64,000 nucleotides of DNA from Ischnura elegans (Eukaryota > Arthropoda > Insecta > Odonata > Coenagrionidae). Both the position numbers and the translations under genes were made by a program. Where the stretch lies: positions 81,488,866 to 81,552,865 of the forward strand of contig NC_060252.1 of assembly GCF_921293095.1 (NCBI RefSeq), given 5' to 3'. Numbering within the stretch: position 1 is the first letter of the stretch; each line of letters opens with the position of its first letter. Of the stretch, positions 1 through 64,000 are shown piece after piece. Under the pieces are notes generated by a model. That model had not been told where the DNA came from. It ran no database searches and saw only the letters and a list, made by a program, of their open reading frames with translations.

Positions 1-2
1 TG

Positions 3-182
3 AAACTGGGCCTAAGAGTAGAATCCTTTGAGTTTTTCCCTTCGAACTTGTCAAAAGGTGTGCCTACCCGGCAGGATGTCCAAACACAGAAGTTGTATGA
101 TTTGATGCAACAAACTACGATGAGAAAACGTAGCAAAGGACGAGTCATACACAAACAGAAGATACACCAACTTATTAATTAA
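3..182 (+). CDS. Unidentified open frame entering from the left edge (possible terminal exon)
   Basis: A frame is open from position 3 (and probably from before the window) to a TAA at 180-182, giving 59 codons. The peptide looks protein-like: it begins KLGLRVESFEFFPSN, then GVPTRQDVQ, LYDLMQQTT, and ends in a basic stretch RKRSKGRVIHKQK. I do not recognise the family. It could be the last coding exon of a plus-strand gene or a piece of a transposon. If it is a host gene it would lie within or beyond TDRD3, whose remaining exons are also to the left. A frame this long can also occur by chance in AT-rich DNA, so confidence is low. Confidence 0.35.
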   Translation, partial: KLGLRVESFEFFPSNLSKGVPTRQDVQTQKLYDLMQQTTMRKRSKGRVIHKQKIHQLIN

Positions 183-744
183 CATATTGCTTTTGTTGAA
201 ATTTATGCGAAGCTAAATTAAAGATTTAGGTTTAAAATCAGAATGAATGACTTGATTTTCAAGCAATTATTGTCTTGCAACAATGAGTTAAAATTTAAAC
301 AAATGTTCATTTCATTGGAAAAAAACAGCCATCAAGACTCATCCAATTTCCTTACCAATTGATCCACTTTCTACAAAAGGGAACGTATCACTTTACATAG
401 CATGATGATTTTTTTGTGTATGGCATTACCTCCTTCGCATTGTGTTGCATTAAGCATCATTCACAGATATTTTCACACATATTCCATGATTGAAGTATAA
501 ATAATGTATATCTTTCTGCACCCTCTTGCAGAGATTGATTAAAATTTAGACAAATGTTCATTTAAATATCGCCTTACATGATGATAAAATGAAAAGTACA
601 GGACATGTTTTTTAAGTAAGTGCCGTTTTGAAATACAAAAAAGTAAACTTTTTGTAAAAAAATGTAAAAAACTTATGGTGAGCTTGATTGAATCATGTTG
701 GTTGTTGAGGTGTCATAGAAAGTTCTAGCTCTCCAAGTTCACCA
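183..744. other. AT-rich stretch, no gene recognised
   Basis: AT-rich DNA between the left-edge open frame and the Penelope-like fragment. I see no splice-flanked coding block, RNA gene or clear element end. A short phrase around AATTTAAACAAATGTTCATTT near 291-313 recurs near 541-564, so part may be an old duplicated repeat. Confidence 0.4.
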
Positions 745-1520
745 TAGAAGTGGAAAAGGATGGCTGCCTACCCTCTCTACACATACTGGTGACGAAGAAA
801 CCTAATGGAAAACTCGGCCACAGAGTCTACCAAAAGGCGACATATACGGACCAATACTTGCATGCGTCCTCACACTACCACCCTACTCAGAAAGAAGCTC
901 TAATCTCAACATTAGTGCACAGAGCATACTCCATCTCTGACCGAGTCTCACTTCCCTCGGAAAAAAAAGACATTTGGTGTTGGCCCTGGCTAGCAATGGA
1001 TACCACAGTGACATGGTCCTTAAAAAGACCACAAAGAAAGAAAGAAAACTCAAAAATATGACACCAAGTCCGAAAACGGAGAAACCCAAGGCAGCAGGTT
1101 ATGCTACAATCCCCTATGTGGCAGACACTAGCGAAAAGATCGTGAGACTCCTCCGAAAATTCAATGTTAAAACACACTTCAACTGTATTAAGAAGACTGG
1201 AGAACTTCTACCAACTCCTAAGAACCGTATCTCACCTCACGCCTATGAAGGAGTTTACGAAATTCAATGCAGTTGCGAAATGTCATACATCAGGCGAGCT
1301 GTGAAGTGCCGCATACAAGAACATAGAAGAGCGGTGAAAAATAAACAATTCCATCTGTCCGCTGTAGCTGAGCATACTCTTGAGTGAACTAGGACACAAC
1401 ATCAACTAGGAAGAAACATAAGTCATTGCCAGAGAATCCCGATATTTTCCCAGGATCATTCGAGAGGCTATTGAAATATCTAAACATCCCCATAATTTCA
1501 CTTGCATAACTCATTTCGAC
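745..1520 (+). mobile_element. Penelope-like retroelement fragment (RT end plus GIY-YIG endonuclease), decayed
   Basis: Three consecutive frames read as the C-terminal part of a Penelope-like element protein. The first (from about 750) has the reverse-transcriptase-end phrase VTKKPNGKLGHRVYQKATYT and STLVHRAYS. After a frameshift near 970-1000 it continues with a linker (IPYVADTSEKIVRLLRKFNV) and a GIY-YIG nuclease block (GVYEIQCSC, then MSYIRRAV, RIQEHRRAVK and SAVAEH). After a second shift near 1390 the conserved tail IIREAIEISKHPHNF appears. In the nuclease motif the usual YIG is YIR, so the nuclease is probably dead. The family assignment rests on motif recall. Confidence 0.75.
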
Positions 1521-2488
1521 CTGAAGACGCCTGCTGCAATGCAGGAGAAACTGTTGTCTCTAACACAACTAAGACGCGGTGAAACCCAGAAAATGCAGCC
1601 TACATTCATCATCACGGTATTTACTGTTCCCAAGCTCCAATGCTCTTGAGGCCCCAAATGGGATTACCACACAGAACATAAGAAGTACTTAGGCGAGAAC
1701 ATGATTCTGAGCTACAGCAATATGCTGGCAGACATTAGATTTGATAAGCCATCCATTGTGGTTGTATTTGAAAATATCACTGCCATTATCACTCTAGCTT
1801 GGTACGATATCATTCATTTCAATCTGATACCTTTGTTTTGATACTAATGATTACACCCAATTGTAGAGATGCATATTCTTTGAGAAACTTGAAAAACTAT
1901 TAAGTTCAATTGAGACCAGTTTTCTCTTCGAGAGTGAGGTTATCATGAGCAAAAGTAGAAAGTAATCGCTTAAATCTATGATTAGCTGCCTCTTAACATA
2001 AATGAAGCTAGATACATGGTGCTTTTTTAAACATAATTCCAAAGTTTCATTCTATTACTTTCATTGAAACTGAGTTAGAAATTATCTTGCCATAAATTCT
2101 CTGGGCTACAAAATATTCCATAATAGTGCATGTCGTCATCTTCTTCCTTTGTTTTTGACACAAGAAATTTAAAGAAACAATAAGGTGTTTTATATTTATT
2201 TTAAATTAGCATCAGTTTTATTTTTGGATTAACCTTAACCTTGACTAATAAGCTGTAAAATAAAAAGGAGCATGTGAAAAAGCATACATCACAGATAAAA
2301 TTGACAGCCATAAAGTTAAACAGCGTCTGATCCATTGAGTCATTGTACCAACGCCAGGATTTAGAGCATTTCCCAAACGTAAATAATCTCACTTCAGAAG
2401 AAATTTGCCAAAAGTTTAAAATTAATAGTGAAAAGCAAACGAGAACTACAACTGCATGAATTTCTAACATTGTCTGATGACGTTTCTG
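1521..2488. other. Intergenic or intronic stretch, no gene recognised
   Basis: AT-rich sequence between the Penelope-like fragment and the first pogo-like element. If TDRD3 continues to the left this is TDRD3 intron. No exon resembling the TDRD3 UBA or Tudor domain is visible on the minus strand here. Reading frames in it lack recognisable motifs. Confidence 0.4.
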
Positions 2489-2490
2489 TA

Positions 2491-3629
2491 CAGTAGACTC
2501 TCATTATTACGAAGTTCATGGGACCGAAAAAATGGAGGTTTATAATAACGAAGTTCGTATGAAAGTTTCCTTTAGGATTCATCGAAAAAAAATAGTTTGC
2601 CAAAATTTCTCGTCTCTTCAAACTCCCATACTTGTAGTCATACTGCGAAATAGTTTCACAGTAAAGTGTATAACATACACAATTAAATTACATGCAAATA
2701 TAAGAAAAACAAGCACATTGGTTTCATTTTCTAGTGCAGCATAACACAATCGAGGGTTGATATCTTCCCGAATACAGTAAGTGCTCTATATACAAACATG
2801 CATTCCTTACGACCTTGCTCGTACGTTGATAAACCTATGCAAGGCATCAAGGAGTGCTGTTATCCTGCAGAATGCAACACTGCATCACAATCGTGTGCTA
2901 ACTCACAATTGTGACGAACTGATCTAGCTGGGCGTGCAATGCAACCAGAGCCAAATAAAAACAATAACTGTCCACGGGCAAAATGCTGGACAGTTCCTGA
3001 CATCACGCCGGATTCAATGATACTTTGTTCAGATTATGCCCAAAGTGCGAGTTCCTCTACGCCACACTATGTCGCATAGGCCAACTCAAAAGGAGCCAAA
3101 TCAGAAATTTTGGGCACGCTTGAATTTTTGAATGTTCGTATCTCAGAAAGTTCGTAAATCAAATGTGCGTAGGAAGAGGACTAACTGTACGTCCACTTTA
3201 TGAGTGGTAATGAGTTGGTCACCATGATTCCACAGGAATGAAGCTTATTATATGATGTTGCATAGATACTGTAGTATCTCCTGCTGAGAAAGAACTATAA
3301 TTGGTGCTCTTGGGCACACTTCACAAGGAGAATTTAAACATAGCACAATGATTATGACATAGTGTACTGTATAAAAACGCCACTGGTGTGTTATAAAATG
3401 CTGTTATTTACTGTACAAACACCATAGCTTATCTGTAGAACTTCATGTTAGAGTTCACTTTTTGACCCCCGAGACCGGATCTTAGGTTCATAATTTTGTA
3501 ATAACTAAAATTTTGCATTAACTTTTCTTATACTGTAGGTTGGTTAGGCCTTTTCGTCAGGACCAACGATTTATTTCGTAAAAACGAGAACTTCGTAATG
3601 AGGTTGTTCATATTAATGAGAGTCTATTG
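2491..3629 (+). mobile_element. pogo/Tigger-like DNA element, family A, copy 1
   Basis: The left end CAGTAGACTCTCATTATTAC follows TA at 2489-2490. The right end is its inverse, AATGAGAGTCTATTG at 3615-3629. Subterminal repeats of the phrase AAC(G)AAGTTCGTA occur at both ends. The interior shares GGGTTGATATCTTCCCGAAT (near 2754) and other phrases with the copy at 34949. No transposase frame survives. The CAGT end plus TA target is typical of the pogo branch of Tc1/mariner. The right-hand TA is mutated (CA). Confidence 0.8.
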
Positions 3630-3708
3630 CACCCACCTACAGAGACCAAATTTAAGTTCAACAAAGTAAAAAATTCAACAGTGCATTAAAATAATTAAGC
3701 TCACTCAC

Positions 3709-3819
3709 TTTGAAATTTCTATCTTGAGGATTAGCCCGGAGAATTTTCTGTCCAAACGGTATCCATGGAGGAGCAGCGCCCTCTTCTCCAGCCCAGTTTC
3801 TTGAATGCTTAGCTAAGCT
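3709..3819 (-). CDS. Tdrd3: TDRD3 exon 6 (end of OB-fold region)
   Basis: A 111-nt exon encoding 37 residues, starting SLAKHSRNWAGEEGAAPPW and continuing IPFGQKI. This aligns with the vertebrate TDRD3 block SLSKHNR...PPFVPFGQK that follows the OB-fold. The acceptor is TTTCAG at 3820-3821 and the donor GTGAGT begins at 3708. It is phase 0 at both ends. It is the last TDRD3 exon I can find. Reading through the donor would add about 15 residues before a stop, so a short truncated isoform is possible but not supported. Confidence 0.88.
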
Positions 3820-4043
3820 CTGAAATGAAAATTCAGCATTCCAGTGTGAAATTTTCAGGTACACAATAAATGAATATTTTTACTGGAAGCCTACAAAGTA
3901 ACACATCAACCTCCAGCAAAATAAAAAAACTTTAAAAATTTAACCTTCCTAATCCATATTACTTTAAATTGTTGTTGCAATACACAAAAAAGTAGATGTA
4001 GTTATGTAGTCACGTAGTAAAAATGTAGTTATGGCCTACTCAC

Positions 4044-4188
4044 CCTATTTAATTCCCACTTTTCTACTAAAGTCGTCACTTGGCCTCCAAGAACTTCAAG
4101 ATGATGTGGTCTTAGCAAGAGGAGGCCATGCATCATAGGGATAACTGAGCCTTTCAGGAGCACTTTTGTTCCAGGTGGAGTGTTGAGA
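4044..4188 (-). CDS. Tdrd3: TDRD3 exon 5 (OB-fold core)
   Basis: A 145-nt exon encoding SLNTPPGTKVLLKG, then GLLLLRPHHLEVLGGQVTTL and VEKWELNR. The phrases LNTPPGTKV, VLGGxV and VEKWEL are hallmarks of the TDRD3 OB-fold that contacts topoisomerase 3-beta. The human insertion-loop segment is similar in length. The acceptor follows TTTTAATGCAG and the donor is GTGAGTAG. The first serine codon is split with exon 4. Confidence 0.92.
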
Positions 4189-4434
4189 CTGCATTAAAAG
4201 ATCACTTTTCAATGGAAATTACAACATAAATTATTACTACATTATGTTGCTTGACACAAATTAGAGCATAAGTAAACAATCCTTTGGTATTTCATGAAAC
4301 ACCTCAATTTTTTTCCTAACTGAATTTTTAACACATGGGCAAAAGAGCTCGCTATAAAGCATCAAAAATCTAAAGTCACAATATCTGTTTCAATTACTCA
4401 GTGATTCACCCCAAATGCTGATTTGGATATGTGA

Positions 4435-4650
4435 GGGTAGAGCTCATCCCAGCTTAGAGCTCATCCAATCAGGCTTAGCCACAGGGTTGTAAACATAACA
4501 CCTTCAAGGTTGGGGGGCCAGTTCCAATCCCTCAGCCACATCACATTTCCAGGATTTTATTTGGGGGTGTCCAAAGGCTTCGCCCATGATTTGAACCCAT
4601 GACCCTTCAACCAGCATCCAAGAGCTCTACTCCCTACACTCAAATGCTCC
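4435..4650 (-). mobile_element. Probable tRNA-derived SINE in TDRD3 intron 4
   Basis: Read on the minus strand, this intronic stretch has a promoter-like tRNA layout: an A-box-like GTAGGGAGTAGAGC, then a B-box-like GGGTTCAAATCATGG about 35 nt later. A non-tRNA body follows, running toward 4435. No poly(A)-type tail or target duplication could be fixed, so the ends are approximate. It may equally be another moderately repeated element. Confidence 0.45.
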
Positions 4651-5419
4651 CCTGGGTTACGAATATAAATTTAAACACGTGATAAAACCTCCATTGAGCA
4701 AATCCAATGTGACTTCGTTGCAAGGGGGTTTGTAATGCAAAGGTGATGTTCAGGTTGTGCTATTTACGGATAAGCAAAAAGATTATGTAGATTGAAGATG
4801 TGACTCACAAATGTAGCAGCCACAGTTGACTCTTGGCAGGACATTTTTGAAGGCATGAGAATATCTAAATAAGATAGCAAGAAATATATGTTTTGTGGAA
4901 TGAATGCTTTTCAACCGGGTCAGAAGTTCTAGTTCACAGACACATCAATGGGGTTATGGCAGAATTACTGTTTTTCCCCTAATTTTGTCAGACGTCATAA
5001 TTGGTCAAGGAACTAAGCCTTATTCAGTCAGAATCCATGATTTCAGGACAGGTATAATTCATAAGATTATAATAGATCTAACAATCTTAAAAGTTTGTTA
5101 TAATAAGTATATAGCTATCAATAAACTTCCATATTTTTTAAGTAATACCATCCAGGCTAAGTAATAAAACTAATACCCAGCTATGTGCCAAGATTCCAGG
5201 AGAAATTCCCAAATTTAAAATTCCATCTCTTAAGAACTTGACAAGCAATTAGCAATCATCAAATTTGTGTTAAATTTTACTTCTAGCAGTGAATCAACTC
5301 CAGAGCATAACATTATCAGCAAAGGACTACACTTTGATGCAACAGAGCCAGGTTCTAATTAACATAACCTACAATTAATGAAAGCAATAGCCGTCTTTTT
5401 TATTTACGAAGGCAAATAC

Positions 5420-5580
5420 CTTAAAGATTGAATGTGCTCAAACTCAACAGCTTGGCAAGTAAGCTGACCATCGGAGAGGGTGAATTTCAGCATCCTTGGA
5501 GCACCTCGAGATTCTTCATTTGCCTTTGGAGCAGATACATTTCTGACCTTTTGTACTTGAACAACCATCTTGCCACATAT
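5420..5580 (-). CDS. Tdrd3: TDRD3 exon 4 (start of OB-fold)
   Basis: A 161-nt exon encoding ICGKMVVQVQKVRNVSAPKA, NEESRGAPRMLKFTLSDG and a final QAVEFEHIQSL. It matches the human TDRD3 phrases LQIQKIRNVAAPK, NEESQAAPRML and TAVEF. The acceptor is TTTGGTAG (5581-5582) and the donor GTATTTGCC begins at 5419. The exon ends with AG, completed by the T of exon 5. Confidence 0.92.
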
Positions 5581-6496
5581 CTACCAAATAAATCATGGAA
5601 CGATGAGAAAATATACAACCAAATATATGAAATACTGCACGCATTAATTATGGCATAAAATTTAATTCTACTTAAAGGGAATTAGAGTAGATGATCAAAA
5701 ACATATTTGACACCCAGCCAAACATTCCTTATAACAGATACAGTAGCAAATAAAACATAGTCTCCTGAAAGTAATCAAGGATTCCTTATTAGACTATAAC
5801 ACTCTACCATAAAAAATAAACATAACCAAATCAAAGGTTGACACTTTAAAACCCAACTCATGAAGATGAGAAACAATTACATAGATACATTTGTACTGAT
5901 AGTGAGAAAATTTTAACTTTTCAAGTGGTGGGTTTTCATAAGGTAAAGAGCACAAACCATCCACTATTTACATCACATCTGGATATAGTAACTCCTGTAG
6001 AGATAGTGATCCAAATCAGTATTTAATTATGAAGTAGATATGACTGAAAAATAATTAAGAGAAAGAGCACAGCTCATTGAATTCTTCTTAACGCCTGGTC
6101 ACATAGTACCTGCATTCACACGAGTACAACTTAATGTCTAAATGCATGAACTATTTTGGTGGACTGGAATAGACAATGTTTGATTGCATGAAATTTAAGA
6201 TTATGTAAGTAATATCCCTTCACTAAAACATGTATAGACCTCAATGTAAGCCGACAATTAGTAAAGTTAAATCACCATTTCAGTATGCAGTAATTGCTTA
6301 AAGAGCACATAATTGAAAATGGATTAGACCAAAGGCAGCGCAGTTTCACTTTCAATGCTTTATTGTAAAATATTCCATTTCCCATTCACAATGCGCTACA
6401 GTGACACTCTACGAGGAATTGCCTGCTTCATTTTGCGAGGGGAACGTTTGTATGGTTGGACAAAAAAGTAAACCCTCCCTTGAGGGGTCTACTTAC
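5581..6496. other. TDRD3 intron 3
   Basis: AT-rich intron between TDRD3 exons 3 and 4. I see no further coding block, RNA gene or recognisable element in it. Confidence 0.6.
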
Positions 6497-6562
6497 GCTC
6501 TCCAGCTTTCCATCATTAACGTTTTCAGGAAAGCAGCCTGCGCCAATTTCTCGAAGGTCCAC
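6497..6562 (-). CDS. Tdrd3: TDRD3 exon 3
   Basis: A 66-nt, 22-codon exon encoding VDLREIGAGCFPENVNDGKL plus ES. It corresponds to human TDLRTIGKKFLPSDINSGK, the conserved helical segment before the OB-fold. The acceptor is CCGTAG and the donor GTAAGTAG. It is phase 0 on both sides. Confidence 0.9.
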
Positions 6563-6665
6563 CTACGGATAAAGTTGCAAGGACTCAATAAATACAACTT
6601 ACTCACCATAGTCTCATAGTCATAAAGAAAAACAAGTTAAGTACATGCCACCGTAGTTTACTCAC

Positions 6666-6750
6666 ATCAAGTGCTTTGCGGGTAAGGCTTTTGATATCGC
6701 AATTACTTTCGCTACTATTTAGGTGCTTAAGTCCCTCGGGTGAGATATGC
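6666..6750 (-). CDS. Tdrd3: TDRD3 exon 2
   Basis: An 85-nt exon completing the split tryptophan codon and reading HISPEGLKHL, NSSESNCDIKSLTRKALD. The WxxSxEG motif matches the N-terminus of TDRD3/RMI1-type proteins. The acceptor is TTTCTTGTAG and the donor GTGAGTAAAC. Confidence 0.88.
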
Positions 6751-6926
6751 CTACAAGAAAAAACATTAATGTGCAAAATATGTTTCCCCTAACCATATAC
6801 ACACTTCTGATGAGCTGCAACGAATGATTTAGCGATTATCAAAACTGAATAAAATCCAGCATCCATTAAAATAAAGTCACAATCAACCACATGTCAATAA
6901 TGTATCCATGATATTTAGGAGCTTAC

Positions 6927-6961
6927 CATCCGAGTTCTTTCAACTTCTCAAGAACGGCCAT
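6927..6961 (-). CDS. Tdrd3: TDRD3 exon 1 with start codon
   Basis: ATG at 6961-6959 opens MAVLEKLKELGW, with the last codon split at the donor GTAAGC. The start context (AAAG before ATGG) is acceptable. The next upstream in-frame triplets give no longer protein-like extension, and the length matches the short N-terminus of the family. The 5' UTR extends to the right into the shared intergenic region. Confidence 0.85.
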
Positions 6962-7208
6962 CTTTACGTAAGTTCTTGACAAGGGTCGATAGAGAAGAAT
7001 CGAAAAGATACCTTGCCTAAAATTCTAATTCCTTGTATAAAATCAGGAACTTTAACGATTAGCTAATAAATAGAGAAAAATCATTCGCTCTGATGGTCCA
7101 TCATGATCATTCTTTTATTTGGGTTTTAGCTCCAGTCATTGAGGAAGCGCAGATGGGCTTCTAAATGCCGGCACGTCGGGATATCGGATATCGGCTGTTG
7201 GTGTCGAT

Positions 7209-8155
7209 TAGTGATGGGCAAAGTCGATCATTTTAGTGATTCAATCATTTTGACTCGAGTCACATAAGTGATTCAATCAATTGATTCAATCACTATGATC
7301 GAAAAGACTCAAATCAAGATTCAATCACTATATGATCGAAAAGACTCAAATCAAGATTCAATCACTATGATCGAAAAGACTCAAATCAAGATTCAATCAC
7401 TATGATCGAAAAGACTCAAAGGAGTCATGATTGAAAAGACTCAAAAGGAATCATGATCGGAAAGACTCAATCAATGGATGTAATAAATCACTTTGAATAA
7501 TCGAATAAATACTGCCTCATCTGCGAAGAGCATTGGTAACGCTGACTGCTATCCATATTATCATTTCATATTCTATTTTAATTGTGAATTCCTAGATGAG
7601 TAAATTAGATTGCAAAAATGAAGGAAGCAGTGTCATGAAAATATTTGGGAAGGCGAAACTACCACAGTTTCTTAACACTAATAAAATAATTTCTAACTAT
7701 AGTTGATCAAAATATAACACAAAATACACCACACACTATGCATGAATCTGATCTGCAGGATAATTTTATGAACGGCACAATAAAATATAACCAGCTTTAA
7801 CTTCTACTTCTTAACGTTCTCCTACAGGAGTCATCTTAATATTTTCCTTTTACGTGTATTGGTGTTATTAATACTGATAACTGCTGGAAAACATTTAAGA
7901 AAAAGATTACACAAGTATTCAGTTCTTCATAACATAGTATTTAATTTTATCACAACTATTTCTGCCCTGACGAAAAGAGATTAAGCATCGGTCGTTCCAA
8001 ATTTTGAATCAAACCGGAAACCGAGATGATTGATATGAAACCGGAAGTCGGAGTGATTGATGATCGACTTGTTTAACGAAATGAATCATGAGTCATTTGA
8101 TTCACCTAGTGATTCAATCTTTTTGATCGAATCGTTCATGATCGACCCATCACTA
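7209..8155. mobile_element. Non-autonomous hAT element with perfect 8-bp target duplication
   Basis: The left end TAGTGATGGGCAAAGTCGAT and the right end (inverse TAGTGATGGGTCGATCATG) form inverted termini of hAT type. The element is flanked by identical 8-bp direct repeats GTGTCGAT at 7201-7208 and 8156-8163. The two ends share further motifs TGATTCAATC and GATCGA. No transposase frame is present. It lies between the divergent TDRD3 and TOM5 genes. Confidence 0.88.
7283..7466. repeat. Internal tandem array of the hAT element (about 36-bp unit)
   Basis: Four near-identical units begin at 7283, 7318, 7355 and 7390. Each contains GATTCAATCACTATGATCG followed by AAAAGACTCAAATCAA. Shorter decayed units (ATGATYGAAAAGACTCAAA) follow to about 7466. 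The unit is built from the same GATTCAATC / GATCGA words found at the element's termini, as in subterminal transposase-binding arrays. Confidence 0.85.
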
Positions 8156-8295
8156 GTGTCGATGCATGTCGATGTGTAGGTGGTGTGCGCTATATGAGTG
8201 TCCAGTGGTGTTGTGATTTTAAGTACATTGTCGTTGTTTCCGTTATTCTTCTCTAGGCTTTAGGAAGTTCATTCAAGGACATCAAATAATTTAAA

Positions 8296-8416
8296 ATGAT
8301 AAGAATTCAACCTCAGAGCGACGACTCAGACTCGCTGGAGGAGAGGAAGAAAGTTCGTGATGCAGTTTTCGGAAACGTTACGTCGTTTTTTCTCCTCATA
8401 GGACTTATTCGTGCTG
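8296..8416 (+). CDS. Tomm5: TOM5-like mitochondrial import subunit, exon 1
   Basis: ATG at 8296 opens MIRIQPQSDDSDSLEERKK, then VRDAVFGNVTSFFLLIGLIR. Human TOM5 has [35 protein letters not shown], with the same order: short polar N-terminus, basic helix, single hydrophobic segment. TOM5 is a tail-anchored small subunit of the translocase of the outer mitochondrial membrane. The codon after the alanine is split: G before donor GTATAG at 8417. Confidence 0.85.
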
Positions 8417-8501
8417 GTATAGTGCATTTTTCATGCCACTAATGCCTGGTATTCCTAGTGGTTTGGGCTATGTTAATAACTTATTGTACTTCTCTTTTTA
8501 G

Positions 8502-8539
8502 TTCCATACGTCTTACAGCAGTTCAAGAGTGTAAATTGA
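8502..8539 (+). CDS. Tomm5: TOM5-like subunit, exon 2
   Basis: The acceptor TTTTTAG (ending 8501) is followed by 38 nt completing valine and encoding PYVLQQFKSVN, then TGA at 8537-8539. Human TOM5 ends TPFILKKLDSI. The joined product is 52 residues against 51 in human, and the intron is 85 nt. The agreement in length, topology and C-terminus makes the assignment good despite the short protein. Confidence 0.85.
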
Positions 8540-8866
8540 CGACCGGACACCATGAAAATGTCTATCAAGAAAATCACCCATGTGTACGCTGCATTTCTGG
8601 GATGACCGTATGGCAGAATGTTTTCTAGGGATTGCATTCCATTCATTTTTATTATGGGGTAGTCTGTGGTATTTCCTCAAGTTACCCTACCAGTTATCTC
8701 CTGCACACTTATGAACCTACCAGCTATGTATCATCACGTATAACGAATAAATTGTGTACTAGTCTCGTTACCAATTAATTCTCATGTGTTTATTTGTTCT
8801 AGTTAAACTTCCAGGTAATGGGTCATCAGGCTATAAGGCCTCCCTCATAGGGATCACCTATAACAA
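8540..8866 (+). other. TOM5 3' UTR with candidate poly(A) signal
   Basis: Sequence downstream of the TOM5 stop. AATAAA at 8746-8751 is the best poly(A) signal candidate, followed by GT-rich DNA (TTGTGTAC, ATGTGTTTATTTG). The LINE tail begins at about 8867. Confidence 0.5.
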
Positions 8867-9205
8867 TAATAATAATATTTATTGTTCTTGGACAATTGCC
8901 CATTAAGAACATTGGCTACAGCATACAAAGGAGTTTACAAAATATGCCAAATATTTCCAAATGGAATACAGCACAACTAACACATCAGAGCATAAATATG
9001 AAATATTGAAGTTAATTCATCGCAGCAAGAATACCTTTGTCTACATACCCAACACAACAATTATAGTAGAACATGAAAAGTGATAAACCATTTACTCCAA
9101 CAAATATGGCATGCAAAATCTAACAGACCTGAGGGAAAAATTATAAAAAATTGATTATGAATTGTTGAAATCACAATGACGACTAAATGCATATATAACT
9201 AAATG

Positions 9206-9235
9206 CAAACTTGTTAAGTATACTTAACAAGTTTG
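9206..9235. repeat. Perfect 30-bp palindrome
   Basis: CAAACTTGTTAAGTA is followed immediately by its exact reverse complement, with no spacer, in the 3' UTR-like part of LINE A. A transcript would fold into a 15-bp stem. It may be a chance or slippage product; no function is implied. Confidence 0.9.
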
Positions 9236-10377
9236 AAAACCAGTAAATGCTTTCAGTGGCATGGACATAAATTTTTAAACATGCTAATGGTATTGCAGCT
9301 ACGATATATTTTGTATCTCACATTGTTCAAGTAGTTTGCTGGTACCTTTTTAGTGCACTCCCTTATTGCTACCAAACCCACATGTATGCTAACTACAAAG
9401 ATTTATAACTAGAAACCACAGGAATAGGAAGACACAACAGTGAAAAACAATACAAAAATACCCGAAGTATAAAATGAAGTTGTACACTTTCAAGGGTTTG
9501 AATAAATTGAAGAAATCTTTGCTTGAAAGAAGACAAAGATAGAATCTTATAAATCCTTTGGAATACTGTTCCATGGACGTGCTCCAACGACAGAGAAATA
9601 TTTTTCACCGGTGGTAGTTCTGTGTTGGGGGGTGATAAGATAATCTGGAGCCATTCTAGTCAAAATTTTGGATTTTTTATTTCTGACAGAAAAAATTTGC
9701 TTCAGGTAGCTTGGCAGATCATTTTTGAGAAGAGACAAGGGGTATATAAAAGGATCATAACTATGGGGGGTAGCGGGCAAAGCCAAGTAGTGACATTATA
9801 GTTAATGAGTTTATTTCCTTGAAAAAACAGTATTATTTTAGTTACATACCTCAAACTAATACATATTATTTGTCGTGGGTTTAAAAAAAATTTGTTGAAT
9901 ACTTTTGTTTCAATTCAGTACTGATTTTTCTTGAAGGCTTTTGCAAATTTTGCTTCTAGAGGGGGCAGCTGCCCCTCGCTGGGTACACCCGTGAGTATAT
10001 ACCAAGCAGGTACTTCATCTTGGCTTTTGCTTTCAACAAATCAAGATGGTTGAAGTAGGGGGAAATGTGATTATCCTTTTTTATATAAAAAATAAACCTA
10101 ACGCACATATTTAATGAGCGTTGAATCTTAGCATTGTGCTCTTCAGTTAGATCCTAATAGACCAGACAGGAATAATCGATATGAGGGAAAATTAGCGAGA
10201 ATACTAACTGCTCGCGAGAGTGAGGTGGCAGAAGGTCTTTTTGGGTTTTAAGATGGTAGAAGATCACATTAACCCAATTGCATGTGGCTTGCACATGATT
10301 CTGCCAAGACAAGTTACACATCAAAATAGCACTCAGATTTTTAACATAATTTGAATATGGTATTACAGTGTCATAAT

Positions 10378-10604
10378 AATAATTTTATTGGTCCCAGGAC
10401 TTTACATTGTAAAATATAGGACATGTCATACACAAAAATAAATACATACACAATCAGAATCAGACACTTCTGTGGTAGGCAAATTCCTCTAGAAACTGAG
10501 TTGTGCTATAATAGCCTTTGTTGACTAGAAAGAGTTTAAGATTAGATTTGAAAATTGCCCTTGTAGAAGCTTTTTTTAAGGTTGGCCGAAGATAACAGTT
10601 GGTG
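10378..10604 (-). mobile_element. LINE B, 5'-truncated copy inserted into LINE A
   Basis: On the minus strand this block encodes a LINE C-terminal tail (PTLKKASTRAIFKSNLKLFL, YYSTTQFLEEFAYH). It ends with a 3' UTR containing AATAAAATTATTATTA. The word TGACAC flanks both ends (minus strand). Removing the block restores an uninterrupted LINE A frame reading ITVDT/VIPYSNYVKNL. Its 5' end begins with an inverted copy of adjoining target DNA (see the hairpin at 10586-10621). Confidence 0.75.
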
Positions 10605-10621
10605 TCAACTGTTATCTTCGG
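10586..10621. repeat. Perfect 16-bp hairpin with 4-nt loop at a LINE insertion junction
   Basis: CCGAAGATAACAGTTG, a GTGT loop, then its exact inverse CAACTGTTATCTTCGG. One arm (10606-10621) is the target LINE A coding sequence. The other (10586-10601) is extra sequence at the 5' end of inserted LINE B, so the hairpin marks the junction. Confidence 0.92.
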
Positions 10622-10785
10622 TATAGCGTTTACATTCACATTTCTGAGTAGATTTGAGGTAATAAGTACAATTGATTTGGTTTTGTTACAGTTAAGAACA
10701 AAGTTGTTACCTACAGCCCATCAGCAGATATCAATCAATACTCTTTCGATATCTGTGAATGGCCCAGACAGGAGCGGATTAAGGT

Positions 10786-11339
10786 CTTTGTTTTGGATGG
10801 AGGGGGGTAGTTCGTTTCTAGGGTGCCTTGTTGGTACCCAGTACCTCACAGTGAAATTCCATCTTTGTTATGCTATGCATAGACAAGTGGCTTGTGATAT
10901 TTGACAATCATTTTAAAAATAGAAGTAGATTACTGACAGAAGCTGTCGAAGTTCTTGCTATAAGAAAAGTTGTTATGAAAATAGCATGGATCATGCAGGA
11001 AATCTTAAATCTCACTGAGGAAAGAAGATAGCACAAGACTGCAACAACAGAGGAACGGTAGAATAGTTATAAGAGAGTAATAAATGAGACTTATCGCAAA
11101 GTGAGGTAGGCTACATAGGTGGATTTAGGTTGGCTTGATTCACTTGCCCCCAGGGTGCTTAAAAAATACAAAATTTATAATACGTTATCACTAAGATCAT
11201 TTTGATGGGTGTGTTCCATAATTTAATTTCATATTAATAACTTTCCTGTAGAAATAAAGAGAATATTTTGTACAGTAATAATCGTATGTTGTTTGAAATG
11301 TGAAAAGACCGTTTGCCTGTCAGACCCTAGTGAACATTT
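10786..11339. other. Intergenic stretch between LINE clusters
   Basis: AT-rich sequence with a fragment near 11113-11160 (GGTGGATTTAGG ... CCCCCAGGGTGC). It resembles the ends of the small hAT MITE at 12530 and is probably another decayed copy. No gene recognised. Confidence 0.4.
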
Positions 11340-12408
11340 GTTGCATTAGTGGCCTTAGAGAAAGCATTTGACAATGTGGATTGGAACACAATGCTTGGAA
11401 TCCTGAAAGAAATTGGAGTCCTTTACAATGACAGGAGAATCATCTGCAGTTCATGCATAAACCAAGTAGGTATAGGTGATAAGATCAGGATCCAACAGTG
11501 AAGAAGCAAGAATTGGGGAAGGAGTAAGACAAGTCTGTGCTGTGTCACCCATAATTTTCAATGTCTACTTTGAGGAAGCCATAAATGAAATCAAAGAAAA
11601 GGCCTTGGGGGTGAATATCCATGGATAAAAAGTGGGTATGTTACATTTGCCCACAATGTAGCTGTTGTAGCGGAGACAGAGACGGATTTGAAAAATATTC
11701 TGGTTACTCAAGATAGGGTAATGGTTAGATTTCAGCTGAAAATAAGCACAAAGAAAACCAAGAAATTAGTACGCAGCAGTAGAGAAGAAGTCAAGACTAA
11801 TATTGAAATTGGGAAACAAAAACTGGTAAACGTGGATGAATTCTGTTATTTAGGAAGCAGAATAACTGGTGAAGGAGAAGCAAAAAAGAAATTATCATCA
11901 TAATAGCACAGGCAAAGAGAGCAGTCCACCAAAAGAAAGATCTACTCACAGCAGGAAATTTAAACAAAAGTAAGGAAACAAATTATCAGAACTTGACATT
12001 TGGAGTATGCTTCTTTAAGGAATCAAGGCATGGACAATGACAGCAGCAAAGAAATCAAGGATAAAGCCTTTGAAATGTGGTGCCACAGATGAATGATGAG
12101 GATCAAATGGACCGAGTTAGTAATGAGGAAGTCTTAAGATGAGTAGGAGAGAAGAGAAGTCTCATGAAAACCTTGATAAGAAGACGGAACAACTTGATAT
12201 ATAGGCCAATGGCTTGATGAAGACAATCATGCAGGGACAAGTAGATGGCAAGAATGGAAAATGAAGACCTGGGACAAAATATATGGAACAGTTGAAGAAG
12301 GATGTGAAAGAGAAGAAATATGTAAGTTTGAAGATCAGCTGATAGAAGAACTGAGTGGAGAGCTGTGTCCAACCAATCTTAGGATTGTTGAGCATTGATG
12401 ATGATTAG
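11340..12408 (+). mobile_element. LINE C, plus-strand copy with dead reverse transcriptase
   Basis: Plus-strand RT motifs in shifting frames: LEKAFDNVDWN (about 11353), GVRQVCAVSPIIFNVYF (about 11526), then FAHNVAVVA at 11646 where YADD would be expected, so the catalytic aspartates are lost. VDEFCYLGSRI follows (about 11833), then FEMWCHR and IKWTE (about 12070-12110). It ends AGAACTGAGTGGAGAGCTGT ... AACCAATCTTAGGATTGTTG with a GATGAT tail. The same 3' end occurs at 62174. Stops and shifts are numerous. Confidence 0.8.
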
Positions 12409-12529
12409 TTTGTTTAGCTTGTGAAATAAAAATTTTGCTGGAGAGCCACCTCAAAGATTACATCTTTCCAATTTATCCAGAAAGTATGAGGTGGCGGTCA
12501 CCCCACCCCTTTTACCCATCAATCATTTA

Positions 12530-12675
12530 CAGGGGTGGATCCAGGATTTCTTTCTGGGGGACACAAAAATGCCTCGTAATACAAAACGATTGCAATGATA
12601 ATGGGACTATTAAAAATCTTGCATATTTTTAAGGGTCGGGGGGGAGCATGTGCCTCCCCCTTATATCCACCTATG
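12530..12675. mobile_element. 146-bp hAT-type MITE with perfect 8-bp target duplication
   Basis: The termini CAGGGGTGGATCC and (inverse) CATAGGTGGATAT are flanked by identical ATCATTTA at 12522-12529 and 12676-12683. G-rich subterminal tracts (CTGGGGG near the left end, GGGTCGGGGGGGAG near the right) are roughly inverted. The 8-bp duplication and CA..TG ends fit hAT MITEs. Confidence 0.82.
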
Positions 12676-12929
12676 ATCATTTATATTGAATTCAGTTCTA
12701 GGATGATAAGGTATTGATTAGCCAGCTGTCCAGAGGGTTGCAGGTTCAGGTGGGTGCATGTGATAAACAGTGTAAGTAGAATTAAGAATCTTGAATATCA
12801 ATTACCAGGAGATAAAGGCCATGCAATTTTGTACTTTGGATATCAATGGGCTAAATATAGAGCAAGTGTTTGTAAGGGAGTGAGGCTTGGATGTTTTCAA
12901 CTGCATAGAAGTCAAAAGTGGAAGCATTT

Positions 12930-13310
12930 CAATTGTGGTGCAACAGTAGACGGATGAAGATAAAATGGATTGACCGAGTAGTATTGAGGAAGTGCTAAGA
13001 GGAGTTGGAGAAAAGATCGAGAAGCCTTCAAACCTTGAGCATAAGACAGGACAATTTAGTTAGCCACATCATGATGGCCTGATGAAAACAATCGTAGGAG
13101 GACAGGTGGATGGGAAGAAGGGCATGGGATGACCCTGAGTGAATTACGTAAACTTACTGTTCCTGTAACCAAGAAAACAACCAGTGCAGGTTATTAAGGA
13201 TGAAAAAGATAAGAAATACATCACTATGATATGGCCAGCAGGCAGGATAGTAGAATGGAGAGCTGCATCAATGCAATCTAAGGATTGTAGACTTATAATA
13301 AATAGACTGG
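12930..13310 (+). mobile_element. LINE C, second plus-strand 3' fragment
   Basis: Contains the same C-terminal phrases as the upstream copy, in decayed form: KIKWID, a VGEK-like stretch, DGLMKTIV-GGQVDGKKG, and the final GAATGGAGAGCTGCATCAATGCAATCTAAGGATTG. It is separated from the first copy by the MITE and about 250 bp of unclassified DNA, and is diverged enough to be an independent insertion. Confidence 0.65.
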
Positions 13311-15768
13311 AGACATTCGCAGTGTGGTATGGAGGAAAATGGAGAAGGTAAGACAGAATGAGAGGAGAGATGGGAATGGTGAAGTTCTCGAGATTATGGG
13401 TAAGAAGACAGAACTGCAAGAGAAGGAATTAATGCAGATAAAGTGTGGATGATGGATGGTAAAGCCATGATAGAGCAGGGAAGGATAGCTAGCTGGGAAA
13501 AAGGGTGGAAGAAAAAAAGGTTCTTGGATAGAATAATAACAGGCTAGAAAGAGAAAGTTTCAATCTGGTTAGGCTGAAGTCGTGAATAGTAAGTATTTTT
13601 CTCTTTAAGATGAAATATTATGCATGGGTGCCTTTCAAGTATTTGACTACCAACAAGAAATATATAAAAGCTTGTAGGGGAAATAAGGGGGGAATGGGTC
13701 AGTGGGAGGTAAGGGAGTTCAAATTTCCCTCTTTTGATTTAAGTCTGTTAGCTCTTGCTTTTCTCACATGCATGAGAAGCAGTAGCTGCATTTCCTCATA
13801 AAATGGCTCCTGGCTCACTTCTATGAATGTAAGTGAAGAAGAGGATATTGGTTTTCACACCAATTTTGGTAACTTTCATGAGATGCTTTAACTTATAATT
13901 TCTATTATTATAATTATGACTTTCTCTCACTGGAAGCACTGATGCAAATGCATGTCCTTCGGGTGTATAACTGGTAATTTCAATAACATCTAGTTGCTTC
14001 TTAAAGCCTATTAATACCTGTGAAATACAAAATGCAGGCCTTTAAGGGAGGTCTGGAACATCAGATATGTGAGAGGAATGGGACAGTGTCCCACTTCCCC
14101 CAGGCACTATTACTTTAAGCTTTATTTTGTAAGGCATTTTAATTTTTAGTTTTAGGTCATTATGCCTCATAAGTGGCAGGGAACAAAATGTGTAGGATAG
14201 TATGTGACCAAGAAATCAGTGGAAGAGGTTATAACGTAATTGCGCAGATTAGCCCTAAAAACGTGTCGAAATATCAAGAATGCAAGCTTGGAATTAGATC
14301 AGGGGCTATTTTGCTATCTCACACTCATGAATTTTTGCATGTGTTCTAAAGATTCACCACTTTACACGACAAAATTTTGATTGCACCTTCGTACATACAT
14401 CCGATTGCACAATGACGTACCCTTGTAAAACAGCCTTTAAAATTGAGTGACTTCTCATAGAAGTGCATGTTATTATCCCAAGGAAACTTCCTTTTGTCAT
14501 TTACCAAAAAGTAGTACAATAGGTCGTTCAACTGAGGTTCATACTTGAAAATTCCATGTTTTCCCACGCTTGCCAGAATGGTGATTTTTTCCATAAGTGC
14601 AACTTAAATACAGGTTGGAAAGTCATTACAGGCCAATTTGTAAATCACTTCTTTGGAATCAACTAAATTAATTTTTTTCAAGAAATATCCACAATCCCTA
14701 CACTTCTCATAGGGGCCTGTATGAAATTTAATGGAAATGGTCAGTACAACAATACGGGCTCTTTCACCATTGATTGTCATAGGAATTGAAACATTGAAGA
14801 GACCCGTATTTTCCTATTCATCACAGCAATTTGCAATGAAAATAATATATAAATCTTAACACTCTTGCACATAAATTGATTACGTGAAAGACCCCTGCCA
14901 AGCAGTTCACCACATCTCAGCTACTCACTGGCCTCTTGCATCTGCTTTGCAAGGTTATTTGTTGTATTCAGTTTTTCTGAAGTACAACTCGCACGTACTA
15001 TATTGGTTATTGCCCAGCATTTCGTGCCTGTTTCTGATCACTTTTTTAAAGGGAATAATTCAGTTTTAATTTCAGTGGAGGGTTTCATAAACTTTCTTGG
15101 AAGGGGAGAGGTTGGAAAGGGAGGGGTGGGAGTTTTTTTACTACAAAAGAAAGTAGGATCCCATGTGTGGTTGGTTTTGAAGCCACAGTCCCCATTTAAG
15201 TTTTCCTGCACTTCCTTATCTCCGATGCCTTGCATGTTAGCCAGGGTTTAAACATTTTTCACTTCTGCAATCTTTTATTTTTTTGGAGTAGATCAAGTTC
15301 TGAGCTCTGCTACTGCTGACATCAGAGGTTGCACAAGTCAAATGGCATGCCATAGTTTGTTATCCAATTCAGGCTTTAACTGATAAGACTGCTTTCCCTG
15401 ATATATTCATTGTTGCAGGTTTGGCAAGGGGAACTTCCTGAACATGTTAATGAACTGAATCTAATGATGTCACACACTCATGAAAAGGGGACTGAAACTT
15501 GCAAATACTTTTTACTTTGGACAGTACATATGTCTGAATGAGGAAGAATTATTTTCCATCATTACATACCTTTCCCTTCCATCTAATGGATTCTTTTCAT
15601 AAATTACGATTCTAAATATCAGTGAATGACCCCATCAGCCAATATGTATAGGTATAATTGTCAACCAGAAGAAAAAATTTTAAACGCAACTGAGAGCAAA
15701 AAAGTATCAGAAAGGTAGGTTTTCAGAATAAGTCTGCATAAGAAAATCAGCCGAATATTTTGTCAAGA
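13311..15768. other. Intergenic region between LINE cluster and CBP 3' end, no gene recognised
   Basis: About 2.4 kb holding short open frames only. The longest (82 codons on the minus strand at 14346-14594) has no recognisable motif and no splice support. A GGGACAGTGTCCC palindrome near 14080 sits in a CCCC-rich context like other decayed repeats in the window. Confidence 0.45.
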
Positions 15769-17478
15769 TTTATTATAAAATCATCAAATGCTCTTGACCA
15801 TATACTCCAGAAAACAGAAATATCCAAATTTGCAATGTCTTTTGATTCAGTTTTTACATAAAAGCCTTATTTATAACATGGGAAAACAAATCTCAAATAT
15901 GATTCGGTAATAATAATTAGAAATAACTTTGCAACTTTTAGATATTACTGTATTCTGTAGTTATGTACAAACTGAAGTAACACTTTACACTGTACATTGA
16001 GCGCTTCAAATATTGATCACTACACTAAACATGCTACCATCCATAATAAATAAGGAAATATTAGGTATTGCACAGGTGGGCAGACACGGGAATCACAGTG
16101 CAATCCAAACCAAAAGGTCAAACTGCACAGCACAATACACCCTTCAAAATTGCAGGAAACACTTTGGTGGAATGTAATGGTGAAGATTTTTTTGTCATTT
16201 TATAGAAAAAAATATACATATACAATTAAAGGAAACATGGGGTAAGTTTCATACAACCAGATGGGTGATGAGTGCCAAACAGTTTGAATCCCCTTGCGTC
16301 AACAGCAGCCTTAAGAAAGTCACTTTAAGCCAAATAAAGGCTCAGAATGCAAGTCTTCCCAGGCAACCACCTGTTTTTTCTTTCTTCTTCTTCACAACCA
16401 CCAACTGGCCCAATTATTCAGTGATTTCACCTCCTCATTCCTTTCCGCAACATCAAGAATCTGAGATCTTTCATATTTAAACATTATTTTATAAATGTTA
16501 TAGGCATGATTCATGAATTAGTGGCATTCCTATGAAAATGAAAATTTTCCTTGATGTTGAAATCACTGGCAATCTCAAGGGCACCACAGCTTCTCGAGAC
16601 AAAAAATACCGTTCCCACAATCCATTTTTTTCCGTGCTGTTGAAAGTTTCCGTGTGCAAAGAAAAGCACCACACAACAGTCTTAGGGGTGAAATTTGTAA
16701 AGGGAGTTCCAAGACTTAAATAGATGTCCATCTTGACTCGGGCCCTCATCTTGTTTACACCAAATAACTACCACCATAAGCTGAAATGTTTTGTCCTCGC
16801 ATATTTTACAGCAAAATTAAGTCTTCATTTGAAAAGAGGTTTCAAGAGGGGTAATGATAGCACTACTGACAAAATTCTCTAAGGAGCAAGCACAGGAGAG
16901 GCCTTGTGGCAAACAAGAAAAACTATTATCATGGGGATTTAACTAGTGTTGTGACTGCATTTCAAGGTTCCATAGTAACTAACTATACAAATGTGTTAAC
17001 TCTTACAGCAATGTAAACAAGATTTACTTAGAAAAACGCACACAGTTTTATCAACTTCATAATATTACGACAACATTTTTGCAATTTCACTCTTCTACAG
17101 ACCAGTAATTGCAAAGATTATAAAATAAACAAATTGCACCTGTGTGCAATTGCTTTTTAAATTTGTTCACAATCTTTAATTCAGCACTAACACAGCCTCA
17201 CATAGCCAATACTTTTTTAAGACTCCCAAATGCTCCATCCTCAGGAATAACAAATCACACACTATTTACACTTTTTAAGTCACTGTAATTATCCACAGCC
17301 CAGAAAGACGATTTCCACAGGGGAACAAGGGCTCACAAGAGGCGGGGTGGGGGAATAAAAATTGAATCCTCAATATCAGCGCACATTCTCCATAGATGTT
17401 GGGGTGATGCACCTGAACACAATTTGTTTCAAATACAAAAATGATGGTCAGCTTTCAATTCTTACAATTTGGCGGGTA
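15769..17478 (-). other. nej: Inferred CBP 3' untranslated region
   Basis: Follows the CBP stop codon. AATAAA on the minus strand at 15774-15769 is one candidate poly(A) signal, giving a UTR of about 1.7 kb. Another AATAAA-like word lies near 15270. The stretch lacks recognisable transposon ends and coding frames, which fits a UTR, but its end cannot be fixed from sequence alone. Confidence 0.35.
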
Positions 17479-19036
17479 CTACAATTGTTCAACAAATTTG
17501 GACAGTTGGTCCTGAGGAGTCATTGGAGTCATATCAGACTCACCACCTACACCACCAGGCCCAGCACCAGGTCCACCTAAGCCTAATTGTCCTGGACCAG
17601 CCGGACTCGGATGGGGCATTCCCACAACACCACCACCCCCAGCCCCACCATGCCCACCACCCGCCAACTGCGAGAGCATCATCTCACTACTTCCCAGTCC
17701 CCCACTGTCTGGTCCACTGCCTGGGGCAGGCATGCCGGGATGAGGTGAATGGGTTGGCGTAGGCGTGTGGTGATGGGGTGAAGGGACGGGCTGCGAGCGA
17801 GGAGAGGGAATGGGCTGGTTTCGCGGGGATGGGATCATGCCTCCCTGCCCTTGTCCAACTACCATGCCACCCCCACCAGCTCCTCGCGGCGAGGGGTTTG
17901 GCTGGGGCGAGCGCACTGCTTGTGAGAGCGTGGGGGGAGGGGAACGCACCTGCTGCATCAACTGCTGCTGCTGTTGCTGCTGCTGTTGAACCTGAGAAGG
18001 ATTCGGGGGTCCCATCATACCCTGGCCGGGGGACATCGGCGGGGGGGTGGGTTTGAGGCCCTGCTGCTGCTGAGCTGACGCAACAGCTTGCTGCTGCTGC
18101 AAAAGCATCGCTGCAGCCTGCGCATTCGGCTGCCCCTGAAACTGGGGCGGTCCTTGAGGGCCTGCACCATACCCGTCAGGACCACCACCAGGGCTTTGCT
18201 GAAATCCACCATGCTGCTGTTGCTGCTGAGCAAATGCCATGGACCCAGGATGTGGCTGCCTGGGTGGCCGCTGGCCATAAGGTGGTGTTGGAGGTTGTTG
18301 GAACCCACCTTGTTGCTGATGCTGCTGCTGTTGTTGTTGCTGTTGCCTCTGCATGGCCATGAACTGGTGCTTGTACCAACTCTGCTGCTGTGTCATCATT
18401 TGCGATTGGCCTGGGCCGCCAACCATGCTAACCTGTTGCTGTTGCTGCTGCATACCACCCACTTGAACAGAGTTGCCTTGGGCCACCATCATGCCTGGGG
18501 GTCCACCGCCTTGCATCTGCATACCCCCTCCTCCACCTGGCATCTGCATCCTTGGCTGCATTCCTACCCCTTGCATTCCCGCTTGCATCTGCTGCTGTTG
18601 TTGCTGCTGCTGTTGTTGCTGTTGCTGCTGTTGTTGCTGTTGCTGTAGCATCTGCTGCTGTTGTTGCTGGGCCTGCATCGGCTGCTGGTGCTGTTGTTGC
18701 TGCATTCCTTGTTGCTGCTGCTGGATATGCCTCTGTTTCAAGAAAGCAGCCATCAACTGAGGATTCTTTTTCAGAATCTGCAATATCTGATTCTGCTGTT
18801 CAGGGGTATTCGGCTTCTTGAGTGTGTACAAGAGTTGGTGAAGTGCCTGCTTTGCTGGTTGTGAAACACCACCAGATGCAACAGCAAGACTAGGTGGACC
18901 TTCCTGAGCTCCACCAGCTGGATGAACTCCACCCATTCCTACCGTCAACAGATTCCCTTGAACAGTTTGCTGAGGAATCAATTGGTTGGGTGCTGTCTGC
19001 CTGATACCAGAATTTTGCTGCATACCACCAGGAAAC
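17479..19036 (-). CDS. nej: CBP terminal exon: NCBD and low-complexity C-terminal tail
   Basis: A 1558-nt exon encoding 518 residues and TAG at 17481-17479. After [10 protein letters not shown] comes the NCBD, the small helical domain that binds SRC-family co-activators: [14 protein letters not shown], then [20 protein letters not shown]. The rest is Gln-, Gly-, Pro- and Met-rich, including nineteen consecutive glutamines, and ends LSKFVEQL. Human CBP ends LEKFVEGL, so the true C-terminus is reached. The acceptor is TTTTTAG at 19037-19038. Many long frames on the opposite strand here (poly-Leu, poly-Cys) are shadows of the CAG/CAA codons. Confidence 0.97.
18589..18645 (-). repeat. nej: CBP polyglutamine tract, 19 mixed CAG/CAA codons
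   Basis: Nineteen uninterrupted glutamine codons with CAG and CAA intermixed, between ATG-CTA and ATG codons. The mixture argues against a pure trinucleotide expansion. Further Q runs lie at about 18670-18720, 18323-18345 and 17960-17990. Confidence 0.95.
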
Positions 19037-19234
19037 CTAAAAATGGAAACATTAGTTAATACATTTGCATACATTGTTTATTGATAGGGTTACGGTGTTT
19101 CTTTAAAAATACTTTCTAGTGAACACATAATATTCAAAAGGTTAAAATGCGTGTGCCTTCAAATCTCTGGCTCTACCAGTTTTAGAGCTTGGGGTCCAGA
19201 GTCAGAACCAAAGCCAAAAAGAAAGCACAGAAAA

Positions 19235-19480
19235 CTATCTTGTAAGTTCATATCAGGAAATGCTGCGTGGAAAACATTTTTTGCTCAATGTTTCTCTGCT
19301 CTAACTGGGAGCATTATCAAGAGAATATTAACAATATCTAGAAAAAAATGTCAAGACAATATTTATGATCGAAAAATCTATAAAATATATATTAATAATA
19401 ACACTCCCAGTATCAGGAGAGAAATGTTAAAGGAAAAAGGTTTTCCACGCAGCATTTCGGAAAGGAACTTACAAGATAGA
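19235..19480. repeat. Long imperfect inverted repeat in the last CBP intron
   Basis: The left arm (about 19235-19328) and right arm (about 19388-19480) are inverted copies. They include perfect matches CTATCTTGTAAGTT / AACTTACAAGATAG at the outer ends and ATGCTGCGTGGAAAAC / GTTTTCCACGCAGCAT inside. ACTGGGAG / CTCCCAGT pair near the loop. The loop is about 60 nt and AT-rich. It looks like a small foldback MITE, or the source of a long intronic hairpin. Confidence 0.8.
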
Positions 19481-20072
19481 TAAAAGAAGCTGCATAAATA
19501 TTCAAACACTGAGATCTATATTGCATGAAGCCTCTTGCGTGACTGACTCAGAAATGGATACAATTTCATTACAACATCCAATTAGAAAACTTGTTTACAT
19601 TACCTACTTTAAGCAGTGATGTTATGTAGCTTTAGAATAAACTCTGTTTGAAAAGAGTTTCTGATATAAGTTTTTGCAGTGTTCAGGTTTCCAGTAGAGC
19701 AGATTTCCAGATTCCATCCTTCCAGTCATTGTGATGGTGATGTTTCACTTACAGCACAAAAGGTGAAACTTTGCCATCAAAATGACTATGCTGACGGAAC
19801 CCAAGAATCTGCTCCACAGAAAAAAAAACTATGAGTTACCTGCAGCAAAGAAGTTTGTCACAAAGAGGTTTCTAGTACCTTGAACGTTTTTATATTTCAT
19901 CACTACACTCTTAAAATCAATTTAATCACATACTCTTCCACTCCAGATAATTTTTTGAGAATTCCCATACATCTTGGCACTTAAATGAAATAGAAAATAC
20001 CAGGTGTTTAAAAATGAAGTGGGGTTTTAACTTTATAATATTTATTACACTTATCTTAAAGCTTAAATGATA

Positions 20073-20494
20073 CATCAAATGAGAGAGCTACTCGAGCAGT
20101 TTTGTTTGTTGGCCACAAAGCGCATGCGCAGCCAATGTTTACGCCGCCATCCTTTTCAAAGCGCAAGTAACAAAGATGACTACTTATAAAAAGAAAGCTT
20201 TATGTGTTTTGCAGTTTGCAAAGACAGAATCTATAGTTACTGTGCAACGTGCCTTCTCTACTGAGTTTGGCTGTGATCCTCCAGGTGATAACAAAATCTT
20301 ACCTCCACAACCAGCAGACTTTTCCGAATAAAGAAATAGGATAGAAGCAGCCGTTACAGCAATTACTCGAGAGACACTTATCATAACCTTTTGGGAAGAA
20401 CTCGCATATCATCTTAACGTGTGCCAACTGGTGCACACATTGAACACTTGTAGGCTTTCATGTAAAACCGTCTAAGTTGCTCTTTCATTTCATG
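20073..20494 (+). mobile_element. Internally deleted mariner-type element
   Basis: The left terminus CATCAAATGAGAGAGCTACT and inverted right terminus CATGAAATGAAAGAGCAACT are bounded by TA at 20071-20072 and 20495-20496. Inside is a transposase remnant that jumps from its N-terminal helix-turn-helix part to its C-terminal part (see 20176-20460). At 422 bp it is a typical MITE-sized deletion derivative. Its right edge lies only 5 bp from the next pogo-like element. Confidence 0.8.
20176..20460 (+). pseudogene. mariner-type transposase with the catalytic core deleted
   Basis: ATG at 20176 reads MTTYKKKALCVLQFAKTESI, then VTVQRAFSTEFGCDPPGDNK, the N-terminal helix-turn-helix of a family common in arthropods. 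The same frame then continues LPPQPADFSE, a TAA, and RNRIEAAVTAITRETLI, FWEELAYHLNVCQ, which is the extreme C-terminus of that family. About 200 residues, including the DDE/D catalytic triad, are missing at the K-I/L junction. The element could only be mobilised in trans. Confidence 0.72.
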
Positions 20495-20499
20495 TATTA

Positions 20500-22472
20500 C
20501 AGTGGAACCCCGATTTATCGTTCCCGCATTCATCGTTTTCCCGCATTCATCGTTCGCCGCTCTTGGTCCCAAATTAAGTTCCATAAGGACAATGTAATTT
20601 TTTCCCGCATATATCGTTCCCCGAAGTATCGTTTTCCCGCATTTATCGTTTGAAGATCGCGGTCCCGTCGTATAATTTTCCCGCATTTATCGTTTGACGA
20701 AAATGAGACGAAGTGTTTACTACGTGTTATTTATGGCTAATAACGACAGACACATAGTTTGAATCTTCCCCAGGAGATAGAAATACGATAGGGAGAAGCT
20801 GAGTGCCGTGGGATAGTCACATTATCCCATTTCCCAAGATCCGGTATCCCCCTCCATTCAGCACTCACCTCTCCCCGTCTGAAGCTTTCCTCTTCTCCGA
20901 AATAAAAAAAAGATCCCAGCTCGAGCAGGGATCGTATTACGAAGACCTTAGCTTCGAAAGAAAATATCAAGTTCCTCGAGAACAAAAGAAACCTTATTCA
21001 CGCTTCCCCCTTTCTCGACGGCTGACTTTTTTTTAGCTGACCTGCTTTTAGGATCCCCACCTCTGGATGTCAACTGCTGCATGAATCACCTATTAGCCCA
21101 AAAGGTGTGTAAAATTGAATTTCGGCAATTGGTATTATACTTCTATTATATTGAGATATTAGTGATGTGCACGTAATTCAAAAAAGAATGATACCAAACA
21201 CGACGTATTTCTAACGTTAATTAACCATTATAAGCAAGAAAATAGTTGGTATAATAAGATGGTGATTTCTGTCGAATATCGATATCCTCGCAGCTGATAG
21301 TGAGCTTCACGGCAGTTGAAGCGGATTTTTTTTCGAAAACAGGGCGTCTGGTTACAATTTACGAGTTATGCTACAAGTCTCACCTGTCTGAGGTGCTAAC
21401 GAAGCGTTGTCTTCTCAGGATATTTTGTTTCTCCCTACTAGCAATCTGAATTCATCTGCTCATCTAGAGCTACGCTACTTATTGTTATAAATGAGTGGGT
21501 AAGTTGCCTTCTCTATAGGATAAAAAATTTAATTGCGCAGTCATATGGTCATGCTTCACCCTCTGCAGTAAGCTCTGCTTACGCCGTACGCGATAGCATT
21601 AGTGCCGAACTTCACCTCGTACGAGTGGTTCCGTACTTTCCCGGGTGGGTTGACTTAAAACCGGCGAATGTTTTCCGTGTGGGTTCAATAGAGTCCGGTT
21701 TCATTTTTATTAGTTTTATTCTTATTCGTCTTCGGACCATGGCCATTCCGAAGGCACAAGTGAGAACTTTAAAGGATAGACTGAAAATAATTGAAGACGA
21801 AGAAAATCCGGGCTAGAAATGCGAGAATATTACAGCACGCCTCGTTATGTCCGCTAGTACATGACGGCAGGGGTGGGGGTAGAGCGAGATCCTTGGTGAA
21901 AACAAGAGGTGGGATGAAGCCGAGGATCAGGTGGGCGTGCCGCTGACGATTAACGCCACATTGCCTCAATCATTTTAAAAATTTAATTGCAAGAAAGGAA
22001 CGTTTCAAATAATAAACTATTTTTGGCCTTCTTGATACATCCTATAGCCAATCACTGCGACGGCGAAATCAGTTGTTTGAGGCATAACACGCACATTTCT
22101 CTCGTAAATACGTGTACTTGAAATGGCATTTGATGGATAAGAATTTTTACGTCAAACAGAAATGCATAATAGCAGTGAAAATTCCGAGTGGAGTGAAACA
22201 TTTTTTTAGCAAGGCGGCGTTTTCCTTCAGGATATTTGAAAGAGATATAATCCGAATCAACAATATGACCTAAGTGTTTCGATAAAGGAATAATGTTCCT
22301 GTAATCAGCTAAAATCTTTTTTGAATCCACTATTGAATGTCATAATTCGCAAAAATCCAGCGTTTCCTGGGACATAGGCAACCCGGACAAACAATCCCGC
22401 ATTGATCGTTTTCCCGCATTCATCGTTTTTTTCATCCATCCCCCTGAAAAACGATAAATCGAGGTTCCACTG
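20500..22472. mobile_element. pogo/Tigger-like element, family D (1.97 kb)
   Basis: The termini CAGTGGAACCCCGATTTATC and (inverse) CAGTGGAACCTCGATTTATC are flanked by TA at 20498-20499 and 22473-22474. Subterminal repeats of CCCGCATT(C/T)ATCGTTT occur at both ends. The interior keeps a short N-terminal transposase remnant (21739-21816); the rest is degraded. A related terminal fragment lies at 29517-29670. Confidence 0.88.
21739..21816 (+). pseudogene. Remnant of a CENP-B/pogo-type N-terminal helix-turn-helix
   Basis: ATG at 21739 reads MAIPKAQVRTLKDRLKIIED then EENPG and stops. The pattern TLKDRLKIIEDEENP resembles the first helix of pogo/Tigger and CENP-B DNA-binding domains (TFREKSRIIQEVEENP in CENP-B). 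The downstream part is out of frame or lost. This supports the pogo assignment of the surrounding element. Confidence 0.55.
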
Positions 22473-22474
22473 TA

Positions 22475-23273
22475 TTTATAGCTGTAAGTTTATTGTACTA
22501 ATATATTAGAAAGTATTAAAAGCCCTCCTTTTATTTTGAAAAACCTGGTATTGAAACTTACTGTACTTCTAAAAATAATGATGCGTGTTGAAGGAATCAA
22601 TGAATGATCAAAACAAGAGTATGGGCAAATCCTAAGAAATTACAGAAACTGCAGCGGGTATTGTAGGAAAATGAGTCAAATGAAAACTACTTCTACACCA
22701 AAAATGGTTCACTGTTTCCTTCCAATGGGTACTTAGATTGACTTTCTGGGGAAATTAAAGGGCAGCTGCTAAAGCTTACTCCTAACAAAAAGCTCTATCT
22801 AAGCCATATTGAAGCATGTCAGTAGAATGCCTGGGAGGCCTAAGTTCGAAGTCCTTGTTACTCTTTCACTCCCACCAACTCATATATTGCAGTCCTGGAT
22901 ATACCATCCTTGCAGCTACCATGATTACTATGCTCACACAATCCTTGTTAGAGGTAATTTTCATGTAATTCGATACAATCCAGAATATTTTAGGTGAGAT
23001 CCATGGAACCCGACTTTCTAAATATTCAGCAATTCCTAATTTCTCTAAAATCTATTACTACTCCAGCCATTTTCCAAAGAAGATGACATGATATTCTCCT
23101 TAGCAAATTGCAATACAGCTTAAATATTTTGAATAGACTCTTTAGTCTTTTGGTTCATTTGAAACTAGATTCACATTTTTCATAGTAGGTATTCCATACT
23201 TTCTTCCATTCCCCCACATGGAGGTGTAAACCTTGGAACTTTTACAAAATAATGTCATTAAAAATTAAAATAC
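22475..23273. other. CBP last-intron remainder
   Basis: AT-rich intronic DNA between the family D element and the next CBP exon. No coding block or recognisable element. Confidence 0.6.
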
Positions 23274-23446
23274 CTAGAATTCCACTGATCCAGACTGGGA
23301 AGAATAGAACCAGGACCTCCAGGAACCATTTGCCCTCCAATCGGTCGCTGCATTTGGGGTGGTGGCATAACTGGAGAAACAACTCCAATTGGAGGATTCA
23401 CTTTACCATAACCAGGAACTTGTTGCCTGGCTGCCTCTTCTTGGAC
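23274..23446 (-). CDS. nej: CBP exon (visible 16): Pro-rich linker between TAZ2 and NCBD
   Basis: A 173-nt exon beginning VQEEAARQQVPGYGKVNPP and ending PSLDQWNS plus a split arginine codon. Human CBP has EAARQIEREAQQQ in the equivalent place. The acceptor is TTATTAG and the donor GTATTTTAAT, a weak 5' site. Confidence 0.92.
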
Positions 23447-24268
23447 CTAATAAAAATAAGAAGAAAATATTTGGTCAATTTCATAAAAATTAGGATGGAG
23501 TAACATTAATAACAATTAAAATATCAATGTCACTAATGAGTTGAGAGAATCACATAAAATGAGTATTCTTAATTTTTTGCTGGGTATACTAATGCAATTA
23601 CATGTGGAGAGTAATAAAAACAACGTTAATGAGAGTTATCACAGTTAAGTAAATCTTGAACATCATCTCTCACAACAATAAATTTACTGCTTAGTGAATT
23701 CCACACTCGTATTTCCCTGAAAATAGCAACAGGATGGGACACCATAAATGGTGCTACCTATCCATTACATTTCACATCAAAACCATGATGTAAGAGTGAG
23801 GGATACCCAATGACACATGTTTCCTACCATGACTTCAATAATGCGATGGCATGACCCGCACAGTGGGTCACACCTGACCTCCATCCCGCACAACAGAAAA
23901 TTTACAATTTGCTTCATTTTTCAGAAGTTTTTCTCAAGTGAAATGAAGATAATAAAACTCAATTTATACGTAAATGGTAACCTGTATGATGCGACTGGAG
24001 TAAGGTAAGCTACACAGTATAAAACTAGTTTCGCTCAACACTGGAGTGTCACCCACTGAGTCATACTTATGGCTGACTGGATGGCATCATGTAAATGTCT
24101 GACCATCTGCAGCTCAGTCCACCACTTATGATTAAATAAAATGCCTGCATGCAATTTTGTAAATACAAATATTCTTTGTGTAAACTGTATAAAAAAGATT
24201 GCTCAGCCATAGGGATTGAAATGCAATCTTTGAGTATAAAATGATTATCTATATGACAAAAAACTTGC

Positions 24269-24661
24269 CTGCTTCACAACTTGTAGAACATTAGCAGGAG
24301 GTGGCTGAGTGCCAGGCTTCAACCCAATGCCTGGGTGGTGATTATGAGGCGGGCCCTGATGAATGGTTCCAGGAGAGCCACCTGTGCCACAGCCTCCCAA
24401 CATCCCGCCCCCTCCAGCCATACCACCACCCCCAACAACTTGAGCTCCTCCAGGAGGGCCACCTGCAACACCAGCAGCACCAGGCAACATGGTGCCTGGG
24501 GCACCTGGAGTGCCTGGAGCAACAGGGGCTGGTCTCGAATTCTGAGTGGTCATAGCCATCCTACGCCTCAGCAACTGAGCCTGTTGTAAGCGCTGCTGAA
24601 GTTGCTGCTGCTTCAACTTATGCTTGATGTTTGAACAGAATGGTACAGGACATTTTGTTTC
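24269..24661 (-). CDS. nej: CBP exon (visible 15): end of TAZ2 and Gly/Pro linker, GC donor
   Basis: A 393-nt exon encoding ETKCPVPFCSNIKHKLKQQQ, the last helix and zinc ligands of TAZ2, then LQQRLQQAQLLRRRMAM, followed by a Gly/Pro-rich linker ending NVLQVVKQ. The acceptor is TTTTTAG. The donor after CAG is GCAAGT, giving a GC-AG intron. Both sides of the junction align with known CBP, so the site is real rather than misplaced. Confidence 0.94.
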
Positions 24662-24911
24662 CTAAAAATAAAAAAAATAAAAAACGATGAGTAATTTCAA
24701 CCTTCAGTGTCATGTTATGACAACATTCTCAACTATTACTTGACAGTCGTGATTTGCAAGAACAAATGCTGACAATGGCTAATACATCAGTAGGAATTAC
24801 ACAATTATGAATATTGTTTAACTTTTTGAAATGCCTAGAACCATAAAATTTTCCATTACCTAAAATATTAAGTAATATCACACATTATTCCAATACGTAA
24901 TAATTAATTAC

Positions 24912-25118
24912 CTGACAATGTTTAGCATGGTAACAGCACAGGGCAATTAACTGCTTGCAAATAGGACATCCACCATTGGTTTTCCTCTTGCAAATCTTGG
25001 TATGTTGAACCACTCTCTTCATCTTCTGGCAACTCTGCAACCTGCAGTTGGCATCTCGGCACTGACAAGCGTGTACTAATGACTGGATACACCTCTGGAT
25101 TGATAACTTTCTTGCCTC
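24912..25118 (-). CDS. nej: CBP exon (visible 14): TAZ2 zinc domain
   Basis: A 207-nt exon of 69 codons: EARKLSIQRCIQSLVHACQC, RDANCRLQSCQKMKRVVQHT, KICKRKTNGGCPICKQLIAL, CCYHAKHCQ. The HAxxC and CxxC/HxxxC ligand sets of the TAZ2 (CH3) domain are intact. This domain binds activators such as p53 and E1A in mammals. The acceptor is TGTCTAG and the donor GTAATT. Confidence 0.97.
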
Positions 25119-25232
25119 CTAGACAAAATCCGGATTGTTAGCTACTGCACATACTTTCTTTGGGATGAACACAATATGTACTATTAATTGAGGAGGCTAC
25201 AATATTTATGCCTCTAATCAAACTGCACTTAC

Positions 25233-25352
25233 CTGTGGGTTAGCTTGCTTCTGATCTGCAGGTGATGAGCCGTCATCAAGGTCAAGGCCAAGTTTTTCCA
25301 TTTTATGTGGATGACCATCCTTTTCATAACAAGTAACACATAAGTCAAAGTC
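25233..25352 (-). CDS. nej: CBP exon (visible 13): second half of ZZ zinc finger
   Basis: A 120-nt exon: DFDLCVTCYEKDGHPHKMEK, then LGLDLDDGSSPADQKQANPQ. The CxxC and HxH ligands of the ZZ domain are present. It follows directly from CTICD in the previous exon. The ZZ of CBP/p300 reads the histone H3 tail and SUMO. Confidence 0.96.
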
Positions 25353-25609
25353 CTGAAAATGACACATGAGGCAAGATTAGAAAAGCAATAAAAAATTAAA
25401 ACCACTGAGCCAAAAGTTATCTTTTTATTGAATATTGCCAAAGATTTGAGATTATTTTTCCAAAGAAAAAAATAAAAATAAATAGCTCATTGACATATGA
25501 TACTTGTCCTCAGCTTTTAAATCAAGCCACTAGGGAACATTATCATATGATAAACACTGAAATAGGAATACATACAAAAAAAAATAGTACAAAAAAAGCT
25601 AAAACTTAC

Positions 25610-25840
25610 ATCACATATTGTACAATGGTATCGAGTCTCCACATGAGTCTTGCAGCTATTGCAAGAGTAAACAAAACGATCTTGGCCTTGATTGTGCAAC
25701 TCATACAACATTGACATGGAAGAATACTTGGCACGCCTTAGGGAAGAGAATTCATAATGCCTTTCACGAGCCATGGTTAGAAAAGCATCTCGTCCATCCA
25801 TTAGGTCACAATTGATAAATGGATCAGGATCTTGGATAGG
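25610..25840 (-). CDS. nej: CBP exon (visible 12): HAT C-terminal lobe and first half of ZZ
   Basis: A 231-nt exon: PIQDPDPFINCDLMDGRDAF, LTMARERHYEFSSLRRAKYS, then QGQDRFVYSCNSCKTHVET and RYHCTICD. It corresponds to the human block DPDPLLSCDLMDGRDAFLT ... EFSSLRRSKWST. The CxxC pair of the ZZ finger is intact. The acceptor is TTTTAG and the donor GTAAGT. Confidence 0.97.
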
Positions 25841-27098
25841 CTAAAATAAAAGCATGAAATATAATGAATAAGAAACTTTCTCCTTCTATTTTGCAACCAA
25901 GCACATAAAAAATGGGAAAGAATGCTTTACAATTGACCTGACCAGGAATTAAGAATACTACAACTGAAAACACCTCCATTCCATAACGTTCAATAGCCAT
26001 AATCAATTATTAAATACGATCTGTACTAACTTATTAATTTAATTGTAAATAAAATTTCCTGAGTATCTTCAAATACCTACACACAGAGAAATAAACAGAT
26101 CTTTTGCTGAGGAGAAATTAGCAACACAACTCAGATGCTAGATATCAGCCTCATCAATCCAGCTTTTTTCTAAAAGGGAGGAACTATCGTGTACCTTAAT
26201 GTCCATTCCACCCCATTGAAAATTAACGGCTTTTTCAGTTAATTACTCATAACATATAATGTTTGTCTGCATGTCTCTTTGCCCTATGGACACAAATTTC
26301 TCAAGGAAAACATCTTCATTTTATAGAATATAAAAAGACCTGGGGCTCAAGAAGACTGCATACAGGCTTTCACAGCTTGTTGCCATGTGGCATCTAAGGC
26401 TTGGAACTTAGATAACGAATTATGCCAATTAGATTCTCAGTTAAATAAAACTGAAGATTTCACAAAAATCAAAATCACCACCACATGATAATGGCAATAA
26501 ATCATTAAACTAAAAATTCATACTCAAAAACTTTGCTTCATTAGCAAAAAAATAAGTACATTGAAAGCAGACCAAAAGTTGTTTGATGCCGTATAACCAC
26601 ATAGAATGTTTTGTATTTGAAATTTTGAAATGTATAGTCATAGCAGCCTATGCAGTTTACATATTTGAAACCAACAATATCCTAACATGAACAATACAAC
26701 AACTTGAGAAGAATTATGGATTACGGGCACCAGCGATAGGTGAAAATATTAATTGATACATATCAATTAAGGTCAAGCAACTGCTGATCAATATTAAAGT
26801 CATTATTGCTGGCTAAGGCCTAATGAGGTCCGAACAAACTGAGTAGTTTCCTAGAGGCAGATTGTCAGCCGGACAGGAAACCAATGAGGCTCCGGCCAAA
26901 CTGCACAGTTCCCACCTCAAGGCTTATCCTTGAGGCCGGGATGGAACGTGTATGGTAGGCTTAAGGTACTGTGAGGCTATTCGGGAATCAATAATATATC
27001 CTTGCCATATTAACACCCCTTATATCATAGAAATATCTGTTGATGAAATACAACCAGATGATTTTTATGTTAAAAGAGAAAACTGCGTTTATACTCAC
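25841..27098. other. CBP intron with a 60-bp degenerate duplication
   Basis: Intron between the two HAT C-terminal exons. At 26821-26880 and 26882-26940 two diverged units stand in tandem (TAATGAGGTCCGAACAAACT versus CAATGAGGCTCCGGCCAAAC, each followed by a CAGTTTCC/CAGTTCCC-like word). This stretch is GC-richer than its surroundings and looks like a tRNA- or repeat-derived piece. Nothing else recognised. Confidence 0.5.
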
Positions 27099-27359
27099 AG
27101 CAAGGCTGGCAGCAGACTGGGCAGAATGCAACCTTATTACAAAAAACACCTCCTTATGCTTTTCCATCGTGGCAAATATCTTAGCAGAGAGATCATTCCC
27201 AGTCTGAGGAGTGTTACTCTTTTTGCTGTTCTTTCTCTGATTAGCTTTTGACTTATTCGACTTCTTAGCTTTCTTCTGTCCTTTCTTCTTTCCATCAGTT
27301 CCTGGGTCACTATCCTCCTGTAATTCACACAATTCCATATTTGTGATTTCTGCCTTCTT
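27099..27359 (-). CDS. nej: CBP exon (visible 11): HAT autoinhibitory-loop region
   Basis: An 87-codon exon: KKAEITNMELCELQEDSD, a Lys/Ser/Asn-rich stretch (GKKKGQKKAKKSNKSKANQ), then NDLSAKIFATMEKHKEVFF and VIRLHSAQSAASLA. The lysine-rich loop corresponds to the autoinhibitory, autoacetylated loop of CBP/p300. The ATMEKHKEVFFVI block is nearly invariant. The acceptor is TCTCAG and the donor GTGAGT. Confidence 0.96.
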
Positions 27360-27996
27360 CTGAGATTATATATATAAGGAGAGATAAAACACTCATTATT
27401 TACAATAAGTTCAGAGTTACTGATGGAATCCTCTCTACAAACTCTACATCCCATAAATAATACATAAGTCACTTCACTTCTAACATTCATTTCATCAACC
27501 ACCAATCACCACAAAAATTTCCCAGTCATGAACCATAATGCCATTAAAACAAAATATGACGAAGAATGATAAAAATAGACAAATTAACATTCACACTGAA
27601 TTAATTGTGCCAGTATTGATTTCCTCCTTACAATATATTCCTCCTGGATTGTATATAATTTTTTAACCCTGAACACTTAATGAGAAAAATGAATTTAGCC
27701 AATAATACAACAACCCACTTTCGAAACAGAAACTTAGTACTACCTTTCCTCAGTGACATGAGGTACATCATAGTATGCCCACACAAATACCATAGAAATT
27801 AATATTAGAAATAGTCGTGCATTTCTCAGGATAAATCGTTATCATAGCTGATTTCTTAGATCATGAAGCAGGGTGGTCATTTTCAATCATTTTTGTGCAC
27901 ATAATTTGTGCAACATATCATTGGAAATATTATGGCATTGTGGAGTGACAGAGTGGATCATATTCATAATTTAACACTCCCCCCTTTTTTTAAATA
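27360..27996. other. CBP intron stretch
   Basis: AT-rich intron between the HAT loop exon and the family C MITE. Nothing recognised. Confidence 0.6.
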
Positions 27997-28579
27997 CAGT
28001 GGAACCTCGTTAAAGCGAGTACGGGTTATAGCGAGACCCCCGCTACTACGAGAGATAGCCAAAGCACCGTCAATTGATCCTGTAATAAGCATGTTAAAAA
28101 TTTCGTTTTTACGAGGCCCTTTTGGTGTTGGCTCTCGCCATAGCGAGGGTTTCACCGCCGGAAAAACTTACACCAAGACTCTTTAATCTCTGTAATTGCT
28201 AGCGATCTGTTAGAAATGAAGTTTATGGAGTGCTCAGTCTCAAATTTATGTGGCAAACTGTCGTTCGATAAATAAGTTAATTTTGGTGAAAATATTGTAG
28301 CATTAGCATTCGCGAATGCTTGATCTTCTTTTGTTCCTCAGGCGGCAGAAAGCAGTCGTCAGCATACCCGCACGTCCATGAGTTGCATGAATAGAAAGCA
28401 TTTGATGGAACACACCATGGCCAAAAAAACACCAAACAGGTCTAAGCGAGAAAATAAAAATAAAGGAGTAATATTAGGTATATTGGCTATTATTTGCGCC
28501 ACCTCCGGTAAAGCGACAATTCGCTATAGCGAGTGTTTATTGGTGCACCGTGGGGTGTCGTTTTATCGAGGTTCCACTG
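27997..28579. mobile_element. pogo/Tigger-like MITE, family C (583 bp)
   Basis: The left end CAGTGGAACCTCGTTAAAGC and inverted right end CAGTGGAACCTCGATAAAAC are flanked by TA at 27995-27996 and 28580-28581. Subterminal words TATAGCGAG and AGCGAG recur at both ends. No transposase frame is recognisable. It lies in a CBP intron. Confidence 0.88.
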
Positions 28580-28581
28580 TA

Positions 28582-29516
28582 AAACACACCACTCGTTCCA
28601 GCACAGAGAGCCATCTTCAGGTACAGAATGCAGTTCAGTTCAACAGGTGATTACAGTTGAAAAGGCAATCTTGCACAGAAATCTCTGTGCATTGAAAGTA
28701 ATGGTATTTTTTTAAATAAAAAAGTGAAGAAGTGGTTCAGTGTCTCTATTGTAAATATTACAGATAAGAGACATCAAATTATCACATTACATGGATATAA
28801 GTTTGCTAGTTATCTTGTTTGCCTTGTGATTTAACCCATTTATGCCCGAGTTTACATTCGATTAAAATAATTTTCTCTGAATTGGATTACAACATTTTTG
28901 TGATTATCCCAATGAAATTTACCAACACATTCTGCAAGAAAAGCAAACTACTGGTGACAATGATATGACACTTTCAGAATACACCTGCAGGGTGATATCT
29001 GAAAGGAATTTTTCCAAGAAATTATATGTACGGCAGTTTGTAACAAATCAAACAAAAGTTTGCTTAAACTAAACAAGATTAAAGCAAACTACTGAAGACC
29101 ATACAACCATGACATTTTCAGGGTATATCCTCACTGTGGAATACACCAGTATGAGATGGGAATGCTTAAATGGAAAGAATGTTGGAATGAAGAGAACATT
29201 GATAAAAAGAAGTTCCATGAGGGAAATTCACCTCTGGAAAGGAGAGACAAAATGTAATGTATTTTTATTTGTTAGTGCACGTATTTGCAATGACCTAGGG
29301 CCTTTCAGTTGGTTTCGGAGTGGAGAAAAGCATTAGCGGGGGAGCCAAGGGCTGATGGGAGGAGGGTAGCAGAGTTTGGGAATTGTGCAACATAGTTAAT
29401 ATCCAATAGCACTGAGCTTCTTCCTAAGGTAGTTCCATCTCTTAGGGAAGATTCAAACTAAGAGCTTGTCGTTGTAAGCTATAAATGACACATAGTAAAT
29501 ACTTTGTCATTATTAT
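28582..29516. other. CBP intron stretch with a short direct duplication
   Basis: Two related segments, about 28940-28994 and 29084-29139, share GCAAACTACTG, a CAATGATATGACA/CAACCATGACA-like core and TTTCAGAATA/TTTCAGGGTATA. This is an old local duplication. No gene recognised. Confidence 0.5.
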
Positions 29517-29670
29517 CAAACGATGGATATGGGAAAATAATACTTTGGGGAACGATAAATGCAGGGATAAAATTAAATTTTCTGTATGGAACTTTATTTG
29601 GGACCAGGAATAGCAAAAGATAAAGGCAAGAAAACGATTAATGCAGGAACAATAGATCGAGGTTCCACTG
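29517..29670 (-). mobile_element. Solo terminal fragment of pogo-like family D
   Basis: Ends ATCGAGGTTCCACTG followed by TA at 29671-29672. Going inward it matches, in order, the inverted left end of the 20500 element: ATTAATGCAGG, TTTATTTGGGACCA, TGGAACTTTATTTGG, GGGGAACGATAAATGC, CAAACGATGG. Only about 154 bp are present and no partner end is visible. Confidence 0.75.
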
Positions 29671-30054
29671 TACACTCAATTTTTCAGTTCGCTTACGATT
29701 AGAATAACACCCTGATCTCAGACCAATTGAATAACTTCAATATAATACAAATATCTTGGGGTCTAGGTAACAGGACTCAAACTGTAGGTGGAGATGAAAG
29801 AGATAGCCGATTCTAATGTGACTAAGTCAATCGAATAAGTTGCAGTGGGCATGTCCTATTGTAAACTGCTCCAAACATCTTCACTTTCCAAACTTCCAAC
29901 TGTTCAGGTTTTCCTCATAACCACCCGCTAGTAGAATTAATATACCTGTCTACCAGCCCCCAAAGTGCTTGAAAAGGATGGCAGTACTTATTTTAACCCC
30001 AAAATTTACAACACAATAAGAACCTATGACATCAAAGAGGTATGATTAGCTTAC

Positions 30055-30231
30055 AGCATTAGCAGCTGCGGCAGCAGCTTCTGCAGCCTCAGCCTGCTTC
30101 CTTTTCTCTTCTTCCTCTTGATCTAACTCTTTAATACTTTCTTCTAAAACATTTGGCCAAAAGTCACCCTCAAAATATGGCAGTTCAGCAGCAGAGCTCA
30201 GTTTGTCCTCCATTGCCTGCTTCAATATGTC
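30055..30231 (-). CDS. nej: CBP exon (visible 10): HAT domain
   Basis: A 59-codon exon: DILKQAMEDKLSSAAELPYF, EGDFWPNVLEESIKELDQEE, then an E/K/A-rich helix ending AAAAANA. The block ELPYFEGDFWPNVLEESIKEL is diagnostic of CBP/p300. The acceptor is CTGCAG and the donor GTAAGC. Confidence 0.97.
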
Positions 30232-32515
30232 CTGCAGGACAAAAATAAAAACCAATTATTATCTCTAAAACATGGACCACTATGATGGTATGGCCACCAG
30301 CAGCTCACAGATGGTAATAATAATCAATTTTTCTTGGTGCACATTTTTGCAATATATTGAAGTCAGAACATTACCGCTATCACATTCAATAACAAGCATC
30401 AATTTCTTTAAAATAGCAGAGAAGCAAGAATTCCAATTGGAGGTGGGCCAAGAATACATTATGGATTCCTTTCCTGCACTTGATCAAACCTGAACAAGCC
30501 ACATGTATATATGAAGTTACTCCCATTACAAATAACTTAACATTATTATTTACCTTAAATATTCACGTTAGTATATTTATCCTCAATAATTCATTACAGC
30601 AATGGCCAGAAAAAAATGCTAGTCATGATGTTCGGGTAGTTACAAAACAAAGTGGTTCATTTAGTATCCTACTCTGAATGGCAACATTGTGAATGTTTCA
30701 TTCTGTGACAGAGTGACAAAGTTCGAAAAAATTATCTTTATCTTCCCAAAATGTTAGCTGCTAACAATTCACGACCAATTCACATCTGATGAAAAGCATC
30801 ATCATTGAAACGCACACAATTTTTTCTTGTTTTTACATTATGAAACATAAATACTGACATAATTCATTTTAAGTCAAATCATAGTTACTTTCTGGAGATT
30901 TTTTTTGCCTTTCCAATGGTAAAAACATTCTTAATCCTCCAGGAATGCATGACAAACCCCAAATCACATACATAGTTCGAAGCATTTTTTCCATTAGGTT
31001 AACCCACTTGCAGGAAATGACAATTTTAAAATAAATATGATTATTTTTTAAATGAAAAACCACTTGAAATGAGGCTGACTATCATTAGAGATATTTTTAA
31101 TTATAATTCTTTAGATAAATAAGCTTTTTCAATGGTTGTCATTGGAATATATGATGTTTCTATTAAATTTAAAACCCACTGTCAATATTTAGGGTGTGCA
31201 TCCAAATCATCCCAATTTTAAAATAGCCTCTTTTAGTGCTAAGACCCTAAGAAAAAGATGCGTTGCACTTAACAAGAAAGGATTGCACAGACATGGCAAG
31301 GACTTAAATCTGCAATCAAATCCTATGGAATCCACTGGTATGATCCACGGTCCAACCCCTAGTTTTTATGATTCAAAATGCGAGACAGGTGGTCCTCCAC
31401 TTTTGTACAATTCACACTTTTGTACGTTCCCAATTGACCCCTTATACTTGACTTTTGTACGCTAAAATTGGACGGTTGAACGTTTGTCTGTAATTTTTTG
31501 CAATTCCCACAGTAATAACGGCGCATCCCAACGATCAACTGTTTCAAATGGAAGTATATGCGGACAATACGAGCACATGTGATTGAGGGTAGCATTAAAT
31601 TTAATTAAGGTATTTTTTTACAGAGAGACATTGCTAGCTATATGCTCCTTTATACGGAGAAGAAGAAAGCTGTAGTTCAGCCTTCATCAAAGAGATTTTT
31701 TAAAAAGTTGACTAGACACAGCTTTCAATAAAATTAACAAATAAAAGTGCTTCTTTCCAATAGTGTTTTTCCGTTTGAGTGCTGTTTAATTCATGTATGA
31801 CATTCACACTTCCAGCAACGATAATGCAATAAATATGCGATCCCGAGACATGCTGTGATGAGATATCACCCACCAAGGTATTATGGTGTCAATATTTAAA
31901 GCTATCAAGAGTGAGGGTTCAAAAATTGCATTTTGCTATGTTTCTTTATTTATAATGGACATTTTGAGTTGAATTTCAACTTAAACACCGAGAGGAAGTT
32001 TCACTTAGTACCTGCATTGGAATTCTTGTTTTCTAAACTGTTATTTACATTGTCAGCATATTTTCGAAATGCATTGCGTAATGCGAGGAATTTTATTAAT
32101 TCACTACCAAACATTAGTTAATAAAAATAAAATCCATGCAAAAAATATGGTTTTAATATCTATATTTCGCTTTTTTAGAACGTAACCTCTAATTAGTATG
32201 AAACTCAATGGTTCGCCTTTTGTACATGGATTTAGGAACACATTGTGAGTGAAAGTCAAGGACCAGCTATATTAATTCACTGATTTTAACAATCACTTTC
32301 AAATGACTATAAAAACAAAGGTAATAGCTGTAAAAATGCAAAGAGTTAAAAGAGCATGTATAAAAACCTTGGAATACATGCATATTTCAAGAAATATAAT
32401 TTTCAAGTTTAGTCTTCAACCAAAAATAACTTAAGGGTATACACTTAATCTAATTTCATGAAGAATGGGACTTAAGATGCAAAGGTTTCCACAACCATTG
32501 TTGAAATATACAAAC
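30232..32515. other. CBP intron, no coding recognised
   Basis: AT-rich 2.3-kb intron. The word CTTTTGTAC recurs at about 31399, 31420 and 31454 after GACAGGTGGTCCTCCA. This looks like the subterminal repeat structure of another TA-target DNA transposon end, but no partner end was found. Confidence 0.45.
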
Positions 32516-32681
32516 CTTGTAATCTAATACTATCCGTTCAATAATTCCTTTGTCCAGCATTTTCTTGTACCATTCTTGAAGCCGTTTCGGTTTAGGAATC
32601 TTTTGCTCTGGAGGATGACAGTGGAAAATGTAATCGTCGCCTTCAGACGGTGGGCAAGCCCATATATGAGCCATTGTGTAT
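32516..32681 (-). CDS. nej: CBP exon (visible 9): HAT catalytic core
   Basis: A 166-nt exon: YTMAHIWACPPSEGDDYIFH, CHPPEQKIPKPKRLQEWYKK, MLDKGIIERIVLDYK. It contains the acetyl-CoA and lysine-tunnel segments around WACPPSEGDDYIFHCHP and the PKRLQEWY helix with the catalytic-region Trp/Tyr. The acceptor is GTCAATAG. The donor GTTTGT is GT but weak after the second base. Confidence 0.97.
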
Positions 32682-33155
32682 CTATTGACAGTGGAAATAA
32701 GATAAAGGTAAAAATAAAATCCAATCTCCATATGCATTTGAACTAAAAATTATGGGGCAAAACCACAAAATGGGGCTGGTTTCTCATGAGAATTTCATTA
32801 GAAGTTGAAGGGAAAGTTAATAAAAAAATATTATTAAACACCTACAGCATTTCAATAAATTTTTCTTCATACTAAGGAGTAAAAGCCATTAAAAAAATAA
32901 TTTATATCTTTTACCAAGCCAACTTACTCATAAGTACTTTCACTTATAATGCATATAAAATTTAACGGAATGATAACACATGATTACATGATGCTATTTT
33001 TTTAAAACTTAGAACAAAAATCATCACCATTTACCATAAGATAAACCTTTCTCATTCATATTTTCAAATACAAAATGGAATTGAATGGAATGGGAAGTCA
33101 TACCAATAGCTAAAACTAAGAAAGTCACATCAAATGGAAAAATGTTTTTACTCAC

Positions 33156-33416
33156 CCTAGTTGTTTCACGTAGTCTAAGTAGCCAAGTAAGATTTCATGA
33201 TAGACAGCTGTTCGAAATTGACGAGGCCGAAAGAAATGAACTGAATCTAAGTATGCTATATACACTCTCCTGGTATTGGGACAGGGGCATTCAGAGCCAT
33301 ATTCCTGCACATGCATGCCAAAAAAGCATACATCAGTACCATCAATATCTTCAAAGGCAAATAAAGCTTTGGCTCGATATGGAAATTGATCTGGAAGATC
33401 CCCATTGTCAACAAAT
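33156..33416 (-). CDS. nej: CBP exon (visible 8): HAT catalytic core, acetyl-CoA binding
   Basis: A 261-nt exon: [40 protein letters not shown], then [20 protein letters not shown] and [18 protein letters not shown]. The VYIxYLDSxxFFRP and YHEILxGYL motifs form the CoA pocket. The acceptor is AATTCCAG and the donor GTGAGT. Confidence 0.97.
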
Positions 33417-33947
33417 CTGGAATTAAAAAATACAATGTTTGATAAAATACAGAACTCGGATCTCTAGCATCAAAATTTGATTCCTAAACAGTGTAGATGA
33501 AGAAAATTTAAGGATTTAATTTTTTACAGCAAGAAATCTAAGATAGGATAACAAAATTGCAAATAAATTACATGCAACTACATTAGGCATGTAACTATGA
33601 GGAAATACTACACCAAGATAATTGAATATTTATGATTCCTTCATTGAGCTTTTTCTTCTCCACTTCTATCATCATTTTCACAGTGTGTTCAAATGGCCCA
33701 AAAATATTGAAAAATGGAATAAGCTAGTAACTTTTTCCTCATGTTCACAAATGACATATACCATGCTCTTTTATGACTCATTAGTTTAACACTCAAATAT
33801 ACAGTTTCAATATCTGAAACACTTTAAAGTTGTCTAGCTCAAAAGATTCTAGCATTCACACTTTAAAAACGCTTTGAAGTCACACCCCTGAGCTTATTCT
33901 TTTGAGAAAAGTCCCAGGGGACTACAAAATATTAATGAAATACTCAC
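33417..33947. other. Short CBP intron
   Basis: 531 bp of AT-rich intron with nothing recognisable. Confidence 0.6.
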
Positions 33948-34163
33948 TTGGTCCTCATTCCAGCTTTCACCTCAACAATTTTATCAGAGCTGGACACAAC
34001 TCTGATGGCCACCTCACCAGCACCAGCCTCCTTCTTCTTGAGGAAATTATTTACCCTATTCTCAATATACAACCCTAATTTTGTCGTCGGTAGCCTCTTT
34101 GCAGTGAATTTGTTATCTTTCCTTTTCACCATTTTCTTCTTCAGGCAATTATCACAAACAAAC
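33948..34163 (-). CDS. nej: CBP exon (visible 7): end of PHD, start of HAT
   Basis: A 216-nt exon: GFVCDNCLKKKMVKRKDNKF, TAKRLPTTKLGLYIENRVNN, then EVAIRVVSSSDKIVEVKAGM and RTK. The CDNC pair closes the PHD finger. KFTAKRLxTTxLGxxxExRVN opens the HAT domain. The acceptor is CTTTATAG and the donor GTGAGTA. Confidence 0.97.
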
Positions 34164-34638
34164 CTATAAAGATCATAAGTGTGAAAAGAAATACCATAAT
34201 CACAATAATAATATATATAAAATACATTAGAACTTGCTTAGTGCGTTTCTGAAGGGACCACAAAAAATGAACCTACTAACCAGGAAAATGTGCTAATGAG
34301 GAAAGTAAATAATAGCAGTTGGGGTAATTGCAATCTGTGGAAAAGTTGTCATAATTACCGGTAGTTCTGGTAGGATCGCCTTCCTGAACTCTTTTCACAA
34401 TTAAAATCAAGAAAATGAGCACTACGTTGGAAAACAATACCATGAGAATAAAAATCACAATGTTTCATAAATTTCCCTAATAATTCGCTTCTCAAATGAA
34501 ACCAAATCGATTGTTATATCGATTAATAACACACAAGATTATTAGTTTACAACATCATTACAAGAGGATTTTTATATTACACAATTGAAATTTTTAAAAA
34601 TGTCCAATGTCGTCTGCTTTCCATTTCTCGTGCCGATA

Positions 34639-34946
34639 TTAAGTATTTTTTACGCTAAGCTTCGCATCGAGATCCAGAGCATCGTCTGCTTCCACAACAG
34701 TAGTCAAGTAGTGGCGCACATTCTCTATAGCCTCGACTGCTTTAGATGAAGTGGGAATTGGATAAGACTCATTTCCCTCCTCAGCATCATCTTCATCACT
34801 TCCATATTCGTTTTCTTTCAACTACTGTTCGTGCATTTCATCGATTGACATGATTTGGCAAACAGTGAGATCATCATCACACTCGCAATACTTGTTGAAA
34901 TTCAGCTCTCAAGCAATTTGATGCCACTCTTCTAGGAGAAAAGGAG
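34639..34946 (-). pseudogene. pogo/Tigger transposase C-terminal remnant (family B)
   Basis: Minus-strand reading (with one stop near 34822): LLEEWHQIA, FNKYCECDDDLTVCQIMSID, then NEYGSDEDDAEEGNESYPIP, SSKAVEAIENVRHYLTTVVE and ADDALDLDAKLSVK. The acidic stretch followed by an xxAxxxIExxRxYL helix is the usual C-terminus of Tigger-type transposases. The second copy at 49688-49760 preserves YLTTAAGADDALDLHAKLSL, which supports real coding ancestry. The family A insertion cuts it on the upstream side. Confidence 0.6.
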
Positions 34947-34948
34947 TA

Positions 34949-36103
34949 CAGTAGACTCTCGTTATTACGAAGTTCACAGGACCGAAAAACCAGAGGTTTG
35001 TAATAACAAAGTTCGTATAAACGTTTCTTTTAGGAATCATCGAAAAAAAACAATACATAATAAACGCATTTAAATTAGGCGAAAATATATAAAAATAGGA
35101 AAATGCGTTTCAGTTTCTCGACAGAAGAATGACGCAATCTAGGGTTGATATCTTCCCGAATACAATCAGTCCGATATACGAACTAGATGTGTCCCAAGAT
35201 CTTGTTCCTAAGTTAATAAACCTACAGTCCGTCTGCCGAGAGTTGTCCAATGATAGGAAGAATGGTCAGGGCATGGGGCAAAGTTGCCAGGTAATAAAGG
35301 GAAACGAATACAAATGGTCCCGTGAGGAAAGGAGCCGGAAGGGACGACGAGCGTGAAGGACCCAGAGGAAGAATCACTTGGTTTGGTGATTCGAAGAAAG
35401 AGCTTGTTTGGGTGGATCAGGCTTATTTCAGAGCTCCTGGTGCATTTGACGTTGTATGACTAGGCGAGGGTGTGATAGGTGCGTTTGGGGGACAGCGATT
35501 GGCTGTAAACCGTGCTGGCTCAGGGTTATCTGCCCCTCCTACTGTGCCGTCATCGGACAAATCTCGGCGGCCGGACTGTATGCAAGGAATCGAGAAATGA
35601 GGTTATCCTGCATAATGCTGCATTACACGTCTGCGCTAACTCTCGAAATTTGACAATTTTGAATGCTCGTACTTCTGAAAATTCGTAAATAGAATGTGCG
35701 TAAGAAGACTATACGTCCAATTTACGAGGGGTTATGAGTGTGTCACCATGAATCCACAGGAATGAAGCTTACTATATGATGTAGCATATAGACTGAATTA
35801 AGAACCATAACTGACACTCTTGAGCACAGTACCCGAGAAGAACTCAAACGTGGCACGATTATTAAAACTTATCGTAGTAAATTTCCACCTAAATGCCGTT
35901 GCTTATGTGTGGAACTACATAATAAAGTTCATTTTGTAACAGCTGGGACGGGGACTGAGATTCGTAATTACGTAAAAACGAAAATTTCGTAATAACGTTT
36001 CTTTTACTATAGCTTGTATAGGCCTTTTCGTCGGGACCAACAATTTGCTTTGTAATAACGAGAACTTCGTAATAACGTTGTTTGTATTCACAAGAGTCTA
36101 CTG
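34949..36103 (+). mobile_element. pogo/Tigger-like family A, copy 2, nested inside family B
   Basis: CAGTAGACTCTCGTTATTAC at the left and CACAAGAGTCTACTG at the right, with TA at 34947-34948 and 36104-36105. It has the same subterminal words (AACAAAGTTCGTATAAACG, GGTTGATATCTTCCCGAAT) as copy 1. It lies inside the family B element at 34225-36654. Confidence 0.88.
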
Positions 36104-36946
36104 TAATTTCTGCTTCTCCTATTATGTGATCTGCTATTTCAATTAACTGCCCTCGCTATGATAACTCATTCAATAGCAAAAACTGCCCACTCGCAAAATT
36201 TTTGCAGTGTGGTACTCCAAAGGCAACAGAAGGTGAGGAGCTTGGGGTGGGGAAAATTGGCGCTTCTCATTGGCTGCAGTTTTGCATAGACATTCCCGAA
36301 AAATGACTGCAATTTATCATTCATCATGCCATCAGAATTGAGAAATGCATTTGGATAAATCACGGTCGTAGAAATAGAGATGTGGAATGAATGTAAGAAT
36401 GTTAATGGCTGATAATAATAGATAAAATCATTAAATTCAGAGGTTTACAACCCTTAAGAAGATATTGGAGAACGAATTGCGGGTTCCGTCACGACAAGCA
36501 ATTGAGTGTACTAACCAGGAAAGTGCAACTTTTTCAAACTTACTAACCAAATACCTTTACTTGTATTTTGTTCGAATGGTACCGGGACCGAGATAAATCG
36601 CTGTACTAAGGGGGAAAACATACTAAGGAGGAACGTACTAAACAAGTTCCACTGTACTAATAAATATTCTAATGATGACACAATGTAAACACTGAAAATT
36701 ATGATCCATAACAAAATTTAAAAAAAGTCTTTTGTAATAAGTTTTCCCAAATGTAGCAGGTCATTTAATTAAGGAAATGGTGACCACTTTTAAACAAATT
36801 TAAAATAAAACAAATATTCAAACCATTAAGTCAGACTTAGGCCTATAACATTACAACTTTGAAAACTGAATGTAGAGGAGAATGTGCATCAATATTTGCA
36901 CATAGGGAATTAAGCAATACACTGAATCCAATTATAAATAACTCAC

Positions 36947-37081
36947 CCCTGAGGCCAGATGTTATCTAAATGAAGAACACAAATCTGATGAAGCTTCCTT
37001 CCACAATCTTGGCATTCAACAAAAGGCTCTAACTCCAGGTTATCGTTCTTCAATTCAACAAACTGCTCCTTTTTAATAGCC
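36947..37081 (-). CDS. nej: CBP exon (visible 6): PHD finger
   Basis: A 135-nt exon: AIKKEQFVELKNDNLELEPF, then VECQDCGRKLHQICVLHLDN and IWPQG. The CxxC and HxxC zinc ligands of the PHD finger are present. Human CBP has PFVDCKECGRKMHQICVLH. The acceptor is ATTTCAG and the donor GTGAGT. Confidence 0.96.
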
Positions 37082-38475
37082 CTGAAATTATAAAATACAT
37101 TAAGTCACCACTGAGAGCAAATAGAATTTAATTTTCCTAACCACACATACTATCCTAGGACTGATGGCACATGAAGCATTTCTCCTGCACAAGCTAAATA
37201 AAGGCCAAAAAATGTTTTTCATGATCCTCAAACTGACATTAAACACATATATTACACACTTATTTCAGCTCTTTATAAAAATATTATAACAACTAATAAA
37301 TGAACTTCACTCAAATATTTTTCAAGTATCTTAGTCACTTAATAACAACACTTTCTGGGTTTTATAAGACTCGAGTATACATGCAAAACTAAAGAGATGA
37401 GTGGGAAATCTCTCACTCAGATAAATATAAATGGCAAACCAAATTTGCCTGCAGAATCACAACATAAAACTTGGCTTCACTATATCATAAATAAAACAGG
37501 TAAGAGAGGATGAACAATTTTTCTCGTGCAAATTCTTTCCCTGTTTTGTAAGTAACCAGACCACTGTAATAAAAAACCAGACATTGTAACGTCAATATCA
37601 CATATTCCAAGTTATGGCAAGTGGAGTGCTAATGGAAATTATAAGGATGGACAGATCCAGGATTTTTTTTGCATCCCAACCCGGATTGGATCCTTGATTT
37701 CAGGTGTTGGATCTTCTGATATTTTTGGATCCAAATGCTTTTTTTAATTGCCTGCTATAAAATGAAGTCATTATTTAAGTTTCTTCAGGGTACATACAAT
37801 GCTATTTTGATACTAATACACATTTTATTATTTTTTCTTCAAATTTTCCTCACACTTGTTGCCCCTCATTTTGTCATTTTCCCATAGCATACTGACGTGT
37901 GTTTCAGTCACAGATGCTTCAGTAGTGGAGGATTTTGCACTTCATCATGATATTTTCACGCCACAGGGCACGCACATGGTATATAATGACTTCTTCCTAT
38001 CCAAATTAAAATGTTTCCACACTATGGAAAACATTTTCATAAGTGTAGTTTATCATTAAATTAAATTGCAATTGCACTATCGGCAACACAATTAAGAGCG
38101 ATATAGGTGTCTACTGCGGCGAACTTGAACATAAAAAGACGACCGCTCAGCGAGGGGTTGGGCAGCAGAAGCACGTAAAGGAGAAGTGGATGGGAAGGAA
38201 CATGCTCCTTCCATCTTTCAAGCAACGAGGGAGCCAGGGGACCACACATCTGATCTTGCAACTTTGTGATGTCATAGGCTTCAAGGCGACCGGGTGAGCT
38301 ATGCGATATATGCAGTTTGCGTTTCCAGTCTGTCTCGTCTTGTGTGAATATGTTCATGCAACGCTTGTTTATTTGATAATTGTGCTGTTTGGACTATTTT
38401 GAATATTGGTATAGCCTTATTGTAACTAGAAAGCTTTGTGTCAATCAATTAGAGCTTAAAAAACATGAATGCTGT
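37082..38475. other. CBP intron upstream part
   Basis: Intronic DNA before the Penelope-like fragment. The end (38061-38357) is GC-richer and holds a 98-codon minus-strand frame without recognisable motifs. It may be part of the same retroelement insertion. Otherwise AT-rich with no features. Confidence 0.45.
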
Positions 38476-38950
38476 CAGAGTGTGAGTGCGAGCGAAGCCT
38501 ACATTGGGGAAACTGGATGCACCATTGAAACTAGGCTGAAGGAGCATAAGCGGCACCTAAGGTTGGGACAACCGGAGAAATGAGCCATAGCTGAACACAG
38601 CATACAACACGACCACGTCATCCAGTTTGATGATGCCGAGATCCTGACGCGTTCCACCAAATATTGGGATAGAGTCGTAAAGGAGGCCATAGAAATTCGA
38701 TTGGACCATAAAAACTTCAACCGTGACGCAGGCTATGCCATCAGCAACACCTGGAAACCCGTTGTCAGCTCTAAAAAGCCAAAGGATCAACGGATTGGCT
38801 GCCAAGAGACCAGTCCTCAACCAATCACGTGACACCTGACCTCCAAGCAGGTTATATAAGGGAATCAAACCCTCAGTCCGACATTCAACTGCCCTGATGA
38901 CGATGCTTGAGTCGAGCCTCGAAACGTCGGCCATGGAAAACCTCAACCGG
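38476..38950 (+). mobile_element. Penelope-like element 3' fragment with GIY-YIG endonuclease
   Basis: The reading frame gives SEAYIGETGCTIETRLKEHK, RHLRLGQPEK, a TGA (38581-38583) where serine is expected, then AIAEHSIQHDHVIQFDDAE, VVKEAIEIRLDHKNFNRDAG and WKPVVSS. The YIG...R..EH pattern is the GIY-YIG nuclease of Penelope-like elements. The single stop is the main lesion in this part. A candidate hammerhead ribozyme follows the coding end. The 5' part of the element is missing. Confidence 0.78.
38891..38932 (+). ncRNA. Candidate hammerhead ribozyme of the Penelope-like element
   Basis: GCC, then CTGATGA at 38894-38900, a stem II hairpin in 38901-38920 (GCTTG/CGAGC core), GAAAC at 38921-38925 and GTC at 38926-38928, then GGC that can pair with the initial GCC as stem I. 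The order CUGAUGA-stem-GAAA-NUH is the hammerhead core, and Penelope-like elements are known to carry such motifs. Stem III would be minimal. The base of stem II is imperfect (C-C next to the core, or CGA/UCG in another register), so activity is uncertain. Confidence 0.42.
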
Positions 38951-39384
38951 TGGAAAACCCGAGAAGAATTCCTTCAACTTGTTCGCCGGGAAAAACTTTG
39001 ATCCTATTTACATTATGATATTTTGCAACAACTTTACTCCCAACGAATGAATTAAGTTCAAACAAGTTTGCATGCCACCTATTTAGGTAGCTGTTCCTTT
39101 TGGCATTGGTTCTGGTCCCAGTTCCAACTCAAGAACCAGAGGAAGCCAGCCATGCTGACTAAAAAATTCAGGGAACAGTGTCCCTAAATGGATAAACAAA
39201 CAACTAACTTAGAATAATTTCATAAGTGATCTGCTTTGTATTTTTCCATCATTCTGTAGTTACCAAAATATGTCCAAAACGGAAAATTTCCACAACATTA
39301 ACAAATAATTTAAATAGGATGCATTTTACTTCATTGCTAACAGATAGAAATTATAAAATATAATGAAAGATGAATGTTACTTAC

Positions 39385-39465
39385 GCCTGTGTTTGAGTAG
39401 GATCCTCACCAAGGGTAACCGAGTCCCCAGGAATATCATTAAAACACTTCTGGCAGAATGTGTAT
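39385..39465 (-). CDS. nej: CBP exon (visible 5): RING region
   Basis: An 81-nt exon completing a split arginine and reading YTFCQKCFNDIPGDSVTLGE, DPTQTQ plus a split alanine. Human: YHFCEKCFTEIQGENVTLGDDPSQPQ. The CxxC pair belongs to the discontinuous RING. The acceptor is GTCGAATAG and the donor GTAAGT. Introns of 2.3 kb (downstream) and 16.2 kb (upstream) flank this small exon. Confidence 0.95.
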
Positions 39466-42400
39466 CTATTCGACATTATACCATACTGCTTCAAGCTGAA
39501 AAATAAAAGAATTTAATCAGAAAACTACTAAGCATTAAATGTTTTAGCATTGGTGAATATCTCCATAAAAATGCAAAATGCCATAAAAAATGAACTTTAG
39601 TCTCTGAACATTAACTATGATCAAATTTCTACTTTTTTTCTCTACCACTTCATTATTTTCCATCCAAAATAAAAAATAACACATTTCATAACATTGAATT
39701 AAGATCTGTGGTACTGGGGTAGTTTAGTACTGAATATCCAGTTTTCTACAAACATATAGTTAAACATACAATGAATTTCAAAGCAACAGACAACTCAAAG
39801 GTCCTTAAATGGTATTGGTCTTAGGCAACTTAATTTCTATAGTAAATATTACACCTGCAACTAACAACAACCAGTAATGTTGGCTATATGATAACTGGTC
39901 TGGCATTAAATTTTAATGTTGACATTATATTCATAAATTCAGTCTCAACGCTCCATAAATAAGTACACAGGCTTTGTCTTTCAAGGATGTTACAAGATAA
40001 AAAATTTTGATGCCATCATATTATCATGCAAATACTAACTACGTGGGTTCAACCTGGCATTTATCTTATATCATTCCTGACATTAATATTATCCTTTTGC
40101 ACACCAAAATACCATACTAGCCAGGAATCTTATGTTTTTGGCTCTAAAATGAAATCATTAAGTAGTAAATTTAACCATATGAATATCAATTCAATCTTGA
40201 CTGGTAAACGGATGAAAATATTTAGATGGTGCTGATTACCACAGTTCAAATTCAGGCAAATTCAAACGGAAAAGTCATCAGCTCAACTATTAATACATGA
40301 AATAGCGACTCACATAGAAGAAATAGCCTGATTACGCAGGTTTCTATGGAATTTTGATTTTTGACACCTTAATTTTACTTTCTAGAATTCAGAAAATTTT
40401 CTAGGGCTTAATAAAAAATTAATTATAAGATGTAACATAAATTAGCAGCAACTCAATCACAATACTCTACATCCTCACCACAGCCCTAGGGTTACAAGAG
40501 AAAAACAATCAAATGGTGATTAAGGAAAGGGCAGTAAAAACATCCTTGTGGTCATTACCACATGTAATGTTGTCCTATTGGTACATCTAAAGCTTAAGTC
40601 AAATAATCATTGATCACTATTCAAGGGTCAAAAGATCATTTGAGCTTTACTTTCCAGTGAAAGAGAAAACAATAGATATAGCCATCATTCTCCAAATCAT
40701 AAGATGATTCTTGTAATACCTAATTGAATTTATCATTTTCTGACCTATGACCTTACACAATGACAGCACATATTCATGATCTTTACTATATTTATTAAAT
40801 AGACTCGCTTAAGGTAATACCATGTCACAATACCCAAATGCCATGGAGTGGGATTTGCGATTAGTGCTCAGGAATGGAATGCAGGATTGTTGCTGACAAT
40901 AGAAAAAGGTGTTAGGGTCCTAATTATTGTTGCTGTTCCTAAAACAATGTCCAAGAGATACCACACAAGTTATTAAAGCCTATAAGACACATTGAAGCCA
41001 GGTGAGGAAACACTGATCACACAATGAGTTAAAAAGAGGTATATTCTGCCATAAGCTACCAGCAATGAATCTAAAGGAAAATGTCCTTTAATTAACAGGA
41101 AGAGCATCTATGATTGATGCGTGATCACAGTAAAACAATAGCACGGATATGTTAACAAAACATAAGACTAATTGAAAAATTCAAAAACATCCTACACATT
41201 ATTACCAAATTCAAATGACTTTCATAAGGAGGAGCTGAAAACAAGGAACACAGGCATTTTGTATGCTCGTCTTGGAAATTAGAGGCAAATCTGAAGAATA
41301 ATGTTGCAAAATAATTCATTAGTGTCAAAGTGTGGATCCAAAGCAGTGCAACAAAGCCCTGGTTACAAACACTTTTTTGGGTGCCTCCGAAAAAAATCGT
41401 AAAATAACAATTAAAACATCTCTTTGAAAGGAATCTTGAGTTTTACAAGTTGATGCTTGTCCCAACTCCCCACTAGATGCCAGCCTATTATGATTTATGC
41501 ACTTCCAAATTGACATGGAAGACATTCATTACACAACTTTTCACATTGCCTACTCCTCACAAGGTATAAATAAGAAATTGGAATTTTGCGACAAAATTCC
41601 ATTCTCTCTGAACAAACGCCAGTACTATTTCACTTCTGCAGTTATTCTAACTCAGGACCTGGTAAGCTAATTCATGACCAAAAGAAATAAAGCAGCTTTG
41701 TGAATAATTTGAATAATTGAACAAGACTGCAATACATGTCTTAGATTACAAAGGAGATATCTTGCAGATCAATCATCTTAATTTCCATTAAGTATAAAAT
41801 AATGGCCACATTAAAAACAGATCCCACGTCAATTTTATTCTGTTTAGATGCCTAAAAGATCATGAGATTAACCCCAACCATGGAGCATACCACCACCATG
41901 AGATGTTGTTGTTTAGAGTGTTGTTGAGAGTTTACAATTAAATTTAATTAGGACATTAGTACAACTGAATTGAACAAATTTTGCAGAACACGATTACATA
42001 AAAAAACAAAAACGGAATTAATCTGGGGTTATCTCATAGCTAAATCACAGGTAGTGTTAGTCGACCAGCTACGTATATATTATTTTATATAAGTAAGCCT
42101 AAGTAATGACATTGAAAGCCATATAAATAAGATGATAATTTCATGAAATTACTACTTGATCTCAGAATATTCTAACAGAAAATTTTCTTTAAATACATTA
42201 CCTATCTCAAATGAAAATTATCATGCTTATAACCCAAAGGATGTAATAAATCAGGAATCAAGTCAAAAAAAAAAAAAAACTTGAATGAGCTATTAACGAA
42301 AACTAGTTTTTTTAGTATGATATTCTCTCCTCCTCCTAAAGAAAATGTACCCAGGAAAAGGAGTGAAACTATATTCCCATATTATGAATGCAATCCTCAC

Positions 42401-43984
42401 ATAGCCATTTTGGAAGCTACAAATCAAAAGAGGAAAATAGAATGGATAGAGCAAACAATGATTTTAGATGTTTGCAAATGAAATAAGTAGCCAATTTTTT
42501 ACTACGAATGTACCATACTTTTTGTGATGCATTTCATAATGGCACTAACTTGGCGATCATATCTATACAAATTTAGATCGGCAGCAGTCAAAAATCACCG
42601 AATATCCAATCCTAGTGTTGGCATCCTCCTGTTCTCAGAACAAATGCTAGGGCAAGCGTATGGTGACATTTCTTCGCAGCTGACATTAGATAAAACTTCT
42701 GAATGACATTTTACTTGGGATAGTAGATGCTTAAGTTATCTTATTTCTTCTCACAATATACAGCAGTCCAGATAGATGCAACACCTGCAATATGGAGTTG
42801 CAATTGATAACATGACAGTCATTTTGACAGAAGTGAACTGCCCAGATAAATAAAGATTGAAAATTTAGCCCATGATGCAGCAGTAATTACGAGCCTTTTT
42901 AAATGTATAAATAAATTCTAAATAAAGAATGATTGCTGCTTCATAGCTCCAAGAATGTTAGGATACTGAGAAGTTTAAACTGAAAATAAGAACAAAAAAT
43001 AAGGGCACTAATTTCAGAATTTTGAAAAAAGCGGAAAACTGAGTATATTTGATTGTTCAAATTACAGCATCTACCAGCAACGTATTTTCTTCTGACGACT
43101 CAACCGTAAATAGATAATGAGAAATTATTCTACAATTAATTTCCAAGATTATTGAAAATGTTGGTAGATATTCTTCCAACATTTGATCAAGAGCCTTACG
43201 TAATACTAATTATGAACTCAAATGGCTTTAGGAGAATGGAATATTTTTAAGGTTGAATAAGGGTTTTATGACCTGAGAACTAATCCAATATGAACTATTT
43301 CCCACAATCTATGAGAGCATATCCATTTGCAAGAGAATATTCACAGAAAAGAGCTAATACATGTAAAAAAATTTCAGATTAAATGAATTCTATTTGGATT
43401 TCTCCCACTAACAAAGACAACTGACAGGTAATTTAAAGAGAAGTGCTCAGGCATGCATTTATGACACATTGAGAAAAAAGTTGAAAAGCCAATTCCTGGG
43501 TCATTTGTCAACAAAACATATTCGGCCCTAACATCATTCATTGGCCCATAATACTTGAAAGTAAGGTCAATTATTTGTATGAAAAGTAGTTAGCTAAGAA
43601 ATAGTTGACCCTCTAAAGGAAAAATAAAATTTTCAAAGGTGATGTAGGTAGTTCGTTAACACAATGTTTTTTAATATTGTAGTGAGTCTAGCTGCTGAGG
43701 GTAAAGTCATCCAAAGGAGCCGCTTGCCAGAGTATAAGGAAACCACCGCTAAGAATCTATCTACTACAGCACATCGAGGAGGCAACAGAAAAAGAGGTAT
43801 ATTACGTTGGTTGAGATCTAAACATGGTGCCAAATATTCAGTTAATTTTTACTTTCATGCATACACAGATTTAAGTAATGTTGCATTTCAACTATTGATC
43901 TGGAATCATTTTTTCTCGGCCTCACCTCTACACTGAACGTTTCTGAGGAGTTACGAATACCTCTCAGGAATGAATATCTTTCTG
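39466..43984. other. Large CBP intron, part 1: no recognisable element or exon
   Basis: About 4.5 kb of AT-rich intron. Short frames only, none flanked by splice sites with CBP-like sequence. A 15-nt A run at 42266 is unremarkable. Confidence 0.5.
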
Positions 43985-44550
43985 AAGGTACTGATCGCAG
44001 CCGGCCAAGGGCTCCTTACCTCGGAAACTGGGCGGGGGCCAACTCCACCCTCCGACATGGCATCAAGAGTAATTTGACTCCGCAGTCAAATATATGTTAA
44101 AAGAGGTTTTGCTAAAGAAATACCTAAACCATATCATGTGCATTTCCTAAACGATAATTATACGCTTAACAAAGAAATACGATTCAGACTTTAAATGAGA
44201 CGATATGAGGTAAGGCAATGCGGGCTTTTACTCTGGATTCCCAACTTTTTCTCATTGTGTATTTGGCACCTGGTATGGTTTACTTCACAAGCTTCCCATT
44301 ATTAAAAGACGATAGTTTTGTTTCAAAATTGCTAAGGACCAGTGAAATCAGGAATTCACTTCATAGGTAATAATTGAGGATAATGCAACAATTATTCTTT
44401 AGCAAAACCATGATGCACTGTTTTAACATACCTATAGGTATTTGATTGCGGAGTCAAGCTGCAGTCCCTGCTAAGCCGATGAGTCGGAGGGGTGGAATCA
44501 GCCCCCTTCCAGTGTCCGAGGCAAGGATCCAGTGAACGGCTGAAAGGTAA
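43985..44550. repeat. Pair of diverged ~110-bp inverted repeats
   Basis: The left arm 43985-44095 and right arm 44436-44550 are inverted, diverged copies. Shared words include TTTGA(C/T)TGCGGAGTCAA, GTCGGAGGG(G)TGGA, GCCCCC, (G/T)TCCGAGG(T/C)AAGGA and CGGCTG. A 340-bp AT-rich spacer separates them. It may be a foldback-type element or two opposite insertions of one GC-rich repeat. Confidence 0.65.
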
Positions 44551-46033
44551 AAATGCATTTTCTTTCACCATTAATGTAACCTACTGCTTTCTGTGCTACA
44601 CATGACATAAATTCACATATGCAAGTCTTCATTTTTAATGCATAAGATTCATACTCTTTACAGGGTTATCAAGAAAGCATGCAAGACATTACACATGGAA
44701 AGATTGTAAAAATCAAGAAACACAAGAATGCTCTCATGAATAAATTAATGAAAAATGCCAACACAATTTAGATAATGTGAACAGTCAAATTTGTCAAACA
44801 GAGTCATATTTGCAAATTTACCTTTGGCATTTAGTTAAGTTTATTTGAATCCTCTATGTACATTTACCTATCAAAAAGACCATTTTGTATTAAAATCATA
44901 GATTTCTATAATTCAATTGTTTTCTGAAACTAAAGGGTGAATGTAGAAAAGTATCTCTGATTTTCTTCTGATAGGCCCAGGATTGATGAAGAAATATACC
45001 ACTGAACATTTTGATTCACATAAATACTTAGAAGAACATGGGCCCTAAAAGATTTTCCCCATCAGAGAATGACAATGTATATTTTAAACAATTACGTACG
45101 ACTATGACAGGGGTTCAAGACTCACTCACCAAGATGCCATAGAATAATCACTAGAACCCCAACCCCAATCTTTCTTAGATTATGAATAACATGTCACATG
45201 CATCTATGAATGGGGAAATTTTCAATGAAAATAAAAATAAAATAGAGGAGACAAAGGGCAACGGATATTGCACAGTGCAAAAAAAACCTGAGGGCTAAGC
45301 ACCTTTTCTTCTCAAGATAAGAAGTCTTCAAAATTCCAACAAGGCAAAAAACAGCCCTTGAAGCATAATCCAAAACTTTTACGTAATAACGTAGAGGGAG
45401 TTGAGGGGTTCAACTAATGTGCTTACGTAATCCATTAATCTTCCCACAACAGGAAAAGCCCGTGGTTAAGGCAGAAGAACAAATATTTCACCCTCATAGA
45501 CTTTAACTAAGCAAAATCATTGGAAAATTAATAAAAAATTTCTCACTTTTCAATTGATCAAGAGGTGTATAATATTTATAAGGTAAAAATTTCCCCTCTA
45601 CAAAATATCTTTCTTGCCAATCTGCCTGAATCGCAAGAGAAGAAAACTTAACAACACACAACCACATTCCAAAGTTGTAAATTATGAAACTTCGTACATT
45701 AAAACGGTATGCTTTAAAGAAAGGGTGAGGAAAAATAAAAGTGAATACTAAGGATTACTTAACCCTGCGAACCAAAAAAACCATGGTATTAGAACAGGCT
45801 TTCAAAAAATCATTGAATGTTATTTTTTAGACCCAATCACCTAAATACAAGAATATTCAAAATAAACAACAGGTTTAAATGAAGAAGTTTGACAGAGGCA
45901 TTAAAAGAAGTTGTGAGAAGCAAGTTCAAATAATACTTGAATAACTGGAGGGTAATATCCCTCTATCTCTACCATAAGTTGGCACATTATTGACAGGCTT
46001 AGCATGCGAAAGATCCACAGAGAAAAAATCATT
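44551..46033. other. Large CBP intron, part 2
   Basis: AT-rich intron with no recognisable element or coding block. Confidence 0.5.
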
Positions 46034-46106
46034 CGCCTTGACCGGGATTCGAACCCGGATTCCCCGATTTTCGGTCGAGTGCTTTAGCCAGTTAAGCTAT
46101 CGAGGC
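46034..46106 (-). tRNA. tRNA-like sequence (GAA at the anticodon position), probably a SINE head or pseudogene
   Basis: A 73-nt cloverleaf on the minus strand: acceptor GCCTCGA against TCAAGGC (one C-A mismatch), D arm GCTT...AAGC, anticodon stem CTCGA/TCGGG, T arm CCGGG-TTCGAAT-CCCGG. The 7-nt anticodon loop is CCGAAAA, so position 33 is C instead of the universal T, and GAA (Phe) sits at 34-36. Immediately downstream is a non-tRNA tail, and roughly inverted TCCACAGRGAA words flank the unit. These points favour a tRNA-derived repeat over a working tRNA-Phe gene. Confidence 0.6.
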
Positions 46107-46257
46107 GTCATTCTTCCCTGTGGATATTTTCGGACACTACCGGACTACTTTAGTCCCGGTATACTTTAAACTAGGCTTAGCATAGAAGAGGACTATAATA
46201 TCACAGATATTACACCTGGCACTGCTGAGAAGGTATATTTGATGAAAACAGAAATAC

Positions 46258-47374
46258 AGTAGAACCTGGGTTACACGACCCTCAGTTATATGATACTCAG
46301 TTATACGATGACCACACTTATATGCAGATTATTTTGGTCCCGTGAATATGAACCCATGTATTTCCAACCTCGGTTATGAAACTTTTTACTTATACAACAT
46401 CGTCAGTTACAAACATATTTTTCCAGTCCAATTAAAAAAAAACCTCACTTAAACGACTTGAACTGTTCTACAAGAAGATTGCAGTACACGTGCCGAATTT
46501 AGTCACATAAGCGGGAGTACTGTGTGCTAATTATGTAGATATACCAAAAATGAATAATAAGTTTAAACAATGAGCAATGCTGTTTACTAGATATTATCTA
46601 CAATTATATTAGATGATCGTTAATGCAAAATTATATACTACGGAATATCTATCTCTAACAGAAAATATTCTAGAATTTTGCCAAGGTTATGTTTTCCGTC
46701 GCCCGAGAGAAATAACGCTCACATGACCTGTTTAAAGTCTTCCTATACCTAAATTTTGGTTTTTAAAGCCATCCAAAAAATATATTTGTATTTGTAGTAT
46801 GGAAGGAAGTTGATGGTGATTCAACACGGTGGTAAAAAACAGCATGCGTGGTCTCATTCTGCGGGCTAACCCACATCTGTGGGACAAATGGAGCCGGAAG
46901 AAAGTTGCTTCCAAGGCACACTGATCAAAACTGACGAAACTTGGATCTCAGTGGGTTTAAATGAAACATGGTTGGACCTTGAATAGCTATGAGCTTAGCC
47001 CTTCCAGGTGGCAAGCGATTATTTTTAAAAGAACAGGAGTTACTGTCAATGCCCTCGGATAATAACTCGTGTTGTCAATTGTCACATAATCATTTATGGC
47101 AAATTCAAGACATGAAAGAAAAGGCAGTTCCTTTTGACTCAGGAATGGGATAGCAAAATATTCCGTGAAGACAAATCGCGCAGTGTTGTGAGTAAATAAG
47201 ATTATTAGTCTTAATTTTCTTGCCTCCAAATGAATAAATCCATCATGGAAATAAAGCAGACCCCATTGAAAAGGATATCATGCTCCTTTACTGAAAAACC
47301 TCACATACAAAATTTCCTCACTTATGAAACTTTTTTGGTTCTCTGCTGAAAGTTTCATAAGTGAGGTTCTACTG
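46258..47374. mobile_element. pogo/Tigger-like element, family E (1.1 kb)
   Basis: The left end CAGTAGAACCTGGGTTACAC follows TA at 46256-46257. The right end, inverted, reads CAGTAGAACCTCACTTATGA. Its right TA has become TG. Subterminal words TTATACGA, TTATGAAAC and CTTATACAAC recur inside both ends. No clear transposase frame; minus-strand frames of 60-80 codons at 46732-47229 have no motif I can name. Confidence 0.78.
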
Positions 47375-47376
47375 TG

Positions 47377-48205
47377 GTTATTTTGAAACTTAAAACTACT
47401 AGACTAAATCCTCTAATTCCTTGACAACATGGGACGAATCCCATTTGACCCAAAAAGTTCCTAAATCCTAAGCACGGAAAGTAGGTAATACCCTTTATAA
47501 GTGTAAGGCCAGGACACTTAAACATGAGCTGAATTAGTGTAAAACTAAAACTGCTATAAATTAAAAGATAAATATGTAACAATCAAATTAGGATCACCAG
47601 TGTGTTGTTCAAGATAACACCATGGATGTCTTTTAATCTACTCATCAGTCTTAGTGTTGTGCCCCTAATGTAAAACTCAGCCTAAATGAATGAGTTCAGC
47701 AATTACCTAAAATGTGTTACTTTTTGGTGAACATAAAACTGAGTTGAGTCCAGATATCTTCATCCATAAAAAACACCAACTCTTTCTGCCACATAGATTT
47801 ATGAGTAACACTTTTGAACACAATTGTACATGTTGCATACATATCCGGTAGGATAAAGAGGGGTGAGATACCAGAGGGACATCTTTTTTTCTTTGATTAA
47901 TTGAGAATATTTCAATTTCTGTTGATGAATTCATTAAATTGCAGAGGTCATTGCATACTTTCACTGCTACCCTAACATGACTGCTTTTACATTCCAATTA
48001 ACATCTACTGCAGACACCGACCATTGGGATAGGATTTCTATTTCCTTAAATGATTGCTTGAAATGATTTTCCACCTTATATACTCTGATGGCTCTTTTAT
48101 TAATATTTCTAATTTTTGAGTGAATATCCTTTGGACTAGGGGATTTTTTTTCTTCACATTGTTTTTCATATCTTTCATATTTTTTAAAAAATACACGTGT
48201 AATTA
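47377..48205. other. Large CBP intron, part 3
   Basis: AT-rich intron between families E and A. Nothing recognised. Confidence 0.5.
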
Positions 48206-49032
48206 CAGTAGACTCTCGTTAATACGAACAACGTTATTAAGAAGTTCTCATTATTACAACACAAATTGTTGGTCCTGACAAAAAGGCCTATCCAATCAAT
48301 AGTAAAAGAAATGTTATTACAAAATTTTTGTTATTACGAAATTAAGAACCTCAGTCCCAGTCCCGGCGGTTACAAAATGTACTTTATTACGAAGTTCCGC
48401 AGAAAAAGCAATGGCATTTAGGTGGACATACGCAACGCTACGTTATCATAATTGATCTATGTTTAAGTTCTCTTCTTTTACTGTGCCCTAGAGCATCAAT
48501 TATGGTTCTTTCTTCAGTAGGAGATACTTCAATATGCACGCAAAAGCATACAATAAGCTTCATTCCTGTGTAATTATGGTGACCCACTCATTAATGCTTG
48601 TAAATTGGACATACTAAAGTCCTCTTCCTATGCACATTAGATTTACGAACTCTCAGAGGTTCAAACATTCAAAAATTCAAGCACGCTCAAAATTTCTAAT
48701 TTGGCACCTTTGGAGTTTGCCGATGCAACATGACGTAGCGTACAGGAACTCGCACTTAGGGCATAATCTGAACAAAGAATCATTTAATCAGGTGTGAAGT
48801 CAAGAACTGTTCAGCATTTTGCCCATTCTTTCTTCCCACAGACAGTGGACTATTTTCATTGCAAGCTAGGTCAGTTCGTCACAATTGTGCGTTAACGCAC
48901 GATTGTGAAGCAGTGCTCCATTCTGCACGATAACCACTCACCTCGATGCCTTGTAGAAGTTTACTTATGAGGAAGGTCTCAGAACGCATCTTTTTATAAA
49001 TCGAGGACTTGCGCATAATTTAATAGCATATA

Positions 49033-50335
49033 CAGTGGAACCTGTTTAGTACGTTTCTGAAGGGACCACAAAAAATGAACGTACTAACCAGGAAAACGTG
49101 CTAACGAGGAAAGTAAAAAATAGCAGTCGGGGTAATTGCAATCTGTGGAAAAGTCGTCATAATTACATCTACTATCGGTAGTTCTCGTAGGATCGCCTTC
49201 CTGAACTCTTTTCACCTTTAAAATAAAGAAAATGGGCGCTACATTGAAAAACAATACCATGTGATTAAAAAATCACAATGTTTCATAGATTTCCCGAAGA
49301 CAATTACATGAAAACGGCGTCTTTCTCCCGTGATTTATCCTATATGTATTTATAGAAAGAGGACAAGTATAGCTAAGTCATTTCTTTTTTGTCACAGCAT
49401 ACTCGGAGAATATAACAGCAACCCTGAGTATGTCAACGGGTTGTTTTTAAACATCATAAAAATGGGACAAAATTATATTAACCTTAAATTACGGCAACAG
49501 CCGTACACATTCGCGCTTCTGGAATAAAGCCATATCGATTGTTATAGCGATCGATATATCGAATAATAACACGCAAGATTATTAGATTACGAGGTAATTA
49601 CAAGAAGATTTTATATTATACAGTTGAAATTTACTTTTAAAATTTGCTTAATGTAGTCTGCTTTCGTGCCGAGATCAAGTACCTATTTTTAAGCTAAGCT
49701 TCGCGTGTAGATCCAGAGCATCGTCTGCTCCCGCAGCAGTAGTCAAATACGCACGTACCACGTAGCATTGACGACGTGCAGTACTGCTTTAGATAAAGAG
49801 GGAATTGGATAAGACTCATTTCTTCATCATGATAACTCGTGCAATAGCAACAATTGCCCACTCGTGAAATTTGTGCGCAGTGGGCCAGTGGGCACTCCAG
49901 AGGCAACAGAAGGTGAGGAGCTCGGGGTGGGGAAAATTGCGGCTTCTCATTGGCTGCAGTTTTGCATAGTCAGACATTCCTGATAAATGGCCATATTTTA
50001 TTATTAATCGCGTCATAACAATTGAAAAATGCATTTGGATAAATCACGGTCGAAGAAAGATATGTGGAATGAATGCAAGAATTTTAATGGCTAGTAATAA
50101 TAAATTAAATCATGAATTCGGAGCTTTACGACCCTTAAGAAGATACTGGAGAACGAATTGCGGGTTGCGTCACGTCTAGCAATTGAGCGTACTAACCAGG
50201 AAAGCGCAATTTTTTCAAACGTACTAACCAAATACTTTTACCTGTAATTTGTTCCGATGGTACCGGGACCGAGAGAAATCGTCGTACTAAGGAGGAAAAC
50301 GTACTAAGGAGGAACGTACTAACCAAGTTCCACTG
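49033..50335 (+). mobile_element. pogo/Tigger-like family B, copy 2, nested inside family A
   Basis: The left end CAGTGGAACCTGTTTAGTAC and right end AACCAAGTTCCACTG are bounded by TA at 49031-49032 and 50336-50337. It is 1.3 kb long. It matches copy 1 (34225-36654) along its length, including GGGACCACAAAAAATGAAC, GTGAGGAGCTCGGGGTGGGG and the transposase C-terminal remnant. The surrounding sequence is family A, the reverse of the arrangement at 34 kb. Confidence 0.88.
49688..49760 (-). pseudogene. Family B transposase C-terminal remnant, copy 2
   Basis: Minus-strand VRAYLTTAAGADDALDLHAK then LSLK, matching the remnant at 34639-34821. Upstream coding is degraded. Confidence 0.5.
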
Positions 50336-50664
50336 TATTATACACTTGACTCTGAAGATTATAAGAGCGGGAGATTGAAGAGACAAGAAATTTTGCCAAA
50401 GTATGTTTTTATTTCTTTCTATGATTCCTAAAAGAAATGTTCATACGTACTACGTTACTACAAATCTCCGGTTTTTCAGTCCTGTGAACTTCGTAATAAC
50501 GAGAGTCTACTGTGAATACATCCTCTAATTTGCATGCTACAGTTCGGATTTCTATTTAAAATCCATAAATTAATATGAAAATAAAAAAATCACTATGTAA
50601 CTAAATAAAACCAATGGGAATGAGTTGTAACAGTGATTTCAAAAATTATAAGAGAGAAAAAAAA

Positions 50665-50755
50665 ATTGCTGAGTCTGGGAGTCAAACCCAGGAGGCACAC
50701 GGTAGGAGTCACTGCACCAGTGCCATAGACTGCTCCACCAACGCCGTAGTTGAGA
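50665..50755 (-). mobile_element. tRNA-like sequence, probable SINE head
   Basis: The minus strand reads an A-box-like TTGGTGGAGCAGTC and, about 45 nt later, a B-box-like CTGGGTTTGACTCCCAG that forms a T-arm-type hairpin. Acceptor pairing is poor and no anticodon arm is convincing, so this is called a tRNA-derived repeat rather than a tRNA. Confidence 0.45.
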
Positions 50756-50789
50756 GAGAGCGATTACTGAAGGGAAGAGATGGTGCATG

Positions 50790-53001
50790 AAATCTTTACA
50801 GAGATATAATATCACTCGAACCCGGGCCTACATGGAAGTAACCCATGAAACTTTTTCTACCTTATGTACATAGTTTCAGAATATAACATCGGCATCCAGA
50901 TCCCAAACATCACTCTGGCGATGTCTCTTTGTAAGTACACACAAAATTAATCTCATTTTACGCATATCAATAGTATTTCTTGCCTCAAATCTTGTTTTTT
51001 GTTTCTATATTCGTTGTAATCCATTGCCGCACAATGGCCAAACACATTATTCGTCATGCTGACCTACGGAAGAGTTTATCATGCCTCCTTTACTGAATGA
51101 TATTAGTTAATTTAGATCATTATTAATTTTGGAGCTAGTAGAAATGAGTTTTTTTAACAATATAGTTTGAGATGTATTTTTTGCTGTCCTAGGTTATTGG
51201 GCGAATTAACTTCCACGCTAAGAGGCCAGCTTAAAGCCTTCAAGGTCACGGGGGAGAAATGGAGCAGGGACCGAAATGCATATGAATAACTCCAACACGT
51301 ATAAGGGTCCAAGAGAGATTCTCAAACACATTAGCTTCCCCTTCCAGCAGTCGTAAGCCCTCTCCGTTTCAGGAATACAGTGTGGCGGTTATTCAGCAGT
51401 AGAAAGTGATTTTCATTGAGCCATACAGAGTAAAAACCAAGTGAACAATGGCGAAAAATAGGAACACAGATAGAAAAAATAAAAAGTTATTGAGAAAAAG
51501 CATAAACCCATAAGAAAAATTGAAAAAAGCAATATGGCATGTAAGTTTAAGCTCACAGTCGACAGTCCACACTATTCTTCTGAATAGAGACGAAGTTAAA
51601 ACATCAATGACATTAGCCACACCACTGCAGCCACGCGGTCAACACGTACGCAAAGTTCTTTGCTGGATAAAAAACGGAAAGACTTCTAAGTACCTGGATT
51701 TATCATAAACACTTAAATGATGTTCCTCTATCCCAGGAAGTTATTTGTGCATAATCTGTGGCTTTATTCGAATCTATAAAAGAAGATAAGGGTGATGATT
51801 GCTCCGAGACATCAAGTGGAACCTTCAAGATTAAGGGCCCGGGTGACATAAGAATTGTTTTAAGACTAGTTTGAAAATTTGTTAGCTGCCGGCAATGCAT
51901 TGCGAACCCCTGAGCTAGTATGTTTTTTTCCTAGTTGTTAGCCCACCTGCACATAAGGAGGGAATTTTAAAAGCAAGTATGAATGTTTCTTTAATGGGAA
52001 AAAACGTCTTTGAATGCATACCTACGATCTTAAAAGATATTATAAACTATAAATGTTTTCATAAAAAAGGCTTTCTAAGGCTATTAATACGAATATATGC
52101 GGTTTATAAGAAATTCAATACTCAACAGCTATGCTACCGAGAACGCATCCCTGTCTTCCCCATGCTAAAATGGTCTCGAATTACACAATTTCGATTACTG
52201 CAAATACCCCATGGAACGCATCCCTTGTACTAAGCAAGGCATGGGTACATGTGATTGAGTTTTCCTACAATGCAGACCATTACACAGTAGCCGATAGAAG
52301 AAAGAATAATGCTGATAGAATTTCTTAAGCTATGATTGATCCACTTTAGCAATTGTATATTCCCATTTAACGTTTTTATATCTTGTTTTATATTAATGGG
52401 TTTTCTATCTTATGGTAACGAGTATGGGATAGTAATAAATTTGCACTCTCTTTCAAATTTATCTCTTCCATTCGTGGAGCCAATGAAAGTTAAGCTTTAC
52501 TAATTCTTTCTCAAACTTCTCGATCAATAGCTCAGACTTGCACGGTTACGCAAATTGAGTATTTCAAATACTCTAGAATGGTAGGGATAGATTAATAATT
52601 AAAATGTTGCTTTTATGAATATAGGACAATATTTTGATGTTTTTTAATGCAATAAATACTTCATTTAACACTCTTACTCCAAATTTTATCATTTTCCAAC
52701 CATAACATCAGTCAATAACATGCTTTCATGTGGCTTTTTTATATTCGCTTAATACGTATTCACTAAATAAGACAATTTTAGCATGCTTGTCTCATGTTAC
52801 AGGGGTATACCTGCATTTTTCCCTTTGCAGAAATGATATAAAATGTGCTTAAATATGAATGCAATGGAAAAGTCTTCATTAACTTTTTTCTTATTCAGAA
52901 CAGAAATAAAATTCGGCCTTCATTAAAAATTCCTAATGTACAAAAGAGTTTCCTAGTAATAATTTTTACAAAAATTGATAATACCAAATTAAATTTCAAT
53001 A
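50790..53001. other. Large CBP intron, part 4
   Basis: Intronic DNA without an exon or definite element. A GC-richer 180-bp patch at 51190-51370 has no recognisable content. Confidence 0.45.
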
Positions 53002-53120
53002 CAGTGGAAGCCCTGCTTAGCAAGTACAACATATTATGTGAATTGTGTTTTAGCAAGTGAAAGTTTCTGTACTGCCAGACGGCCTACACTTTACATGTAA
53101 AATAAATCGGATATAGCGAG
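53002..53120 (+). mobile_element. Single end of another pogo/Tigger-like element (family G)
   Basis: TA then CAGTGGAAGCCCTGCTTAGC, followed by subterminal words TTAGCAAGT, TTTAGCAAGTG and ATATAGCGAGG, the layout seen at the ends of the other families. A later TCTGCTTAGTGACC near 53614 may be a decayed partner, but no convincing inverted terminus was found. Confidence 0.5.
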
Positions 53121-55714
53121 GTCAAAAAGTCCCTTACACTGTGTACCCTCAATATTACGACAGATATTTCTCAAGGGCTATGCACCACTAAGCAAGCATT
53201 AACTATTATGTTTTGGATTATCTGTTCATTAAACAAAATACAAGATGGTTGTCAGATCTACAACACCTAAAGCCAGTTATATCCAAGCATTTATGTGATT
53301 TACGGCCTTGAGTATGCTCTGCGAGCTCCCATTTTGTGTTCTTCTATTGCTAGGCCCAGTTATCAGTGGGAGGGGAATGGGAGGAAGATGACAGTGGGAG
53401 AGGGAGTTAGTTCCCCCCATCCTCTTTTCATGGCTTCGCCCTTAATAGGCTGTCTTAAGTGCAGGAACTTACATTGTAGAAAAATCCCCTCCATCTTTCC
53501 CCGTGTTAGGTATGGAAGTGGAAAGAGTAACATTGTTGAACTTAGATCGACGCCCTTACATTGACTTTAAACATTTTGTAAAAGCAGAATTACTGTGCTG
53601 ATAGCAGAAATCCTCTGCTTAGTGACCAATCATAGTGAATCTTTATTATCTCTTCTTCATACTCTCCAAAATTCTGTACGAGTCTAAGTTTCACATCATT
53701 CCTGTGAAAAAATGATACAATTCCTCAGAATTCCTTAAATTTGTTTAAATGAATGGCTTAACTTAGATGCAGGTTACCCTAACGGGCTATGTACTACGTG
53801 AGCACAATTATAAAATGCTGATTCCTACACCAGATCCCTTCAATCTCTTGGCAAGGATTAAAAGTTCCTATACACAGACTCCTAGTTCAAAAATAATTTA
53901 ATGCTCCGCATTTTGCGACGCAGCATATGTGCCTTTGCTCGCCCATGCAGTGCTTTTATTGTAGGTATGTAAACCGCCCAGGGATATTTTTTGGAGGAAC
54001 TGAAGATTATGTAAATTGAGTAAAATATTTATCATCGCAATTGCTCTCCAAAAAGCTCTCAGACTACACAGGAGTGAACTCAATGCATCTGATCCTTTGG
54101 GCACAATCCAAGGCACTGCGCTGATGGGGCCTCAGCATTCAGCAGAAGAGAGCAATTGAAAAACTTCTCCCATCCCATCAACTGGATGCACCCAATCACA
54201 TGTCAACAGAGAGTTGGGCTGTGGGAAAGGGGTTGAGTTTACTCGCTTGGAGGGGCAGAGATTACTCAGTCTCAGGGGCGTAGTAGTGGTAGGTGATTTG
54301 TGCAAAAGCATCATGTCCGGACGTAAATCTTTGGACCTTAAAACCAAAATTAAAATTACAAACAAGAGCGAAAGTAGCAGGACTGATGCCGGGAGGCGGT
54401 TTGGTATCTCGTCATTTACCTAGTTCACAATATTAAAGAACAAAGATAGAATTCATGCAGCAGTGACCGAACTAGGAACAACTAGCAGCCAAAAATATTT
54501 GTGGCAAGGGGAAGATCCTCAAATGGAATCTGTACTATTCAAGTGGTTTTGTCAACAAAGGTCTGCAGGACTGCCCAAAATAATTTAATGCTGTGTGGAA
54601 AATAATTTAATGGTGTTAAAGACGAAAGCTGACTACATTGCCAATGGGAAGAAATATCTCTGCGAGAAATATCTACGACCACCGAATAATGACGTGTATC
54701 AGTGAAGTTTACGGCCAATTTTCCCAACTGACTGACGCACTGGTTAAACATTCTAAAACTCGACAAAATTGATGATATTGATGATATTGTCGGCATAATA
54801 CATTTGCAAAATTATCCAAAAACTTCCACCGCATACCAAACATATTGATTCCAACTAGTTACACTGTTTTTACAGCTTTCTTTGGCAATCAAAAAATATA
54901 AGAACGGGAATAAAATCACCAAAACTGGGGGAGTTAATATTTTACAACATTGAAAATTGTCCATTTCTTTCTAAACAATTGTTGATACTCAACTAGATTG
55001 TGCCTTATAATGACTCTTTAGCTATTTAGCTTTGTTAAACACCACAGAAACATATGAAAAACTGTAATTACGAACTATTACGAGCCTTTGGTGTGTTTAT
55101 TCAACACCTTCCGGTACAGCGAGCGCTCTGTTTATCAAGTAATTTCTGAGGGATTATGAGCACTAGTTAAACCAGGCTTCTTATGTATTGCCAACCAATG
55201 TTTCAATGTAATGAAGTAACAATTAATATGAAAATGCCTTTACAATGCTGAAACTAGGCCGACATTATTAAAACTATACGGAAATACAAAGACAAATTCA
55301 TTTGGTCTAAAGATGATTACACCAAGCTCTTTGTAAAGTTGAAGGTTTTCAAAAATCATTTAAGATTCAAGATGGATGAAATTGATGGATCATCCTACCC
55401 CAGGAGAATAAAATATTCTCAGCAACATATTTGATTAACTAGAAATCAAATTGATGCCTTTCACAGTTATAAGTTATGCACGTAACATTTGATAAGAAGG
55501 AACTGGTGGAAAAACCTCTGCCTTCTAAAAATCATAAGGGAAATATGGCAGTATTTACAACACATTCGGGCTTCATTCAAAAATCATCCCCTCATAATAT
55601 AAAATATTTAATCAGTAGATATCACATTATTCTTTGAATGAAAATTCTATAAGAAAATAATAAAAAATATACAAACTCAGAGAGATATAGGGAAGTAAAA
55701 AAACCAATCTTTAC
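53121..55714. other. Large CBP intron, part 5
   Basis: About 2.6 kb of intron upstream of the RING exons. No coding block or definite element end recognised. Confidence 0.45.
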
Positions 55715-55872
55715 CTATTTTGGTAACTATAGTACTTGGCATCTCTGGGAATAGTGCAAAGTTGTTTCCCATAACAGCATAATACTTGAGGGTTGAAGGT
55801 ATACTTTCGGCCACAACAGTAACCTAGAGTCTGCATCACTGGATCTATTTCCGTTTCAAATACTTCAGATAG
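55715..55872 (-). CDS. nej: CBP exon (visible 4): end of bromodomain and RING
   Basis: A 158-nt exon: LSEVFETEIDPVMQTLGYCC, GRKYTFNPQVLCCYGKQLCT, IPRDAKYYSYQN plus a split arginine. Human: LAEVFEQEIDPVMQSLGYCCGRKYEFSPQTLCCYGKQLCT. The cysteine ligands of the CBP RING are intact. The acceptor is TTTTTCAG and the donor GTAAAG. Confidence 0.97.
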
Positions 55873-55963
55873 CTGAAAAATTAAGGCATAATAAAATTTT
55901 AATTTCATAATTAAATTTCATAAATTAACTCCAACACTTTTCTCATATATCACAAATTCTTAC

Positions 55964-56253
55964 CTTGGTACAATATCTGTAGACACGAGATGTCTTCCTA
56001 TTATACAGCCAAGCGTTGTCAAACATTAACCATACATCATCCACATATTCCCATGGGTCATTATATTGGCCCGTGTCAAGTTTACGTTTTACAGTCGATA
56101 AATCCATTGGCTTTTTGATAAGATCAAAGTAGTCAGGGATTCCTAAAGCTTGAGGGTCCACAGGTTGTCTGAAGGGTAGAGACTCAGGATCTTGGCGATA
56201 TAACTTTTCCAGAGTAGGCATCAGGGCTTGCCGAAGTTCATCTGGCTTGAATA
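55964..56253 (-). CDS. nej: CBP exon (visible 3): bromodomain
   Basis: A 290-nt exon: FKPDELRQALMPTLEKLYRQ, DPESLPFRQPVDPQALGIPD, YFDLIKKPMDLSTVKRKLDT, GQYNDPWEYVDDVWLMFDNA, WLYNRKTSRVYRYCTK. It contains the ZA-loop LPFRQPVD, the IPDYFD turn and the acetyl-lysine-binding asparagine in YNRKTSRVY. The CBP bromodomain binds acetylated H3K56 and other acetyl-lysines. The acceptor is CTCATAG and the donor GTAAGA. Confidence 0.98.
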
Positions 56254-56857
56254 CTATGAGAGAAAGAAAAGTATAAAAATTGGTTATTGCATCTACCCAG
56301 AAAAGTTAGAATCCTGAACGAGAACAAGAGGAAAATTACATTCCAGATTGTTTCACAATGGGTACATGTTTTGCAGTATATTAATACTTATTTTTTCAAA
56401 GCTAAAAATAAAATGATTATCTGTTCTTCAAAATCAACCACAGAATAAAAGAAATTTATAATTACAATATAATGAAAATTTACAATTCTGTTAACATTTA
56501 CAGTAAATCATCTGAGCCACACTGTGGGTTATGGGGTCTGACCCCCAACCCTCTTCTGACCGCAACCAATCATGGGTTTCATGCCAAATTAAATGAGTGT
56601 TCGAACTCCAAAATTCAACATTTTTCATCACACAGTGAACTCTTGATATCACAAAGGCATAGGGACTGAAAAATGGCCGCTTTGTAATATCAAATTACAT
56701 AATTTAAATATTTTTAACACGTCTCTCAAAACGTTTACTTAGGTTTTTCTACCATCAACTTTCTGCACAAAATCATGTTAAATGTCATTGGATTTAATCA
56801 GTGAGAGTATTCTTCAATAAATGCTTTTGCAGTACATTTAATAGCATTACTTATCAT
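56254..56857. other. CBP intron stretch left of the hAT element
   Basis: AT-rich intronic DNA, nothing recognised. The last 8 bases (CTTATCAT) are the left target duplication of the hAT element. Confidence 0.55.
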
Positions 56858-57059
56858 TAGAGTTCCGTGAATTTCGCGAGACGCGATATCGCGAAATAAC
56901 ACGAAATAACGCGAAATCGGTAAGTTAAAACGAAATTTCGCGTTATTTGCGATTTTAGGTCGATTAGCGAAAAAATCATATCTAATGAGTCGTAATCTAT
57001 TAAAACATAAGCGTTCATTGTTTAACGCTGCCAACGTTTATTTGCTCTACCTCATTACG

Positions 57060-57620
57060 ATTCCCAGGTCAATAGGCACGTTTAGTCTCGCGCATAACGC
57101 ATCCGCGTAATATCGCGCACTGTGGTGATTTATCCGCCAGAATTTGCCGTTAAATTTTTCACTGCCTCTTTCTTACCTGAAGAATTAGATATTATGAATT
57201 AAAAATGCGCGGAAAGAAATTTAGCGCGGCCGCGGAGGAGCGAAAATACAAGCTCACGCGCCCGATACGCGTCAATGCCGAGCAGTAATTCCGGCGACTC
57301 ACCGCGGCGCATTAGACTGCGTTATTGGATAACTTGTTGCAGAAATACCTTGAGTATGGGTCTAATGTAACAATTTCGTTGACTTAAACACGGCCGGTGG
57401 CCGGCACGGCCCACAGCGTGGCAGAGAGTCGTCTCGTCTGAAAGCGGCCTGAATTTCACGGCGTCGTGACGTGAGCGGCGGCCGGCGAAAAGTCGTTTCG
57501 TCAGAAAGCGGCCTCAATGTAGCACTGCCTTATTTCACGCCGTACACGGCGCACCGCCGGGCCGGATTGAAATGGGCGCCGTGGTGACCACGGCGGCCGT
57601 CAACGGCACCGTGTGTCAAC
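57060..57620. other. CpG-rich island inside the hAT element
   Basis: A strong local rise in G+C and CG dinucleotides (runs such as CGGCCGGTGGCCGGCACGG and GCGGCGGCCGGCG) within otherwise AT-rich intron. A short duplication is visible: GTCGT(C/T)TCGTC(T/A)GAAAGCGG at about 57428 and 57491. It could be the element's promoter region. Confidence 0.7.
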
Positions 57621-58218
57621 TGCGCGATTCGATCCGTTTTAAGACATCCATAGACACTTAAGGTTATTTGAAAGCACGGAGCGCTAGCAGTTGGGAGAAG
57701 GGAAGGAAGGAACAGAAAGGATAAGAGGATAGAGGATTCTCCTTATTTGCAGACGGACCGTTGAATATTCAGCTCTCCACTGAGTTACAATGCAAAAAAA
57801 TCATTTTGACATTGGTCAAATCTAATACCTAATTCTTCAGGTGAGAAAGCGTCTCATTCTAGATGCTTCAGGATCGATAAATGGGAAATAATTTCTCAAG
57901 TTTCTTTGAATCCGATTATGTTTTGTTATGTGCACTTCTTTCCCTGCCTTTCCTGACCAATGGGCAACAGTTGTAATCAAAACTAAGCGACTTTGTTGTA
58001 TCTAGCTGCTGTCCCACCTTCCCTCAACACCTGGGTGAGGGGTATCGAAAGGGAACCTACGACATGAAACATTTCAGACAATTTGTAAGTTATACGGTAC
58101 TGCAGCTACCCAGCACTCAGTTTGAAAACACCACCGTGATAGGTTGTGTTTTGGGGTTAGACTGTTTTTTTAATGTAGTTCTAGCTTTAAATATTGAACG
58201 AAGGATAGGAATTTTAAA

Positions 58219-58582
58219 ATGCCAAAAGCTAGTGATACTCTTCACACCTTCACAACTAAATTCACTTACCCTGCAGGGTTGAGAAGGATTTTATGTGATA
58301 GACAGAGTATTACTGTGCAAAGTTTGCGATAAAAGATTTTAATTCAAAAGATGTGACACTTTGTTAAAGCACATCAGTAGCGATACACATAAACGTGCGA
58401 AAGAAAGGGGACCCACAAAACGACAGCTATCCTTTGAACACACAGTCAGTCACTCAAAGAAAGGAAAGGAGGAGCTTGTTGTTGCTACTACGGAAGCATT
58501 TTTAAAGGCTTTATTTAGTGTAGAGAAACTTGACAATGCAAAAATCTCGGAGTGGCTCTCGAAGTATACACATATAAGGTAG
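58219..58582 (+). pseudogene. hAT transposase N-terminus with BED zinc finger (CGGBP1-like), frameshifted
   Basis: ATG at 58219 reads MPKASDTLHTFTTKFTYPAG. In a shifted frame come VLLCKVCDKRF (58310 on) and, after a TGA/frameshift, LLKHISSDTHKRAKERGPTK, RQLSFEHTV, then EAFLKALFSVEKLDNAKISE. The CxxC and HxxxxxH pairs form a BED-type finger, and the order matches CGGBP1-like hAT transposase N-termini. The downstream catalytic part is absent. Confidence 0.6.
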
Positions 58583-58913
58583 TGGGGATTTTGCCATTTG
58601 CTGATCGTATTAGCCAAGACTACATACTTGAACCATTCATATACCTTGAACCAATATAAATTGAACCACTTCTTTCATGTTTTTTATCAGAAATTTTGTG
58701 CAATCGAAATTGTGTTAAATGTTAAGTAAAATGCTTAATAAAAGTATAGGTATTAATGAAACGTGTACCATAAAATAATAAAACGCCTATATACTGGGAA
58801 AAATGTAACATTATAATAACACCGCCAAGATTTTCTATAACACCGAAATCATATGGTTTTAAAACGAATTTTAGCAAAAAATAAAACCACTTTCACGGAC
58901 CTCTACTTATCCT

Positions 58914-59871
58914 AAAATATGTACATCCGGACAGTTTCGCTTCGTATTATCTTGCATAGAAAAATTGAGTTTTAACATTAATTCGTACTGTAGTGAATAA
59001 GCTGCATTTCTGTAGCCATGCACAAATTGTGAATCAGCAATGCTTTTGGAAGCATAAAATAAAATATGACATTGTACAGGTTGAGAAATCATTTAGACCA
59101 TAGGATAAACACAAAGTGGGGTTGTAAAAAAACAAGGTTATCTGACATTAACATTTGCTAATCATCTTTGATCCTAACATAAATACATTCAGTGAAAGAT
59201 GACTATAACGAAAGCTCTCATAACTAGAAAATTGCTTGCTATGTTCGGAGCTCATTACATCAGAAGGTGATGAATGAAGCCTCTTAATTCCCTAATTAAG
59301 GTAGACAAAAAATCTGCAATCTAGTTCTTGATAAACAATACTGCTAGAAAATTTGAGTTTGAGACTAGCTTATCATATCCAAGACATACTCTCTCCCAAA
59401 AAAGTAGCCAGTACCCAGCTGGTAGATCTCAGCACTGCTCCCAGATGGTATAAGGGAATCTGGCACATGGCCTCAAGACTTCTCCCCACATGAAGCTACA
59501 TTAGTTGAAATGTTGCTAGACTCTGCACCAGATGGCAGGGTAGCCATTCAATTGAGTTGTTCCCAGTGATTCACCAGGGATTATATGCTTCAATGCATAG
59601 TAATCAGCAAAATAAGCAGATACTCTATGATTCCAAGCTAATATTTACGGCATCGCTCTTAAAATGGGTGATATTCATTAAAATCAAGTTGTTTAAATAG
59701 AATTGCTCTGAAGAGACATTTAACATACATCATAGCAGGGAATTGTGAGCTTTACTAGATCCATATTTTTTTCCATGCTAAGCACGCGCATTTTGACGGC
59801 ACAATGTCAAGCTCTCATTCTAAAGCAATTCTCTCAACTGTAAGATAAAATAAGAAATTACATAAACTTAC
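58914..59871. other. CBP intron stretch right of the hAT element
   Basis: AT-rich intronic DNA before the exon at 59872. Nothing recognised. Confidence 0.55.
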
Positions 59872-60021
59872 AGCATTTCTTTTTCTTTTCAGGAACTTGG
59901 GCACCAGTAGCAGGGGTAGTTTCTACTACAGGAGGTTTAACATCAATGGTGGTGTTGCTCTCACTCGCACTTGATGCAGACATGGGAGTAACAGGCTCTT
60001 CCCTGATAGGAGTCCTCTCTT
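59872..60021 (-). CDS. nej: CBP exon (visible 2): acidic/Ser-Thr linker before the bromodomain
   Basis: A 150-nt exon: EERTPIREEPVTPMSASSA, SESNTTIDVKPPVVETTPAT, GAQVPEKKKKC. Low-complexity linker; the KKKK run just before the bromodomain is also present in human CBP/p300 (KKIFKPEELRQ). The acceptor is TTCATAG and the donor GTAAGT. Confidence 0.9.
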
Positions 60022-60149
60022 CTATGAATTATACAAACAAAAAGAAAAAATTTTAGCTAGTATTTAATCACAAAACCAAAACCCAGCATACAATGTACAC
60101 CCCCATTGTTGAAAACATCAATATCCTTACAAGCATGAAACTGTATGTA

Positions 60150-60861
60150 CAGCGGACTTCCGATTATCCGGCTGCGGTATACCTGTGTTGAGGAATATCC
60201 ATGCATGATTTTCACTCTTGCTCAATATTTTCTGCGACCATCATAAAAAATTAAATCAGACGTAAAATCAACGGAATCACTGCATTAATGCTAGGATACA
60301 CCAGGCTTATCATTTCTGTTAGAATCCCCTTCATAAAATGGAAGCAATCGGACCCTATCTGCATTCACGGGAGCACCGTGTTCCTGTTTTCCAAGCCTCA
60401 CAGTGCGCGACCATGCTCTGTGATCACGGATACACATCCCGCAGCAGTTGCAACACAGGCAACTTGTGCCAGACACGACTACGTGGCATGGTACCTGACA
60501 GTGTAGTTTCTGACGTGGAGCAGTGGTTTTGAAGCATTCGGGCAAATCACTTTTCTGTGTCCGTGATCACACAGCCATGGATGTGTGGTTTTCGAAACCA
60601 GGCCTTATATGGGGCATTAATTCTACGAGTACAACCATGTTATCCCCGCTAAAAAGATCGCCAACTGGCAAAGAAAGCTCTCAATGAGTCCGGGGAGCAG
60701 TCTAAAATAACAGAATAACTGCATAAATAATAATATATTATTTGTTTTACGAAAATCATGAACATTAAAAGACATTAAAGTGAAAGTTTGGGTTATCCAT
60801 GTTTTCAGATTATCCGTGCTGTCTTTCCCCATCATTAGCCCGGATAATCAGGAGTGTGCTG
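60150..60861. mobile_element. pogo/Tigger-like element, family F (712 bp)
   Basis: The left end CAGCGGACTTCCGATTATCC and inverted right end CAGCACACTCCTGATTATCC are flanked by TA at 60148-60149 and 60862-60863. Near the right end the word GATTATCCGTGCTGTC repeats the terminal motif. The GATTATCCG terminal word is shared with other Tigger-like MITEs. No transposase frame is recognisable. Confidence 0.82.
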
Positions 60862-60863
60862 TA

Positions 60864-61298
60864 CATCCAAATATGTACATAAGAATTAACAACTTGACAA
60901 TTTACCTGCAAATATATGGCACCACAAACAAATTACATCAATCAACTTGAAAAGTTTAATAACTATTAAAATTAAGGCTATGCGATCATCAAATTTCAAT
61001 CTGAATCAAGCTCAAGTCAAGTTAGCCACTAACTCACCGAGAATTTAACATCACGGCTAGTGTTCCCTAGATTTTTTTCGTGAATAATGCTTCACTCCAA
61101 GAAATACAGCAAAAGAACAGTTAAATTTATTGCTATTTAAGTATTATCCGTACATATTCTCGGACATTACGCTATCCTATTATCTGGTTATGTGTAGTTC
61201 TTATACCAACCATAGATTATATTTCCCCTCAACTCAAACGAAATTTCAAGTGGCTTGGACAACCCTATTTAGTATGCACAACAAGAGCTTTCGCTTAC
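60864..61298. other. CBP intron stretch
   Basis: AT-rich intron between family F and the first visible CBP exon. Nothing recognised. Confidence 0.55.
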
Positions 61299-61542
61299 CT
61301 TTTGTTGCCACTGGCGTGTCAGCAGTGGCACTGCATTCATCCATTGGCTCAGTCTTTATTTCTGTCTTCATGTTTTCTTCTGATTTGCCATCTTGGCAGG
61401 TGTTGTTCACTTCTGGCATTGAAATATCTGGCTTGATATCCAATTGACTATCATTACTGGGCTCTGATTTAATTTCCAATTTACTTTCCTGCTTTATTTC
61501 AACTGTAGTACTTGAAGGTGTTGCTGCCTCAGCCTGTGTTCC
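61299..61542 (-). CDS. nej: CBP exon (visible 1): acidic linker with KxE/KTEP SUMO-like motifs
   Basis: A 244-nt exon: GTQAEAATPSSTTVEIKQES, KLEIKSEPSNDSQLDIKPDI, then SEENMKTEIKTEPMDECSAT and PVATK. Repeated (I/L)K(S/T/Q)E(P/S) motifs fit SUMO-acceptor consensus sites; the equivalent region of mammalian CBP/p300 is the SUMO-dependent repression (CRD1-type) segment. The acceptor is TTCCATAG and the donor GTAAGC. Earlier exons (TAZ1, KIX) lie to the right of the window. Confidence 0.9.
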
Positions 61543-61731
61543 CTATGGAAAATTTCAAAGCATGAAATCAAACCGCTAAAGAATAAGATAAAAACCAGGT
61601 CCTGTGAAAATGAATCATTAAAGGGAGTTCATTGGGAAGGCTCACTCTTCAGTTCCTCCATATACTTATAAGTGGCAAACAAGAGAAAATGATCCACTTC
61701 TATACACCTATTCCAGAATTACATACCATAT

Positions 61732-62931
61732 TACTGTCGGCGTCAAAATGATGTGCCGCTGTACTTAGCAAATTTATATCTGGACTTCAGTGCATGCTAT
61801 ACTAATGAATAATATGTCACTTAAAAGGAAATTTTATTCTCAATTCGAATTTATTTTTTATTTTATGAAAAATTTAAAAATGTAGACACACGAGTGCAAT
61901 AAATGACTCCGCACACCGTAAAATCAGCCGTTTTGTCAACTTTGTGAACTTTGTAACTCTGCCTAGGGAAAACTGCTACGTCTACAACATTCATCTTCCA
62001 CAAAAAGTTTCAAACATTAATGTAGATTAATAAAGTGGCCTTTTCGTATTTTTAAAACGCATATTTTGTTGTAAAATAACGAAAATGTTTAAACATTATC
62101 TAGTCCTACAGTTTGCCCCGAAAGAAAAAACAAAACTAATAGAAACACGTCTGACTTTATTTGCAATTTTTCTCATCATCATCATCACTGGTCAACAATC
62201 CTAGGATTGGTTTGACGCAGCTCTCCACTCAGTTCTCCTATCAGCTAATCTTTTCACTTTTGCAATTTTTCTATGATCCGAAAATACATGATTTTTATGT
62301 AGTATAGATTAGGTATGGGCATTAAAAAAATACGCAGGAGCAAACGAATGCTGCGTTGCCACGTCTTGCGTGCTAAACTTTACTTCCTAGTAACCACCAA
62401 TGGCCTGGCGCGGCCCCGTTTGGCAACACGACATTAGTAAAAGTTATTGACATTTACAAATATGAATATTTGTATAGATTATGGATCATAGAAAATTTTC
62501 AAATAAATTAAGAATTGTTTCTATCAATTTTATTTTTTCTTTCGAGGTAAACTGTAGGACTAGATAGTATTTAAACATTTTCGTTCTTTTGAAACAAAAT
62601 ATGCGTTATAAAAATGGGCAAAAGCCATTTTATTAATGTACATTAATGGTTGCAACTTTTTGTAGAAGATGAATGTTGTAGACGTAGTAGTTTTCCCTAA
62701 GTTGAGTTACAAAGCTCATGAAGTTGACAAAACGGCTAATTTTATGGTGCGCGGAGTCATTTATTGCACCGGCGTGTCTACATTTTTGAATTTTTCATAA
62801 AACGAAAAATTTAAAAGAATTGAGAATAAAATTTACTGTAAAATAACGTATTACATATAATTATGGCATGCACTGAAGTCCAGATATAAATTTGCAAAGT
62901 ACAGCGGCACATCATTTTGACGACGACAGTA
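61732..62931. repeat. Large foldback: ~420-450-bp inverted repeat arms around a short loop
   Basis: The left arm from 61732 and right arm ending 62931 are inverted copies with long identical words. Examples are TCAAAATGATGTGCCGCTGT, CTGGACTTCAGTGCATGC, GTAGACACGC-like, TTTTGTCAACTT, CTACGTCTACAACATTCATC and CTAGTCCTACAGTTT. The outer 416 bases align base for base in length (61732-62147 with 62516-62931), and pairing continues inward to TTTCTATGATCC. The left arm has since received a LINE tail (62174-62258). The outermost shared word is TACTGTCG. It lies in a CBP intron. Confidence 0.88.
62174..62258 (-). mobile_element. 85-bp LINE C tail with 14-bp target duplication
   Basis: The minus strand reads TGATAGGAGAACTGAGTGGA, GAGCTGCGTC, AACCAATCCTAGGATTGTTG and a GATGATGATGATGAG tail, the same 3' end as LINE C at 12320-12408. 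It is flanked by perfect 14-bp repeats TTTGCAATTTTTCT at 62160-62173 and 62259-62272. Only the last 85 bases of the LINE were inserted. Confidence 0.9.
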
Positions 62932-63802
62932 GGTTACTCACATAGCCAATGGTATCTCTGTCTGCCCCTACACCTCACTTTTTTTGGAGGAGAAGACAGT
63001 TATCACCATTTTGATTACATCCCACTTTAGTTTTAAGTCAAATTAAAGTGTGAGACTTCCTTTTAAAGGCAAGCTCAAATAATCATAGTGGAATTTGAAG
63101 GGTATCTCGCATCTCATGGAACACACACAGGCACTTTCCATCGGATTTCAACTGATCCCAACTGATTTTTGGTGAAAATGAAATTCACTTTACCTCTACG
63201 AGCTAATCTAAGCAATTATACGCTATCTAAATCAACATTTTGCTTATAGATCTTTTAGATTGGCAGATCTTTTAGCTTGGGGGAGCTCCCTGTAAACCCC
63301 ATTTTGGTGCTTGACAAATATTTGCCACGGAACTGCTATTCATTGAACAAGCCTGGTCAATGTAAGCCAGTTTTATTCCTAGTTTGTGTTTCACGCACCT
63401 ATCATTTCAACCCCTCAACCTGTTGACCCTTGTTGAGAAATCCTTACATTCCTCTTGCTAAACAACAAATTCTGCCCATACATTTTCACAATCACTCTTG
63501 CATGATTATTATATTAATTTTTATGTTACTGTTTGCCAGTCGATATCATTTAGTTGCTTGATATCTTAGATGGGACGTTCAAAATAAATCAAGTTTAAAT
63601 TCTGATACATATTTCGTCATATGAAAAACCATAAAAGAAATACCAAATATTCCTCTAAAGCTATAAAAACACTCGGAAAATGAAAATTAAGTATGAATAC
63701 TGCATAAAAGTTCTGTTTGAAATCCCATCAACTTGAATGGAGCCATCAAGATAACTCCTTTGATCCCTACAAGTATCATATGTCTTACGGTTAACCCTTT
63801 TA
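62932..63802. other. Upstream CBP intron
   Basis: AT-rich DNA between the foldback and the small tandem repeat. No CBP-like exon is visible, so the preceding exon must be to the right of the window. Confidence 0.5.
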
Positions 63803-63869
63803 GTGCGGCGGGCCGATATATCGGCTTTTGCTGGTTGGGCGAAAAGTGCGGCGGGCCGATATATCGGCT
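63803..63869. repeat. Two-copy direct repeat with a GCCGATATATCGGC palindrome
   Basis: GTGCGGCGGGCCGATATATC-GGCT occurs twice (63803-63826 and 63846-63869, period 43). Each copy contains the 14-bp palindrome GCCGATATATCGGC. It is a GC-rich island in AT-rich DNA. The remaining bases to 64000 are AT-rich with nothing recognised. Confidence 0.85.
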
Positions 63870-64000
63870 CTTACATAGTACATTATCTAATTTGCTATAT
63901 CTTATTACATTGAAATATTTTTTTTCAGTAAACGGAAAAATATTTTTTTTGATTAACCAGTTTAACCTCAATAATTAAAAAAAAACTGCTTATGGATATA

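Follow-up and report, generated by a model that had tools for sequence, protein, structure and literature searches.

Reciprocally nested transposons of two families within introns of a CBP/p300 gene of Ischnura elegans

Nested insertions and TA-targeting transposons

The ordering of transposon families according to which of them interrupts the other is an established approach. TinT builds on thousands of insertions of one element into another, and its description also mentions the TCF of Giordano et al., another method deriving a chronology from nested transposons (PMC3014933). In the account given of TRANScendence, interruptions are gathered in a matrix, families whose periods of activity overlap may interrupt one another, and interleaving activity periods were found for LTR families of Drosophila (PMC5657132). 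In the locus presented here, activity is likewise ordered by which element interrupts which, but TinT and TRANScendence deal with genome-wide counts, whereas this locus offers two reciprocal events and one further level of nesting. It lies in a stretch of 64,000 nucleotides of I. elegans (contig NC_060252.1, positions 81,488,866 to 81,552,865), hereafter the window, where two old families of short cut-and-paste DNA transposons, A and B, are found inserted into each other. A previous reading of this DNA, made from its letters (the sequence-only reading), had regarded the relative clock provided by such an arrangement as rarely seen. This finds no support, since ordering by nested insertion is established and mutual insertion is expected for families with overlapping activity (PMC5657132, PMC3014933). 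The reciprocal A/B nests are nothing unusual for a genome rich in transposons, and they leave the known behaviour of such elements unchanged. Taken as a single case, they place five insertions within one gene in an order that can be checked, accompanied by insert-free sites and an agreeing decay signal; they serve well as a worked example and could seed an interruption matrix for the whole genome of this species.

With regard to the closest described transposons, pogo elements duplicate a TA target and harbour, in most families, terminal inverted repeats (TIRs) of at most 40 bp, and pogo-type transposases can be recognised by a CENP-B_N/HTH_Tnp_Tc5 domain plus a DDE_1 domain (PMC7386202 for the elements and the domain names). 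Tigger elements are reported from almost all studied bees outside Apis (PMC8472432). The TA target duplication and short inverted repeats are common to the pogo superfamily of ITm, Tigger-type elements included, and to families A and B and a third element, D (PMC7386202; PMC7325037). In contrast to the pogo superfamily, neither a DDE nor an HTH domain appeared in the scanned frames of these elements, and no coding part was detected in A or D. The name Tigger is avoided for all of them because it is described as polyphyletic (PMC7325037). A and D also resemble Tc1/mariner-type MITEs in their TA sites, short inverted ends and short bodies without detected transposase, but it would take a transposase-bearing relative to fix their superfamily.

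The host gene and the two nests

The minus strand of the window carries a CBP/p300 gene, as identified by Pfam and PDB comparison. Nine of the ten stretches submitted to Pfam matched parts of such a protein (Creb-binding, TAZ, ZZ, HAT, PHD, RING and bromodomain), the HAT match in the exon at 33948-34163 being below its cut-off, and the tenth, of 28 residues, matched only within the joined exons. The joined exons align to PDB chains named CREB-binding protein, p300 or histone acetyltransferase (best E 2.2e-85), and in-frame splicing with AG/GT borders was found for four exons. The exons bounding the two introns concerned, and the elements of the nests together with a third family-A copy, are the following:

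33948 to 34163, minus strand: CBP/p300 exon, PHD to HAT region; B1 starts 61 bp upstream of its 3' splice site
36947 to 37081, minus strand: CBP/p300 exon, PHD; bounds, with the preceding exon, the intron of the B1 nest
39385 to 39465, minus strand: CBP/p300 exon, lower bound of the A2/B2 intron
55715 to 55872, minus strand: CBP/p300 exon, atypical RING; upper bound of the A2/B2 intron
34225 to 36654, plus strand: B1, non-autonomous family-B DNA transposon; flanks TA/TA, left end decayed; 1273 bp without its insert
34949 to 36103, plus strand: A1, family-A element within B1; flanks TA/TA; 799 bp without D and its TA
35225 to 35578, plus strand: D, 354-bp element within A1; flanks TA/TA, ends CAGTCCGTCTGCCGAG / CAGTCCGGCCGCCGAG; third nesting level
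48206 to 50512, minus strand: A2, family-A element in the orientation opposite to A1; flanks TA/TG; 1002 bp without B2
49033 to 50335, plus strand: B2, family-B element within A2, oriented as B1; flanks TA/TA; without the B1 segment around the A1 site
2491 to 3629, plus strand: A3, third family-A copy, without B2 or D; flanks TA/CA

The B1 nest accounts for 2430 bp of the 2783-bp intron at 34164-36946, of which 351 bp are left once B1 and one TA are removed. The A2 nest, some 12 kb away, occupies another intron of the same gene, at 39466-55714. The ends, TA sites and alignments agree with the sequence-only reading on the four elements and their places, B1 containing A1 and A2 containing B2, and the single gene in whose introns it had placed both nests proves, from its Pfam and PDB matches and exon splicing, to be CBP/p300 on the minus strand. 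It had, however, overlooked that the nesting within A1 goes one level deeper, with D.

Its statement that all four elements have matching ends and TA sites is mostly accurate, the exceptions being the decayed left end of B1 and the right flank of A2. The B1 left end, CATTAGAACTTGCTTAG, differs at 4 of 17 bases from the end quoted in that reading, and mismatches to the quoted ends are fewer on the right of B1 (1/17), A1 (1/12) and B2 (2/17). The outer flanks of A1, A2, B1 and B2 are TA in seven of eight cases, the right flank of A2 being TG; both this flank pair (TA/TG) and that of A3 (TA/CA) are read as decay. TA on both sides combined with inverted ends, as expected in the ITm group, is found in A1, B1, B2 and D, and the two ends agree at 20-25 of the first 30 bases in A1, A2, A3, B1, B2 and D. 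All of them display the short TIR (at most 40 bp, Type 1) and TA duplication set out in PMC7386202, a combination that is not specific to pogo.

Relatedness of the copies and superfamily

Sequence alignment, from which columns were dropped where local identity fell below 55%, revealed 86.4% identity between B1 (minus A1) and B2 over 1042 aligned columns. Within family A, identity amounts to 78.1% between A1 (minus D) and A2 (minus B2) over 711 columns, 77.4% between A1 and A3 (782 of 797 columns kept) and 79.6% between A2 and A3 (960 of 993 columns kept). As the sequence-only reading proposed, A and B are two distinct families, the copies of each aligning along their length and beyond the ends alone; a nested copy unrelated to its supposed family, which would have spoken against the reciprocal nesting, was not encountered in the window. 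D does not represent a part of family A, since A3 cleanly lacks it and D possesses its own ends and TA sites. Nor is it a captured coding fragment, judging from the four frames that overlap it by 129-235 bases, one of them wholly inside, none of which has a Pfam match.

No intact transposase was present in the element frames examined, and the frames scanned contained no DDE or HTH domain. The tail of B1 gave a match to CENP-B_dimeris below its cut-off of 25.4 bits, with an E of 0.014 (16.3 bits), or 0.007 (17.3 bits) for a trimmed piece. This match covers an acidic stretch, and B may thus keep an acidic C-terminal tail; the reopened B1 frame presumably resembles the acidic tail of pogo-type transposases. 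No PDB match of the B1 tail was obtained at E<=5, three further frames of B1 and B2 had no Pfam match, and neither had any of the six frames from A1, A2 and D, which represent part of the frames of these three elements. A frame of another element of the window, E, resembling the start of a pogo transposase was also considered, with no Pfam match. B1 and B2 appear to be deletion derivatives. CAGT-type ends are typical of the pogo superfamily. The term pogo-like, applied to both families by the sequence-only reading, is nevertheless too firm: a single sub-threshold profile match weakly suggests pogo membership for B, and A, to judge from its ends and TA sites, may or may not be a member, as may D. 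Exact-pattern scans of viral and prokaryote contigs, sequence that says little in this respect, yielded no other copies.

Independent insertions and their order

The two nests are, in our view with very little doubt, the product of five independent cut-and-paste insertions (B1, A1 and D; A2 and B2), which targeted TA dinucleotides within two CBP/p300 introns. The third family-A copy is informative for two of these events. A3 aligns across the B2 point of A2 without insert, the target dinucleotide being TA in A2 and CA in A3, and across the D point of A1 it displays a clean empty site with exactly one intact TA, ...AAACCTATGCAAGG... (also given as ...ATAAACCTATGCAAGG...). For A1 in B1, no insert-free copy is provided by B2, which carries a deletion at that site, and the one line of evidence for this empty site is the reopened B1 frame: when B1 is joined at one TA, an open frame crosses the A1 site, from RGQLIEIADHIIGEAEI to TPFLLEEWHQIA, and stops are met further on. 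Ends, TA sites, the insert-free sites of A3 and the reopened frame together bear out the claim of true insertions in both directions.

The two nests share a gene, some 12 kb from each other, and each combines an A with a B, which might also suggest a single nesting event, the resulting composite unit being subsequently duplicated and rearranged. However, self-comparison revealed that A1 and A2 lie on opposite strands while B1 and B2 lie on the same strand, and the insertion points differ, A1 being at 724/1273 in B1 and B2 at 827/1002 in A2. Furthermore, the sequences flanking the B1 nest and the A2 nest on the outside are unrelated (none of four flank pairs at E<0.01), host and guest exchange roles, which simple duplication does not give, and a third A copy, A3, carries neither insert. 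The matches in the self-comparison coincide with the element borders to within a few bases, except to the left of B1 and B2, where they run on for 17-18 bp, and all eight flank pairs tested yielded a single match, of 15 bp, between the left flanks of B1 and A3. With shared flanks, shared junctions and a consistent orientation all lacking, the duplicated composite is rejected as practically excluded, and the reciprocal nesting withstands this objection within the window.

Under the scheme of five independent insertions, B1 would have entered an intron of about 350 bp, A1 would have entered B1, and D would have entered A1; separately, A2 would have inserted into the 39.5-55.7 kb intron, and B2 into A2. 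The elements, short, apparently non-autonomous and deleted, were presumably moved in trans by a transposase encoded elsewhere. Neutral decay within the introns would have followed, the decayed copies being presumably spliced out along with them.

From the nesting and the insert-free sites of A3, it follows that B1 preceded A1 and A1 preceded D and, separately, that A2 preceded B2. CpG decay is a separate line of evidence and agrees with this order in both A/B nests. The CpG observed/expected ratio reaches 1.47 in A1 and 1.26 in B2, the inner elements, compared with 0.78 and 0.94 in their hosts B1 and A2 and 0.58 in the whole window. B1 retains 25 and B2 42 of 45 CpG sites, and A1, A2 and A3 retain 23, 16 and 13 of 32, respectively. 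TG or CA is found in B1 at 20 sites where B2 has CG, and the reverse at 3 (p 0.0005). The comparison of A1 with A2 gave 17:9, A1 having the advantage, without reaching significance (p 0.17), that of A1 with A3 gave 17:4 (p 0.007), and that of A2 with A3 16:15. D has a ratio of only 0.82 although it is necessarily younger than A1; its base composition differs, and there is no second D copy.

Divergence alone does not recover the insertion order. Non-CpG K2P distances amount to 0.115 between B1 and B2 and to 0.20-0.24 among A1, A2 and A3, and a three-way comparison of the A copies over 708 columns, poorly aligned stretches being filtered beforehand, gave 76, 65 and 78 unique changes, that is, branches of about equal length, with 14 columns holding three different bases. 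Insertion ages cannot be derived from the divergence among A copies, because the A pairs are more diverged than the B pair even though A1 is younger than B1; the A copies probably descend from source elements that had already diverged. The relative clock of the sequence-only reading is therefore kept as an ordinal one, and no more than ordinal.

As for the activity periods, its logic is upheld: if each family is assigned one span, reciprocal nesting implies that neither span is wholly earlier than the other, so that the total spans of A and B should overlap, simultaneous transposition not being implied. Nesting yields only that B1 is older than A1 and A2 older than B2. To judge from CpG decay, the older copies would be B1 and A2, with A1 and B2 being younger, and the A copies are diverged enough for different source lineages. 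All this leaves not far from an even chance that A and B were not active simultaneously and moved in separate, alternating bursts with pauses between them, for instance A2 and B1 early, and A1 and B2 late. Nothing decisive stands against such bursts, which fit the data equally well as simultaneous transposition and amount to a finer version of the same history, the total spans still overlapping. It seems very improbable that A and B both moved within one short period, perhaps through a single transposase able to act on either kind of CAGT end; if true, many reciprocal A/B nests of matching age would be expected in the genome.

A local hot spot favouring A and B insertions in these introns over randomness could also be envisaged, given the five further TA-flanked elements or ends in the window, and is considered unlikely: the A, B and D insertions occupy five different sites in two introns. 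From TA counts, the probability that three A and two B insertions in the window include both A-in-B and B-in-A is about 0.9%, a rough, post hoc figure that represents no significance test, carries no correction for the number of windows and families available for choice, and makes a hot spot unneeded once many windows are scanned.

Inverted TA-flanked CAGT ends are far above chance in the window. The scan searched for TA-flanked CAGT-type 16-bp inverted ends, 150-3500 bp apart, with at most 4 mismatches and with intact TACAGT and ACTGTA. It returned 7 pairs, all at 2 mismatches or fewer, compared with a mean of 0.08 and a maximum of 2 pairs in 100 dinucleotide shuffles, none of these at 2 mismatches or fewer. 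One of the 7 is a cross-pairing of 27997 with 29670. The scan detects A1, B2, D and the elements C and E, and passes over B1, A2, A3 and F because of the intact motifs required. Apart from the copies described above, the window displays five TA-flanked elements or ends, namely C, E, F, the end at 29670 and the pair at 62109-62554.

A further nest and related TA-flanked elements

Besides families A, B and D, the window holds other TA-flanked elements (C, E and F), and an additional nest is present in which E is inserted within F.

20000-22548: element F, ends CCAGGTGTTTAAAAATG / CCAGGTTTTTCAAAATA, TA on both flanks
20500-22472: element E, 1973 bp, ends CAGTGGAACCCCGATT / CAGTGGAACCTCGATT, TA on both flanks
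27997-28579: element C, 583 bp, TA-flanked, ends CAGTGGAACCTCGTTA / CAGTGGAACCTCGATA
29313-29672: partial family-E copy

A frame retained in F gave a weak, sub-threshold match to the DUF4817 helix-turn-helix (E 0.071). The partial family-E copy, which lies in inverted orientation relative to 20498-20902 and shares 69.6% identity with it, has a single TA-flanked end, at 29670. The first 10 or 11 bases of C are common to the left ends of E and of B2, the family-B transposon nested in a family-A element.

Tandem and inverted repeats

7283-7470: tandem array, 35-bp unit, 3.9 copies, 96% matches
7402-7470: tandem array, 26-bp unit, overlapping the former
61732-62173 and 62490-62931: long inverted repeat, arms 86% identical over 442 bp

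The inner part of the inverted repeat (61732-62931) is spanned by a CAGTTTGCCCCGAAAG-type TA-flanked pair (62109-62554).

A tRNA-like sequence and a possible reverse-transcriptase frame

46033-46107 (-): tRNA-Phe (GAA), ARAGORN; Rfam tRNA, 58.7 bits
11589-11900 (+): frame with a weak RVT_1 (reverse-transcriptase) match, E 0.0027, below cut-off

The tRNA-Phe, located in the large CBP intron, may be a genuine tRNA gene, or else it may form a SINE head. The RVT_1-matching frame is possibly a retroelement remnant.
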